Below, piece after piece: positions 1-64,000 of a stretch of DNA of 64,000 nucleotides. The stretch lies in contig NC_088317.1 in assembly GCF_910592395.1 (NCBI RefSeq), positions 1,488,001 through 1,552,000 on the forward strand, given 5' to 3'. The stretch comes from Lineus longissimus. Its lineage: Eukaryota; Nemertea; Pilidiophora; Heteronemertea; Lineidae. Positions within the stretch are counted from its first letter, which is position 1; each line of letters starts with the position of its first letter. A model generated the notes under the pieces. It did not search any database. It worked only from the letters and a program-made list of their open reading frames with translations, and was not told the DNA's origin. The translations under genes were made by a program, and so were the position numbers.

Positions 1-2
1 AG

Positions 3-1256
3 TACATTCCACAAAAAGGCCACCTTAAGCACCTGCCGACTTCCGTTATGTTTTTTGATTACCACGACCAGGGCTGCACTGAAGACAAACTGTTTATTCC
101 TTTGAGGAACACCAGTGGTGCCGGAGATGCAAATATTTCTCTAGGAGTCGACAGCGGCGCGTGCACACGGACGACAAGCTCGACTGTTTTAGTTCGCGCA
201 GCCTCAAGTTCAGACACGAAGGAGATCATCTGGGACTTCCCTGATTCTGCTCTCCAGGAGGACGCGTCAGTGACCGACCTGCTAAAGAACAATCATCGGG
301 TAACGACCAAAGCTGTCAGCCATCATGAGGTCAAGGTCGGCGACTCGGCGCTTGGGGGGTTGATCCACCGATACGGATCCCGTTCAAGGTCATCACGATC
401 CCATAAAGTGAATTTCAACGACGCTACGACATTCACGAAATATATCCCGGTGAGTGAAAACAAGAATGGGATCATTCCATTTTCAAGTTTCAATCGGTGC
501 GACCCGAAAGGATGGTGCGATCTGCAGGTCATGATGACAAAATTGTGCAGCAGATGCAAAGATGTTCCGGATGATAAAAGTGTTCCGTCATTACCGCTGA
601 AGAAATCGACCTCGGAGCAAAGCAATACAATCGACCAGGGCCAGCTGCATCATGAGATCACGAGAATCCTCAGTGGAGATGGGGTGACACGGCCCAGCCG
701 ATCAGAAACAACAATACTCGATCGGAATCTGCAATTTAAGGGAAGGAGGTGCCGAGAACTTCATCAGCCTAATGTGAATTCGATGCGATTCCAGCTTGAG
801 TCGAATAAGGCGTATTGCACAATCGCTTCGAAGAGATTTCCGATCTTCTCATCAGCGATTTACATTGGATTGAAATCGTTGCCAAACATCACCCTCTGCC
901 AGTGTCATGTAAAAACTGAACTTCTCATCACAGCGCTGAAGCACTTCTTTTATCCCTGGAGTAACGTGCAAGCGCTTTGGGTGACAGACTTGAGCGACCA
1001 GATAAATACACTCGTGAGGCCTCCCCATAACGCAAGGTCGCCATTCGGAAGACTGCGACGATCACGGGATAGCTACAGTGCCGCCATTTTGGTAAATAAG
1101 GAAGCGGGTCAGCTGCTTCGTCATAAAGATTTGGGTTTATTTCATACACTGGCGGAAGTTTTGGAGATTCACCCGAGTAAGCTGTTGGTACTGGTCGGCG
1201 AAACACCACAAACAGGAGACTTCGGTGACGGGGAATCAGGGAGTTTGCGGAACTAG
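3..1256 (+). CDS. Unrecognised protein, 3' part of a gene (5' incomplete)
   Basis: An open frame runs from the left edge to a TAG at 1254-1256. The first in-frame ATG is at 48, but its context is poor and the frame is open upstream of it, so this is more likely the last exon of a gene starting outside the window. From the ATG it would be 402 residues. I see no signal peptide, no transmembrane segment and no family I can name. The middle is Ser/Arg/Lys-rich and polar, with a KVNF tetrapeptide that fits the loose RVxF phosphatase-1 docking pattern (weak). A few cysteines lie in CDPKGWC and CSRC. The C-terminal third (ALKHFFYPW, LFHTLAEVLEIHP, LLVLVGE) is more hydrophobic and regular and may be folded. 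No clear AATAAA follows closely. Confidence is for a real coding exon, not for function. Confidence 0.5.
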   Translation, partial: YIPQKGHLKHLPTSVMFFDYHDQGCTEDKLFIPLRNTSGAGDANISLGVDSGACTRTTSSTVLVRAASSSDTKEIIWDFPDSALQEDASVTDLLKNNHRVTTKAVSHHEVKVGDSALGGLIHRYGSRSRSSRSHKVNFNDATTFTKYIPVSENKNGIIPFSSFNRCDPKGWCDLQVMMTKLCSRCKDVPDDKSVPSLPLKKSTSEQSNTIDQGQLHHEITRILSGDGVTRPSRSETTILDRNLQFKGRRCRELHQPNVNSMRFQLESNKAYCTIASKRFPIFSSAIYIGLKSLPNITLCQCHVKTELLITALKHFFYPWSNVQALWVTDLSDQINTLVRPPHNARSPFGRLRRSRDSYSAAILVNKEAGQLLRHKDLGLFHTLAEVLEIHPSKLLVLVGETPQTGDFGDGESGSLRN

Positions 1257-2282
1257 TGACTATTCTCATCCTCATGACGTATGAGCGTCCTCAATATGTA
1301 AGAGATGACTTTGCATTCGGAGATTTTTGCTAAGTTTCGTGGTCAGTATTCAACTTCTGGTAGGCGACATTTGATTAGCAATACGCACTATTGCTTCTTG
1401 AACGGGAAGGGTTGAAGTGAGGGATGTTATGAAAGATTGTATTCTGGAAGGTCGGAACACTGGCGATCGAATCGCGAGGACTAAGATTATCGATCACTGT
1501 GCTTGTAGTTAACCCGATTCAAACGAACAATAATCAAGTGCTCTGAATGGCTCAGTTGAACCATTAAATGTCCCATAGTGAAAACTTGTCGTCCTGTTTT
1601 TAATACCTCTTTGATATCGAGAGGCCGTTAATTCATCATTCACACCTCACTTAGCCTATTATCGGTGATTTTGATAGGCCTACTCATTTGGCATGTTAGT
1701 GGTGATTCCCATGAAAAGGTTTTTTAAGTGGAGGCCATACTATTCAGCCAAGTTTGGGAAAATACGGTATGAAGCATGTCTTCTGTCTTGTGTTGGACAA
1801 TATCTCGAATATCGCGTGTCTCGCTCAAGATTGTGACAGAGTCGTTAATTATGGTACTGGTCCGCGAACCATGGCTAATATGCCTGCACCCACCGATACA
1901 TAAAGGAATACCGCTTGTTTAATTCATTGTACCATATCTATTCTGAGATCTACAGTTAATGATATAGATACGATGTATAGGAGATATTCTGCTGTGATAG
2001 TATGCGTGGATTCGACCGTAAAACATAAGACGTTGGGCCATGACGTTTTCTCCACACAACGTCTCGCGGGGCCCGCGGAGACCAAAGACTAATTGGGCCT
2101 ACGAACTGAATCTCTCCGCTTACGCTCTAAACAGTTCTATAAACACATCATGCTAAAGACGCAAGAAAAACAAAACGTTGAAAAAAAAAGGTATAATTTA
2201 ACCTAATTCGGTTAGCACATTGGTAAATACTTTGTGGAGTGATACTTTTTTGCTTCAGAATATTTTAGTGCACATTTCTGCT
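1257..2282. other. Intergenic / possible 5' UTR stretch
   Basis: No convincing coding exon, RNA gene or repeat is seen. A good splice acceptor (T-rich tract then CTTCAG) ends at about 2258, shortly before the ATG of the next ORF, so the last part may be intron followed by a short 5' UTR. Confidence 0.4.
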
Positions 2283-3023
2283 ATGGCGAATCAGAGGACG
2301 AATCGACGTTATCCGTTGGACTGGATTACGCTTTATAACGTCGCGGTGAACCGGCGGATGTACTATGCACAACAGGTGGACGATGCTAAGCGAGATTGGG
2401 TGGAGAGCACGCTCCATCATAACAACTCGCCGCCAACATTTAGAACAGGGCGCACTCCAGATGAGATATTCAACCGCCACGCTCCAAATGGACTTCTCAC
2501 CGAGGATTACAGATCAGGAATCAGGGCGCATGAGAAAAATATCAAGATTCTGAATTATGCGGGACAGAAAAAGACTCGTGTTACGGTGATGAAGCGCTAC
2601 AAGATGTCGCAGAGACCTCAGGCGATCGGTAGATTGGCATTGGCACCAATCAAGACAAAGCATCCACCGAACAGGCGTGATATCAGGAAACAAAATGGCG
2701 GCAATGTTGAACAAAATGGCGGCGTTGTGATTCAAAATGGAGGCGACTGGCAACACCAGGTTTCTCCGAAAAAACACGAGATTAAAAGGGATGAGGCGGT
2801 TGGCGTGGATGATGGTGGAAAAAGTCGTCTGACAGTGAATAAGCTTTCTCGAAATGTTACGGAGTACGAGGCGATTGAAAGTATTTATAAAAGAAATGAT
2901 ATGAAGTTACCAAACGTGTTGAAACCCATCAAGGGTCGACCAGCGCAATCTCAGTTTTTGTACCAGAAACAGGGCCCTGAGTTAGACGATCTTCCAGCAC
3001 TTGGATATTCAAGTATATCGTAA
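2283..3023 (+). CDS. Hypothetical basic protein, single coding exon
   Basis: The ATG at 2283 opens a 246-residue frame ending in TAA at 3021-3023. The frame is also open further upstream but only from non-ATG codons, and a strong acceptor near 2258 makes 2283 the likely start. The N-terminal 90 residues (MANQRTNRRYPLDW, then Tyr- and Asn-rich sequence, then RTGRTPDEIFNRHAP) look like a folded or conserved block. The rest is Lys/Arg/Gln-rich and probably disordered, with three QNGG repeats around residues 138-157 that come from AAAATGG(C/A)GG repeats in the DNA. There is no signal peptide, membrane segment or recognisable catalytic motif. I do not recognise the family. The length, composition and acceptor support a real gene; the function is unknown. 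Confidence 0.5.
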   Translation: MANQRTNRRYPLDWITLYNVAVNRRMYYAQQVDDAKRDWVESTLHHNNSPPTFRTGRTPDEIFNRHAPNGLLTEDYRSGIRAHEKNIKILNYAGQKKTRVTVMKRYKMSQRPQAIGRLALAPIKTKHPPNRRDIRKQNGGNVEQNGGVVIQNGGDWQHQVSPKKHEIKRDEAVGVDDGGKSRLTVNKLSRNVTEYEAIESIYKRNDMKLPNVLKPIKGRPAQSQFLYQKQGPELDDLPALGYSSIS

Positions 3024-4092
3024 CAGTGTGAACTTTTGGAATATACATTGTGTGTCATTCGCTCAATTGACCTTGACCTTGGTCATCCTGTACATGTTTC
3101 TGAAACTGTTTCTTCGTCCTCCGCGGTGGTAACTATAGTTCGTTGCGCGAGAAAATGGCGCTGATCGCATAAAGTCCAAGTGGCTTGAAAGGTTGTCAGT
3201 ATACATGTATTTCACTTCAGATAGTTTGTTTTTCATGCTTCTGGCAAAATAAGCCTTTTTACATTAGGTAGTTCCAGATGGAATAACATGTATTCAACTG
3301 CTGCATAATCTGTGTGAAATCACCGAAAATTCCAGAATGCTATTTTCTCGCGGAATAGATAATACATCCGATTCTCAAAGGCAAAGGTTCCATTCCTCCC
3401 AGTAAGCACTATTGATCAACCGGGACTATATAAATGCGTTTAAATCTTTATGAATAGCTGACGATATTAAAGATTTAACCATTCAATTGTCAAATTGAGT
3501 GATTAATCATAGCCTCGAAGCTCAACACGTTATAATCTACATTGTATGATGCGAGTCATCCTGACTCTCATGCGTATATCGAGGGTGAGTGATTTGAATA
3601 ACATGCTTCAACAAATTTATACCAATTACATGGCGTCGTGCCATAAATCGCTTACTACATTTGTTCAAAATTGTGGCCAATACCGTCCCCCACTTCGCCT
3701 GTCCCCCACGTCAGAATCCACCATGTGAGATTAGAAAATGTGATATTGATCACGGGTGGCAAAATAACCAAGATGAATACATTTGAGAGATGGGCATGAC
3801 ATAAATGACAACTAGAAAAGATTCCCACGGGAAAATGACATCTCATCTTCATAGATGCACTTAGTAACCAGCAGTTGCGTTATGGCCATCGTATTTTCCC
3901 ATCCTGGCTGTCAGGTTTGAACATCACTTAAATATATTAAATTTCATCTTTAGTTAAACGTGCTAGACTGAGTTGTCGGGGTGTGGTATGATCAGGTTAT
4001 TGACTCTCGAGTATTGGCATTGGGCGTGACTGGCTATTTAACATCGTACACCACTGGAGAGAAGAGGGAGGTGATTTCATACGGACGGAATA
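3024..4092. other. Intergenic stretch
   Basis: AT-rich sequence with no coding exon I can support. The last 100 bases before the ATG at 4093 should contain the 5' UTR and promoter of the next gene; a CTATTTAAC TATA-like run lies near 4032. No repeat family was identified here. Confidence 0.4.
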
Positions 4093-7000
4093 ATGGTCCT
4101 TCGAAGATTTCTTGTGATTGGGATAGCGATGTTGGGCGCGCTACTTCGAAGCGCGGAATCAAGGGGTAGGGTGAAAGATGTAGAATTCACCACTGTCCTA
4201 TTTAAGCTTTCTTAAACGGTTCATAGATTACCTTTTGGGGGTATTTCGGCGACAGATTATCATGGAACACCATGGTATCCGAAACTTAAAACACATAGGC
4301 CGCAGAATCAAGCGTCAGTAAGGGGATAAACATTGTCAAATGTCCACGAAGGAGATGTTTGTGGATTTCCAGGTAGATTTCTTGCTCCCTCTTCTACCTA
4401 ACCCTTTTACAATGTTTGAACCCCTTACGGACGCTTGATTCAGTGGCCTGTGCTTAAAACTATATCTAAACATGTCGGGATCGGTAATCAGACATACTGA
4501 GCTTCTGGGTTTTAACTCGGAACTGACTCTGGTAGGCCAATGCGGGGATGGTGAGAGTGTACAATATTGCCTGATACTGTATTTTAGGCAATCAATCTGC
4601 CGCGAACGACTGCGAAGCCAACCCAGACAAAGAGCTAATCTGGATATACGAGAAAGGTCCAGCAGTCCGCCATGCAGTAGCTCAGAGTCTGCAGACCAAT
4701 GTGAAATCGCAGTATGCGTGCCAGAAGCTCTGCATCAAAAAGGGGAGGATGTGTAGCCTCTACGAGTACTACGGCGCATCGCGTACCTGTCGCCTGTGCA
4801 GGAACAGGATTCAGGCGTTGTCCGGGACTCAGGCGGTGTCCTCGGAGTTTGTCAGAGGTGAATGGAAGTGTATTCACCATCCTTCCAGGGAATGTGAGTT
4901 GACGTGTTCATTATTTTCATTCCTTTATCAATTCCTCAAAATATGCCACTAAGGGATGTGAAATGTTTGTCCTTCACTGAGTTACAAGGCAGTGACTTCT
5001 CCGTATCATCCTCCGACCCGACCGACTCTAAAATCTTGCGCGTCTACAGCAACTGTGGCTGCATGCACTGATAGTTGGCGACATATCCATTCCTCACGAC
5101 AATGATAAATTCGACTCAGTTTGCAGATTAGTTGAAAGCAAACCGAACCAGAATAGATCTACACCAATCTTGACGCAAGGGCCCAACGCGCCGCGTAGCG
5201 GCAAAAAAGCGAAGCTGGCGAAACATTTATAACGGGTCACCGTCACTTATTATTGGACTTATAGCGCATTTACGGGGTTGCAACTATTTTGCTTTATAGT
5301 GTCACCAGGAAAGAAAAGCATGCGAACTAACGCCGATCTATTTGTATAAAGTGATAATTGGAAGGTATATAGTAGGAAATATCAATAAAATAATCATTCC
5401 ATGTCGTCTTTTGAGGGCATTTTTGATTGTAAAAAATATATGTGTACGTCACCGTAGTCTCTGCAATGATAATTTTATCAGAGCAGTCTCGCGCAAGTAG
5501 AAGTTCTTTACCTATTAGTTCTTCACTTATTAGTCTCAACGTCTGGCGCAAAGCCAGACGTTTTCCACTACGATTTCACTACCATGTTTGACAAGAAGGA
5601 GCAGTGCGCGAGATATGCTAATGAGCAGACTTCCCTCGCTTGAGTTTCTGAAGAATGTTCCATATCGCGCTAAGCTCATCTCTGCTGATTATGACAGGCG
5701 TGCAACGGTAGGTATCTGCTCCCCAACTTCCACCCTAATACGGTACAATAAGTAACCATTTGATGGGAATGGGACAATGCCCTCACTGTGTATGGAGTCA
5801 TAGGGATAAGAAGACATTATTCATTAGTGTTGGTACAAGTGATTTTGCCCAAAAAGCATGCGCATTCAAAAAACAAAATATGCAAGGTATCACGTACATG
5901 ACCATGACGACGTGCAGAAAGTGCACTGGCCAGTGCATACCCTATGGCTATGTACTAGTAAACATGGTAAACATGAACAACATCATTATTCATCGGCAGT
6001 TCATTTTACTCCGAGCTTTTCCTGAAACATATAGCCATGATGATTAGGCCTACCATGTACCATGACCAATAACAGCACCAGATCATGTAGATGTCAACAA
6101 GTTCACATGAACCGTATAATCCCGCATGGCGCATGTGGGGCATGCGTCTAAACCAAAGCCCCAAAATCACTTCTTTTGTTCTATTTCACTTGTGTTTCCC
6201 CCGTCTCCCAGTCCATAATACATTTACAGTTTACAATCCCCGATCATGGCCCAACAAAAGGTCATCGGATGACTAAAGGAACACAACTGTTCAATGGATT
6301 TATAGTTGAATGCGATCAAACTACGTCTTTTCAATCGTGGATTGTAAATTTAACCCCATGGGCCTAGGGAAGGCCCTACAACAATACTTTCGACACAGTT
6401 ATTATCTCCGCTGCCTCCACCATGTTACACACAGTGCTCACTGCTGATTCTAAAATGCGTCACCTAGTCAAAACAGGAGATATGTTCTTCTAGGAATAGA
6501 TCTCTTTCCAATATTTCGTCATTCCACTATCGTCATCACCTCATCATACTTTCATTGACATTACAGGCACACATCCACAGAGCACTCTTCAAATCATCTA
6601 CACAGTGGTTATCCAACTAGGATTATAAAGGTAATTTCTTAGCCCCCCACAGTGGGTTGCAGTCTTGATAAAGGGGCACTATTGCTAGCAGCTAGGTAGG
6701 CAAGATAAAGTTAGCCGAAGTAGCCGATAGGGGTCGCTCACCCCTCAAAGTCCGTCACAACTATTCAAGCTTGTACAAGGAATACATGCAGCGCTGACTC
6801 TAACATGACCCAATGGGACTGTCGCACAGTCATCTGTCAAAAACAAGACCTATGTTGTAGTATGATCTCTTGCCAATATTTAATAATTGCACTATCGTCA
6901 TCACCTCATCATACTTCATTGACATTACAGGCACACATTGACATAGACCACTGTTGCAATCAACGACACAGTCGCTATCCAAGTAGCATTATAGAGGTAA

Positions 7001-9718
7001 TTATCATTATCATACCTCATTAGCATGTGAACCAATCGCGTCGCGTCCTTTGCGATCACGGCAAAGCCTCATGGAATAATGTCTTTCACCGTTGAATAAT
7101 TTTTCATATTCAATGCCTACAACTTCAATTTCTTCATATTCCATGGCTAGAAGTTCAATACTAATATGATATCCAAGATAAAGTTACAAGAAGTAGTCAA
7201 TAGGGGTCTCTCACCTCTCACTGTATGTCCACACTATTCACGCTTGTACGAGGAATACATTCAATGCTGAATCTAACAACACCCAGTGCCCTTACTCTGT
7301 ATATTAGTCACTGGAAGATGGCCCATTTCACTCCTTGCTTCTACTTCACCTATAGTCTCATTGCAAACGCCTCAGGTCTATGATATCACATTCACTTTCA
7401 GCTGTCATGCAACGCAAGAACTGTGCTATCTGCCATCGCACATCAACGAAGAAGTGCAGCCGCCCACATTCCACCTCACGTCTGTCCGACCAGCTGCAAT
7501 CCTCGAGGACGCCCCACTGTACCACGATTTCACTACGATGTTTGACAAGAAGGAGCAGTGCGCGAGATAGGCTAATGAGCAGACTTCCCTCGCTTGAGTT
7601 TCGGAAGAATGTTCCATATCGCGCTAAGCTGACCACTGCTGACCATGACAGGCGTGCATTGGACTGGTACAGGTTGGAACTGAACATTGAATATGCTGGT
7701 GGTGACGCTTTCTGATGAGAAGTTGGTCGTGACTGATGCAGTATCCTTGGACTTGTCCACAGCATCGTTCAATCATTGCTCTCTGAGCTGCCTTGATTCT
7801 GTACTTACCAAAATACTAAGACCAAATGCCTGTTGACTGTGCTTTAAGAGAGACTGGCGCCATGCCTAGAGATATGACTGACCCCTATTGGCAAATTTGT
7901 ATGACTTTATCTTGCCTACCTAGCTGCTGCCTATAGTCTCCCTTTAACTGGGGAACACTTCAAAGTTCATAAAATGCTATGTTCCACCTTTTAATGTGTT
8001 CAGACCGCCATTTTCAAAATAATCAAGTCAGGACACTGCCTTCTAGTCTCATAATAAATTTTGCTTTCCTCAATAATAACATTTCTTCTTCTTCAATGCT
8101 TTCATCATTCCAAACTTCTCCTCCTCTGACTTTTACAGGGGTACAGTCATGGCAATCAAAACCCAAATACTGAGACCAAATGCCTGTTGACTGTGCTTTA
8201 AGAGAGACTGGCGCCATGCCTAGTCTCTCTTAAAGCACAGTCAACAGACACCAACCCCCTCAGACTCAGAAACCACAAACGCCCAACCCTTCCTGCTACC
8301 TTAATACTTCTGGGTGATTCAGTCGGAGAAAGTAGTGCCGTCATCCCTTGCCCAGTGCAAAGTCCGGTGTGCCTCCAAAGCCTGCAAAGCCATGATATTT
8401 AAAGATAATTCTTGCTACCTTGCCGATCCTCAGATGTCAAACCTAAAGTGCGGCGGGGAAGGGTGTTCGTTGCTTGTAAACCACTGCTACCGAACTAACT
8501 GGATTGAAGAAGGTGAAGGGAAACTGTTTAAAAATTCAGTCATTCATTCGTTTTGTGTAGTGGCCCCCAAGTATCTGGCCCCGCCTAACCAGCTAGGCCA
8601 TGGAGGATTCCTGATGCGTATGTCCCAAAGCTAGCCGGTGGATTGGCGTCATCATCATCTGAAGTTGAAATAACAAGTGATTGTGATTTAAATTGCAGTG
8701 TAACAAAGTCGTTGTCATTTAATTGACAAAGTCATAATCATAAAGTTGCAATATAATAAAGTCGGCGTCATTTAAGTTGTAAAATAAAAAGTTATCATTT
8801 GAGTTACAATGCAACAAAGTCGTCGTTCAATATCAACAATGTCATCATTACTTTAGTTACAATACATAACAAAGCCGTTGTCATCTATTAGGTTGCGACA
8901 TGTTTTCTGTTTCTTCAGAGATCACGCACCGTGTTTCATTTGACGGACAGCCAAGTGGGGAAATCAGCGACCGAAACATCACTGGTTCTCTGATGACAAC
9001 CACGGGAAGGAAGACATCTGGGCCCACCCAAGGTGTTGTGGGAGCTGGGTTCCACTTGGCGAAGAGCGACCATATTCAACTTGTGGACAACACGAACTCG
9101 AGCTGTTTTGGCACACTTGCTAGCTGTACTGAAGGACTGACTCTGTCACTGTGGTACAGAACCAAATCGTCTGGTGCACACAACAGGGACCCCCGGAGAG
9201 GCGAATCAGTTTGCCTGTTCAGGTCAAGTTATTTAAGTGTAAAGGTTTTCAATTATAGGTATCGCCATACTCCAACACGGTATTCGATATCTTATGGCAA
9301 GGCTTCACTAAATGCATCCTCGGTTATGAGGTGCCTATCGTCGAACAGACACCTCAGACAAACTAATAATCATACGCAAAAAAACACATGGGGTTTTCTG
9401 GCATTGCGCATCAACACCAAAACCAGGTCCCATCATGTGGTCAGGCTTTCCAGAAATGGACGAGATCTTAAGCTTTTTTGCCGCTCATATCCAAAGGCAA
9501 GTCTTATCAAATATGGTATCTTTTCCCCGTTTGAGAGCAAAGGCATGGCTTCCATTGGGAACAAACCATCTACAAACCACCAAAGAAAAAAAATACGCAG
9601 GTTTCGTTGGAAACCAACGCCTATTGCTGTTGATGTGGATGAGTATCAGTTCTGGAGCAAGCATCTTCCGGACAGTAGCATTAGCAAGCTCTATACGCTC
9701 AGGAAGGTTAAAGCTTAA
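4093..9718 (+). CDS. Secreted PAN-like / LamG-like domain protein, split gene
   Basis: Exons read from splice signals: 4093-4165 (signal peptide), 4588-4893, 8323-8512 and 8919-9718 (stop TAA at 9716-9718). Exon 1 starts MVLRRFLVIGIAMLGALL, a good signal peptide, and ends in phase 1. Exon 2 (phase 1-1) is Cys-rich, with a CQKLC...MCSLYEYY...TCRLC pattern resembling a PAN/apple module. Exon 3 carries a second PAN-like pattern (CKVRCASKACKAMIF, CYLADP). Exon 4 encodes about 265 residues of a LamG/concanavalin-like fold: FDG, NITG, GVVGAGFHL, CFG..., GLTLSLWY. The product is probably an extracellular binding or adhesion protein. The acceptor I read for exon 3 is phase 0, which does not match the phase-1 end of exon 2. 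So an exon may be missing between them, the acceptor may be elsewhere, or these may be two genes. AATAAA lies at 9947. The exon 3-4 link (phase 1) is firm. Confidence 0.6.
4285..4460. repeat. Imperfect inverted repeat (MITE-like) in intron 1
   Basis: Two arms of about 55 bases face each other around roughly 65 bases. Both contain the string GAATCAAGCGTC, then GTAAGGGG, then AAACATTGT, in opposite orientation. It fits a small foldback transposon sitting in the first intron of the secreted-protein gene. Confidence 0.6.
5571..5704. repeat. 134-bp dispersed repeat, copy 1
   Basis: Nearly identical in length and sequence to 7525-7658. Both contain a MFDKKEQCAR-type reading frame that is broken downstream, so this is probably a remnant of an old mobile element ORF. 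The flanks differ. Confidence 0.65.
7525..7658. repeat. 134-bp dispersed repeat, copy 2
   Basis: The same block as 5571-5704, here inside the TIR-bearing element. One substitution creates an in-frame TAG where copy 1 has TAT, so the ancestral frame is dead here. Confidence 0.65.
7811..7868. repeat. 58-bp direct repeat, copy 1
   Basis: Matches 8165-8222 with one mismatch. It contains the GACTGTGCTTTAAGAGAGAC core that also forms the palindrome at 8184-8247. Confidence 0.7.
8165..8247. repeat. 58-bp repeat copy 2 extended into a perfect palindrome
   Basis: Positions 8184-8209 and 8222-8247 are perfect 26-bp inverted arms around a 12-base loop. The left arm is part of the 58-bp direct repeat. 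The structure looks like the foldback end of a small mobile element and sits just upstream of the PAN-like exon. Confidence 0.75.
8640..8890. repeat. Degenerate tandem repeat, about 50-bp unit
   Basis: Five or so copies of a unit built around AACAAAGTCGTTGTCATTTA and AGTTGCAAT fill most of the intron between the PAN-like and LamG-like exons. Confidence 0.6.
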
Positions 9719-10121
9719 TGACTTATATATATACTGACCAACTTGTTCATTTCTGAGAAGACGCTGAGGACCACCTTCTGTTGGCGTAGGATCGAATCAG
9801 ATTGTTGGTAATGCATTTTGCTCGTTTCACCACAAAACATACCATGAAGTGTCAGGAATATAAAATTAATTAAAACTGAACATGAAAAGAAAACACATCG
9901 AAACAATTTATGATTATGTCTTGTTAAATATTATAGCTTGCTGCTGAAAATAAAAGAAACTTAAAGAGAAATGATGCAATAAAATGTCATTTGATTAGAT
10001 TTTATTCTTTGATCATGTACAAGAGTTTACAAAGATACAGGATGATACACATTTCAAACTCTCACAGAGACCAAACAGACAACAATGGTCATGTTCACAT
10101 TGACCAAAATCCTTTCAACCA
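9719..10121. other. Convergent 3' region
   Basis: Contains plus-strand AATAAA signals at 9947-9952 and about 9977, suiting the LamG gene. A TTTATT at 10001-10006 reads AATAAA on the minus strand and suits the small gene ending at 10122. No coding sequence is seen. Confidence 0.45.
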
Positions 10122-10307
10122 TTAGAAGCCTTCCTTAAGTGTGACATTTTCTCCCAGGACTTCAATTTGCTTCATTCTTGGTCTGATGACCAGGACAATA
10201 TCTGTAGTGTAGCCAGCCAGCCAGTGTGCTGATTCACGAGACAGTATACGCATTGTACAGTTCGTCGGCTTGGTTCCGCTTCCTCGAAACACAATGGATT
10301 GGAACAT
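10122..10307 (-). CDS. Possible small protein gene, 61 residues
   Basis: On the minus strand an ATG with a good context (AAACATG) at 10305-10307 opens a 61-codon frame to a TAA at 10122-10124, followed about 120 bases downstream by AATAAA. Upstream (10433-10446) is a CRE/E-box cluster, TGACGTCACGTG. The protein (MFQSIVFRGSG, then MRILSRESAHWLAGYTTD, then alternating hydrophobic residues) has no signal peptide, and I do not recognise it. ORF length alone would not be evidence; the start context, poly(A) signal and promoter motif together make it plausible. It could also be the last exon of a longer gene. Confidence 0.35.
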   Translation of the reverse strand: MFQSIVFRGSGTKPTNCTMRILSRESAHWLAGYTTDIVLVIRPRMKQIEVLGENVTLKEGF

Positions 10308-10432
10308 GTTTACTTTGATAATAGGGGGGTCAGGCAGTGCGTCAGGTTAACCTGTCGTTCCTTGCACGATAATAAGCATGTCCCGATTCGATTGTGTTCC
10401 GCTTCAACCGACGGGATGGACTTACATTGCGT

Positions 10433-10446
10433 ATGACGTCACGTGA
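10433..10446. promoter_or_regulatory. CRE / E-box cluster between divergent genes
   Basis: TGACGTCACGTG contains a full palindromic CRE overlapping a CACGTG E-box. It lies between the small minus-strand ORF and the plus-strand GPCR gene, a typical position for a shared promoter. Confidence 0.45.
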
Positions 10447-10718
10447 CTGAACACACCTCGTATCTTTTTACATCCCAAACCAGATAGATCTGTGTGCTGA
10501 TATGAATCGGTAGAAATGCCTCTGGCAAGTCACTTCCGGCTCATTTTTTTATTGAAATCAAGCAAACTGATTGATGTACTTAGGAATATGAGATGATAAT
10601 AGGCAACCAAACGCCATCGTTCCATTGGCAATTACATATTTAAACACCGAGTCAACTGAGTTCCGCAAGCCAATTAGGTGAGCGAACATTATAACCAGAT
10701 TGTGACTCTGGTTTCACG

Positions 10719-11750
10719 ATGGAATCCCTTTCTACTCAGTACTTTGAGAATGAGAGTAAGTTGCCGACCACCACGAATCAAGAACATATTGTGTATCGCG
10801 ATAGCATCTTCAACTATCCACTCTTCAACGCAGCGGAATGGCTCTTCGGGGTCGTACCCCCATTTCTCATCGTCAGTGGCACGTTATTCAACATTCTAAA
10901 CATCATTGTCCTATCAACTGGTCGTTTCGGAAATGTGTCTACCAGAATTTTATTAACGGTTCTAGCGTTGACCGACACGGTTGTTTTGTACGCAGCCCTC
11001 ATGCGCAGCTGGATTGACACGGTATGGTGGATAGATCTGCGCATGCTCACACATGCCTCATGTCCGATTTTGACCTTCATCTCGTACTGTTCGTATCATT
11101 TCTCGAGTTGGAACTTGGTTCTTGTGACATTAGAGCGCTTCGTATCGGTTTGTTTCCCATTCAGAGCACGGAAAATCTGTACAAAGAAATGGACGATTGT
11201 TGCACTTATAACCCTGGCTTGTCTTATTTCCCTTGTAAACTGCCATTTTTTAGTATTCCAAAAAATTGAGGACAACATAGCATGTACGCCACCACGTGGC
11301 ACCTATTTCATTTTTATTACGAAGTATTTCTACTGGGCTGATTTGGCCATGAGGAGCGGTTTACCTTTCGTGGTAATCATTTTGTGTAATATTTGCATCA
11401 TCTACACAGTGTCGAGAAGTTTATCTCGGCGTAACCCCGCGAGTGCTGGAGAGTCGGCCACAAATCAAGGCTCCAAGCTGAACAGCATGACCTCCATGTT
11501 GCTAGTCGTCAGTTTCACCTTCATTACATTGACTCTCCCCGTCATGGCTTTCTTTCTTTACATCAGTAGCGCACCAAATTCAACCTATTCAGACATTGCA
11601 CGAAATTATTTCCTATATGCTGTGACACATCTTTTATATTATTTGAACAGTACGGTAAATTTTATTCTGTACTGCTTAAGCGGATCGAAATTTCGAGCTG
11701 CCGTATTAAATTTGTTTGGAGTACAAAATTGCTTTAAACACGGTGGATAA
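10719..11750 (+). CDS. Rhodopsin-class (class A) G protein-coupled receptor, peptide-receptor-like
   Basis: An intronless 343-residue protein with seven hydrophobic segments. An extracellular N terminus with an NES sequon precedes TM1 (about 42-65, N-containing LFNILNIIVL). TM2 has LALTD (D86). C115 at the top of TM3 can pair with C189 in extracellular loop 2. ERF at 139-141 replaces DRY at the end of TM3. TM5 is about 213-232 and TM6 about 258-281. TM7 ends NSTVNFILYC (about 310-319), with NPxxY changed to NFILY, followed by a short cytoplasmic tail. The NSxVNFxLYCLSG pattern is typical of invertebrate FMRFamide-receptor-like and related neuropeptide receptors, so coupling to a peptide ligand is likely, but the ligand is unknown. 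The ATG at 10719 is the first in frame that leaves a normal N terminus. The gene looks intact. Confidence 0.9.
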   Translation: MESLSTQYFENESKLPTTTNQEHIVYRDSIFNYPLFNAAEWLFGVVPPFLIVSGTLFNILNIIVLSTGRFGNVSTRILLTVLALTDTVVLYAALMRSWIDTVWWIDLRMLTHASCPILTFISYCSYHFSSWNLVLVTLERFVSVCFPFRARKICTKKWTIVALITLACLISLVNCHFLVFQKIEDNIACTPPRGTYFIFITKYFYWADLAMRSGLPFVVIILCNICIIYTVSRSLSRRNPASAGESATNQGSKLNSMTSMLLVVSFTFITLTLPVMAFFLYISSAPNSTYSDIARNYFLYAVTHLLYYLNSTVNFILYCLSGSKFRAAVLNLFGVQNCFKHGG

Positions 11751-12039
11751 TGGTATCGGCATACCTCAAGAATACGGGTTTACCATTCCTTTTGACTTCC
11801 GTACTAGACGACATTATCATTGTCGAGTCCTATTCTTGAGAAAGTCTACGAACCTCATGCACCATTCTCCTAAATATATGCCCAGTAGCTGGAGATGACA
11901 AAATGTGGCAGCGCCATCTTTTAATGACATGCTCAATAGGGGACGAGTGCTGCCACGTTAGCCATCCTAATGGCCTTATGGAGGTTACCGGTAATGTTTC
12001 GTGATCGTGGTTATGGCCACGCTCTTTCCTCGAATGATG

Positions 12040-12219
12040 CCGGTGTAACATCTGTGGTTGTTTCCCATGTGTCAGTGTTTCCAAACAATAGGCAGCTAGA
12101 GAGACCATGACTTTTCAATAGGGGGGATACACGGAAAAACTCGTCAATCTATTTTTGAGCGTTCCCAAACAATGAGGGGAAACACTCAAAAACAGAAACA
12201 CTCAAAAACATTACACCGG
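12040..12219 (+). mobile_element. 180-bp MITE, copy 1
   Basis: Begins CCGGTGTAACAT and ends ATTACACCGG, giving terminal inverted repeats of at least 9 bases. It has no coding capacity. It is nearly identical to 14077-14256 and, inverted, to 48185-48365. The inner part holds a second inverted pair (GTTTCCAAACAAT against TTCCCAAACAATGAGG) and CACTCAAAAAC repeats. Confidence 0.85.
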
Positions 12220-14076
12220 CGTGGTAATCGAGCGGAAAACGTAAAATTGTCAGGTGCAATTATTGCATCCATTCAACATCTGGTTTACATGTACCTTGCT
12301 CGACGATTTTCTATTCGACTTCAAGTCAGTTTGATGATCCAACACTAGGTAGCCTTCCAGTATCACACAAGTGTTGCATCTCTCTAAGAAAGTTCAACTA
12401 AAAAGGAGAAACAAAAGTCATTTGAACAGCAAATAAAGCTAGTTAATTGTGTATCGGACTTTGAAACTCATCGTGTCCACGCAAAACAGTCCGGCTTCTT
12501 CTTACAAATCTCATCATATCGAAATGTTATAGAACTTAAAAAACAGTTTCTTAACGGCGACTGACCTACTATACATGGAGTACATGGTCTCGCCTGGGTG
12601 CCTATAATCGATATAATCGCCTGGCGTTCAGGTAGAGATTGGATTGATTGGGTAATGAGAGGATAAGATGGGCATCTCCTTGTTTCACCAAAGCAGAACA
12701 AAACCTACCCTGAACGTCTATTTGTACGGATGGTGTTGTTCTGTTGATGGTGAAGGTTCGCTGAGTATTGGCAAATTTGGTATTTTTAGATTGGTTTACA
12801 GAATTGTGACGTCATCCTTCCTATTGCAAATTATAAGATGGCCTCGACAGGGCTGGTATTAACAGCCCAGACGGCAACAATCGGCGGTCCACCGGAGGCC
12901 AATTGGCGGAAGATGCCCGATGGAGGATGATATGCTATAAGGGCAGCAGGCGTTCGTCATTTACGCGATCACGACCACTATAAGCAGATGTGTTGACTTC
13001 GAACTTAACTATAATTTCTGGAAGATCAACACATTGGTTTTGCTAATGTGCCTTTATTATTATGTTTATTCATTTTCATCTCAAGAAATGTCAACTTGAA
13101 AGTGATCTTGATTTTATGGATAGATACCTCTTACACTAATAAATATTCTAGTGCAAATGTTTTTTTTATATATTTGTCATAAAATTTAACATTTTCACTT
13201 GGGTTGACTATGTTATTTCGGGTCGCTATACCCGATGTAATACGCATGTTCTCCAGTGAATAGGCCAACAGACCTTATGTAAGAAAAAACATACACGTAA
13301 TTACTTTTTGCGTTGTAGTAAATCGTAGCTAGGCTGTTGTTAGCAATTCGCAGGTCGAAGCTATACTTAGGATATATTTTGCGCTGCAGCATAATGGAAA
13401 GCAACTGCGCAGATTCCAAGGCAGGAAGCGGAGGACGTTTGCCAAAGCCGTCAGACTATTGATTTATATCAACAGAAAAACTTAAAATTTGTCTTCTTTT
13501 GGCTTCAGTGTATACAACATGTACAATCTGAGATGTTTCTTTGTGGTGGTGTGAAGAGCTCGGAGTGGTTGAACCCGCAGGCCAGGACCTGTATAGCTGT
13601 AACCACGAGTTGGGTCACCTTTCAACAGCTGCCTCTTGTGGAGAGATGTTTACACTTACATTAGCCCTTACAGAATGGAAATTCTTTCAAAATGTAATTC
13701 CACCTGTTATAAGGACCTATTGATGGTGGAAAGTTGCTCTTATGAATTTCACGCACCAAGTTAACGGTTGAATGATGGGGTCAGTCGGCAGAGCGGCAGA
13801 GCGGGTCGTAAATTGTTATCTCTGCTCAGAATAAAAGTAGCTATATACAATTTTATTACAAGACTGAAAGGTTAGCTGCGATTATTGTTTGCTTTTTAAT
13901 AGCTTGATATAGATTTAGTCAGAAAGAAAATTATCGACAAAACAATCCAGTTATTGATTCTGTCGCGAGCAAGCATTATCTGACGAAGGTCGTCAGTTAG
14001 CCCAGCCCGTCGGGTGCAGTCGTGGAAAGTCGGCGTAGAGTGATGGCCTCACTGTCAGCTTGTCGAGTGTCATGTC

Positions 14077-14256
14077 CCGGTGTAACATCTGTGGTTGTTC
14101 CCCATGTTTCAGTGTTTCCAAACAATAGGCAGCTAGAGAGACCATGATTTTTCAAAAGGGGGGATACACAGAAATACTCGTCAATCTATTTTTGAGCGTT
14201 CCCAAACAATGAGGGGAAACACTCAAAAACAGAAACACTCAAAAACATTACACCGG
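14077..14256 (+). mobile_element. 180-bp MITE, copy 2
   Basis: Same ends and length as copy 1, with only a handful of substitutions. I see no clear target-site duplication in the flanks. Confidence 0.85.
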
Positions 14257-17200
14257 CTTGGCCTATTGTGTCGATTTGCTAGAAATAAAAAAACGGTCTT
14301 GCATGGGTGCAACTAGAGTATTTCAATTCAGACTCCCGATGGACGGCACAGAGCGGTATTTACAGTATTATTTACATGTATATGACTAGGCCCTGATGAG
14401 AAGTGGCATCATGCACATGCAGCATGTACATATTTGGTACACTAATACCACAAGGTAAGACATCTTAACTAATTTACCATAGCATGAAAATGTGCACGAT
14501 CATGCAAAATACAACATCTGAAGGACATGCATTGATATTTTCTGACAACTTATGTTGAAATCGATCTCAGTTGGGGCAAAGGTGTATACGATTTCGCGCC
14601 GATATTTGTTACCTGTGGTTCCGGCTCTTTATCATGCTTGTGGCAGAATTGCCGCGAAACATAAAAGAGGGGGTCTGCCACCTGCACCCTGGCACTCGCA
14701 TCTCGAAGTTTCGGCCTCACAACATTCGGACCTGAGCTGTTACCCCGTCTTCAGGCAACCTTTCGCCAAAGATAACCACTCACGACAACTCCTATAACAC
14801 TTTGAGACCAAGATGCCTTCGCATTGAGTTTATTATAGCTTAACGAGCGAGACCATCGTTTCTGATCATCAGCAAAGCTGAGTTTACTTTGAGATCCTCT
14901 AAAGGCGTCAGCTGAATTCGCCAGGAATAGAGCTTGATGATTGGCTGTTTCAACGTACGCATACCTCAAGACGCAACAGAAAAAAAGGGAAAATTACAAA
15001 CCCACATGATACACACATCTGCTTAGAGAAAAGAGAAAACTTTTTGCATTGAGTCGTAGAATGTGCACTTTTGGCATTTATTTATTTACTTTGCAAATAA
15101 CTCAACTTTCTCGGCATAAGTGTCCATTATCGAAACTCTGACGGAGGACGATCATCATCCATTCGATCTTAGAGTAACAGGCTGGTTAATGAGGGGCCGT
15201 TAGATTCTATGACGGGTATTAGAATTTGGGCCCATTATAGATCCTAATTTAGAGTCCCATTAGAGATATTACGTATAGTTCGAGGTTCACGTACGTGACG
15301 TCTTGGCTACGTCACGAATTGATTTATCAAAACTAGCATTTTATTTGCAACTGCTCGCGCAACTTTTTGTCTTCTCGGTGCATTGTACACGGCGTTCATA
15401 CTCTCAGACTCAATGATACAAGTATTGAAGTGACCTCAATGATGTAGAGGCCTCAACCTAATTTCAGGTAGCCAATCTCAAGTAGTTTCACCATTCGTGT
15501 TATTATTATCTGATGGTTCTCATATTTAAGGTGAAAGAACCCTGGGGCCCGATGGAGATGCATTCCATTCAGAAGACTGATCGTTTCGAAGGGCCGGGGT
15601 CGAGGGCGAGCTCCGCTGGTCTACACTCCCGACGCAGTGTACACAGGCAACCATTTCCGCCATAGAATCTATGACGGCCTTCATTTATACAATCTATGAT
15701 GATTACAATGAACATGTGTTACATCAAAGATCCTATCATTGACCATTTCCTATTTTATGATGGCCCGTTAGTCTATAACGCGAATCGTGTCATGGATTGT
15801 TTGCTGTGTTCCTTTTTACATGCTGCAGAAGCATGTAATTCACAGTGACATTTGGAGAAACACCAATTATTATTTCTTTAAGACAGCCCTTTCTTCAAAC
15901 TCTGGTCTCACGGAAAATATTCAGACTGCGTACTAATCTGAGAGACAGTCTGCCAGCGAAAAGGAGTGTAGTCTAGAACTCAGACTCATCGAGTGTGGAC
16001 AGGCCTAACAAACTTTGCACAAGACTGTAAGTAGCACCGAAACTCGATAGGCCTAAGAAATACAGGTGCAAATACCTAAAAATATCGTATTCTAATGATA
16101 TCTCATATAACCAGGTTAGAAGAAACGCTAGGTGTAGAATGCAACTTGATTAAGGCCAATTTACACTCAAAGCATTTTAACCTCTTGATTAACCAGTCGC
16201 TACAAAGATGGAAAATGGGGTGGATTTCGGCTGAGGCTTGAACTAACAATTCGAGTTGTTTATTGTAGCGATTGGTAAGGCATGTTAGTCCAGGATGACC
16301 CCCTATCACGTCACACCAACTACGTCCCCGATGGATCTCGTTTCTTCCCGCCATTGTCATTTTAAAACGAACAAAAATGGTAAATGGGACGAAAATGGAG
16401 CGATCGAGATATTTCCTGAAAAAAAAATTTCATGTTGAAAAAAAAAATCATGTGATGTCCTTTCCCAGGCCAGCCACCGTACTTGTTCGTCGTGATTATG
16501 ACCCCAACTGTGATTTTCTTCCCAAACTTGCTGAAATTGTAACAAAAAATGCATGTACACATTAATAGGAGACTGAATATTCATGTACGTCAGTTTCATT
16601 ATCTTTATGGTGAATCTAAAACTTGTATACACAATACTAGCTACATATTGTAGGTATGCAGGTGTATGTTTGTATCACTTTTCTTTGGATAGTTGCCCCT
16701 TCTCGTATAACTTTATGCGATTTCGCCCCAGCTTAACTTGGGTAGCCCACAGTACACAAAACGTGTACACGTTTCCTCTTAACTTGAGGTGGAGTCAGTT
16801 CTTAGGGGAAGGCGAATAAACTTGTACTAGCATTGTACCCGTGGCGCAGGCAGGTTCAAATGGGCTATACCTTGAATAGATTGAATTGCAATAAACATCT
16901 ATCTAATGCAATATCAAAGGAGCCATATCGAAGAGATAAATTAAACCAACCATTTGTCCACAGACTCGGACCTAGCTGTGGCGTGCTGTATGCGTGCATA
17001 TAAAAGTATATCAGTTGGTCCGATAGAGATGATGAGGCAATGCCTCGTTCCTTAGTCAGCAATATGCGCCTTTTTATACGGAGAAGCAGGGGTACCCAGA
17101 CAGGCCTTCACATGTCGGCCTCCAAATGGCTCGAACCAATTGCACTATCACTACTATAACTTTAAAATGCGTGCTCCTCCTACATGTAGCCAGGTTTCGG

Positions 17201-18177
17201 GCAAGGCACTTACTCGACAGGCAAGCTAGAAGTTCAGCACCGTGAGCAGCTCCTTGATAAGGCCATTTCAGGTTCAGCGCCCCTCTTCAGATCAAGTATT
17301 TAGACTGAGCTGTGGTGAGCACATAAACATACCATGGTAACCTTCATTATCAGGGTTAGCTCTGGCTAACACAGCACCCATAAACAATAGACCACCAATT
17401 TGACCCCAGCTCCTTACTGCGGGAAAACCCAAGTCCAGCAACCGAAAGTACCAAAAATACATTTTTGTTTACATTTGAACTGCACACATACGTTTGTTTA
17501 CAATTTCTTCCCCGCGAAATCTCGAAGATCAGGTGACCTACAATCGTGGATTGAAAATAGCATTAACCTTGTTTCAGCAGGTCAACACGTGTACAGGCTG
17601 TTCCAATCACCCCCCCCCCCCCTACAGCCAGCCGTTCAACAGGTAGTGTTAGTCACCCCACAGGGAGTGCAGGTGATTCATTAATCCCCTGCATAACTAA
17701 ACAGCAATGGCTTGGCTTCCGTGAGTGGTAAGGAGAATTGACCGTGTCCGATTAAAAATCCCTCATTACTGCTCCGCTGAAGTAAATTTCCGAAAATAAA
17801 CATGACGTTGCATCAGGATAACATATCACCTGCAAACGTGCAAAATTTCGTGACGAAACACGACCCCCAAATGGCACTTTAGCGAGCCGCCTTATAGTAT
17901 TATGATATAGATGTGTAGCTTCAGATATCATGCATTAGTCAGCCAAAGCATGTGCACTTAAGCATATTTTCCTGGTCGAATTACAAAGATAATCTTTTAC
18001 TTTTATCTCCATGTATCTGAAAAAATACAAAAGTAAAAATGAATACTAAGTAAATGAACCTGATTGTGATTCCACTGGTTAACCTTCAGAACAATCAGTG
18101 CCTTGCAATTTTCCTATTATTGCATATAGATGTATTGCAGTGGTGTTGTATTGCCATCACGTCAAATACAAATGTAC

Positions 18178-18410
18178 TGATTGGCTATATCGCTGCAGCG
18201 TTAGTAACAATACTTTTGATTGGTCAGTTATCATGGCAGTGTAACGATAATTTTGATTGGCCAGTTATCATTTCAGTGCAAGTTAAATTCGGGTTGGTTG
18301 GCCAGTTTTCGTTGCAGTGTAAGTAACGATAATTCTGGTTGGCCAGTTATCATTATAGTGCGAGATGCAGATATTTTTATTGGCTAGTTAGCATTTCAGT
18401 GCAAGTCACA
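18178..18410. repeat. Tandem repeat, about 50-60-bp unit, 5 degenerate copies
   Basis: Repeated core TTGATTGGCCAGTTATCAT followed by TCAGTGYAAG. Each unit carries an ATTGG (inverted CCAAT) box. It lies about 1.1 kb upstream of the myosin light chain promoter. Confidence 0.7.
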
Positions 18411-19441
18411 TCAATTCAGTTATGATTGAGAACTAACGGGCGGGCCCTTTTCAAATTTTGTGTCGAAATCATCTTGAGAAACAAGCTGAGCTAGTTCTAT
18501 GTTTTGTTGGCAGCGAAAAGGTTAAGTAATACTACGCAGTCAGTTCAGTCCAGATGCCAGGCATGGGATCCAGTAGGCCCCGCAGTATCGCCCAATACAT
18601 GCAGTTTGAATATTGCTCGAAGCTGAATCTACGGAACAGAATGTTATCACATCTGTGTAAATCTGAAAGCTTAGCAATGTAAATCTGTTATTTAGCCACA
18701 TTCGGTCAGACACCTGCTGTGTCCACTTCACGCAGCCTTGCCAAATCTTGGGAATCTCATCTCGGGCAGTACTTATACTGTTTATAAAGCTTATACTGTA
18801 TTTCTACACAACTCAGGTAAATCAACGTTTTGATGCCTTTACTAGATGATGATGGTCAATTAATTGCACAGTTTGCTTGTTTGTGAGGAAAATTCAAAAT
18901 CTATGACATCTTCCGTCCCATTTTTTACAGTCCCATTTGACTGTAAAGCTATACATGGCCTGTGCAATACTTAAGTCAGTGTCACTTTTATCGTGAAAAG
19001 TTATCTGCAACATGTTACTATGTAGTTTAATACCCGTGTAATAAGTGACTAAACACTAACAACCCTTCCTTCAATTCATATGCATTGTGATGCGTAGTAG
19101 GCTTAAGGATCTCCTTAATATAGTAATTCAATATACCCTGCTGCTTTGCAGCAACGAAGGAAGATCATATTTCAGCAGAGAGCATTAAATTGTCTATGCT
19201 GCAATGCCAAGTTACTGTTTTAGGGGTTGGTCTCGACCAATCAAAAGGGCTGAAAGCTTGCCCCCCGACTCATATTTTCAAAGTAAGAATAGCTTCACCA
19301 GATTTGCGAATGATTGGTGTCAAGTGATTTTTGAGGAGACATTTTATGTGCGGACAGATTTTCTTCAAAATTTGAAATATCTATCAATTTTACCTGGCCT
19401 CCCACACCTATCGCCCCTCCTAGCTAATCAGCGCTCCTGAT

Positions 19442-19449
19442 TATAAAAG
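19442..19449 (+). promoter_or_regulatory. TATA box of light chain promoter A
   Basis: TATAAAAG lies about 130 bases upstream of the ATG-only exon of the essential light chain gene. Transcription would start near 19470-19480, leaving a 5' UTR of about 100 bases that ends directly in the start codon. Confidence 0.6.
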
Positions 19450-19577
19450 CGCCGCCTACTGGCTTTAAGACGTAATACATTCTTATCATTCCCATTGCTC
19501 CTTGTGAGTTGGCAATCTTACTCGCGGCTTCTCTGTTGAAGGATCATCACCAAGGAGTACACAAACACTCATCAAAA

Positions 19578-22500
19578 ATGGTAAGTTATCGTTTCGGCGC
19601 GATTCCGATTTTTATTTCAAACATAGCAGGACCGCACATTCAGCGTAGCGTATTCCCGATTGGGATTTTTTATAAAAATATTTATGACCAATGTTTGTTT
19701 TAAAAAATTGAATGAACAATCAGTTACAGGTGTACAACGACAAGTGCCATGTTTCATTCGTTGAAACAGATGCGAGAGAGCAAGTGAACAATGCTTTAAA
19801 AAGCGTTCAAACCTCGCAAAGGTGGTTTTCATAATTTATTGTGTGCCAAACTGAGGTTATCGTGAAGTTAAAAGGTTGACACTTTGGCTGGTACAGGTGT
19901 AACAAACAATGATTGGGAGGAAGGTGTAACATGCCGAGTTACATTTGAAACAGATTTGATTCATTTTGTTTGAGTAGCAGAGATAGGCAGTTTGTCAAAC
20001 TCTCTACCACCCGCAGTTAATTCTTCGCATAGACACAAACATTGCGTTGATCCCTGCGGATTCCTAATATTTTGGGGCAGCGAAACGAATCCTAGCTATG
20101 CAGGGATGTTGTTTCTATACCTGTGTTAGGTCCCTCTAACTATAGAGAGGGGATTTACAGAAAGAAATAAGGTATTTCTATTGCCAATTTCATTCACCAT
20201 GCCTTGTTTTTTTACAATAAAGGCATTCCTATTTAGTACATTCATTCGTTTATTCACCAATTTCATCCGAAATAACACCACGTGCGTGCAAGGAGACAAG
20301 GAGTCAAGTCAAAGGGTTCAAAGAGATCTCGTTGGAACTTACGGTGTTGTCAAGACTGTTTTCAAGGTCTTAAAGAGAAAGCATTGCTCTTGTTTGAAGA
20401 TGCTTGTATTACACCTTCCAATATCAGTTTTTCATTTTCAAAATCCCAGGTGTATTTATGATTTTGTCAGGGGATTTGGAACCAAGAAATATCAGAATAG
20501 GTTCTCAGTATCAAACTTCGCTTGACTTACTTGATATATCTTGTCTAAGCGCCTGGGAGTTCGTACATACCTGCAGCAGCCATATGTACATGACCTGTCG
20601 AAGAGGCTGGCTAAGCAAGCCCCTATTATCCATACATAAACCTAAATATTTATATACAAAGAGGCTTATTATTGTATAGGAAGCTAGCCTATACTAACCA
20701 GATCGAATTCCAATATCATTTTTGCAGGTAAAAGATGTGGGGGCGGGGAAATACGTCCTATTGGTCGTTAACCTAAGTGCAAAACAGTACAAGACCGATA
20801 GACTCATCAGATTTGAGAGAAACCTATCCTCGATGATTCCGCAGACGTATTGAAATGTTTCCATGTATACATATTTTGACAATGATATGACATTATGATA
20901 TCTAATTATTCTTTTTCTTCTCCATTGCAGGCATCGTCGGACGAAATTGAAGGTAGGATAATATGATCGGTTGTGACGATTTTCCCACTGTGTGACCCCT
21001 CTTCCGATTTTTTGCTATTCAGCCCAGGATATAACTTCCTCTCATATGGGGTATCGTGATGTCGTCATCCCAGTACACCTCCCAACTTCTCCTCCATTCG
21101 CCACTTTCCACAAGCAGAAATCATGTGGATCTGTCAGACGACAGGTTTTGACCAATCAAAACCCCGTAGTAGGTGATCATGGCCGTACTGTGTGTGCCGA
21201 ACAAGCATGATAGCTCTCTTCTGATTGGTCAATACCTGTCAGGAGGTCCAAAATTGCTGCTTGTGAAAAGTGGCGAATGGTGCTGGCTTTGACGGTTCAT
21301 CGCTGCGCTCTGAAGGATTGTAGTCTCGCCAAGTACCCCCAGAAAGGCTTCGAAATGGGGGTACTTACGGCAAAGAAACGTAATGTCCATTTGACAAGGG
21401 GTAACGTAAGTTGCAGCACAGGAACATGCGCTATGGACATGGCCCGTATAGCCATTAACGTGCATCACGCTGTTGGGACATCCGATGGTGCAGTTTAAAG
21501 CGATGTTGGTTCCCGCGAGCTTGTTGGAATGTTACAAAGAAGACGCCTAATTTTGAGCAGTTGCTTGGTAATCGATCCTTGTATTGCTCTTAGTTCATGG
21601 AGTGTTTTTCCAAGTTAGCTAATGTGTTGACGTCCATCTACGAGAACTTTTCTGGTATCTTTTTTTAATAAAGTAAGTTACACTGGGGAACCTTTATCAA
21701 CTTTAAAACCGATTTACTGTCTGTCTATTTAGTCGCGCGTACGTTTACAAGCTGTCCTCACTTGAGCATCTAGCGCAGTTGATTTGTGAAAGAATGGAAC
21801 TAAATCGGCTGGCTCTTCAAAAGAACTATCAAATATGTGCACCATCATTTAGTTCGCCTCATCAGAGATTTTCAATGGCCTCATAGATGGACATAATCTA
21901 AACGCAACTTTTTCTTCACGATCACTCTTGGCAGTCGCCTTACTGTGAAAAGGAAATTGGAAAAGGCGAAGTTTTTACGGAGACAAACGAGATTGTGTAT
22001 TTGGCTCCCATGTGAACTGAATATCGTTGATCCTTCCAAATGTCCATATATATCGCTTCGTGGTTGTGATCTGCTTCAATTTGAATTGAAGTCAGGAGTG
22101 GTCTGGTGGACCCTGTTCAGTCTCTTAAAAGAGATCTGGAGCCCACAAGACCCAGACTCCTGATCTCTTAAACGCCGAGCTCGCCAGACATCCGGCCCAG
22201 ACCTGACGAAGTATATATTGAGGATAGATCAATTCTTTATCCTAATGTTAGTACATATTGGTAAACATGACAGTCTGACCATCATAACGATAGGTAACAG
22301 ATGAAGCAATGTGGGAAAAGGCGCCCGCAGGAACTTTCATCAGGGCCAGGAATATACTGGTACGATACATCAGTGATATAGTTTTTCCCAGAACCCTACG
22401 AATATGGAATGCTCTGCCACTTTTATAGGTTGTAGAACAGTCCGATGGTCATTTTGCGTGCAACCGTCAGCGACAAAGCAAGAAAGTGAAAAAGTATGCT

Positions 22501-25500
22501 TATTACTTCGCGATATAAAATTTGCCTCCTTTTCCATGAATAGTTAGTTACTCAGTGTTGGCTTGTTTTAGCTTGGCGAAAGAGTGGAGACACAAGGTTA
22601 GTAGCCTTCCACGGTTTACTGCCACTTACCACCAGACATAGTGCGGTTCAAGCCTCCGTTATCACCCGATTGAACAATATACAAACCCCGAAAAGCTAAT
22701 AGAAAAGCCTAAAAAGCTAATAGAATTCTAAACATAACCCAAACTTAGTCTATCCAAAACCTGAAAGAAGCACGTCAATTTAGCATCGTTTTCGAAATTG
22801 ACACTGACGTTGATCGAGCCTCCAACTGTTACAATGCATCAAAACCGTCGAGGAAATACGTACATTGCATCTAGTTTTTCCAATTTCCTTCCTCGAGTAG
22901 TAGTAGGTTTATTGATGGACCGAGAGGTTGCAATGTACTTTAGCAGTTCGAACCGGTTATCACCAACCACTCCCCATTAAATAAATGGGGAAGCCATAAT
23001 GATTCTAGGAATACTTTTAAGTACCACAAAACGAAAGTGGTTGGTGTCTGGTTAAATGTGACTTGAACATCCGTTCTGAGCGTAGACTCACGTATAATAA
23101 ACAAGTACGTGATATTGATGGACATTATAGATTAACGCCGGCAGAAAACCCCTGATAATAAAGCCGCCGAGCAGTTCTGGAACATGTCTCAGGGCCTACG
23201 CCTTCGCCCACATGCTCATACTTATGTATTCATTTCCAAGTTGGCTTCATCTAGTACAATAGGTATCCAATTCTCTCGGTCAAAGTAAAACTTCTTCCAA
23301 AACAGGAGCGATGTACAGCAAACTGGGGGGCAAGTTAGCGAGAAAAACTTCCTACTGCTGTACTTCACTGAAACATACCTGTGTATATTGTATATACAGA
23401 CTTACTTGACACCATATTAATTGAAAGTGTGGAATTTTGACAGTTGGTATTTATGTATGATAGTACCATTTTTCATTACACAGTGTCTGTGCATTGTGCA
23501 CTGAGCATGCACTAACATATATAATCTTGGGCCGGTAGGAGCAGGTAGAACAATTGAACTTGAACAGCGTCTGTATGATAGTCTTGGAATATCAAGGGTT
23601 AAGAATGTTCATATTATTTTTTGCACTGCTTTTCATGCTACAATGGTGAAGCTGAATCGTGATACTGTGACTATTAACGTGTAAGTGAGCATAAGCAAAA
23701 TTCGAAGAAGAACACGGATTAGATAAATAATATGGGCATACAGCTAATGATCAATAATACCAAAGCTGTGCTCAAAATGTATTCCAAATAACTTTTTAAA
23801 CTGCAGTATCATCAACCGTGCTGATGAGTTTCAGTTCAATATGAGCATAGGCAATGTGAAAATGAGCCGAACTCGTGAATATACATGTCTTCCTGTAACA
23901 CAACTGAACCATTTAGGCTGGTTACTCCAAAAATAGGTCACAGTGTTATTTGTGACGTGAAAATCGCCAGCAGAACCAGCACGAACTGGCCATGGGCTAT
24001 CGCATTGCATTTTGATACGAGCACTGCCTATGCATGCCTCTCAAACACGGGAGGACTCGATGGCTACAGAGAGGGAATCCTTGATTTTTCACCCCATCCC
24101 GATCAAGGGAAATAATGTTATACGCCCGCCATCTTACGTAAAAGAGGAAACCACCAGATGGTAGAAATAGTTTATCTCTCGGAGATAAATCTGTAACAAA
24201 ACCAAATATGCACAGGAATAAGCTCATGGTGTACTGAGCTTACGTTATCATTACGTAAGGGCTAATGTAACACTAGAAATAGCATATCTTATGAGAGTTA
24301 TATCGTCTACATGTAGGTAATATTGCAATGAATCACCCGATGCAAACTCAAAGGTACCTCTACCAATCTCTTTTGAAATCAGAAATGAATGCTAAGAAAT
24401 CAATGAACAAAGTCAAAGTTCTTCTAGTATTTGAATATATTTATTTGACTATGATAACGAACTAAAGATACATTAAGTCTATCAAATTTGGAATTCTGCG
24501 GAACTGCAACCTGTACATGTATGAACAAACTGTCTGTACACGAACGGGGGCTTAATGGAACTAATTTCAACAATATTTCTCTAAATACCATAAATTGAGC
24601 ACGCGTGTTACCAGTGTAATGTAACATTGGATTGGTGTATATCTTTGCTACCTGTGAATACAGCCAGTACAGAAAGGTATTGGGCCGAGTACGACTAAGC
24701 TCGGCCAGGTGTCCCTCTCAACCTCACACAAGTAACCTTACGGGTGAGGCAGGACTTCTATAGCTACTAGCTATGAGAGTGTCCTATCCAATTATCATGT
24801 TCAATATATCACTAAGATAACCATGCATGCAGAAGAAGATCTGACCAAAAGACAAAATTCGGAAATTCATATATGTGTATACCTCTACCACGCATACATA
24901 GGAGCGAGCACACAGAACATGGTGTTCACTTTGCCCTCTCGCCAGGAAATGACATTGAATACATGGATTACGTTACGTTATAAGGGCGACCTAATTGTTT
25001 CGCTCTTATCAGCAGTGTATTACCGGTCATACAATGCTGCTCACTTCATACAGGCACGTGCTTTATTCTTTTGATTCAGCATTGTGGAAACGCTATACTT
25101 AGTTTAATTGAGAGTTGTGGCTGAATGACTCTGTTGAACCTCGAAGGCGAGTCATCTTAATCTTGGTGTTGGTCATTGACGTTGAAATTTGCAGATGTTA
25201 TTTTTTTATTATGATATTATCACATAGCATATCGTCTATCCAACACCAGGCGGCGGCACCGGGTGTGTTAGTTCAGATATCAGAAACCAGGGATACCATC
25301 TGCTTCCGATGGTTCCTACGTCTGTCTCCAGGTGGTGCATACCGTCTTAAAACTCGAAACTGATACGTTTCACAAAAGTACAGAGTAATTTGAACCGTTG
25401 CTAGTGTACGTATAGGTATTTGTACCTAAGGCTAATAGAGGGTGGTGGAGTCACGTGACCATGTGCTTCTTGAGCGGCCTGATAGCGTAGTGTTTTCAGG

Positions 25501-28500
25501 TCTGCTATAGAGTCGCTGGCACTGTGAAGCAGAGAACGATGCATAGTTTATGAGACAAGACCACAATTGATTTTTTAAGCCTTTTAGCAGTTAAATTGTC
25601 AATGTTTGACCGCGACGCATCAAATACTGCGTGGGGTCGTGAATCTGAAATTTTGATATGATATTCCGGACAGTCGGGCAAGTAAATGGTGAAAAATAAA
25701 CTGGTAGTTGACCACGGAAATTTTTTGATAATCGACAAATTAGACAGACATTGATATTTCCACTCTTTTCAGGCAACTGGCAGAAAAATCTCAAAACACG
25801 CCCCCTATTACCCAATTAGCAAAATTCGAAATTAATTTTTTAATCAAATAATTGCTTTATATCTGTAGACTTGCCACAACAAATATTTTTTCAATACCTC
25901 TCCAAATATGTACTTGAGAGTTAAAAACATGCACTCTTCTAATTGATAGGCCTCGACCCTCCAACCTATGAATATTCATTAGTGGTCTTGTCTGTTATTA
26001 AGGGTTGACCATAGGCATCACCATTTTGGCTGGAACCTGAAATCCTAAAGAAATTAGAACTGTTTCAAAACGAACTGAAAACCAATTTTAAGGGTGGGAG
26101 TCGGTTACAGCGAACAGACACACAACCTTGGAATTGGCATTCACATGAAGGAGTTGGCTTTTGGATTTCAAGTTCTAGCCAAAATGATGTGCTTATGGTC
26201 AACTCTTAAAATGAATATTCTGAACTTGACCCGGAATTTGATCATGAGAAATGTTAAAAAGGTCCATGGATTCTTTTCATCTGTTACAGGGAATCATGAA
26301 GTCTTGTGTCAACAAATGAACAATAAGGGTTGACCAGTATGATCCTGGATGTCTTAGTGTACTTTAAAGTCAGTGATCTTCCCCCTTTTTCTTAAAAAAC
26401 GATACAAATGCCATTTGCCAATCCCCTAACACTAAGATCGCCCCCTGATTTTCCGCCATTGTTCTTGCGAGTGGACACCATATTTCTCTCACTCTATTTG
26501 TTTATTTTTGACAAGACGAATTTGGACGAGACATTTTTTCAGACCTTTATTAGTACATGTATATAAAATAAATGGCTGATTTCAGGAATTAGGGATGATA
26601 ATGGGTTAACACAATCACGTTATCTCCCATGTCTTATATGTACATGCGATGTACGCGAAGGTAACTTCTACTTTCTGTACACCAGAGCTACAATTCCTCT
26701 ATACGAAAATAGCTCACTCTGTCACGATACCTCTAGCTACAGCTGAGGAAATTCTTTTCTGACGAGTCTGGCCTGTCTGTGATTTTAGCTGTGCTTGTAC
26801 ATAGCAAGCATGTGCATTTCTCCTCCTCTTGAAGAATGTATATATACTGCATACCTATACTGAGAACTCTTAGGCTTGGTTGCGGGGGAACATTCCTTTT
26901 ACCCATGGACGCTTTGCCACCAGCACTTTCTGTAACAGAAGGCGTGGATAAACCGGTTTTTAACCAGCCAAAACCTCTTCGTCAGATCGTATAATTGAAT
27001 TTCGAATTCAGGGAAAGAATAACACGAAAAACTATTATCTGCAAAAACTTCATTTGATAAACGCATGTTCGTTAGCAGACTTTATCAAAAATCTTTTATA
27101 AATACAACTAGCTTATCATTTCTAATACTGGTATATATAAACTTTTGGATGTATGCGAGTATCTGAATGCCTTTTTCACGGCTTTTTATATTCACAGCTA
27201 CCCCAAAAACGTCATTTTTATCTTTCTGCTCATTTCTAATGATATGATGTTTCTTTTTCTCATTCGCAGGTAAGTGTAATGTAGCGACAGGACCCTTAAA
27301 AGCTTAAGGTAACAAAAGGTGAAAGCCTTTATGACAGACAAGAAAGTGGCTATGTCTCATCGACAGGGATCTCCATTTCATTCCTCATCACTATTTGAAC
27401 GCAAAACATAAGCAGTAGGCCTACACATTGCGGTCATTGATTCGGCATGATATTTTGCCAAGCTTACCATCCTTTGCCTCTGTTGGCGCGTTGGTGCGTT
27501 TGTTGTTTTCGGTTCCTTTGTAGTCAAGTGTTTATTCTGGAAACTTTTTAGCTTTTCGTCTCGGCGAAAATTAGCACCTAAGATTTCTGCTCATGACGTC
27601 AGGAAAGGTATATTTTGTAATTTGGTAAGACTTGCGGGCATCTCAGAAATTGTTAGTGATTTCAACTGAAAGGTTGCCGTTGTTGTTGGTGTTCATGTTG
27701 AGAGTACGTTGTCCTTGTTTCATCCAGTGAAGAACTCACGAAGCCACAATAGTTTTTCTGCCGAGTTCTTTTTGTTTGTCGCTCTTGTAGAGATTATTAA
27801 CATACATAAAAAGTCTCATTCAATGAAGAAAATGGTCATCAGTATATCGTATGTCCATCTGATGGTCATCGGTCATGTCGGTCTAGCCTCCTGGTTGCCT
27901 TTTCAAAAAGCGTATTATACAGACCTCGATCTCTCTCAGTGAACTTTTCAACAACTGTCAAATATTTCAAGCAGAAGATCATGTGTTATATTGCCACATC
28001 GTTTAGTCATTGCCTCATGGCTTTAAAGTGCAGCTCATAGCGAGCAGATTATGTCGTCCTGGGTCGAACAAATAAGTTCTGACCATCATTGGCTTCACTC
28101 AGAAAAGTCATGCAGGTTCCTCCACCAGATTATGAGCTACGCGGTATTTGGATCAGGAGACGGACGAAAAAAACACAGTATTTTACCTCGTTTTTTGTTC
28201 TATCGCAAGCAGGGGTTACCCAGTTCAAAGTGTGGGCTGTGTATACTTACATCAGCACTAATCTTATTGAAGAAAGAACAATCTCGTAAAAAGTCTTTTC
28301 TGAACAGCCAGTAGCTCTCGCCAGCACCATTGACCGCATTCCTTCTGCAACTATTCGTTACTGGGAAAATAAAGATTGCTTGTACAGCCAGGATAGCACT
28401 TCAGGTAGACGGAGAATATCACTTCGACCTTGACCTTCGTCCTTTCTTTGCTTATCTAATAATCACCATCAGAATTATCCTCTATCATCAGTAAACTGGA

Positions 28501-31500
28501 CTAAGAGGCAGAAAGCCGTTACATTTTTTTTGTAAAGCCAAAAACAAATTTACCAGTATCGACTGCATTTGAGCAGCTGACAGCTAGTTAAACATAGGGT
28601 AAAAACTACCTTCTCGCCTGACATTAGAGATAGGAGTTTGGAAGCAAAGAAAGCCAAACCTGGTTGGACCTTACATCAGGGATGACACCAGAACAAACAA
28701 GCTTTACTTGATAGTTCGTACTCAGGTACTGTGTACATGCGGCGGCAAAATTGAAATCTACACTATAATATGGAGAAAAACAACTGTCTGGGTGATTCAG
28801 CATAGCCTACACTACAAATGTAGTTCTTATTAACAATAGCCAGTCGCAAAGTTAGGGTGGAATTCATATACATGTACGTTTAAAATGCAGTGTTTGTATT
28901 CTGTTTCGCCCGAAGTGAAATGCGAGATAATGGAAGCAAGCTTTTTCATCAACGAGCTTGGCTACCTGTAGATAGAGCAGGGCAAAACACTGGAAAGTTC
29001 CCCAGGCCTACGGCTGTGCAGAAGCTGTAGAAGGCTTCTTTCTTAATTTTTTCATCGACACTGCTACCATGTCCGCGCGGGCGTGTGTAGAATCACAGTG
29101 ATTCACATAATATCGGTTCAAAGTGGCGGCCATATTGAATTAGGTGGGAGCCATTTTGACTTCGGTTACCAACTGCAAATATATACATTTACCCAGTTGA
29201 GAACAGGGTAAATGACCTTTCAGAGAAAAACCTGGCTAAAATGAACAACCACAGAAAAGTGTTTTCTTTGCACTTAATTCCATTCTTCTTGAGAAAGAAA
29301 GTACAGCGGCCCGCCACAGCTATCATGGGTGAGGAAAGGAGGGAAGGGGTGGGGGGTGTTGACGGGAGAAAATCATCATAGTCAGACCTTCTTTTCTGTT
29401 ATACTGCATTTACATGACAACACCAGGTCAAGTAGATTCCTCCACCTATCGTTCAAATACTAAATTTGCATATTTTCTTAATCTCAAGGATTTTGCCATG
29501 TGGCAATTACTTTCAATGCATATATACCCTTACCTGATGTGCATCAGATAATGTATGTTTATCAACTGAAAGCTAGTTAAGTTAGTACAGGTCTATACTT
29601 AATGAACGAGATTCTGAAATCTGCAGTAGTTTGAGAAATAGTAAACACAAGGCCGTTTCGCCTTAATCATGATTCATCCGTTTGCTGACTCTGCATGCAG
29701 GTGTATACGTCTTGATTGGGAGAGTGTAATGTGCATTTCTAATGGAAGCAATTCCATCTACAACTTTTATTAGTTGGTTATAGTCAACTTCTTTCAACGA
29801 TTTGAGCGGTTGGTTTTAAACTGGGATGCTTTTCAGTTGAAAATGATCTATTGTTGTTGTTGTTCATTTATGAGAACAACTTCGAACTTAACTTTTCAAT
29901 CGACCTCTCTTCGTCTTTCTACTACTCTGTGTAAATTAGTAGAGTCGGTAGTAATCGAGTGCTTATACTGTTAGTAAAGTATGTTTATCATTGGCTGATA
30001 TGAATAAAGTCTAGCAAATGCTTTTACTTCAATTTTGTACAGAAAGGTCTGGTGTAAATGTACATGGAGTTTTAGATAAAAGCATTTGCTAGTCTTTATT
30101 CGCATCACCCATAGTGTTACCCCTATTCAAAGGGCCAGCCAGATTTAGCTTATGAACCTCTAGATATACTGTACATGTGAAAGAGACTCGGCAGTTTTCC
30201 GAAAGGAATTTAAAGGTATACATGTATACCGCATACACAGTAGGGTATATATAAACCTTTAATCAGTGAAAGAAGTAGATGATACTGAAACCCTAAGAAA
30301 AGCTGTGCGCTCCCTGCAGGCTGGATAAGACACTACCTGTGAATAGTTCATTTCTGAGCAGGTATGATCATAAATTAAGAAGAAAATTCTGAAAGAAATA
30401 AACACGAAATACCTCTGTGATGTTGTAATAAGTTGGAACAAACCTTATCCAGACATAACTCGAACTTTGATATTGCAATTAATATAAACTGATCAAGTCG
30501 AAGGCTAATCCAGAAATAACATTATGGCTTCCACCCCTGGTTGAAAATAGGCGCTTCTGCCTACTGTCAAGAGTTGCTGATTTCGACTTTACCTTTGCTC
30601 GTTGCCTGCCTTTTAGTCGAAGTGGACATCCTCCTGTTTGGTCAGCAGTACCGCCGTCGAGAGAAGTCAAACTGGTGTCGGAAATAACTTCGTGGGTTCT
30701 TGAAGAAGTAGGATTTATACATTAGTAAAATGGCCAATCTCAATCCAGATGAGCTTGAAGGTAAGCTTTGAGATTTTTGTGAACATTTCCAATTTGAGGT
30801 CTGTCCGTTTTGGGTTGGTCTTTGTAAAAGAAAAGGTATTCGGATAGTGGTTTATCGCTTACGCCCATCTTCCACATAAATAGTCGTTATGCCCCCTGTG
30901 TCAAACATTTCGAAGTAATGATTTATTTCTTATAGCAGTCATAGGCCAAATATCTCATTCATTATCCCATTGCATTCTTAATTTTGACAGCTTGGTTTGC
31001 ATCTGCGGATATAAGGTAGATTCCATATGTAACGGCGTATAGCTTGAGCTTTCAGTATACCTCCTTCCTTAATCATCACCAGTATACGACGACCTTTTGA
31101 CATAAAATCATCTTTATGGTTACTCGTTTCACCTATATCGTGTTGTTATAAAATCCTCAAGGACCTGAGAGTCTTTTCGCTGCCTTTACGCATGGGTGGC
31201 CAAGGAATTCCTTTCTTCAGCAGCAAGCTAAATCCGTCAAAATTGGTGTCTTTTGATAGCTATTTTTTCGCCTCTCTTTCTCAAATTCGTGAAGGGTTTA
31301 TTTTCGACTTGCTTTGTTTGGCTATATTTATCATTGAAAAGATAATGGGTTTTCATGAAGTGGTTTGTGCATTATGTTGCAACAATTAGACGAAGCGAAC
31401 TTTCAGATGTTTTCTAAGTGTGGCCGTTTTCTATTAGATGCTGATGTTTTGTTGCCAATCAAGTCGATATACTGATTGATGTTCATTCATATCTATTTAT

Positions 31501-34500
31501 TAACATTCAAACTTTACTGTACACAACGCACAGTGAAGGGCCAAAGGCGTTCCTCTGAAAAGCCATAGTCGGTGCAGAATACATCATTCTAATATCTTTT
31601 GGTTCCAATATTCATTGATTTGCGATTGCTTGACACAAAATCTCCTAAATAAAATTGACTATGTAACGAAATAAGCATAACTGTATACATGTACATGTAT
31701 AGTGAATAATAGGGCGATTTCAACAGTTCTTCTTCAATAATTGGCGCAGAGTATTGTATCCATGAATTCTCAGACGCTTGAGGTTTCTTTTTTTCTCATT
31801 TCGTGACCTTCAGACGAATCAGAGGTCACTGGAGATACCTAACAGACTTAAGGATCCTGTTTCAGCTTCCGCTAGTACCCGAGACAAGTAATAAGCTTTG
31901 TTCTATGACAGATGACGAGTAGGCCCGGCTCTTCACGTTGAAGTTTGGCATAAGAAAATTATCATTATGATAAGCTATCGGTAGTGGCTTCATGTGGAAC
32001 AGACTACACAGGATCAGGGATGGAATGCACCTCCAGCAGGCATGAATGGAGTTTATGGTTCGTTTATATTGCCCACAAGGTGTGGTAAATCATTGCTGAA
32101 TCATAGACAACACTTTTACATTACATGTCTACTATTCCACAGAGAACTCCTGTGCATGAAAATATACGAATTAGTGATAAGTGTTGAAGTAAAGTAATAT
32201 GGTCATAAGGGCCGTTACAAAAATATTTTTTGTTCTCAATCGGGTTATATCTAAGTTAATGAAAAACGTGCGCACATTAACTGTGTATGATATATTCTCC
32301 AAGTCTTAATGCACCCGGCAAAGTTTGATTACCAAATTATGTATCTTTAAACAAGAAATTACCTCAGCAAATGTTTAGCGTACCTGAAGTTTGCACGGTC
32401 TTTTGTGAAGGGTTCCTAATCATGATTCTGTTTGATGTTTACAATATCAATTTGAGCCACGTAAAGCAAATATCTTAGAGTCAAATCTTGCTGGATAACA
32501 TTGGTTAGACGTGGTTTCAGTGCATCAGATCGCGCAGTTTGATCTTGTATTATATAATGTATATAAGACACACATGCAGTGTGTTTTCCTCTAGATCTGA
32601 TGTTCTTACGTGTTCATTCATGTTATTAAGAATTTGTTATTACATACATGTAGGTTATGGTGGCTTGCTCGATCCTCGCTAGTTAACTTCACTCAGGTAT
32701 TGAAACAATTTATGTTCATCCTTCCACAAGAAATTGCACCTGTTTGGAAAAATCAACAGGCTTCGACCTTGACGTGAACATGTTCAGAGTTGTTGACGGC
32801 AAAGGTGGAAGATGGAATCTGTTTTTCCTTTGAAGGCTCTTTTAGCACCAACAACTAAATGATGGCTCTGTCCATTACTTTTCAAATAACATGACACAAG
32901 ATGGCGGCCAGTCCAATAACTCCCTAACGGTTGACTGTTAACCGTTCATTGAACGGACATTTCATCTGCCAGCAACTACTTCTTCAGTGGTTTGATTATC
33001 GAGCATCGTAGTCCAGCGTTAGCAACATGCAGTCCAGTTTGAAGAATGGACCGAACATTTTAGAATGAGACCACTGCTGGTTACTTAAGAACATAAAGTT
33101 CATTATTTGGTAGGAGCAATCTTTGCACGAGAGCCATTTTGTGCATTCGTGGCATATTCGACATCTTTATTTTCGGTCGATTTTTTAAAATTTTTTCTTC
33201 CACATACATGCATCATTACAAACATTCAAATTATAAATGTAGTTCAGTTCCCCGAATATAAAACGATATTTTAAAACGATATGCTGTTATTTTTATGCAA
33301 ACGAACATCATCAATTGAGCTAGGGTTCTTGGGTGGTCATCTCAGAAACTAGATGTACCGATATTTAGTCTGTCAACAATTCTACAGCAAAAAAAACCCC
33401 CCAAAACATGAGCATAGGTATTGGTTTGTGGTTTGAATACTGTATCATTTAATCGATTCACTTCGGATATTTTCTGATCCTTTTAATCCGTTGGATTTAT
33501 CATGGATATTCTTTGTTTGATTCTTCTCTTGGAGTCATATTGGATCTTTCATAATTCTGTGATGGATATTGCTATTTAGCCAGGAATACTAGTGCTTCTC
33601 TAACTTCAGCTACCTTGGATATTCACCGAGGATATTCTTTGAAAGAAGGAATTCATGAAGAGTACGAATAGGGTACCATGCGAATCTACCTGCGGAAAGG
33701 CGCCATCTTGGATGACCTTGATCCCGAATGGATAGCTAATTGCCGGGGCGCGCCTTTCTAAGCATTCGTACCAGGTGGATGGATGGTGTAGAAGCTTTGC
33801 AGGCTCTTGTTTCCGATGGAAGAAAAGCAGTAGAACCGATGAAGAACTATTCTGCAACGTACAGTAGTCTGCAATCTCAGACAAGGTTTCCGTGAGACTA
33901 GGATTTAGAACAAGTCCCTTTTTGCAATGTATGTTGAAAGGACGGATATCGTACAAGATCAACGCAAACCCCATGACTGCTGGTTTGGGATACATACATA
34001 CTCCAGTACATGCATTTCAAATACATGTGATTGCACACGCATCTTGAACATTTTCTCAAAACGTTTTTTTAAGAAACGCTTTTAAAGAATACCTGTTCTA
34101 CAACCTATCTCTGTCTTGTTTATTGAAAACTGTTGAATAGCTCACCTGAGGCGGTAGCTTTGTTCTGAGGCAGTGGGTGCACTCCCACTGCTAGAGAACT
34201 TTAACTCATAAACTACCAATGTGTATCAGCAAAATGAACCCACTTTAAATGTAAATTGTACTAAGTTCACAAGGTATTTCATGCTTTTCTACAGGTTCAG
34301 GCAATTTCAAATACCTGTGATACATCTTCATCCCGATCTTGGCTGCCATCTAAAATTTACTGTATGTAAGGTAAAAAAGATGCATTCCATTACCGTCGGC
34401 CCCGTTTCAGCCAAGATCAACACATGAGTGTAGCATGCTGTGAAGGTAAAGGGCGCATACTTTAACATGTTTGTGGTCACAGCGAGAAATAAAGTACACT

Positions 34501-37500
34501 TGATAGCCTACTGTGACTATCATATCCAAACTAGGGTTCGCGGTGTTGAAACACTCAAGAACATGAGATTTGGATTAGACATACAAAAGGCCCTTTGATT
34601 ACATTAACAATGGAGGTCTTTGTATTGTGTCAATACCACATTGTATATTCACCAACATGTGACCGATGAAGTCATAAGCATTTTCTTGATTGGGTCAACT
34701 TCAGTTGAATCATTGAGTTACAATGGACTAACAGCTGTAATCTATTAACAAAAGGCTTCTGGGGGCTGTGAAACAAATTGGAGGAACTCGTGCCATTGAA
34801 ACCATTGAACTATCCAAGTGCACGTATGCCAGCACACCACCACCATACAAACAAAAGCTACCTCGTAATGTTTTGTGTAATGCGAATGCTCTCTCCTGTA
34901 AATGCACCTGCCGTTTACCTGGCTGACCTGGTCTTGACCTGATGGTGTTCGCCAAGGTTCAACTTTCACTCCAACCCTTTTTACTGTTAGTTTAGTTTAA
35001 TGTATGCATGCAACATTATGGTCATTTTGGCATGTAAGGTTTTGATACACGAGGTTCTGTACCACTGGAAAAGCTATAGTCTTTATGCACGCTGGAATTT
35101 CGCCGTCTAATACCTATGTTGCCTTCTTTTCCACACATGTTACCCTCCTTCTAAGCTAGCATACGAATCTGGAGTTGATATTACAGCCCCTTTGGAAATT
35201 TACACGGCTATTGAAAATGAATTTGATCTACCCTAGCTTATTAACCGAGACTACACGACTTAGCATAGTCTCACGTCCTATCAGTCAGTACATGTATGTA
35301 GTGTATCAGTTGATTCAACTTAAACACCAAGCAGGTACAAGAAACTTCACCGAAGCCGAGGCGAAATCGAATGCCTTCATTGTAAATGTTGTGGTTGAAG
35401 AACGGTTCTCTTCCTCCCACGTTCCAAGTGTTCCATTACCTTCACCAGGCTCGGTGAGGTAGATGGCAGGCTCAATCAACCAATGTGTAAGCACTGTTGT
35501 TAGAACAGTGGAACTCAAAAAGGAAACTAATCCAGTGATTAGTTAGACAGGCAAACTCCTTCAGTGTCGACCTGAGCATTGTTGAGAATGGATGCCATGA
35601 ATTCCACCATTAGTACAGACAAAATGAAACTTGGGTTGCTCAGATCTACCATTTAGTGTGCAGCAGTAACTACAGACTGAGAGTTGATATAGATCGTGGA
35701 ATTCACCACCATCATCGTTTTAGATTTTAAAGACATTCTTTCGGAGTTGCCGATCTTAATCTCCCACTCGTGCTGCACCGGTACTGCCTTTAATGAACGA
35801 ATCACGATGAGGTGATTATTATATTGTATCTGTTAGTACGGGTAGTTGATCAGCTCTCTTTCAGCTTTCCTCATGTGATGCACAAGCGTATTGCTAATGC
35901 TTGAATAGTCATTGACAAGCAGTCATGAATTATCCCTCTTCTTGTTTTCGTTTCGGTGCTTATTTCATGGTGTTTGGCGAAATCACTTGTAAAACGTTCT
36001 TCAAAAGACAAAAACCTTTATTTCTAAGAGTGAGGCTGCAAAAAAAGTTCTGGTATTTCTTGTGCACTTGGAGAACTATTTAGCAAATAGTATCTGCATC
36101 ATTTCTATCAAAGATACTTACTTTCATATCAAAAGCAATTTCTTCATCACCGAGATAACCACTTTTGCCACCAAAAGCCTGTACAACCTAGGAAATATTC
36201 CACAGATTGTACTATTTTTAAACATTCCTAGAGGTGGTTTCATCATAGGTTGTCAAAATACGCAGTGCATTTTGTACAGATAGGTGCACATGATACACGT
36301 ATGATTTTGCACCCTTGGAATGAAATCAACGCTACCTCTAGCCGCACTATCATAACGTATAGCAGAAGTACTAAAACAGCACCTGAGCAGTTTGCTCACC
36401 TTAAATGGTGCTGCATGCCGGCCGGTAAGCTACCAGCCTATGAGTGTTATGTTACGCTCTGAGCTTCAAATGAAGGGGGCATTTCCGCAACTTCTATTAC
36501 TTTTGGATAGAAAACCTTTCTTTTTTTTTTCAATATCCAGCGTTATATCGAGGTTGTGTACAGAGTGACCATGACAGGGTGAACAGACAGGCCTGTCTGC
36601 AATAATTTTCAGTCTTTCTCAGTGGTTTCGTTGTTCTGACACGATGCTCCCTAAAATATGCTTCAAATCAAGATGGCCGCCTAAAATAAAAAATGGCTGC
36701 CTAAAAGTTCTAAATACATGAAGTTGGGTTTCTTGTAGATATCTGCTCGCAGAACCCGCATGATTGTTGCGGGTAATTACGGGTGAGGTTGCTGGTACAT
36801 CATTACAAGCATCGCAGGGACGGGCCAGGGGCCGGGGCACGTCAGCAGGGCAGGTGTGCTGAGTCATCGAACATGTTCCCCGCGTTGGAGATGCGTGGAT
36901 GATGGGTGTAGATTTGAGAGCGATGAGTTCAGTGGCGTTACATGTTCAGTCAAATCAATAGGCTATATCGGCATCCTGCGAGGGGGCGCGCTGACTGTCA
37001 CTATGCTGTGATAGTTTTGTCAGGTGATGTAAGCGACTTGTCTTCAGTGTAAACAGACACGAATCATACCAGGCTACCTTTAACGAGGGTTTTACTTTGA
37101 CGTCAATGTCTTGACCTAACAGGTGTCTGGTACAAGTATACATGAGACATCGATGTAGACAATAATGATGCCGTCCCCTGTCAAAACCACCCCAATGTCT
37201 CGAAACATGAGAGTCCAGGAAAAGAGCAGACGTTTTCGCAAGAAAACCCCCGCCGTGTAAAAAAGGCTTGAAAAAGTCTCTCGACAGCTGATATCACCTT
37301 GAGCGGCCTTATAAACAACAAAAGCAGGCCATGCAAAACGTCGAAGCAAAACATGCGCTAATATTTCAGATAGATCTGCGCAGTTGTCTACAGATCTGCG
37401 CAATTGTCTGGAGATCTACGCAGTTGTATTTGCATAAGTAAGTAAGTGCGCATACATTCTGTGTGCAGTGTGTCGATATGCAGTAGATGAATGTATCACA

Positions 37501-39550
37501 AATCAAATTCTCAGAAGCAATGTTCATATCACATGAGATTTTCTTGATGATATTTTTCACTGCATTTACCACTACGTATAACATCTTTCATGAAAAGATA
37601 CGACATCCATTTTGATTCAATCTGACCGCTTCTGGTTTATGTGGATTGTGGATGAACTTCTTTCACATCTGGTTTGTGCATAAATGTTTCTTTCGCGTAG
37701 CCAGTTAATAGCCACAGCAGTTCATTGAACTCCAGATAGCTATAGCAGAACTATTTAGTCTTTATACAGAGCCACACCTCTGTCTGAGCGTAGGTATGCA
37801 CCTGTTAGTTCTACCGGGGAAAAAACGAACAGCGTCTTTGCGAAGTTTCAGTAGATAGTGCATATGAAATCTCTTCTACTAACATTAAACAGGTGATTCA
37901 TGAACTTCAAGATTAAGGAAATATCTGATATACCTGTTCAGTTTGTCCGTATCGCCCGTGTTCGTGAGCAGACAACCAACTACTACAAGCTTAAGGGAGG
38001 GGTTGTATATAAACTGGTGTTTGAGAAATATGAAACGGAATGGGAAAAGGCGAAACGAAGCGTGTAACCCATTCAGTGACTGCTGATCTAATGTCTCGTA
38101 AGTCATCTGATGGCCAATCCCTTCCTTCACCGCCAATCGGGAGTTTTTGATAGTATTAAGGGCAATTTGAGGAAAATACCGAGTCTGCTTGCCATTTTGC
38201 TGAGATACTTCTTGAGTTTCAGTCTTGCCCCTTAATGTTCGCAACTGTCAATTGGCGTTTTCTCGGCTTGTTTTTCGTTTGCTATGTGCAGTAACACCAA
38301 CAATCTCCCCCGACGCCAATCAAATCACTAGCGTTCTGAAGAACTCTTACTCCTTTCTCTTTACAGAAGTAACAGAGGTATTTGACCTCTTCGACTTTTG
38401 GGACGGCCGTGACGGTCTTGTCGATGGATTCAAAATTGGTGACTTGCTCCGGTGCGTGGGAATGAACCCAACGCAAGCCCAGGTCTTCAAGAACGGCGGA
38501 TGTAAAAAGCAAGGTAAGGCGGAGGTTTCACAATAGGTTGAAGCATAAAGGCGAATTTGTTTGGTCTCTCCTTGGACACACTACCCTATCCCTCTCAAAC
38601 GACTGGAAACATAAAACGAAATGATGAAAAATATGGTTAAAACCTCGTGTATATATCCCCAGGAACGTGCATCTATTACCAATACATTGACATTTCAATA
38701 ATGGTACAATATTCTTTCTTACAGGAGAAAAACAGTACAAACTTGAAGAAATTCTTCCAATTTACCAGGAATTGGCCAAAGAAAAAGACACTGGAACATT
38801 CGCAGACTTCAATGAAGCTTTCAAAACCTTTGACAGAGAAGGTCAGGGCTTTATCTCAGCGGCAGAATTGAGACACGTACTCACATCACTAGGTATGTAG
38901 CCAATCAAATCCGTCCTAACTGATTTTATAGACATTTGTAACCAATCAGATTCGTCCTTTCTCGAAGACAGCATATGAAAGTGTTCGTATGAATTTCTTG
39001 CTCGATGATGGAAAAGTAATATCATCTCAGCTGCCAGGTGGGCTAGATTAAAGTTACACAACGCGGCTAATAGTGGTCTCCCCAGCCCCTAGCTTCTGTC
39101 TACATATCTGTTTAATTTCAACACCCTAACTCAACAATCACATGTACCATTTTGCTCCTCGACAGGTGAGCGATTGACAGATCTACAGGTTGACGACATC
39201 ATCAAGTTCACTGAGCTCCACGAGGATTTGGAAGGAAATGTCAATTTTGAAAGTACGTAAAATCATTTCGTCTCATCCGAAATATGATATCTTCTGTACC
39301 ATTGACAGTTAGCTTACCACGACATAAGATAGACGGTGCAGTCTTCGTAAAATGTCTTCACATACATGACACTTACACTTCTTGGCGCGGCACAAGTGAT
39401 CTAGTAAGTCACCACCAGAGGTCACAGAATCACTCCATGCGTACTGAATCTGTTTGATAAATAAAATTGTTGTTTTTTGCTAAGACCTCGCCCTCTTTTC
39501 TCTTTTCAGAATTCATTAAAAGTGTGATGGCAGGACCTTTCGACAAATAA
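19578..39550 (+). CDS. ELC: Myosin essential light chain, isoform A (spliced)
   Basis: Exons: 19578-19580 (only the ATG), 20931-20952, 38367-38513, 38725-38892, 39166-39252 and 39510-39550. All junctions are GT-AG. The sum is 468 nt, 155 residues, starting MASSDEIE. The protein is the calmodulin-fold light chain that stiffens the myosin lever arm. EF-hand 1 has the loop [12 protein letters not shown], matching the Ca-binding loop of molluscan essential light chains. EF-hand 3 has [21 protein letters not shown]-hand 4 is degenerate ([11 protein letters not shown]). The C terminus [12 protein letters not shown] is family-typical, and the length fits the usual 150-160. A TATA box at 19442 marks this promoter. 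An AATAAA overlaps the stop, with another at 40500-40505. Isoform B shares the last four exons. Confidence 0.9.
20931..20952 (+). CDS. ELC: Light chain exon 2A (isoform A N terminus)
   Basis: A 22-nt exon between TTGCAG and GTAGGA that encodes ASSDEIE and ends with the first base of a Glu codon (phase 1). That is the same phase in which exon 1B ends, so either can join the common exon at 38367. Confidence 0.8.
21094..21280. mobile_element. 187-bp foldback element (MITE-like)
   Basis: Starts CCATTCGCCACTTTCCACAA and ends in its near-perfect inverse (TTGTGAAAAGTGGCGAATGG). Inner parts GACAGGTTTTGACCAATC and GATTGGTCAATACCTGTC are also inverted. It has no ORF and a single copy in the window. 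Confidence 0.75.
27258..27276 (+). promoter_or_regulatory. ELC: Candidate recursive-splicing ratchet point
   Basis: A pyrimidine-rich run ending in CGCAG is directly joined to GTAAGTG (junction 27269/27270), so a consensus acceptor abuts a consensus donor with no exon between. This is the form of Drosophila and vertebrate recursive splice sites, and it sits 6.3 kb into the 17.4-kb intron. Confidence 0.5.
30003..30100. repeat. 98-bp inverted repeat
   Basis: About 24-base arms built on TAGCAAATGCTTTTA and TAAAAGCATTTGCTA, with a 1-2-base shift outside the core. Probably a small foldback element. It lies about 630 bases upstream of exon 1B. Confidence 0.7.
30730..30760 (+). CDS. ELC: Light chain alternative first exon 1B (isoform B)
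   Basis: ATG in a good context (GTAAAATGG) encodes [10 protein letters not shown] and ends in phase 1 at GAAG|GTAAGC. Joined to 38367 it reads ...[13 protein letters not shown] and gives a 157-residue protein, the length and N-terminal style of molluscan essential light chains. Since it lies inside isoform A's long intron, it needs its own promoter. TATA-like runs occur at about 30247 and 30483, but I cannot place the start site. Confidence 0.8.
37372..37431. repeat. 20-bp tandem repeat, 3 copies
   Basis: Unit AGATCTGCGCAGTTGTCT with one or two differences per copy. It lies in the light chain intron about 1 kb before the common exon. Confidence 0.8.
38367..39550 (+). CDS. ELC: Common 3' exons of the essential light chain
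   Basis: Four exons: 38367-38513 (EF-hand 1 to linker), 38725-38892 (linker to EF-hand 3), 39166-39252 (EF-hand 4 region) and 39510-39550 (C terminus). The three internal introns are phase 1 and of 211-273 bases. Reading through them gives an uninterrupted light-chain fold with no missing motif. CVGMNP in the linker corresponds to the conserved CLGINP-like turn after EF-hand 1. Confidence 0.93.
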
Positions 39551-40525
39551 AGAAATGTTTATACCTACAAAATGCTGACCATGTACATAAGAGCCCTGCG
39601 AGAAAACAAGATCAAACATCAGAACATCGCCTTCACACTATTTTATTTCGTTTCTCTGTGTACATTTCTATATTTTGACTTGAAATGAACAAACGTTCCT
39701 TTCTGAGAGAAGAGAAGCGCATCTCTTATTGGACAATCCTGACGCCGAGATAGACACGTGACAGTCATGTGACACTCACGTGTGAGTCACTTGTTCGGAA
39801 GATAATGGAATATACATGGAATATATGGTTCAATGGCGTCATCTCCTCACTCGCCAATAGTTGTGGACTTGACTGTTTGTATATATCTATATTTATCATC
39901 TTGAAGTTTTTGAAGTTTAACTTAAAGTAGTTTAATTTTTTTCAGAATTTAGTTAGTCCAAGGTTTTTAGTCATCCGCGCACCCTGCGTCGCTAGCTGTA
40001 ATTTTAGTTTGCCTAGTTTTAGATAATTCCTAGTACTTTACATTGTATGATGTGTTCTGTATGTATTTATATATAACGAAAGAACGGTATCACCCGACGC
40101 GTCTATTTCGGCGTCGAGGTTGAAAGAAAATAGAATTTCGCCCTCGTAGTACATGTATAGCGAGAAACAGCCAACCTACATCTGGGACTTTCGAATTTCT
40201 TGCTCGTCTGTAAAAATCAAGTCGACAGATTCTGAAATATTTCTTACAAGTTTACAGTGAGATTCAAGGAGGTCATTTATAGTGACTTCGCATGATTGCC
40301 TGTTTCAAGAAAGTATGAGGAGGTTGTGGCGCGGTTTTGACGTGCAAGGATATTAAAGAAGTCCCTTCGATGACATCCTAATGGTGTATGAAGAATAACA
40401 TGTCGACTTGAGTTGCTGGATTTTTGCACGCAACTGCAGTATAATTTTTATGCAGAGAATATTGTATCCGACCTGATATTATAACAGCTATGTCAGGAGA
40501 ATAAACCTGCGGATTACCCAAATAC
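39551..40525 (+). other. ELC: 3' UTR of the light chain gene
   Basis: A non-coding, T-rich stretch ending near the AATAAA at 40500-40505. An earlier AATAAA at 39546 overlaps the stop codon and could give a very short 3' UTR. Confidence 0.55.
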
Positions 40526-43291
40526 ACTAGCTTTCGCGTTCAATCATTTCTTTCTGTAAAGTTCAGATTATATTTTCTGAGGGTGCCTGTATTGGTAATA
40601 ATAATGATGGGGTACTCATGGACCACAGCAAATCAACCCAGAATGCCTTAGACGTTGCTGAGCTTCCTCACAAGCTTACAGACCTCGAACGGCACTGTCC
40701 CTCACCGTGGCAGATCATACGTACGCAGAAGTCCCAATTTTTCAGTACTCCCTCCCAGTGTACGCATGCGTAAACTAGAGGCCAGACTCCCGCCTGCGTA
40801 AGCCCGTTCATCTGAGGGCGATGGGCGTTGCTGGTAACGTGACTCAAAGAAATCATACCATTAGTTCGCGTTCAAAAGTCTTAAACATTGTAAACAGCGA
40901 AAGAATGAATGGACTGATATTAAAGAGCAGGCTACTTCGACCCCTGTCACGCTGGGAGACCCGCAGGCGACCACATACACACGTAGCGCACGCGTCGGGT
41001 CGATAAAGTAGTACTTAAATGGTATTTTTTGGGTCACCTGGGTAGGCCATAATTTGTTTCTGGCCTTCATATGGGCCTGTCCTTCACAAACGAAAAAAAC
41101 CCCCCAGAAATGGCTTGAAGTATCAATATTGTTTGATAAGGGCAATTACAACCAACAAGAGCAACAATAATTGGTAACAGATGTATATATTTCATTGGTC
41201 AACGAAGTGTTCCACGTATGTTTGTTTAGATTTTCCCATAAATTAGTTTACAATTAGTATACAATTTCATGATTACTCATCCGCAGGCATATGATGCATA
41301 AATGCATAGATGTTGCCGGTGTCCAGTAAAAAATCAGTGAAAATTATGACGATGGATGCGTGGTGCACGGAGTTCGTCCTTGCAGAGAAAGAATAATTTT
41401 GGGCGTGTAGGCCTACTTAACAATGACCTATTTGTGACCGCTGCAAAAACCCAAAGACCCAGATATATCACCACAATATTGTAACCTGTGACAGGGGTAC
41501 TGACATCCCGCCAGAGACCATGGTAAACAGCGATGATAGCATACTTATTCGATTAGAAGGAAAGACGTATGCCAATGAGTACACGGAAAACATGACCTGC
41601 TATACTGTTGTCCATTACCAAACACAAAGTATCATTCGCATCTGCAGACAAAGTGACGGGCCCTGTACTCAACTTCACCAAAAATTGCCTTCTTTAAGAT
41701 GAAACGATTTCATTTAAATGCTTGTGAAGCTTGAGTTTCATGTTAGATTCCCCCAAAAAACCAATGCAGGAACCGAATGATATGTTAGGAACATACACAC
41801 AAAAAGGTCAAACTGCACAGAATGACCTGCAGACGCCTAATTGGTTCTTGTCAATCTTTCTATATGAAATCAATATGGATCCACCAGTCGCATTTTGGTA
41901 ATTGGGCGGAATCAATTCCGGCATTCTGAAAGCCTGCTCCCATCACACAATGGCAGTCTAACTGCACGAGCCATTGACCATTGGATAACTTTATGAAAAT
42001 AGCAAGGAACAAGGTAGGTTTAAACAATAGGTGTGACAATTGATGTGAATAATTTACTTTGGTTCATGAAATTGACAAATCCATAGGCCTGACTGTAGTA
42101 GGTATTTGTCATGTAATTTTAGTTATTGGGGCGTGTACAGTTATGAACCAAATTAATCTCCACTGGTATTCATAGCGTTCGTGTCGGCACGTGTTACTGT
42201 CCAGAACACTAGCAGGCCATACACTATCGTGATATGATAGAACCATCTCAATATAGGGCTAGGTCATTTCATCTATCATTATATAGTATCAGTCTACCAT
42301 GAACTGACTCCGTTGGTTTAGTCCATTCATAAATGTTATGTCCGCATCGCTTGAGGCTCTAAGCGCGATCGATATCATATGATTTCCAGAAAAAGTGCGT
42401 ATAACCTATGTTATTTGATGGCAACACAGTTTTAAGAAGGACCATTCATCCTTAAAATCGTTGTCATTAACAATAGATGAGCGATCTATCACCTATTTTT
42501 TTCGTTGAGAGTTGGCTGTACAGACGCGAAGCAGATTTGCCAATTACCCAGTTGAAATGTGCCGCATGGTTTTGTCTATAGAAGTGGTTTTTCGTTAGGC
42601 ATAAGTGTCCATCAAGCCTTCTTCGATTATCAATAGGAATCGATCATCTTCGTGTACAGCATGTGTGTCAAAAATGGTAAAATATACGATATTGATGTTC
42701 AGACTCGATGTATCTATGATGTTAATATGGCAGGATATACGTTGCAAATTCAATAATCATATTTTTTCTTTCAATATTAATATTTTATGCAATGTTTGCA
42801 ATTTTACATGCAATAATGTCTGTTATGTATTCGATATTTTTAATATCTATTCAATAATGTTTTGTACGTTTTTTTTCGTTAAGACTTATATTCATTCCAT
42901 GTTTTCAATTTTTTATGCAATCTTCGATCATTTTTCATTCCATGTGGGCGCAAATTTGTCATTTTAATATTTTGCGAACATATTTATTCGGAAACTGATT
43001 GTGAATGTGCGTTGTGCATATTGCAACGTATGTCATGCCATATGTTTATGTCCAAATTACTTGATTCTACGAACGCGCCGAGCGTCGCTGCCACACGAAA
43101 ATGTGCGTGATCTCAGTTGGTGTTTGGGTGTCAAGATTTTCCGCTAGCGTGGTTGGCTTGAAGCTGAAGTTACGTCAAATCAGATTGCCATTTTCTCGTG
43201 AAATAGACTAGTATTTTTCTTGCTATAACTGTTGTTTGACCCTACCCATCATTTCAGGAAAAATTCTTCAGACAGCCTGGTCGGCGGCACC
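40526..43291. other. Intergenic region
   Basis: No supported gene. A very AT-rich segment at about 42700-42970 carries repeated TTATGCAAT/TTCAATA-like words and a 120-codon ORF of low complexity, which I do not believe. The end (TCATTTCAG at about 43250-43258) could be an acceptor for a 5' UTR exon of the next gene. Confidence 0.45.
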
Positions 43292-43361
43292 ATGTCGCGG
43301 ACGTTACTTTTCTTAGGAACACTATGTTTTGCATTACTATGCCTTCCAAACAACACCCACG
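43292..43361 (+). CDS. Exon 1: signal peptide of the modular protein
   Basis: ATG after CGGCACC opens [19 protein letters not shown], a clear signal peptide: a short basic start, then a hydrophobic core. It ends at CACG|GTACGT in phase 1, matching the acceptor at 43656. This places the product in the secretory pathway and fixes the start of the gene. Confidence 0.85.
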
Positions 43362-46300
43362 GTACGTGATGTCGTTTAGTTATCTCACACAAATCAGAAT
43401 TTCAAATTTTTCTATTCCATCCATAAGATCGAGTAAGAGGGAATACTACTGTATTCTGTTATCGCTAATGCGGCGTGTGTGTAGATGTGTCTCAACTATT
43501 ATTTTCCGCGGACCAAATGTAAACAATCTTCACCAATGTACTTGACCTTAAAGTAGCATAGACCGTTGTAAAGCAGTTCATGTCGCGGCGAGTTAGACAA
43601 TGGTCACCTTTTCCTAAGCATGATTTTACCTTGATTAGTTCCCCTTGATATTTAGCTTTGAAGTACACTCCAATGGCTTCCACTCATCATGAAGTAGCCA
43701 GCGTACATCAAATCCGACGGAGTGTCCTACCAATACCCAAAAAGATCATCCATGGCGCCCATCACGGGAAGGCTAGCGTCAATCAAGGCACTGAGAGTCC
43801 ACCAATGCGGCACAAAGTGACTCACCACAGAAAGGCTGCCGTCCTTCTAGGCATTCACAGTCGTTCACCAATGCACAAAGTGACTCACCATAAGACTGTC
43901 GTCCATCAAGGCCACCACAGTGTCTCACCAATGAACAAATTGACCCATCATTTTAGGGCAAGCAAATCGCATCCCGATGGAAAAGGTATGCATCAAACGG
44001 CGACCGGATTTTGAGCAACGGTTCGGCCGAAAGTAATACATTTTTGTTTCCTCAATGCATGTAAAAAATGCATAAATTTCAATTACAATGTATTCCAGTA
44101 TAGATAGAAGTACTCATAATGATCTATTGGCATGAAAAAAATCGTGCTTTCTGATAATCATGAGACGCCCACACACACATCAACTGATATCGACTGAGGT
44201 GATATTGACGACACGTTCTTTCTTTAGGAAAAGGCCTGAAGAAATCCAAGAAGGCCTGTAAAAATATCGCCATCGGAGCCCAAAGTAAGTTATCTTTACG
44301 GATGAAATTACTTTGCAGTTGATATGGCAAGATGTGGGCAAACTCCGTCTTATATTCATGGTTGCCAAGCGTTACGGGCCACTATAGCCTCTCTTGGCCC
44401 AAACCTTTCCTCAAACAAATACTTCTTTGAGGACTTTGAACCAGCACCATGATTGGCAGAAGTTGCAACCAAGATTTTACGACCAATTGCTCAGGTGCAA
44501 TATTTCCGGTGTGTAAAAGGTACAACAAATATCTTATTTCAGAAAAATGCGACCATGGCAAGGTTTGGAACGGAACCAGATGCATAGTGAAACGTAAGGT
44601 TTATTCTTATTGATATTGCTCAAAGTTGAAAATCTATGTCACGGGAGAGTGTCCATGCACCATGTCCATCTGCTTTTCCAAAACGTCAAGTGAAAGATGT
44701 CTCAAGGCCTGAAATCAGAAGTAAAAGTACTTGAAGTATTTTCGAGTATAAACACAACCTTCCTGCTGCCGTCTAGACTAGTAGCGTACCAGTAAGAATT
44801 CGTGCATGCACGTAAGATGGTTCCCTTAACCAATATCGTCGTCTTTTTTAGCGAACTGCAAAGGGAAAATGACTTGGAATGGCCAAAAGTGTGTCCCCAA
44901 ATGTGAGTATCAAATCAAACCATACGTTCGCTTTAAAAATTGAATTACATCAGGATGTGGTTTGTAAAGAGGAACATTTGCTCAGTATCGCAATCTGTTG
45001 AAACTAAAAAACATGTAAGAATAAATTTCACATTTGTTCAGTATTGCAATCTGTTGAAACTAATAAACATGTAAGAATAAATCTCACGATCGTCAGTGTG
45101 ACACCTGTGTGCTGTTTCGACTGGATAAGCTAGTTATTTTGGTAAAGTAGCAGCATGCCTGAACTGGCAGTGCAAGAAATAACTTTACACTAAAGAAGAG
45201 AATCCAATGTCTTATTCGGCAGCCATTTTGGATATCGGCGTCCATCTTGGAATAAAGGCAAAATTTATGGTGACCTTCAGAGCTTAATCAAAGGAGTATG
45301 GTCTCAGGACCAGAAAACCGCTGCGAAACCCTTCACTGATGGAACTTTTTCCTTGGCTTAGACTGTCTTAAATATGAAATTATTTCAGCTCTGTGCAAAG
45401 GTAGAATGGTACGGGTCAACAATAAGTGCGTACGAAAGCGTAAGTAAAATACCAATTGCTGAGATCATTTCACTCGGATGGAACTGTTGTCCACCGTTAA
45501 TGGCTGAATCAACTAAACCAACATTTGATTTCAGTGTTTTTAAATATTTCCTCTCTAAAAATATGTATCTGTTCGATTCACGCCAACTTGAATGAAAAGG
45601 TCTGTGTCTCTTTCGTACAAAACCATATTTTTATGTATTTAAGTTCTGGTACATTGCATGATAATTTATAAAATATTCTTGTAATTAATATTTCCAGCAA
45701 AGTGTAAAAAGTACCACGTCTTCAACGGAAGAAAATGTACACGCCAAAGTAAGTCAACTGAAGCAAGGTGATTGGCTGGTGCCGATACATTGTAGGCCTA
45801 ACCGGTGTATGGAATGAACTTCAATATTGGAGGCTGCCTATCGCAAATCTGAGAACAATCTCATGAATAGATGCAGCGAATCATCTTAACACAAGGTCTT
45901 CACTACCTGTTCTCGTGAATACTCGGCCTGTGTCAAGAAGCGAATGAAATTCCAACTGTGAATGATTCTCACATGCCCAATCGAATGAATACGGGCTACA
46001 TGGACTCGCCCGATCTTTTCTCCGATGACTTTATAGACTAATGCGCTGCTTACCTCCCATTTTCACCAACTCCGTGACCATGACTCATGACGCGTGGGCT
46101 GACCAGCAGTAGAGAAGCACATGGCTTGATGAGCCTCTGCCTTTGTACTTCGTGGTTCGTACGGATTGCGATCCCTGCCCATTTTGACACAATATTAACA
46201 GTTTGAATCCAAATCATCAGGTTAGTATATTAACCTTTCGCTTCCTTTTGATATGCTATGTATTTTCCTTACTGTCTTTCAGTCGAATGCGTGAGGTATC

Positions 46301-49300
46301 ACGCATGGAACGGTGAGAAGTGCGTCCGACAACGTGAGTAGATGTTGATCTATGCACTTGCACGTAGCAATGATGCTTTCAGTAATAACTGAATCCTCAT
46401 TTAGCTGGTATGAAATTTAGGGCTCACATGCAGAGAAGGCTTGTATATTAAGCTGCCGTAACAATAGAGATGAAAGTGGGTTATCCGGTGTGACAGCGGA
46501 TATAGTCCCCCTGGAGTCATAGTCCGGTAGCATTGTATTTGATCAATTAAGCAGCATGATCTATTGTACCGCTAACCCTAACCAAAACATTTAGGTCATG
46601 CGGGCTATTGTTACACGGACTATCAGCCCTAGGACTACTATCCCTTGCACACCGGCATTAAACCATATCACAAGTTTGCACAACTGGTTTCGTAGGTAGG
46701 GAAATCTTTTGACTTTTCTGTTTTATGGTTTAACAATGAACAACGAAGAACAAGTACATCATCTTTATGATTTCTCACATTGCAGAGAGGTGTTCTAAAG
46801 GAGAATACTTCAACGGAAGGATCTGCGTTAGCATATGTAAGATAATTTCATTTTTACCACCAATAATTCTCGAGTGTAACGCTCTCATGCTATGTACATT
46901 GACATGGTACGGCCATATCCATTGAGTTGTAACGCAATACATGCAGTGTATAATCATGTGTCTCGCGTCAACTATGTATGGCAAGACGAGATAAGACCAG
47001 GTACATTTGTTAAAGACATTATGCGCGTTCCAAAGCCACCGCACATCACTACTATAATGGACGTAGAGCTGAAATAGTTTGTCACACATCTCCTCCGTCA
47101 GTTCAGATCGGATGACCTCGAAACTTTTCCTGAAAGTCGTGGTTGATATGGAGATGGTCCTCGCCGGGTTAAATGGGTAAACTTTGCAGCGACCTCGGAG
47201 AAATAGCATTTTTTGTTCTTTCTATATATGGGCATACTCATTAACATAAGGGGCCTTTTCAGCAGGTGTGATTTGCATATGGGGCCATCTATTAAATCAA
47301 AAGTGTGGGATTATACAAAAATAAGCCGGGAAGGTATTGAGGCCACTGGACCAGATAAAGGAAGGTTTAGCAAAAATCGCCGATTCATATGATCGCTTTG
47401 AATCAATCTCTAAATCCATTTCCAGCGGAATGCAAGGGAAGAAACATATGGAATGGACGGAAATGCGTCAGCAAATGTAAGTAAAAGAACGGAAACCACT
47501 ATATGCACGTTGTCGTGCCATCTCGACGAATATCTAATACGCCAAAATGCCATACCAGTTCCCATTATGTCATATCACCCAACATTTTACGAGTTCTTTG
47601 GATGTTATGTTCCATTGGATTCGTGATGGTGAATTTTCGTCCGGGCAGGCTAATAACCTTTCTGATTGCTGGTCAACATTTGGAGTAATTCAGTACCTAA
47701 AGAAACCTTGGCATCACCGTATAGCTTATACCACTTGTCTTTTTTTCGCCAGCCAAATGCAAACCAGGACAAGTTTGGAGAAGGAACCGCTGTGTTCGCC
47801 TGCGTGAGTATAGGGGGATTTCTTCTTCCCCTTCATCTTAACGTGTTTCATGGCATCAACACACTGATAGAAGCAGTTACTGCAAAACTGTATAGGCATC
47901 TTGCAGAGCGTCATCATAAGTTCTTTTACTTCATGAGTCGATTTCCGGGAGCAAAATTGGCCGAGACTTTCCTGTTTGGTACTCTGGCTGAGGTTATTTC
48001 TCTTTCATTGTTTCCAGCGAGATGCAGCAAGAGAAAGGGTTTTGTATTCAATGGAAAGCGTTGCATCTTCCAAGGTCGATGTCAGAAGTACAAGAAATGG
48101 AACGGGCACAAGTGCGTGCCAAATAAAAGTAAGTTTCCATCGGTATCTGATCGCCCAGAGCGTAATCGTACCAACCAATGACACCCGGTGTAATGTTTTT
48201 GAGTGTTTCTATTTTTGAGTGTTTCCCCTCATTGTTTGGGAACGCTAAAAGATAGATTGACAAGTTTTTCTGTGTTTCCCCCTATTGAAAAGTCATGGTC
48301 TCTCTATAGCTGCCTATTGTTTGGAAACACTGACACATGGGAAACAACCACAGATGTTACACCGGCCCGGCCAGTAAGAGCAAACTCTCCAAGAAGACCT
48401 CGAAAACCATCAGTCCAATCAATACAAGAACGCTGTACGATTTTGAGTTAAACGGGGTATAGATGCGCATTACAATATTATCATTTCCCATGACGGGCGG
48501 CCCCCAGAGTCCTGATCATCGCCGTCACTGCAGATTCTCGTTCTCCTTTTTTTTCTTAAAGAAGTTTCACCATAACAATCCAGTGACAATATTCTGCTTT
48601 ACATCTTTAGTCAAATGTAGAAAAGGTCAGAGATTTAATGGTAAGAGGTGCGTTGATGTTCGACCACCAGTGCGACCTTGCAAACCTGGATATAAACGGA
48701 TACGCGGCAAATGTCGTAGGATTAGCGTGCCAAATCGTAAGTTTCAATAAAGACGCTTTCATAAAGGGGTACGCCGTTCGGGTACATTGTATTTACTGGT
48801 GGCAAAAGAAAACATGAATAAACACCCGCTATGCAGTAACCAGGCGTGTCAACATGATGAATATTGACTTGTGAAGTATATCTTTAACGACGTACAGCGT
48901 GCATGAATTTTTCACAACGCGGAACCGAAATCACACGTGGGTGCACACGAGTCCGGCGAGATACTAATCATCCAATTCATCGATACTTACGTAACAGTAA
49001 ACATTTATGTCACACAATTCTACAATCAAAAACAATCTCTTCCAAACACTCAAACGATGATTATTACGTTTTCTGTGATCTGTGCTGGTCCTTCGTATTT
49101 CTTGGCAAGAGACACGTTTAAATCACTTTCTCGATTCTCAGCGAGATGTGGGCAAGGCAAACGTTACAATAGAAAGCTCAGAAGATGTGTTCCTATAGTC
49201 TCCAAGCCTTGCAAAAAGGAGGGCTACAAGCGAGTCAATGGGAGATGTATTAGACAGAGTAAGTATATGAATGGTATAAGAGAGGAAGCGCCTCATATGA

Positions 49301-52300
49301 CAACCTAGCAAATAAATACAAGTAAAAAAACACCTGAAAAACGAAAGAAAAAACAAGGTAGGTATTGTGAACAAAAAAAAATCGACCCCGGCAGGACTCG
49401 AACCTGCAATCTTCTGATCCGAAGTCAGACGCCTTATCCATTAGGCCACGAGGCCGCTGTGTGTCCCTGCTATTTTGTATGTTCATAATCTTAATCAATG
49501 ATAGTTTTGGAAATTTCTGTAAGATGGCAGTGCGATCGCTTTTTGACCATAGCAGTGTGAAAGGCAGTCTGGTACCCTGAAAAAAAGTCCCGTTGAGCAC
49601 GAACGAACGTTTGGGCGACGCAGAAAAGATATGCCCGATTCAAACTGGGGTGGGTGGGGTGGGGCGGGTCAGGGATAGCACAGATTTAGATCATATCATA
49701 AAGGCAAGGGTTTCTCTAACAATGAAATATCAAGTGGAGGGTGGTTTTGGGATTGAGCTGCAATCTCAATAATGTATTATGATTTTCACAGGTCGTTGTG
49801 GAAAACGGCAACGTTGGGACGGAAAACGGTGCATCTACCACGGTGAGTTTTCCCAAAAAATCGTCGCAGTTTCTTTAAAAAGCCACCTAACATCCTATGA
49901 ATCATGACAATGATCAACATGTGCATTTCGTTATTTTGCCCCAACCGTAAAAAGAATTCAACCCAAGCGTTTATTTTTCCCTGCTGGTTCAGGCCGAGCG
50001 ACCACTCTGAAAGGTGATTCGTGGGGGGTCGATTCTATCGAGATTTCCCTTTGATAAGACTGTGCAATAATGGGAATTTATGCCAGTGGAGATGTGAGTG
50101 GGCTTCGACGAAGATAATAGGCCGTGTATTAGGCTATAGGCCTTTAAAATCTCTTACATCGAGCTCGGTAAGGGGCAAAATAAGGTAAGTGCAACAGCAT
50201 TGCGAGATTTATTCGCGAATTCTGCGAAAATGAAACCCCCGCGAAAATTTCAGTTAATCAATATCTACTCAATACAGTAATAACTGTCTCCCCCTTCTCC
50301 CCCTTACAGCTGCATGTCGAACTAATATGGTTTGGAACGGAAAACGATGCGTTACGAAATGTAAGTTTGGTGTCATCAAAAATTGAAATTTGAAATATCG
50401 AGAGGAGGAGTGTATAATAACAACTGGTGCCGAGATGGAAACAACTGATCTTTTTCCTTGATGACCTAGTACTCATTGGCAAGACCTAGACGTAAAGACG
50501 ACAGTCGTCTGATTACCGTTGAACAGTCAGCTTCCTTGAGTGAATCAATCTTTACAATGATTTATTTAAAAGACAAATTTAATATCAAATTTCCGACCAG
50601 AATTTGAATTTGAATCTTTAACTATCGTTTTCTCTGTGGAAAGTTTTCAAAGTATGTTCGAATTTTGTCACAGCTAAATGCAAGACTGGTTTTGTTTGGC
50701 GCAGAGAAAAGTGTGTCAAGAAACGTAAGTAAGAAGTCCTCTTCCATTCCAGCTACGATATAAATTTCAAAAATATGTCTTTAACCGTTAGATTACGCAG
50801 AGCGCAAAGATTTATCAGAGACTTAAATCAATTGTGTTCAGTTTGTAACTTGTACCTCCACGTACCGTATTTTATCAAAATTAGCTTTGTCCTTGGCATT
50901 GTTGGGAATTATGTTATATCTTTGTGCAATAAATGGTACAGTGGCTTCGTAAGCGTATTCGTAAATGATTGCCGTGCCAAAAAAAAATCCAAAATGTTTT
51001 TTTTAATCGCAGCTCATTGTGGGCGAGGAACCAAGTTCAACGGAGAGATATGTGTCCCACAGAGTAAGTAGAGCGTTCTCTGGTCTGTTCATTTCATGTT
51101 GGAAGAAAACAATGCATGCACGTTCTTACCACAGCTGAAACTAGTATTAATATGCCAATGATTGTCTAAATCAAAGATTGAAACAAGAAGTCCGCGAAAC
51201 GATGTTGTTCCCTAGAACCACGAAAATAAAACGCCCGTGACAATAAGGTGGTTTACCAATCTGATTTTCAGATATGTGCAAAAACGGCCGAAGATGGAAT
51301 GGCAGGAAGTGTGTAGGTCAGTACCCCGATTGTCATGGTTACTGATAGGAAAAGTCTTAATCAAAAGTGGGTTTCGCAAGCTCTTCAGTTACCTATTGGT
51401 AATTTACTTGCTGTGAACTTGAAACATCATTCCTGTGAGCTGGCAACGGAATCGGGCGCCATGACATCTCCGACTCTAGTTAATTCGAGTCAGATGTCAA
51501 GCTTACTTCTGATTTTCAGGAAAAAGGTGTCCTCCTGGAACAAGAAGATACAAAGGGAAGTGCATACCTCATGCAAGCGGATGTAAAAAAGGGTTCAGAA
51601 AGGTCGGAGGAAAATGCATCCCACGTAGTAAGTACATGAGATTTGAAGAAAATGTCACCTCATCGCCTCTCCATTGCCTATTTCGTTTGCGAACCTTTGT
51701 GTGACTTGTTGATTAGTGGTTGGTGTTTTCTAACATTACAGGGTGCAGACGAGGATACAGAAGAATCAAAGGGAAATGCCGCAAAGTGCCAGTGAGATGT
51801 CGCCGAGGATATAAACTGCGGAAAGGACGGTGTGTCCGGAACAGTAAGTACGAACAGAATGCGACGCTTAATGTAACTTGGCTCTCCTGCGTTATTATTG
51901 AAAGACATGAATAATGAGGTCATCAATTTTGAGTTGTCAATAATGTACTGGTTAAGGCCACTTTCTTCATCTCTACTCCTCTCTCTATAAACAGTCCACA
52001 AATGCCATAAAGGATATAGACGATACAGAGGACGATGTATCAAGCAGAGTGAGTAACAATTTACAGTTTCATTGATTCGTGAGTCAGTTTTTCCTTCATA
52101 TGTGACTTCGATCCATGCTACACTTTACAAAGGAAATATTGAAATTCTGTTTGATGATACACGGCCATAGGAGCTCCCCTTGGCTTTAAGCGGCATTCAC
52201 GACCACAATGAACGCCTCCCGTTTAGAAAATACTGTCATTGAATCAAATTAATTCATTTGTTATTTGATACATCTCGAAGTATTTTCATTTCAGGGAAAT

Positions 52301-55300
52301 GTACTCATGGGCAAGTTTGGAATGGGATGCGTTGCATTAAGAGACGTAAGTCAAACATAATTTTCAAGTGTTTTTCTCATTCAACTTTCGCCATTTATTG
52401 AGTGAATGAGTATAAAACCGGCCTCTTACGATGTGAACGCTACGTAAAGCTGCTATATACCGTATCTCCTTCAATTGAGTACATTCGACATAACATGGCG
52501 TTATCTCCTTCAGTTATGTGCTCGATGTTTTTTAGTGAAATGTAACAAAAAGACTCAGAGATGGAATGGAGAGACTTGCGTTCCAAAGGCAAAATGTCCC
52601 GGTAAAAACCTCGTCTGGAATGGAAAGAAATGTACTCGTAAACGTAAGTTGAATTATTAGCACGTACATGTCCATTTAGTAACTCTAGAGAACCTTATTT
52701 GAGGAGGCCACAGGCCTAATAAGTAACATTAACGTATTTACTTTGATCAAACTTACCAACGTTAATCACAACATACATCTTTTACCATAACCAGATGCCT
52801 CAATCAGAGCTTTCTCTTATTACAGCCAAGTGTAAGCGAGGGTACCGATTCAACAAGAAGAAATGCATCAGGCAGAGTGAGTCAATTGTCTTTGCTTCAT
52901 CTTTATGGCGTCTAGTACTTTCAACATTGATATGTTGTCCATTAGTATGAGCAACATAACTGACTACTCAATGTCTTTGCGCGCATGTTTGAAAAGGCAA
53001 TATAACTGTAACACTTTTCCAGACTTCAGCACTCTTCATCTCACACTGGTGAAATGTATCTCGATCTCATTTTCAGATAGATGCAGACGAAACTCCAAAT
53101 GGAATGGCAAGACTTGTGTTCCGGATAAACCAGGTTAGTATATTTCGACAACCTTTATTACATTAGAGCGGAGAGGACGATGTGTGCCAATCAAGAACAA
53201 TAAATACGACACCCCAAATTGCCTTGATTCAAGTCGATAGAGACTCATTACCACAATGCTTCAGAGATTGAAATCACATGACTTGTGTTAAGTTAAGTAG
53301 GGGGCAAAGGAGCAGGATTCCTTATATGAAGGCTCTCCGATCAACATTTCAGTTGAAAAGTCTGTCTGCAACCTTCCCAAGAAGACCGGTCTCTGCAAGG
53401 CGGCCTTCAGGAAGTACTACTATAACGCCAGCTCGGGAACCTGCTTACAGTTCATCTATGGTGGTTGCGGAGGCAATGGTAACAACTTCCGCACAAAAGC
53501 TGAGTGCGAAAAGCGATGTAAAAAGGGTACGTACGTCACTCAATACTAATTGTTTGTTAGTAGTTGTTAGTCAGTGCCATCCTTGTCTTGAGCTCGAGAC
53601 CCGGCCAGTGCCACTTGGTAACTCTCAACTGGCCTAAAGTGTCCTTGCGTGCGCTCGATAGTGCCTACCCTTGGATCCCCAGAAAGGTTTCTGCATTTTC
53701 TTCAGTGAAGGCGGCTCTGGAAGCCATTTTCGATCTTGTCTGTTGCACTGTTTCAATTTCAGGAAAGAAATGCCAACCTGGATACAGAAAGGTCGGAGGA
53801 AAATGCATCCCACGTAGTAAGTACATGAGATTTGAAGAAAATGTCACCTCATCGCCTTTCCATTGCCTATTTCGTTTGCGAACCTTTGTGTGACTTGTTG
53901 ACTAGTGGTTGGTGTTTTCTAACATTACAGGGTGCAGACGAGGATACAGAAGAATCAAAGGGAAATGCCGCAAAGTGCCAGTGAGATGTCGCCGAGGATA
54001 TAAACTGCGGAAAGGACGGTGTGTCCGGAACAGTAAGTACGAACAGAATGCGACGCTTAATGTAACTTGGATCTCCTGCGTTATCATTGAAAGACATGAA
54101 TAATGAGGTCATCAATTTTTAGTTGTCAATAATGTACTGGTTAAGGCCACTTTCTTCATCTCTACTCCTCTCTCTATAAACAGCCCGCAAATGCCATAAA
54201 GGATATAGACGATACAGAGGACGATGTATCAAGCAGAGTGAGTAACAATTTACAGTTTCATTGATTCGTGAGTCAGTTTTTCCTTCATATGTGACTTCGA
54301 TCCATGCTACACTTTACAAAGGAAATATTGAAATTTTGTTTGATGATACATGGCCATAGGAGCTCCCCTTGGCTTTAAGCGGCATTCACGACCACAATGA
54401 ACGCCTCCCGTTTAGAAAATACTGTCATTGAATCAAATTAATTCATTTGTTATTTGATACATCTCGAAGTATTTTCGTTTCAGGGAAATGTACTCATGGG
54501 CAAGTTTGGAATGGGATGCGTTGCATTAAGAGACGTAAGTCAAACATAATTTTCAAGTGTTTTTCTCATTCAACTTTCGCCATTTATTGAGTGAATGAGT
54601 ATAAAACCGGCCTCTTACGATGTGAACGCTACGTAAAGCTGCTATATACCGTATCTCCTTCAATTGAGTACATTCGACATAACATGGCGTTATCTCCTTC
54701 AGTTATGTGCTCGATGTTTTTTAGTGAAATGTAACAAAAAGACTCAGAGATGGAATGGAGAGACTTGCGTTCCAAAGGCAAAATGTCCCGGTAAAAACCT
54801 CGTCTGGAATGGAAAGAAATGTACTCGCAAACGTAAGTTGAATTATTAGCACGTACATGTCCATTTAGTAACTCTAGAGAACCTTATTTGAGGAGGCCAC
54901 AGGCCTAATAAGTAACATTAACGTATTTACTTTGATCAAACTTACCAACGTTAATCACAACATACATCTTTTACCATAACCAGATGCCTCAATCAGAGCT
55001 TTCTCTTATTACAGCCAAGTGTAAGCGAGGGTACCGATTCAACAAGAAGAAATGCATCAGGCAGAGTGAGTCAATTGTCTTTGCTTCATCTTTATGGCGT
55101 CTAGTACTTTCAACATTGATATGTTGTCCATTAGTATGAGCAACATAACTGACTACTCAATGTCTTTGCGCGCATGTTTGAAAAGGCAATATAACTGTAA
55201 CACTTTTCCAGACTTCAGCACTCTTCATCTCACACTGGTGAAATGTATCTCGATCTCATTTTCAGATAGATGCAGACGAAACTCCAAATGGAATGGCAAG

Positions 55301-58300
55301 ACTTGTGTTCCGGATAAACCAGGTTAGTATATTTCGACAACCTTTATTACATTAGAGCGGAGAGGACGATGTGTGCCAATCAAGAACAATAAATACGACA
55401 CCCCAAATTGCCTTGATTCAAGTCGATAGAGACTCATTACCACAATGCTTCAGAGATTGAAATCACATGACTTGTGTTAAGTTAAGTAGGGGGCAAAGGA
55501 GCAGGATTCCTTATATGAAGGCTCTCCGATCAACATTTCAGTTGAAAAGTCTGTCTGCAACCTTCCCAAGAAGACCGGTCTCTGCAAGGCGGCCTTCAGG
55601 AAGTACTACTATAACGCCAGCTCGGGAACCTGCTTACAGTTCATCTATGGTGGTTGCGGAGGCAATGGTAACAACTTCCGCACAAAAGCTGAGTGCGAAA
55701 AGCGATGTAAAAAGGGTACGTACGTCACTCAATACTAATTGTTTGTTAGTAGTTGTTAGTCAGTGCCATCCTTGTCTTGAGCTCGAGACCCGGCCAGTGC
55801 CACTTGGTAACTCTCAACTGGCCTAAAGTGTCCTTGCGTGCGCTCGATAGTGCCTACCCTTGGATCCCCAGAAAGGTTTCTGCATTTTCTTCAGTGAAGG
55901 CGGCTCTGGAAGCCATTTTCGATCTTGTCTGTTGCACTGTTTCAATTTCAGGAAAGAAATGCCAACCTGGATACAGAAAGGTCGGAGGAAAATGCATCCC
56001 ACGTAGTAAGTACATGAGATTTGAAGAAAATGTCACCTCATCGCCTTTCCATTGCCTATTTCGTTTGCGAACCTTTGTGTGACTTGTTGATTAGTGGTTG
56101 GTGTTTTCTAACATAACAGGGTGCAGACGAGGATACAGAAGAATCAAAGGGAAATGCCGCAAAGTGCCAGTAAAATGTCGCCGAGGATATAAACTGCGGA
56201 AAGGACGGTGTGTCCGGAACAGTAAGTACGAACAGAATGCGACGCTTAATGTAACTTGGCTCTCCTGCGTTATTATTGAAAGACATGAATAATGAGGTCA
56301 TCAATTTTGAGTTGTCAATAATGTACTGGTTAAGGCCACTTTCTTCATCTCTACTCCTCTCTCTATAAACAGCCCGCAAATGCCATAAAGGATATAGACG
56401 ATACAGAGGACGATGTATCAAGCAGAGTGAGTAACAATTTACAGTTTCATTGATTCGTGAGTCAGTTTTTCCTTCATATGTGACTTCGATCCATGCTACA
56501 CTTTACAAAGGAAATATTGAAATTCTGTTTGATGATACACGGCCACAGGAGCTCCCCTTGGCTTTAAGCGGCAATCACGACCACAATGAACGCCTCCCGT
56601 TTAGAAAATACTGTCATTGAATCAAATTAATTCATTTGTTATTTGATACATCTCGAAGTATTTTCATTTCAGGGAAATGTACTCATGGGCAAGTTTGGAA
56701 TGGGATGCGTTGCATTAAGAGACGTAAGTCAAACATAATTTTCAAGTGTTTTTCTCATTCAACTTTCGCCATTTATTGAGTGAATGAGTATAAAACTGGC
56801 CTCTTACGATGTGAACGCTACGTAAAGCTGCTATATACCGTATCTCCTTCAATTGAGTACATTCGACATAACATGGCGTTATCTCCTTCAGTTATGTGCT
56901 CGATGTTTTTTAGTGAAATGTAACAAAAAGACTCAGAGATGGAATGGAGAGACTTGCGTTCCAAAGGCAAAATGTCCCGGTAAAAACCTCGTCTGGAATG
57001 GAAAGAAATGTACACGCAAACGTAAGTTGAATTATTAGCACGTACATGTCCATTTAGTAACTCTAGAGAACCTTATTTGAGGAGGCCACAGGCCTAATAA
57101 GTAACATTAACGTATTTACTTTGATCAAACTTACCAACGTTAATCACAACATACATCTTTTACCATAACCAGATGCCTCAATCAGAGCTTTCTCTTATTA
57201 CAGCCAAGTGTAAGCGAGGGTACCGATTCAACAAGAAGAAATGCATCAGGCAGAGTGAGTCAGTTGTCTTTGCTGCATCTTTATGGCGTCTAGTACTTTC
57301 AACATTGATATGTTGTCCATTAGTATGAGCAACATAACTGACTACTCAATGTCTTTGCGCGCATGTTTGAAAATGCAATATAACTAACACTTTTCCAGAC
57401 TTCAGCACTCTTCATCTCACACTGGTGAAATGTATCTCGATCTCATTTTCAGATAGATGCAGACGAAACTCCAAATGGAATGGCAAGACTTGTGTTCCGG
57501 ATAAACCAGGTTAGTATATTTCGACAACCTTTATTACATTAGAGCGGAGAGGACGATGTGTGCCAATCAAGAACAGAAAGTACGACACCCCAAATTGCCT
57601 TGATTCAAGTCGATAGAGACTCATTACAACAATGCTTGAGAAAAATGACTTCTGTTAAATGAAGTATGGGGCCGAGGAGCAGGATTCCTTATATGAAGGC
57701 TCTCCGATCAACATTTCAGTTGAAAAGTCTGTCTGCAAGCTTCCCAAGAAGACCGGTCTCTGCAAGGCGGCCTTCAGGAAGTACTACTATAACGCCAGCT
57801 CGGGAACCTGCTTACAGTTCATCTATGGTGGTTGCGGAGGCAATGGTAACAACTTCCGCACAAAAGCTGAGTGCGAAAAGCGATGTAAAAAGGGTACGTG
57901 CGTCTCTTAATACTAATTGTTTGTTAGTAGTTGTTAGTCAGTGCCATCCTTGTCTTGAGCTCGAGACCCGGCCAGTGCCACTTGGTAACTCTCAACTGGC
58001 CTAAAGTGTCCTTGCGTGCGCTCGATAGTGCCTACCCTTGGATCCCCAGAAAGGTTTCTGCATTTTCTTCAGTGAAGGCGGCTCTGGAAGCCATTTTCGA
58101 TCTTGTCTGTTGCACTGTTTCAATTTCAGGAAAGAAATGCCAACCTGGATACAGAAAGGTCGGAGGAAAATGCATCCCACGTAGTAAGTACATGAGATTT
58201 GAAGAAAATGTCACCTCATCGCCTTTCCATTGCCTATTTCGTTTGCGAACCTTTGTGTGACTTGTTGACTAGTGGTTGGTGTTTTCTAACATTACAGGGT

Positions 58301-61300
58301 GCAGACGAGGATACAGAAGAATCAAAGGGAAATGCCGCAAAGTGCCAGTGAGATGTCGCCGAGGATATAAACTGCGGAAAGGACGGTGTGTCCGGAACAG
58401 TAAGTACGAACAGAATGCGACGCTTAATGTAACTTGGCTCTCCTGCGTTATTATTGAAAGACATGAATAATGAGGTCATCAATTTTTAGTTGTCAATAAT
58501 GTACTGGTTAAGGCCACTCTCTTCATCTCTACTCCTCTCTCTATAAACAGCACGCAAATGCCATAAAGGATATAGACGATACAGAGGACGATGTATCAAG
58601 CAGAGTGAGTAACAATTTACAGTTTCATTGATTCGTGAGTCAGTTTTTCCTTCATATGTGACTTCGATCCATGCTACACTTTACAACGGAAATACTGAAA
58701 TTCTGTTTGATGATACACGGCCATAGGAGCTCCCCTTGGCTTTAAGCGGCATTCACGACCACAATGAACGCCTCCCGTTTAGAAAATACTGTCATTGAAT
58801 CAAATTAATTCATTTGTTATTTGATACATCTCGAAGTATTTTCATTTCAGGGAAATGTACTCATGGGCAAGTTTGGAATGGGATGCGTTGCATTAAGAGA
58901 CGTAAGTCAAACATAATTTTCAAGTGTTTTTCTCATTCAACTTTCGCCATTTATTGAGTGAATGAGTATAAAACCGGCCTCTTACGATGTGAACGCTACG
59001 TAAAGCTGCTATGTACCGTATCTCCTTCAATTGAGTACATTCGACATAACATGGCGTTATCTCCTTCAGTTATGTGCTCGATGTTTTTTAGTGAAATGTA
59101 ACAAAAAGACTCAGAGATGGAATGGAGAGACTTGCGTTCCAAAGGCAAAATGTCCCGGTAAAAACCTCGTCTGGAATGGAAAGAAATGTACACGCAAACG
59201 TAAGTTGAATTATTAGCACGTACATGTCCATTTAGTAACTCTAGAGAACCTTATTTGAGGAGGCCACAGGCCTAATAAGTAACATTAACGTATTTACTTT
59301 GATCAAACTTACCAACGTTGATCACAACATACATCTTTTACCATAACCAGATGCCTCAATCAGAGCTTTTTCTTATTACAGCCAAGTGTAAGCGAGGGTA
59401 CCGATTCAACAAGAAGAAATGCATCAGGCAGAGTGAGTCAGTTGTCTTTGCTTCATCTTTATGGCGTCTAGTACTTTCAACATTGATACGTTGTCCATTA
59501 GTATGAGCAACATAACTGACTACTCAATGTCTTTGCGCGCATGTTTGAAAAGGCAATATAACTGTAACACTTTTCCAGACTTCAGCACTCTTCATCTCAC
59601 ACTGCTGAAATGTATCTCGATCTCATTTTCAGATAGATGCAGACGAAACTCCAAATGGAATGGCAAGACTTGTGTTCCGGATAAACCAGGTTAGTATATT
59701 TCGACAACCTTTATTACATTAGAGCGGAAAGGACGGTGTGTCCGGAACAGTAAGTACGAACAGAATGCGACGCTTAATGTAACTTGGATCTCCTGCGTTA
59801 TTATTGAAAGACATGAATAATGAGGTCATCAATTTTGAGTTGTCAATAATGTACTGGTTAAGGCCACTTTCTTCATCTCTACTCCTCTCTCTATTAACAG
59901 TCCACAAATGCCGTAAAGGATATAGACGATACAGAGGACGATGTATCAAGCAGAGTGAGTAACAATTTACAGTTTCATTGATTCGTGAGTCAGTTTTTCC
60001 TTCATATGTGACTTCGATCCATGCTACACTTTACAAAGGAAATATTGAAATTCTGTTTGATGATACACGGCCATAGGCGCTCCCCTTGGCTTTAAGCGGC
60101 ATTCACGACCACAATGAACGCCTCCCGTTTAGAAAATACTGTCATTGAATCAAATTAATTCATTTGTTATTTGATACATCTCGAAGTATTTTCATTTCAG
60201 GGAAATGTACTCATGGGCAAGTTTGGAATGGGATGCGTTGCATTAAGAGACGTAAGTCAAAAATAATTTTCAAGTGTTTTTCTCATTCAACTTTCGCCAT
60301 TTATTGAGTAAAATAGTATAAAACCGGCCTCTTACGATGTGAACGCTACGTAAAGCTGCTATATACCGTATCTCCTTCAATTGAGTACATTCGACATAAC
60401 ATGGCGTTATCTCCTTCAGTTATGTGCTCGATGTTTTTTAGTGAAATGTAACAAAAAGACTCAGAGATGGAATGGAGAGACTTGCGTTCCAAAGGCAAAA
60501 TGTCCCGGTAAAAACCTCGTCTGGAATGGAAAGAAATGTACACGCAAGCGTAAGTTGAATTATTAGCACGTTCATGTCCATTTAGTAACTCTAGAGAACC
60601 TTATTTGAGGAGGCCACAGGCCTAATAAGTAACATTAACGTACTTACTTTGATCAAACTTACCAACGTTAATCACAACATACATCTTTTACCATAACCAG
60701 ATGCCTCAATCAGAGCTTTCTCTTATTACAGCCAAGTGTAAGCGAGGGTACCGATTCAACAAGAAGAAATGCATCAGGCAGAGTGAGTCAGTTGTCTTTG
60801 CTTCATCTTTATGGCGTCTAGTACTTTCAACATTGATATGTTGTCCATTAGTATGAGCAACATAACTGACTACTCAATGTCTTTGCGCGCATGTTTGAAA
60901 AGGCAATATAACTGTAACACTTTTCCAGACTTCAGCACTCTTCATCTCACACTGGTGAAATGTATCTCGATCTCATTTTCAGATAGATGCAGACGAAACT
61001 CCAAATGGAATGGCGAGACTTGTGTTCCGGATAAACCAGGTTAGTATATTTCGACAACCTTTATTACATTAGAGCGGAAAGGACGGTGTGTCCGGAACAG
61101 TAAGTACGAACAGAATGCGACGCTTAACCCTTTTGCTGCCAACTTCGCATTTCTGCACAATGACTTTTGTTCCTTTTGCTGCCAACTTCGCATTTTGGCG
61201 AAATTTTCCTATGTGGTGAAAATACATTGATTTTTCGTCTGCTAGCGTCGTTTATGGTATATACCTATAGATGGCGTGGTAGAGGAGTTACCACGCTACG

Positions 61301-64000
61301 TTTCTACTGTACATGTTATATATCGATTTGCTGAGATTTCGGGTGAAAATCACTTCCAAAAGTTCACAAAATGGCGAATCGGATGTCATTATCACAGGTA
61401 CTCGATGAATTGGGTATCATGCATGATTCAAAGAACTGTTTCGAAAGGTACCAAGCAGTTGTCAATTATTAGAATAGAGTTATCTGACTGCTACATACAT
61501 TCTATGACAGGACATTTGGCTGAGAAACTTTGAACTTTCATGTTTAGTTGAGGAAACCCTGAATTTTAGCTGTTTTATACCAGGCCCCCTCCATAGGGAC
61601 CCCTGACCCCCCTATCTACTATTAGTTCTCTGGTAGCACTAAAAAGGAGCTCTAGGGAGTGAAGGTATGTAATTTAGTCCCAACATATCACCATAGGTAG
61701 TAATTTTTGGTCTACAAAGTAAATGGCTGATCATTGAATTTTGAAGAATTTTGCTCGATTTCTGTAAATAACGCATTGGTATTTCTTGGCAATTTTGTTA
61801 CAAAGCAATACAAATTCAGGGTTTACAAGGTTATGGACTTAGAAAGGAAAGAGTAAAGAAACATGCAGATGCATAAAAATAGTTTTATTAGTTGTATTAT
61901 TACATTTATTCCAAATTACAGTGGTTTATTCTACAAAATCTTCAATTCTCATTAGTTATTCAAGATGGCGGCATGCAAATTAGGGCGTGACCTACTTTTA
62001 AAAATTTTTAATTTGAAGTCCAGGTCATACTGAACAACTTCCATGTGCATTGTTTTGACATATCTCCAATAGTTTTCTCAGGAAAAATATTTAAATTGAT
62101 CATATCAATTTTTTTCAATTTAACCTAAAATTGCTTGGCACTGAGGACTCAAAAAAAAAAAATTTGCTTGGCAGCAAAAGGGTTAATGTAACTTGGATCT
62201 CCTGCGTTATTATTGAAAGACATGAATAATGAGGTCATCAATTGTGAGTTGTCAATAATGTACTGGTTAAGGCCACTTTCTTCATCTCTACTCCTCTCTC
62301 TATTAACAGTCCACAAATGCCGTAAAGGATATAGACGATACAGAGGACGATGTATCAAGCAGAGTGAGTAACAATTTACAGTTTCATTGATTCGTGAGTC
62401 AGTTTTTCCTTCATATGTGACTTCGATCCATGCTACACTTTACAAAGGAAATATTGAAATTCTGTTTGATGATACACGGCCATAGGCGCTCCCCTTGGCT
62501 TTAAGCGGCATTCACGACCACAATGAACGCCTCCCGTTTAGAAAATACTGTCATTGAATCAAATTAATTCATTTGTTATTTGATACATCTCGAAGTATTT
62601 TCATTTCAGGGAAATGTACTCATGGGCAAGTTTGGAATGGGATGCGTTGCATTAAGAGACGTAAGTCAAAAATAATTTTCAAGTGTTTTTCTCATTCAAC
62701 TTTCGCCATTTATTGAGTAAAATAGTATAAAACCGGCCTCTTACGATGTGAACGCTACGTAACGCTGCTATATACCGTATCTCCTTCAATTGAGTACATT
62801 CGACAGATCATGGCGTTATCTCCTTCAGTTATGTGCTCGATGTTTTTTAGTGAAATGTAACAAAAAGACTCAAAGATGGAATGGAGAGACTTGCGTTCCA
62901 AAGGCAAAATGTCCCGGTAAAAACCTCGTCTGGAATGGAAAGAAATGTACACGCAAGCGTAAGTTGAATTATTAGCACGTTCATGTCCATTTAGTAACTC
63001 TAGAGAACCTTATTTGAGGAGGCCACAGGCCTAATAAGTAACATTAACGTACTTACTTTGATCAAACTTACCAACGTTAATCACAACATACATCTTTAAC
63101 CATAACCAGATGCCTCAATCAGAGCTTTCTCTTATTACAGCCAAGTGTAAGCGAGGGTACCGATTCAACAAGAAGAAATGCATCAGGCAGAGTGAGTCAG
63201 TTGTCTTTGCTTCATCTTTATGGCGTCTAGTACTTTCAACATTGATATGTTGTCCATTAGTATGAGCAACATAACTGACTACTCAATGTCTTTGCGCGCA
63301 TGTTTGAAAAGGCAATATAACTGTAACACTTTTCCAGACTTCAGCACTCTTCATCTCACACTGGTGAAATGTATCTCGATCTCATTTTCAGATAGATGCA
63401 GACAAAACTCCAAATGGAATGGCAAGACTTGTGTTCCGGATAAACCAGGTTAGTATATTTCGACAACCTTTATTACATTAGAGCGGAAAGGACGGTGTGT
63501 CCGGAACAGTAAGTACGAACAGAATGCGACGCTTAATGTAACTTGGATCTCCTGCGTTATTATTGAAAGACATGAATAATGAGGTCATCAATTTTGAGTT
63601 GTCAATAATGTACTGGTTAAGGCCACTTTCTTCATCTCTACTCCTCTCTCTATTAACAGTCCACAAATGCCGTAAAGGATATAGACGATACAGAGGACGA
63701 TGTATCAAGCAGAGTGAGTAACAATTTACAGTTTCATTGATTCGTGAGTCAGTTTTTCCTTCATATGTGACTTCGATCCATGCTACACTTTACAAAGGAA
63801 ATATTGAAATTCTGTTTGATGATACACGGCCATAGGCGCTCCCCTTGGCTTTAAGCGGCATTCACGACCACAATGAACGCCTCCCGTTTAGAAAATACTG
63901 TCATTGAATCAAATTAATTCATTTGTTATTTGATACATCTCGAAGTATTTTCATTTCAGGGAAATGTACTCATGGGCAAGTTTGGAATGGGATGCGTTGC
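43292..64000 (+). CDS. Giant modular secreted protein: C-x10-C mini-modules plus Kunitz domains (3' incomplete)
   Basis: I read 65 exons, every internal one phase 1-1, giving about 4.77 kb of coding sequence (about 1590 residues) before the window ends. Order: signal peptide; His-rich repeat exon; a Lys-rich exon (44228-44284) with one Cys; 17 diverged module exons (44543-51627); then tandem genomic blocks with module and Kunitz exons. Each module is C-x10-C (rarely x11-x12) in 17-18 residues, in two flavours: C-x4-5-WNG-x2-C-V, and C-x2-GY-x4-GKC. Lys and Arg dominate. The modules resemble the C-terminal half of TIL-type inhibitor domains (inference). No transmembrane segment is seen. Nothing in my knowledge matches the full architecture. 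A secreted cationic structural, adhesive or defence protein is possible. Exon chaining rests on splice sites, phase and continuous frame. Confidence 0.8.
43656..43985 (+). CDS. Exon 2: histidine-rich repeat domain
   Basis: A 330-nt phase 1-1 exon, about 110 residues with 19 histidines and no cysteine. Four imperfect tandem repeats of 20-24 residues are aligned on SPMHKVTHH-type cores (DNA repeat starts at about 43730, 43802, 43868 and 43928). Also rich in Lys, Ser and Val. HH pairs spaced this way could bind Zn, Cu or Ni, as in some invertebrate structural and adhesive proteins (inference). The acceptor is TATTTAG at 43651-43655 and the donor AAAAG|GTATGC. Confidence 0.8.
44228..44284 (+). 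CDS. Exon 3: Lys-rich linker with a single Cys
   Basis: 57 nt, phase 1-1, flanked by CTTTAG and GTAAGT. It encodes a linker beginning [11 protein letters not shown]. Unlike the following exons it has only one Cys, so either that Cys pairs elsewhere or it is free for intermolecular linkage. Confidence 0.65.
44543..51627 (+). CDS. Exons 4-20: diverged array of C-x10-C module exons
   Basis: Exons: 44543-44593, 44852-44902, 45389-45439, 45698-45748, 46283-46333, 46786-46836, 47426-47476, 47753-47803, 48018-48128, 48611-48736, 49142-49258, 49792-49842, 50310-50360, 50674-50724, 51013-51063, 51272-51316 and 51520-51627. Twelve are exactly 51 nt and one is 45. The four of 108-126 nt carry two modules. 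Typical modules are [24 protein letters not shown] and [12 protein letters not shown]. Together they hold 21 modules. Introns are unrelated in sequence and length, so these duplications are old. Every exon has an AG acceptor with pyrimidine tract, a GTRAG or similar donor, and phase 1 at both ends. Confidence 0.8.
44975..45086. repeat. 56-bp tandem duplication in an intron
   Basis: Two adjacent copies built on CAATCTGTTGAAACTAA and ACATGTAAGAATAAAT, with a few differences, within the intron between exons 44852 and 45389. Confidence 0.8.
48185..48365 (-). mobile_element. 181-bp MITE, copy 3, in an intron of the modular gene
   Basis: Same family as 12040-12219, in inverse orientation, with CCGGTGTAA ends. 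It sits 57 bases after the donor of exon 48018-48128. Confidence 0.85.
49373..49381 (-). terminator. Pol III terminator of the tRNA gene
   Basis: A run of nine A on the plus strand (T9 on the minus strand) lies directly 3' of the tRNA-Arg gene. Oligo-T is the standard Pol III stop. Confidence 0.8.
49383..49455 (-). tRNA. tRNA-Arg-TCG: tRNA-Arg (anticodon TCG)
   Basis: 73 bases on the minus strand forming a full cloverleaf. The acceptor stem GGCCTCG/CGGGGTC has two G-U-type pairs. The D arm carries the A box TGGCCTAATGG. The anticodon stem TCTGA/TCAGA encloses loop CTTCGGA, giving anticodon TCG. The T arm contains GGTTCGAGTCC (B box). No intron and no encoded CCA, as expected for a eukaryotic nuclear gene. 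It lies antisense in the intron between exons 49142 and 49792 of the modular gene and is followed by an oligo-T terminator. Confidence 0.95.
53167..53199 (+). pseudogene. Relic module exon with dead donor, block 1
   Basis: After ATTAG, a 33-nt phase 1-1 frame ([11 protein letters not shown]) resembles the second half of exon A, but its donor reads ATAAAT instead of GTAAGT. Probably a skipped remnant. Equivalent relics lie at 55356-55388 and 57543-57575. Confidence 0.5.
53353..53526 (+). CDS. Kunitz (BPTI-type) exon, block 1
   Basis: 174 nt, phase 1-1. It has all six Kunitz cysteines in standard spacing ([14 protein letters not shown], then YYY, then [13 protein letters not shown], then CEKRC). 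The residue after the second Cys, the P1 site, is Lys, which in this family favours trypsin-like proteases. The YGGCGGN turn and FRTKAEC helix start are conserved, so the fold should be functional. Confidence 0.92.
53785..55973 (+). repeat. Tandem block 2 (2189 bp)
   Basis: Exons: A 53931-54032, B 54184-54237, C 54484-54534, D 54725-54832, E 55015-55065, F 55266-55322, Kunitz 55542-55715 and G 55952-56005. Nearly identical to block 1 through exons and introns. Exon B starts with Thr-Arg rather than Ile-His. The relic exon with the ATAAAT donor is at 55356-55388. Confidence 0.85.
55542..55715 (+). CDS. Kunitz exon, block 2
   Basis: I see no difference from the block 1 Kunitz exon; Lys at P1 and all six Cys are retained. 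Confidence 0.92.
55974..58151 (+). repeat. Tandem block 3 (2178 bp)
   Basis: Exons: A 56120-56221, B 56373-56426, C 56673-56723, D 56914-57021, E 57204-57254, F 57453-57509, Kunitz 57720-57893 and G 58130-58183. It is 11 bases shorter than blocks 1 and 2 because of small intron deletions. Exon A has Lys for Arg in PVKCRRGY. The relic exon (57543-57575) has a donor GAAAGT, one change from GTAAGT. Confidence 0.85.
57720..57893 (+). CDS. Kunitz exon, block 3
   Basis: As in blocks 1 and 2, but Lys replaces Asn after the first Cys ([14 protein letters not shown]). P1 Lys and all six Cys are kept. The donor context is GTACGTGCG instead of GTACGTACG. Confidence 0.92.
58152..59733 (+). repeat. Tandem block 4, truncated, without Kunitz
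   Basis: Exons: A 58298-58399, B 58551-58604, C 58851-58901, D 59092-59199, E 59382-59432, F 59633-59689 and hybrid mini-exon H 59723-59749. After exon F the sequence jumps from the relic exon (ATTAGAGCGGA) into the second half of exon A. This removes the Kunitz exon, exon G and the first half of A. H is 27 nt, phase 1-1 (ERKGRCVRN), with one Cys and a restored GTAAGT donor. Confidence 0.75.
59734..61127 (+). repeat. Tandem block 5 (1350-bp short type)
   Basis: Exons: B 59901-59954, C 60201-60251, D 60442-60549, E 60732-60782, F 60983-61039 and H 61073-61099. Exon F has Glu for Lys (WNGETC). The block-to-block distance is 1350 bases once the transposon after H is removed. No exon A, Kunitz or G. 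Confidence 0.8.
61128..62182. mobile_element. Non-autonomous piggyBac-like element, 1055 bp
   Basis: Flanked by TTAA on both sides (61124-61127 and 62183-62186), with 15-bp inverted ends CCCTTTTGCTGCCAA and TTGGCAGCAAAAGGG. Neighbouring blocks show the empty site with a single TTAA. The left end has a second subterminal copy of CCTTTTGCTGCCAACTTCGC about 44 bases in. No transposase is present; the only ORF (61276-61533, 85 codons) is not recognisable. TTAA duplication and CCC...GGG ends are the hallmark of the piggyBac superfamily. Confidence 0.85.
62183..63536 (+). repeat. Tandem block 6 (short type)
   Basis: Exons: B 62310-62363, C 62610-62660, D 62851-62958, E 63141-63191, F 63392-63448 and H 63482-63508. 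Exon F has Gln for Arg (CRQNSKW). Otherwise nearly identical to block 5. Confidence 0.8.
63537..64000 (+). repeat. Tandem block 7, cut by the window end
   Basis: Exon B 63660-63713 and the first 41 bases of exon C (63960-64000). The array continues beyond the window, so the total block number and the 3' end of the gene are unknown. Confidence 0.8.

Follow-up and report, generated by a model that had tools for sequence, protein, structure and literature searches.

A tandem array of DUF5874-type, two-Cys modules with Kunitz domains in a gene model of the nemertean Lineus longissimus

In Lineus longissimus, a gene model of 62 exons, first and last included, occupies positions 43292-64000 of the forward strand of the window, i.e., the whole 64-kb stretch of DNA analyzed here, and its exons splice into a single frame of 1563 codons with 0 stops (Table 1). 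All the internal exons have lengths divisible by 3, are bounded by AG and GT and lie in phase 1-1, and the predicted protein reads, in order, as a signal peptide, a His-rich head and then 70 C-x10-12-C modules with three Kunitz domains; as the window end cuts exon 62, the gene is incomplete and 70 modules is a minimum. A sequence-only reading had placed at these coordinates a giant secreted protein with two-Cys modules, Kunitz domains and a His-rich head, encoded by a chain of exons with every internal one in phase 1-1. As a gene model this is right throughout, down to the coordinates and the phases, save that its figure of at least 65 exons was slightly high. Its formula of nearly one module per 51-nt exon holds only in part: among the 58 complete exons from 4 to 61, 24 are of 51 nt, 10 of 54, 6 of 57 and 1 of 45, the rest being 14 two-module exons (102-126 nt) and 3 Kunitz exons (174 nt). 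Similarly, exactly two cysteines per exon is true of 42 of the 56 module exons (one of the 42 being cut by the window end) and fails for the 14 that hold two modules. An internal repeat around PMxK[VL]THH can be seen by eye in the His-rich head.

Table 1. Exons of the gene model at 43292-64000, with positions counted in the window
Feature	Position	Strand	Description
Exon 1	43292..43361	+	Start codon and signal peptide (the latter judged by eye); CACC before ATG, hydrophobic core, donor GTACGT
Exon 2	43656..43985	+	His-rich head, 110 aa, 17% His
Exon 3	44228..44284	+	Lys-rich linker, one Cys
Exons 4-18	44543..51063	+	Diverged non-duplicated modules; 12 exons single-module, 3 two-module (48018-48128, 48611-48736, 49142-49258)
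Exon 19	51272..51316	+	Short module exon, 45 nt; donor GTCAGT
Exons 20-21	51520..51843	+	Two-module exons, second loop type C-x2-G-Y/F/T-x4-G-K/R-C
Exons 22-26	51995..53133	+	Block of five exons and six modules, amplified further downstream
Exon 27	53353..53526	+	Kunitz domain 1, 174 nt, phase 1-1, presumed P1 Lys; PF00014 75.5 bits, cut-off 21
Exons 28-50	53763..59689	+	Block copies in tandem, ~2.19 kb apart, with Kunitz exons 35 and 43 among them
Exon 35	55542..55715	+	Kunitz domain 2; protein sequence identical to domain 1
Exon 43	57720..57893	+	Kunitz domain 3; one residue different
Exons 51-62	59901..64000	+	Block copies of 1.35 kb, no Kunitz exon; window end cuts exon 62

The earlier estimate of about 70 modules agrees with the 70 counted, though these comprise just 33 distinct sequences, the remainder coming from 2.19- and 1.35-kb tandem duplications. 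Of their cysteine spacings, which had been described as almost invariant at x10 and rarely x11-x12, 55 of the 70 are x10, 13 are x11 and 2 are x12. Among the 69 gaps between modules, 45 are of 5 residues and 60 of 4-6, the range being 4-9 with 66 across the three Kunitz domains, and the typical repeat is C-x10-C-x5-C, in a unit that is typically 17-18 residues long. A repeated CX10C spacing in secreted proteins is also a feature of the Balbiani ring 3 protein and the silk homology domain of VEGF-C and VEGF-D, whose four-Cys motif is given in a passage of PMC10328876 as C-X10-C-X-C-X(1,3)-C, the related VEGF-A tail being called heparin-binding there; a repeat of this kind can be ruled out for the worm array, where no gap between modules equals 1. 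The commonest module form is C-x2-G-x2-[W/F]-N-G-x2-C-[V/I]: a W or F six residues past the first cysteine, mostly followed by N-G, is found in 19 of the 28 distinct x10 modules. The other nine are without that aromatic, and eight of them take the form C-x2-G-Y/F/T-x4-G-K/R-C, which constitutes a second loop type. The 1413-residue body is 33.5% Lys+Arg and 2.3% Asp+Glu, with a pI of 10.85. The three Kunitz exons code for six cysteines each, and the PF00014 match of domain 1 covers positions 1-53 of the 53 in that profile; the Lys read from the sequence at what we take to be P1 follows the position of that residue in BPTI.

The exon signal is far above chance. Candidate exons were defined as being of 45-60 nt and phase 1-1, with an acceptor carrying a pyrimidine tract, a donor matching 5 of 6 consensus bases and exactly two cysteines at x9-12. 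By this rule there are 36 on the forward strand of 43292-64000, 1 on the forward strand of 1-43291 and 0 on the reverse strand across the whole window, as against a mean of 0.04 and a maximum of 2 in 100 Markov shuffles of 43292-64000. The non-duplicated part alone (43292-51519) has 14 candidates (shuffle mean 0.04, maximum 3). One C-x12-C string, at 49366, was rejected as a module: it lies inside a tRNA-Arg(TCG) gene at 49382-49456 on the reverse strand, i.e., opposite to the array, in intron 14/15, and this gene is the source of the false match. A module-like string (7.6 bits) with no visible donor also appears at 53169, 55358 and 57545, in an intron of three block copies, and is perhaps a dead module.

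Two phases of growth can be read along the array. Up to around 51.5 kb all exons are distinct, and block repeats that include the introns set in from around 51.6 kb. In the older part, the two cysteine codons of the 14 distinct 51-nt exons are fixed at codon positions 1-2 and variable at position 3, the ratio of TGC to TGT being 30:28 across exons 4-26, and the introns following exons 4-20 do not match one another by blastn at E 1e-3. That the cysteine codons are fixed yet mix TGC and TGT, with introns that no longer match, suggests that the older modules were maintained by selection on the protein. The blocks beyond follow at steps of 2189, 2189, 2178, 1350, 2409 and 1350 bases, those of 1.35 kb lacking the Kunitz exon together with the next two, and the step of 2409 amounts to one of 1350 plus an insert of ~1.06 kb. 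This insert (61124-62186) lies in one intron and has 19-nt perfect inverted ends beginning TTAACCC; we take it to be a piggyBac-type element, non-autonomous and sitting at a TTAA target. Identity among the six copies of the exon 22-26 stretch is 97.8-99.5%, and their differences touch 10 of 321 exon columns and 27 of 818 intron columns (p=1), i.e., there is no signal of constraint in this comparison; given both the equal variation and the high identity, the block copies are recent and hence uninformative on constraint. Exons in phase 1-1 would let unequal crossing-over in the introns duplicate modules with the frame intact, and with such frame-safe duplication the length of the chain could change quickly.

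The close identity of these copies, their lack of a constraint signal and the transposon-like insert are what might be expected of a non-functional locus, be it a pseudogene or an array multiplied in the assembly. Against this, all 62 exons are without a stop or frame error and have AG/GT borders throughout, the excess of candidate exons over the shuffles holds in the non-duplicated part and the cysteine codons mix synonymously; moreover, the block copies differ from each other and one has the insert, which a plain echo of the assembly would not be expected to explain. A non-functional array is hence highly improbable, and a real gene with a DUF5874-type array is near certain.

This family assignment comes from the Pfam profile DUF5874 (PF19202, function unknown), which matches the protein of exons 1-27 in 10 stretches with 54.6 bits against a cut-off of 27.1. 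On a 188-aa piece, from exon 4 into exon 13, it scores 43.3 bits, which drop to 20.7 upon replacing Cys by Ala and to 16.9 upon replacing the aromatic-Asn turn by Ala; thus, the cysteines and this turn both carry the match. Four consecutive modules align in one run to positions 9-67 of the 74 in the profile (28.4 bits), from which it may be inferred that DUF5874 itself represents about four such loops; two further four-module pieces, with 25.7 and 24.0 bits, stay under the cut-off, and module groups of the second loop type have no match to it. The sequence-only reading had known of no described domain this small repeated in this way and had put the module forward as undescribed. Neither claim survives the score of DUF5874 above its cut-off and the presence of the same loop in tandem in bacteria; the outcome that this reading had itself named as refuting, a known family found by HMM, has thus come about for the module. 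The family, however, has no assigned function. A literature search for DUF5874 by name returned no paper, and our literature searches found no protein with this architecture, so that the system as a whole may still be undescribed. At the locus, a catalogued Pfam module of unknown function is set in what seems a new architecture.

The same reading had likened the module to half of a TIL domain, a domain with ten cysteines and five disulfides, as against the two cysteines of the worm module. Extending this, the modules could be TIL domains cut to one loop, with the chain and its Kunitz domains acting as a multi-headed protease inhibitor. The likeness stands to the extent that several module groups have weak matches to TIL (PF01826) with E 0.0041-0.14, mostly at profile positions 29-55 and in two pieces at 11/13-55, and the inhibitor reading is also favored by the Kunitz domains in the same chain, which are genuine by profile. 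However, TIL always remains under its cut-off, at best with 17.7 of 24.5 bits and E 0.0041 or worse, and other profiles equal or beat it on some module groups: cEGF (PF12662; best 18 versus a cut-off of 26.6 on window pieces), EGF_2 (PF07974; best 17.6 versus 22.1) and, again with weak matches below their cut-offs, EB and ADGRF3_N. On the long protein DUF5874 does far better than TIL, and EGF_TEN reaches 25.1 of 65 bits on exons 1-27. The reactive loop of TIL also lies upstream of the half that the modules match. A reduced inhibitor is therefore an improbable reading of the modules.

Parallels to the array can also be drawn with prokaryotes. A DNA-level search pattern of two WNG loops in tandem matched 36 prokaryote loci; at least two WNG-type loops share a frame in 24 of these but not in the other 12. 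Like the worm array, the bacterial proteins (e.g., L014, L010 and L016/L027) have tandem C-x5-WNG-x2-C loops; they differ in being coded by a single open frame without introns, and no Kunitz domain was found in the five scanned, two of these as pieces. The most extensive is L014, from a Deltaproteobacteria MAG, with 22 C-x9-12-C strings in one frame, 13 of them WNG-type; its 46.2 bits make it the one among the five natural bacterial proteins scanned that passes the cut-off of DUF5874, the others being below it (L010 13.1, L024 13.9 and Acidovorax P0001 14.0 bits; L027 none). To judge from the sequences, the bacterial and worm loops look alike, but a motif of 12 residues can have several independent origins. 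Part of the CBM_14/peritrophin-A domain likewise resembles the worm loop, the worm module having one presumed disulfide. CBM_14 (PF01607) has no match to the window protein or its pieces, and a piece of L014 scores 22.5 against its cut-off of 22.1 over the whole piece, with no single stretch passing alone. Ligand contacts of CfAvr4 are given in a passage of PMC6128652 as W100 and D102. L016 and L027, both from Campylobacterota, have a His/Lys-rich tail after their 7 and 9 WNG-type loops respectively, which parallels the His-rich head of the worm protein. One or two such loops, of the CPDGTYWNGSACV and CPVGTQWNGTACV types, are also found in two viral contigs (L043 4056-6749 and L042 2356-4047).

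Each module is predicted to form a two-stranded hairpin. AlphaFold2, given a two-module exon plus 12 further dimers (13 rows), returned a mean pLDDT of 82 and a pTM of 0.38, with strands at 7-9/14-16 and 25-27/32-34, i.e., one hairpin per module, and a bacterial four-module piece gave a mean pLDDT of 71 and a pTM of 0.31. A low pTM is what beads on a string might give, but it may also come from the few alignment rows. A Foldseek search found no significant solved fold (best E 6.6). At the level of sequence, two single-module profiles built from the window retrieved scarabaecin (1iyc) as their sole PDB sequence at E<=10, with non-significant values of E 0.059 (25 modules) and 0.39 (15 modules), and profiles including bacterial rows ranked it first (E 0.021 and 0.088). 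Scarabaecin was absent with two column-permuted control profiles, one of which gave two unrelated chains (E 0.97 and 1.4) and the other none. The profile of longer window pieces (A2) had no PDB sequence at E<=10, and a 407-aa array searched against PDB had as its sole match an antibody (E 0.42). The alignment with scarabaecin covers C-x2-G-x2-WNG with the G and WNG in register, the best module being identical at 8 of 12 positions, and the peptide itself (CPKGKVWNGFDC) has the C-x10-C spacing and the G and WNG positions of the modules. It binds chitin and, unlike the modules in their long array, is a single, unrepeated, antifungal 36-residue peptide from a beetle. A passage of PMC6265681 gives it a single disulfide and lists it among the single-disulfide antimicrobial peptides of invertebrates. 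This likeness is best treated as a lead rather than as proof.

Were the lead to be followed, the protein might be an innate-defense polymer: a multivalent antifungal or antibacterial net of linked scarabaecin- or arenicin-type hairpins, with the Kunitz domains blocking microbial proteases. The standing of scarabaecin as the sole PDB match of the single-module window profiles and the strong positive charge of the modules speak for this, but that match is non-significant and the modules look by eye to be hydrophobic-poor when set against membrane-active hairpins. A related thought is that the chain is a precursor, cleavage between whose modules frees many small cyclic peptides; most module exons correspond to one peptide-sized unit, and the protein has 144 overlapping dibasic matches. 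The linkers, however, have no visible repeated cleavage motif, and the only matches to the furin-type RX[KR]R pattern are 12 RCRR strings, each containing a module cysteine, which leaves the defense polymer without sites for freeing its modules and the precursor without a furin-type site outside those strings. A defense polymer is accordingly unlikely, and a peptide precursor decidedly more so.

The function that we would tentatively propose, while granting it slightly less than an even chance, is that of a secreted polycation of disulfide hairpins with Kunitz guards, which acts as a multivalent binder of acidic or chitin-type polymers. The gene would be transcribed as one chain, in which each module would pair its own two cysteines. 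With one-third of its residues being Lys or Arg, the chain offers trypsin many sites, and the Lys-P1 Kunitz domains, of the trypsin-inhibitor type, would shield it from trypsin-like proteases. The abundance of Lys and Arg, along with small closed loops that often have an aromatic, would suit multivalent binding, with many individually weak cationic and aromatic loops together holding an acidic or chitin-type polysaccharide. The site of action would be an extracellular product, i.e., mucus, tube, cuticle, shell or egg coat. A broader and rather doubtful proposal would see in the module a 17-residue, one-disulfide, glycan-binding hairpin held in common with bacterial arrays, through transfer or repeated invention, and perhaps the smallest disulfide domain to have been amplified as an animal phase-1 exon; the product would be a length-tunable, polycationic secreted fiber with trypsin inhibitors built in, and its copy number would still be changing by whole-block duplication.

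For DUF5874, a family of unknown function, the locus offers a large concrete case in an animal and the testable hypothesis of a polymer built from large numbers of minimal one-disulfide loops. It likewise offers an instance of a secreted polymer whose length would change by block duplication via phase 1-1 exons, the duplications being still visible at ~98-99% identity. Should the modules indeed bind chitin or acidic glycans, a hairpin of 17 residues would serve as a natural binding unit of very small size, which adhesives and biomaterials could put to use.

Elsewhere in the window, the forward strand has a rhodopsin-type GPCR in a single frame at 10695-11747 (7tm_1, 70.3 bits) and a PAN_1 domain at 4575-4949 (24.2 bits versus a cut-off of 21.4).
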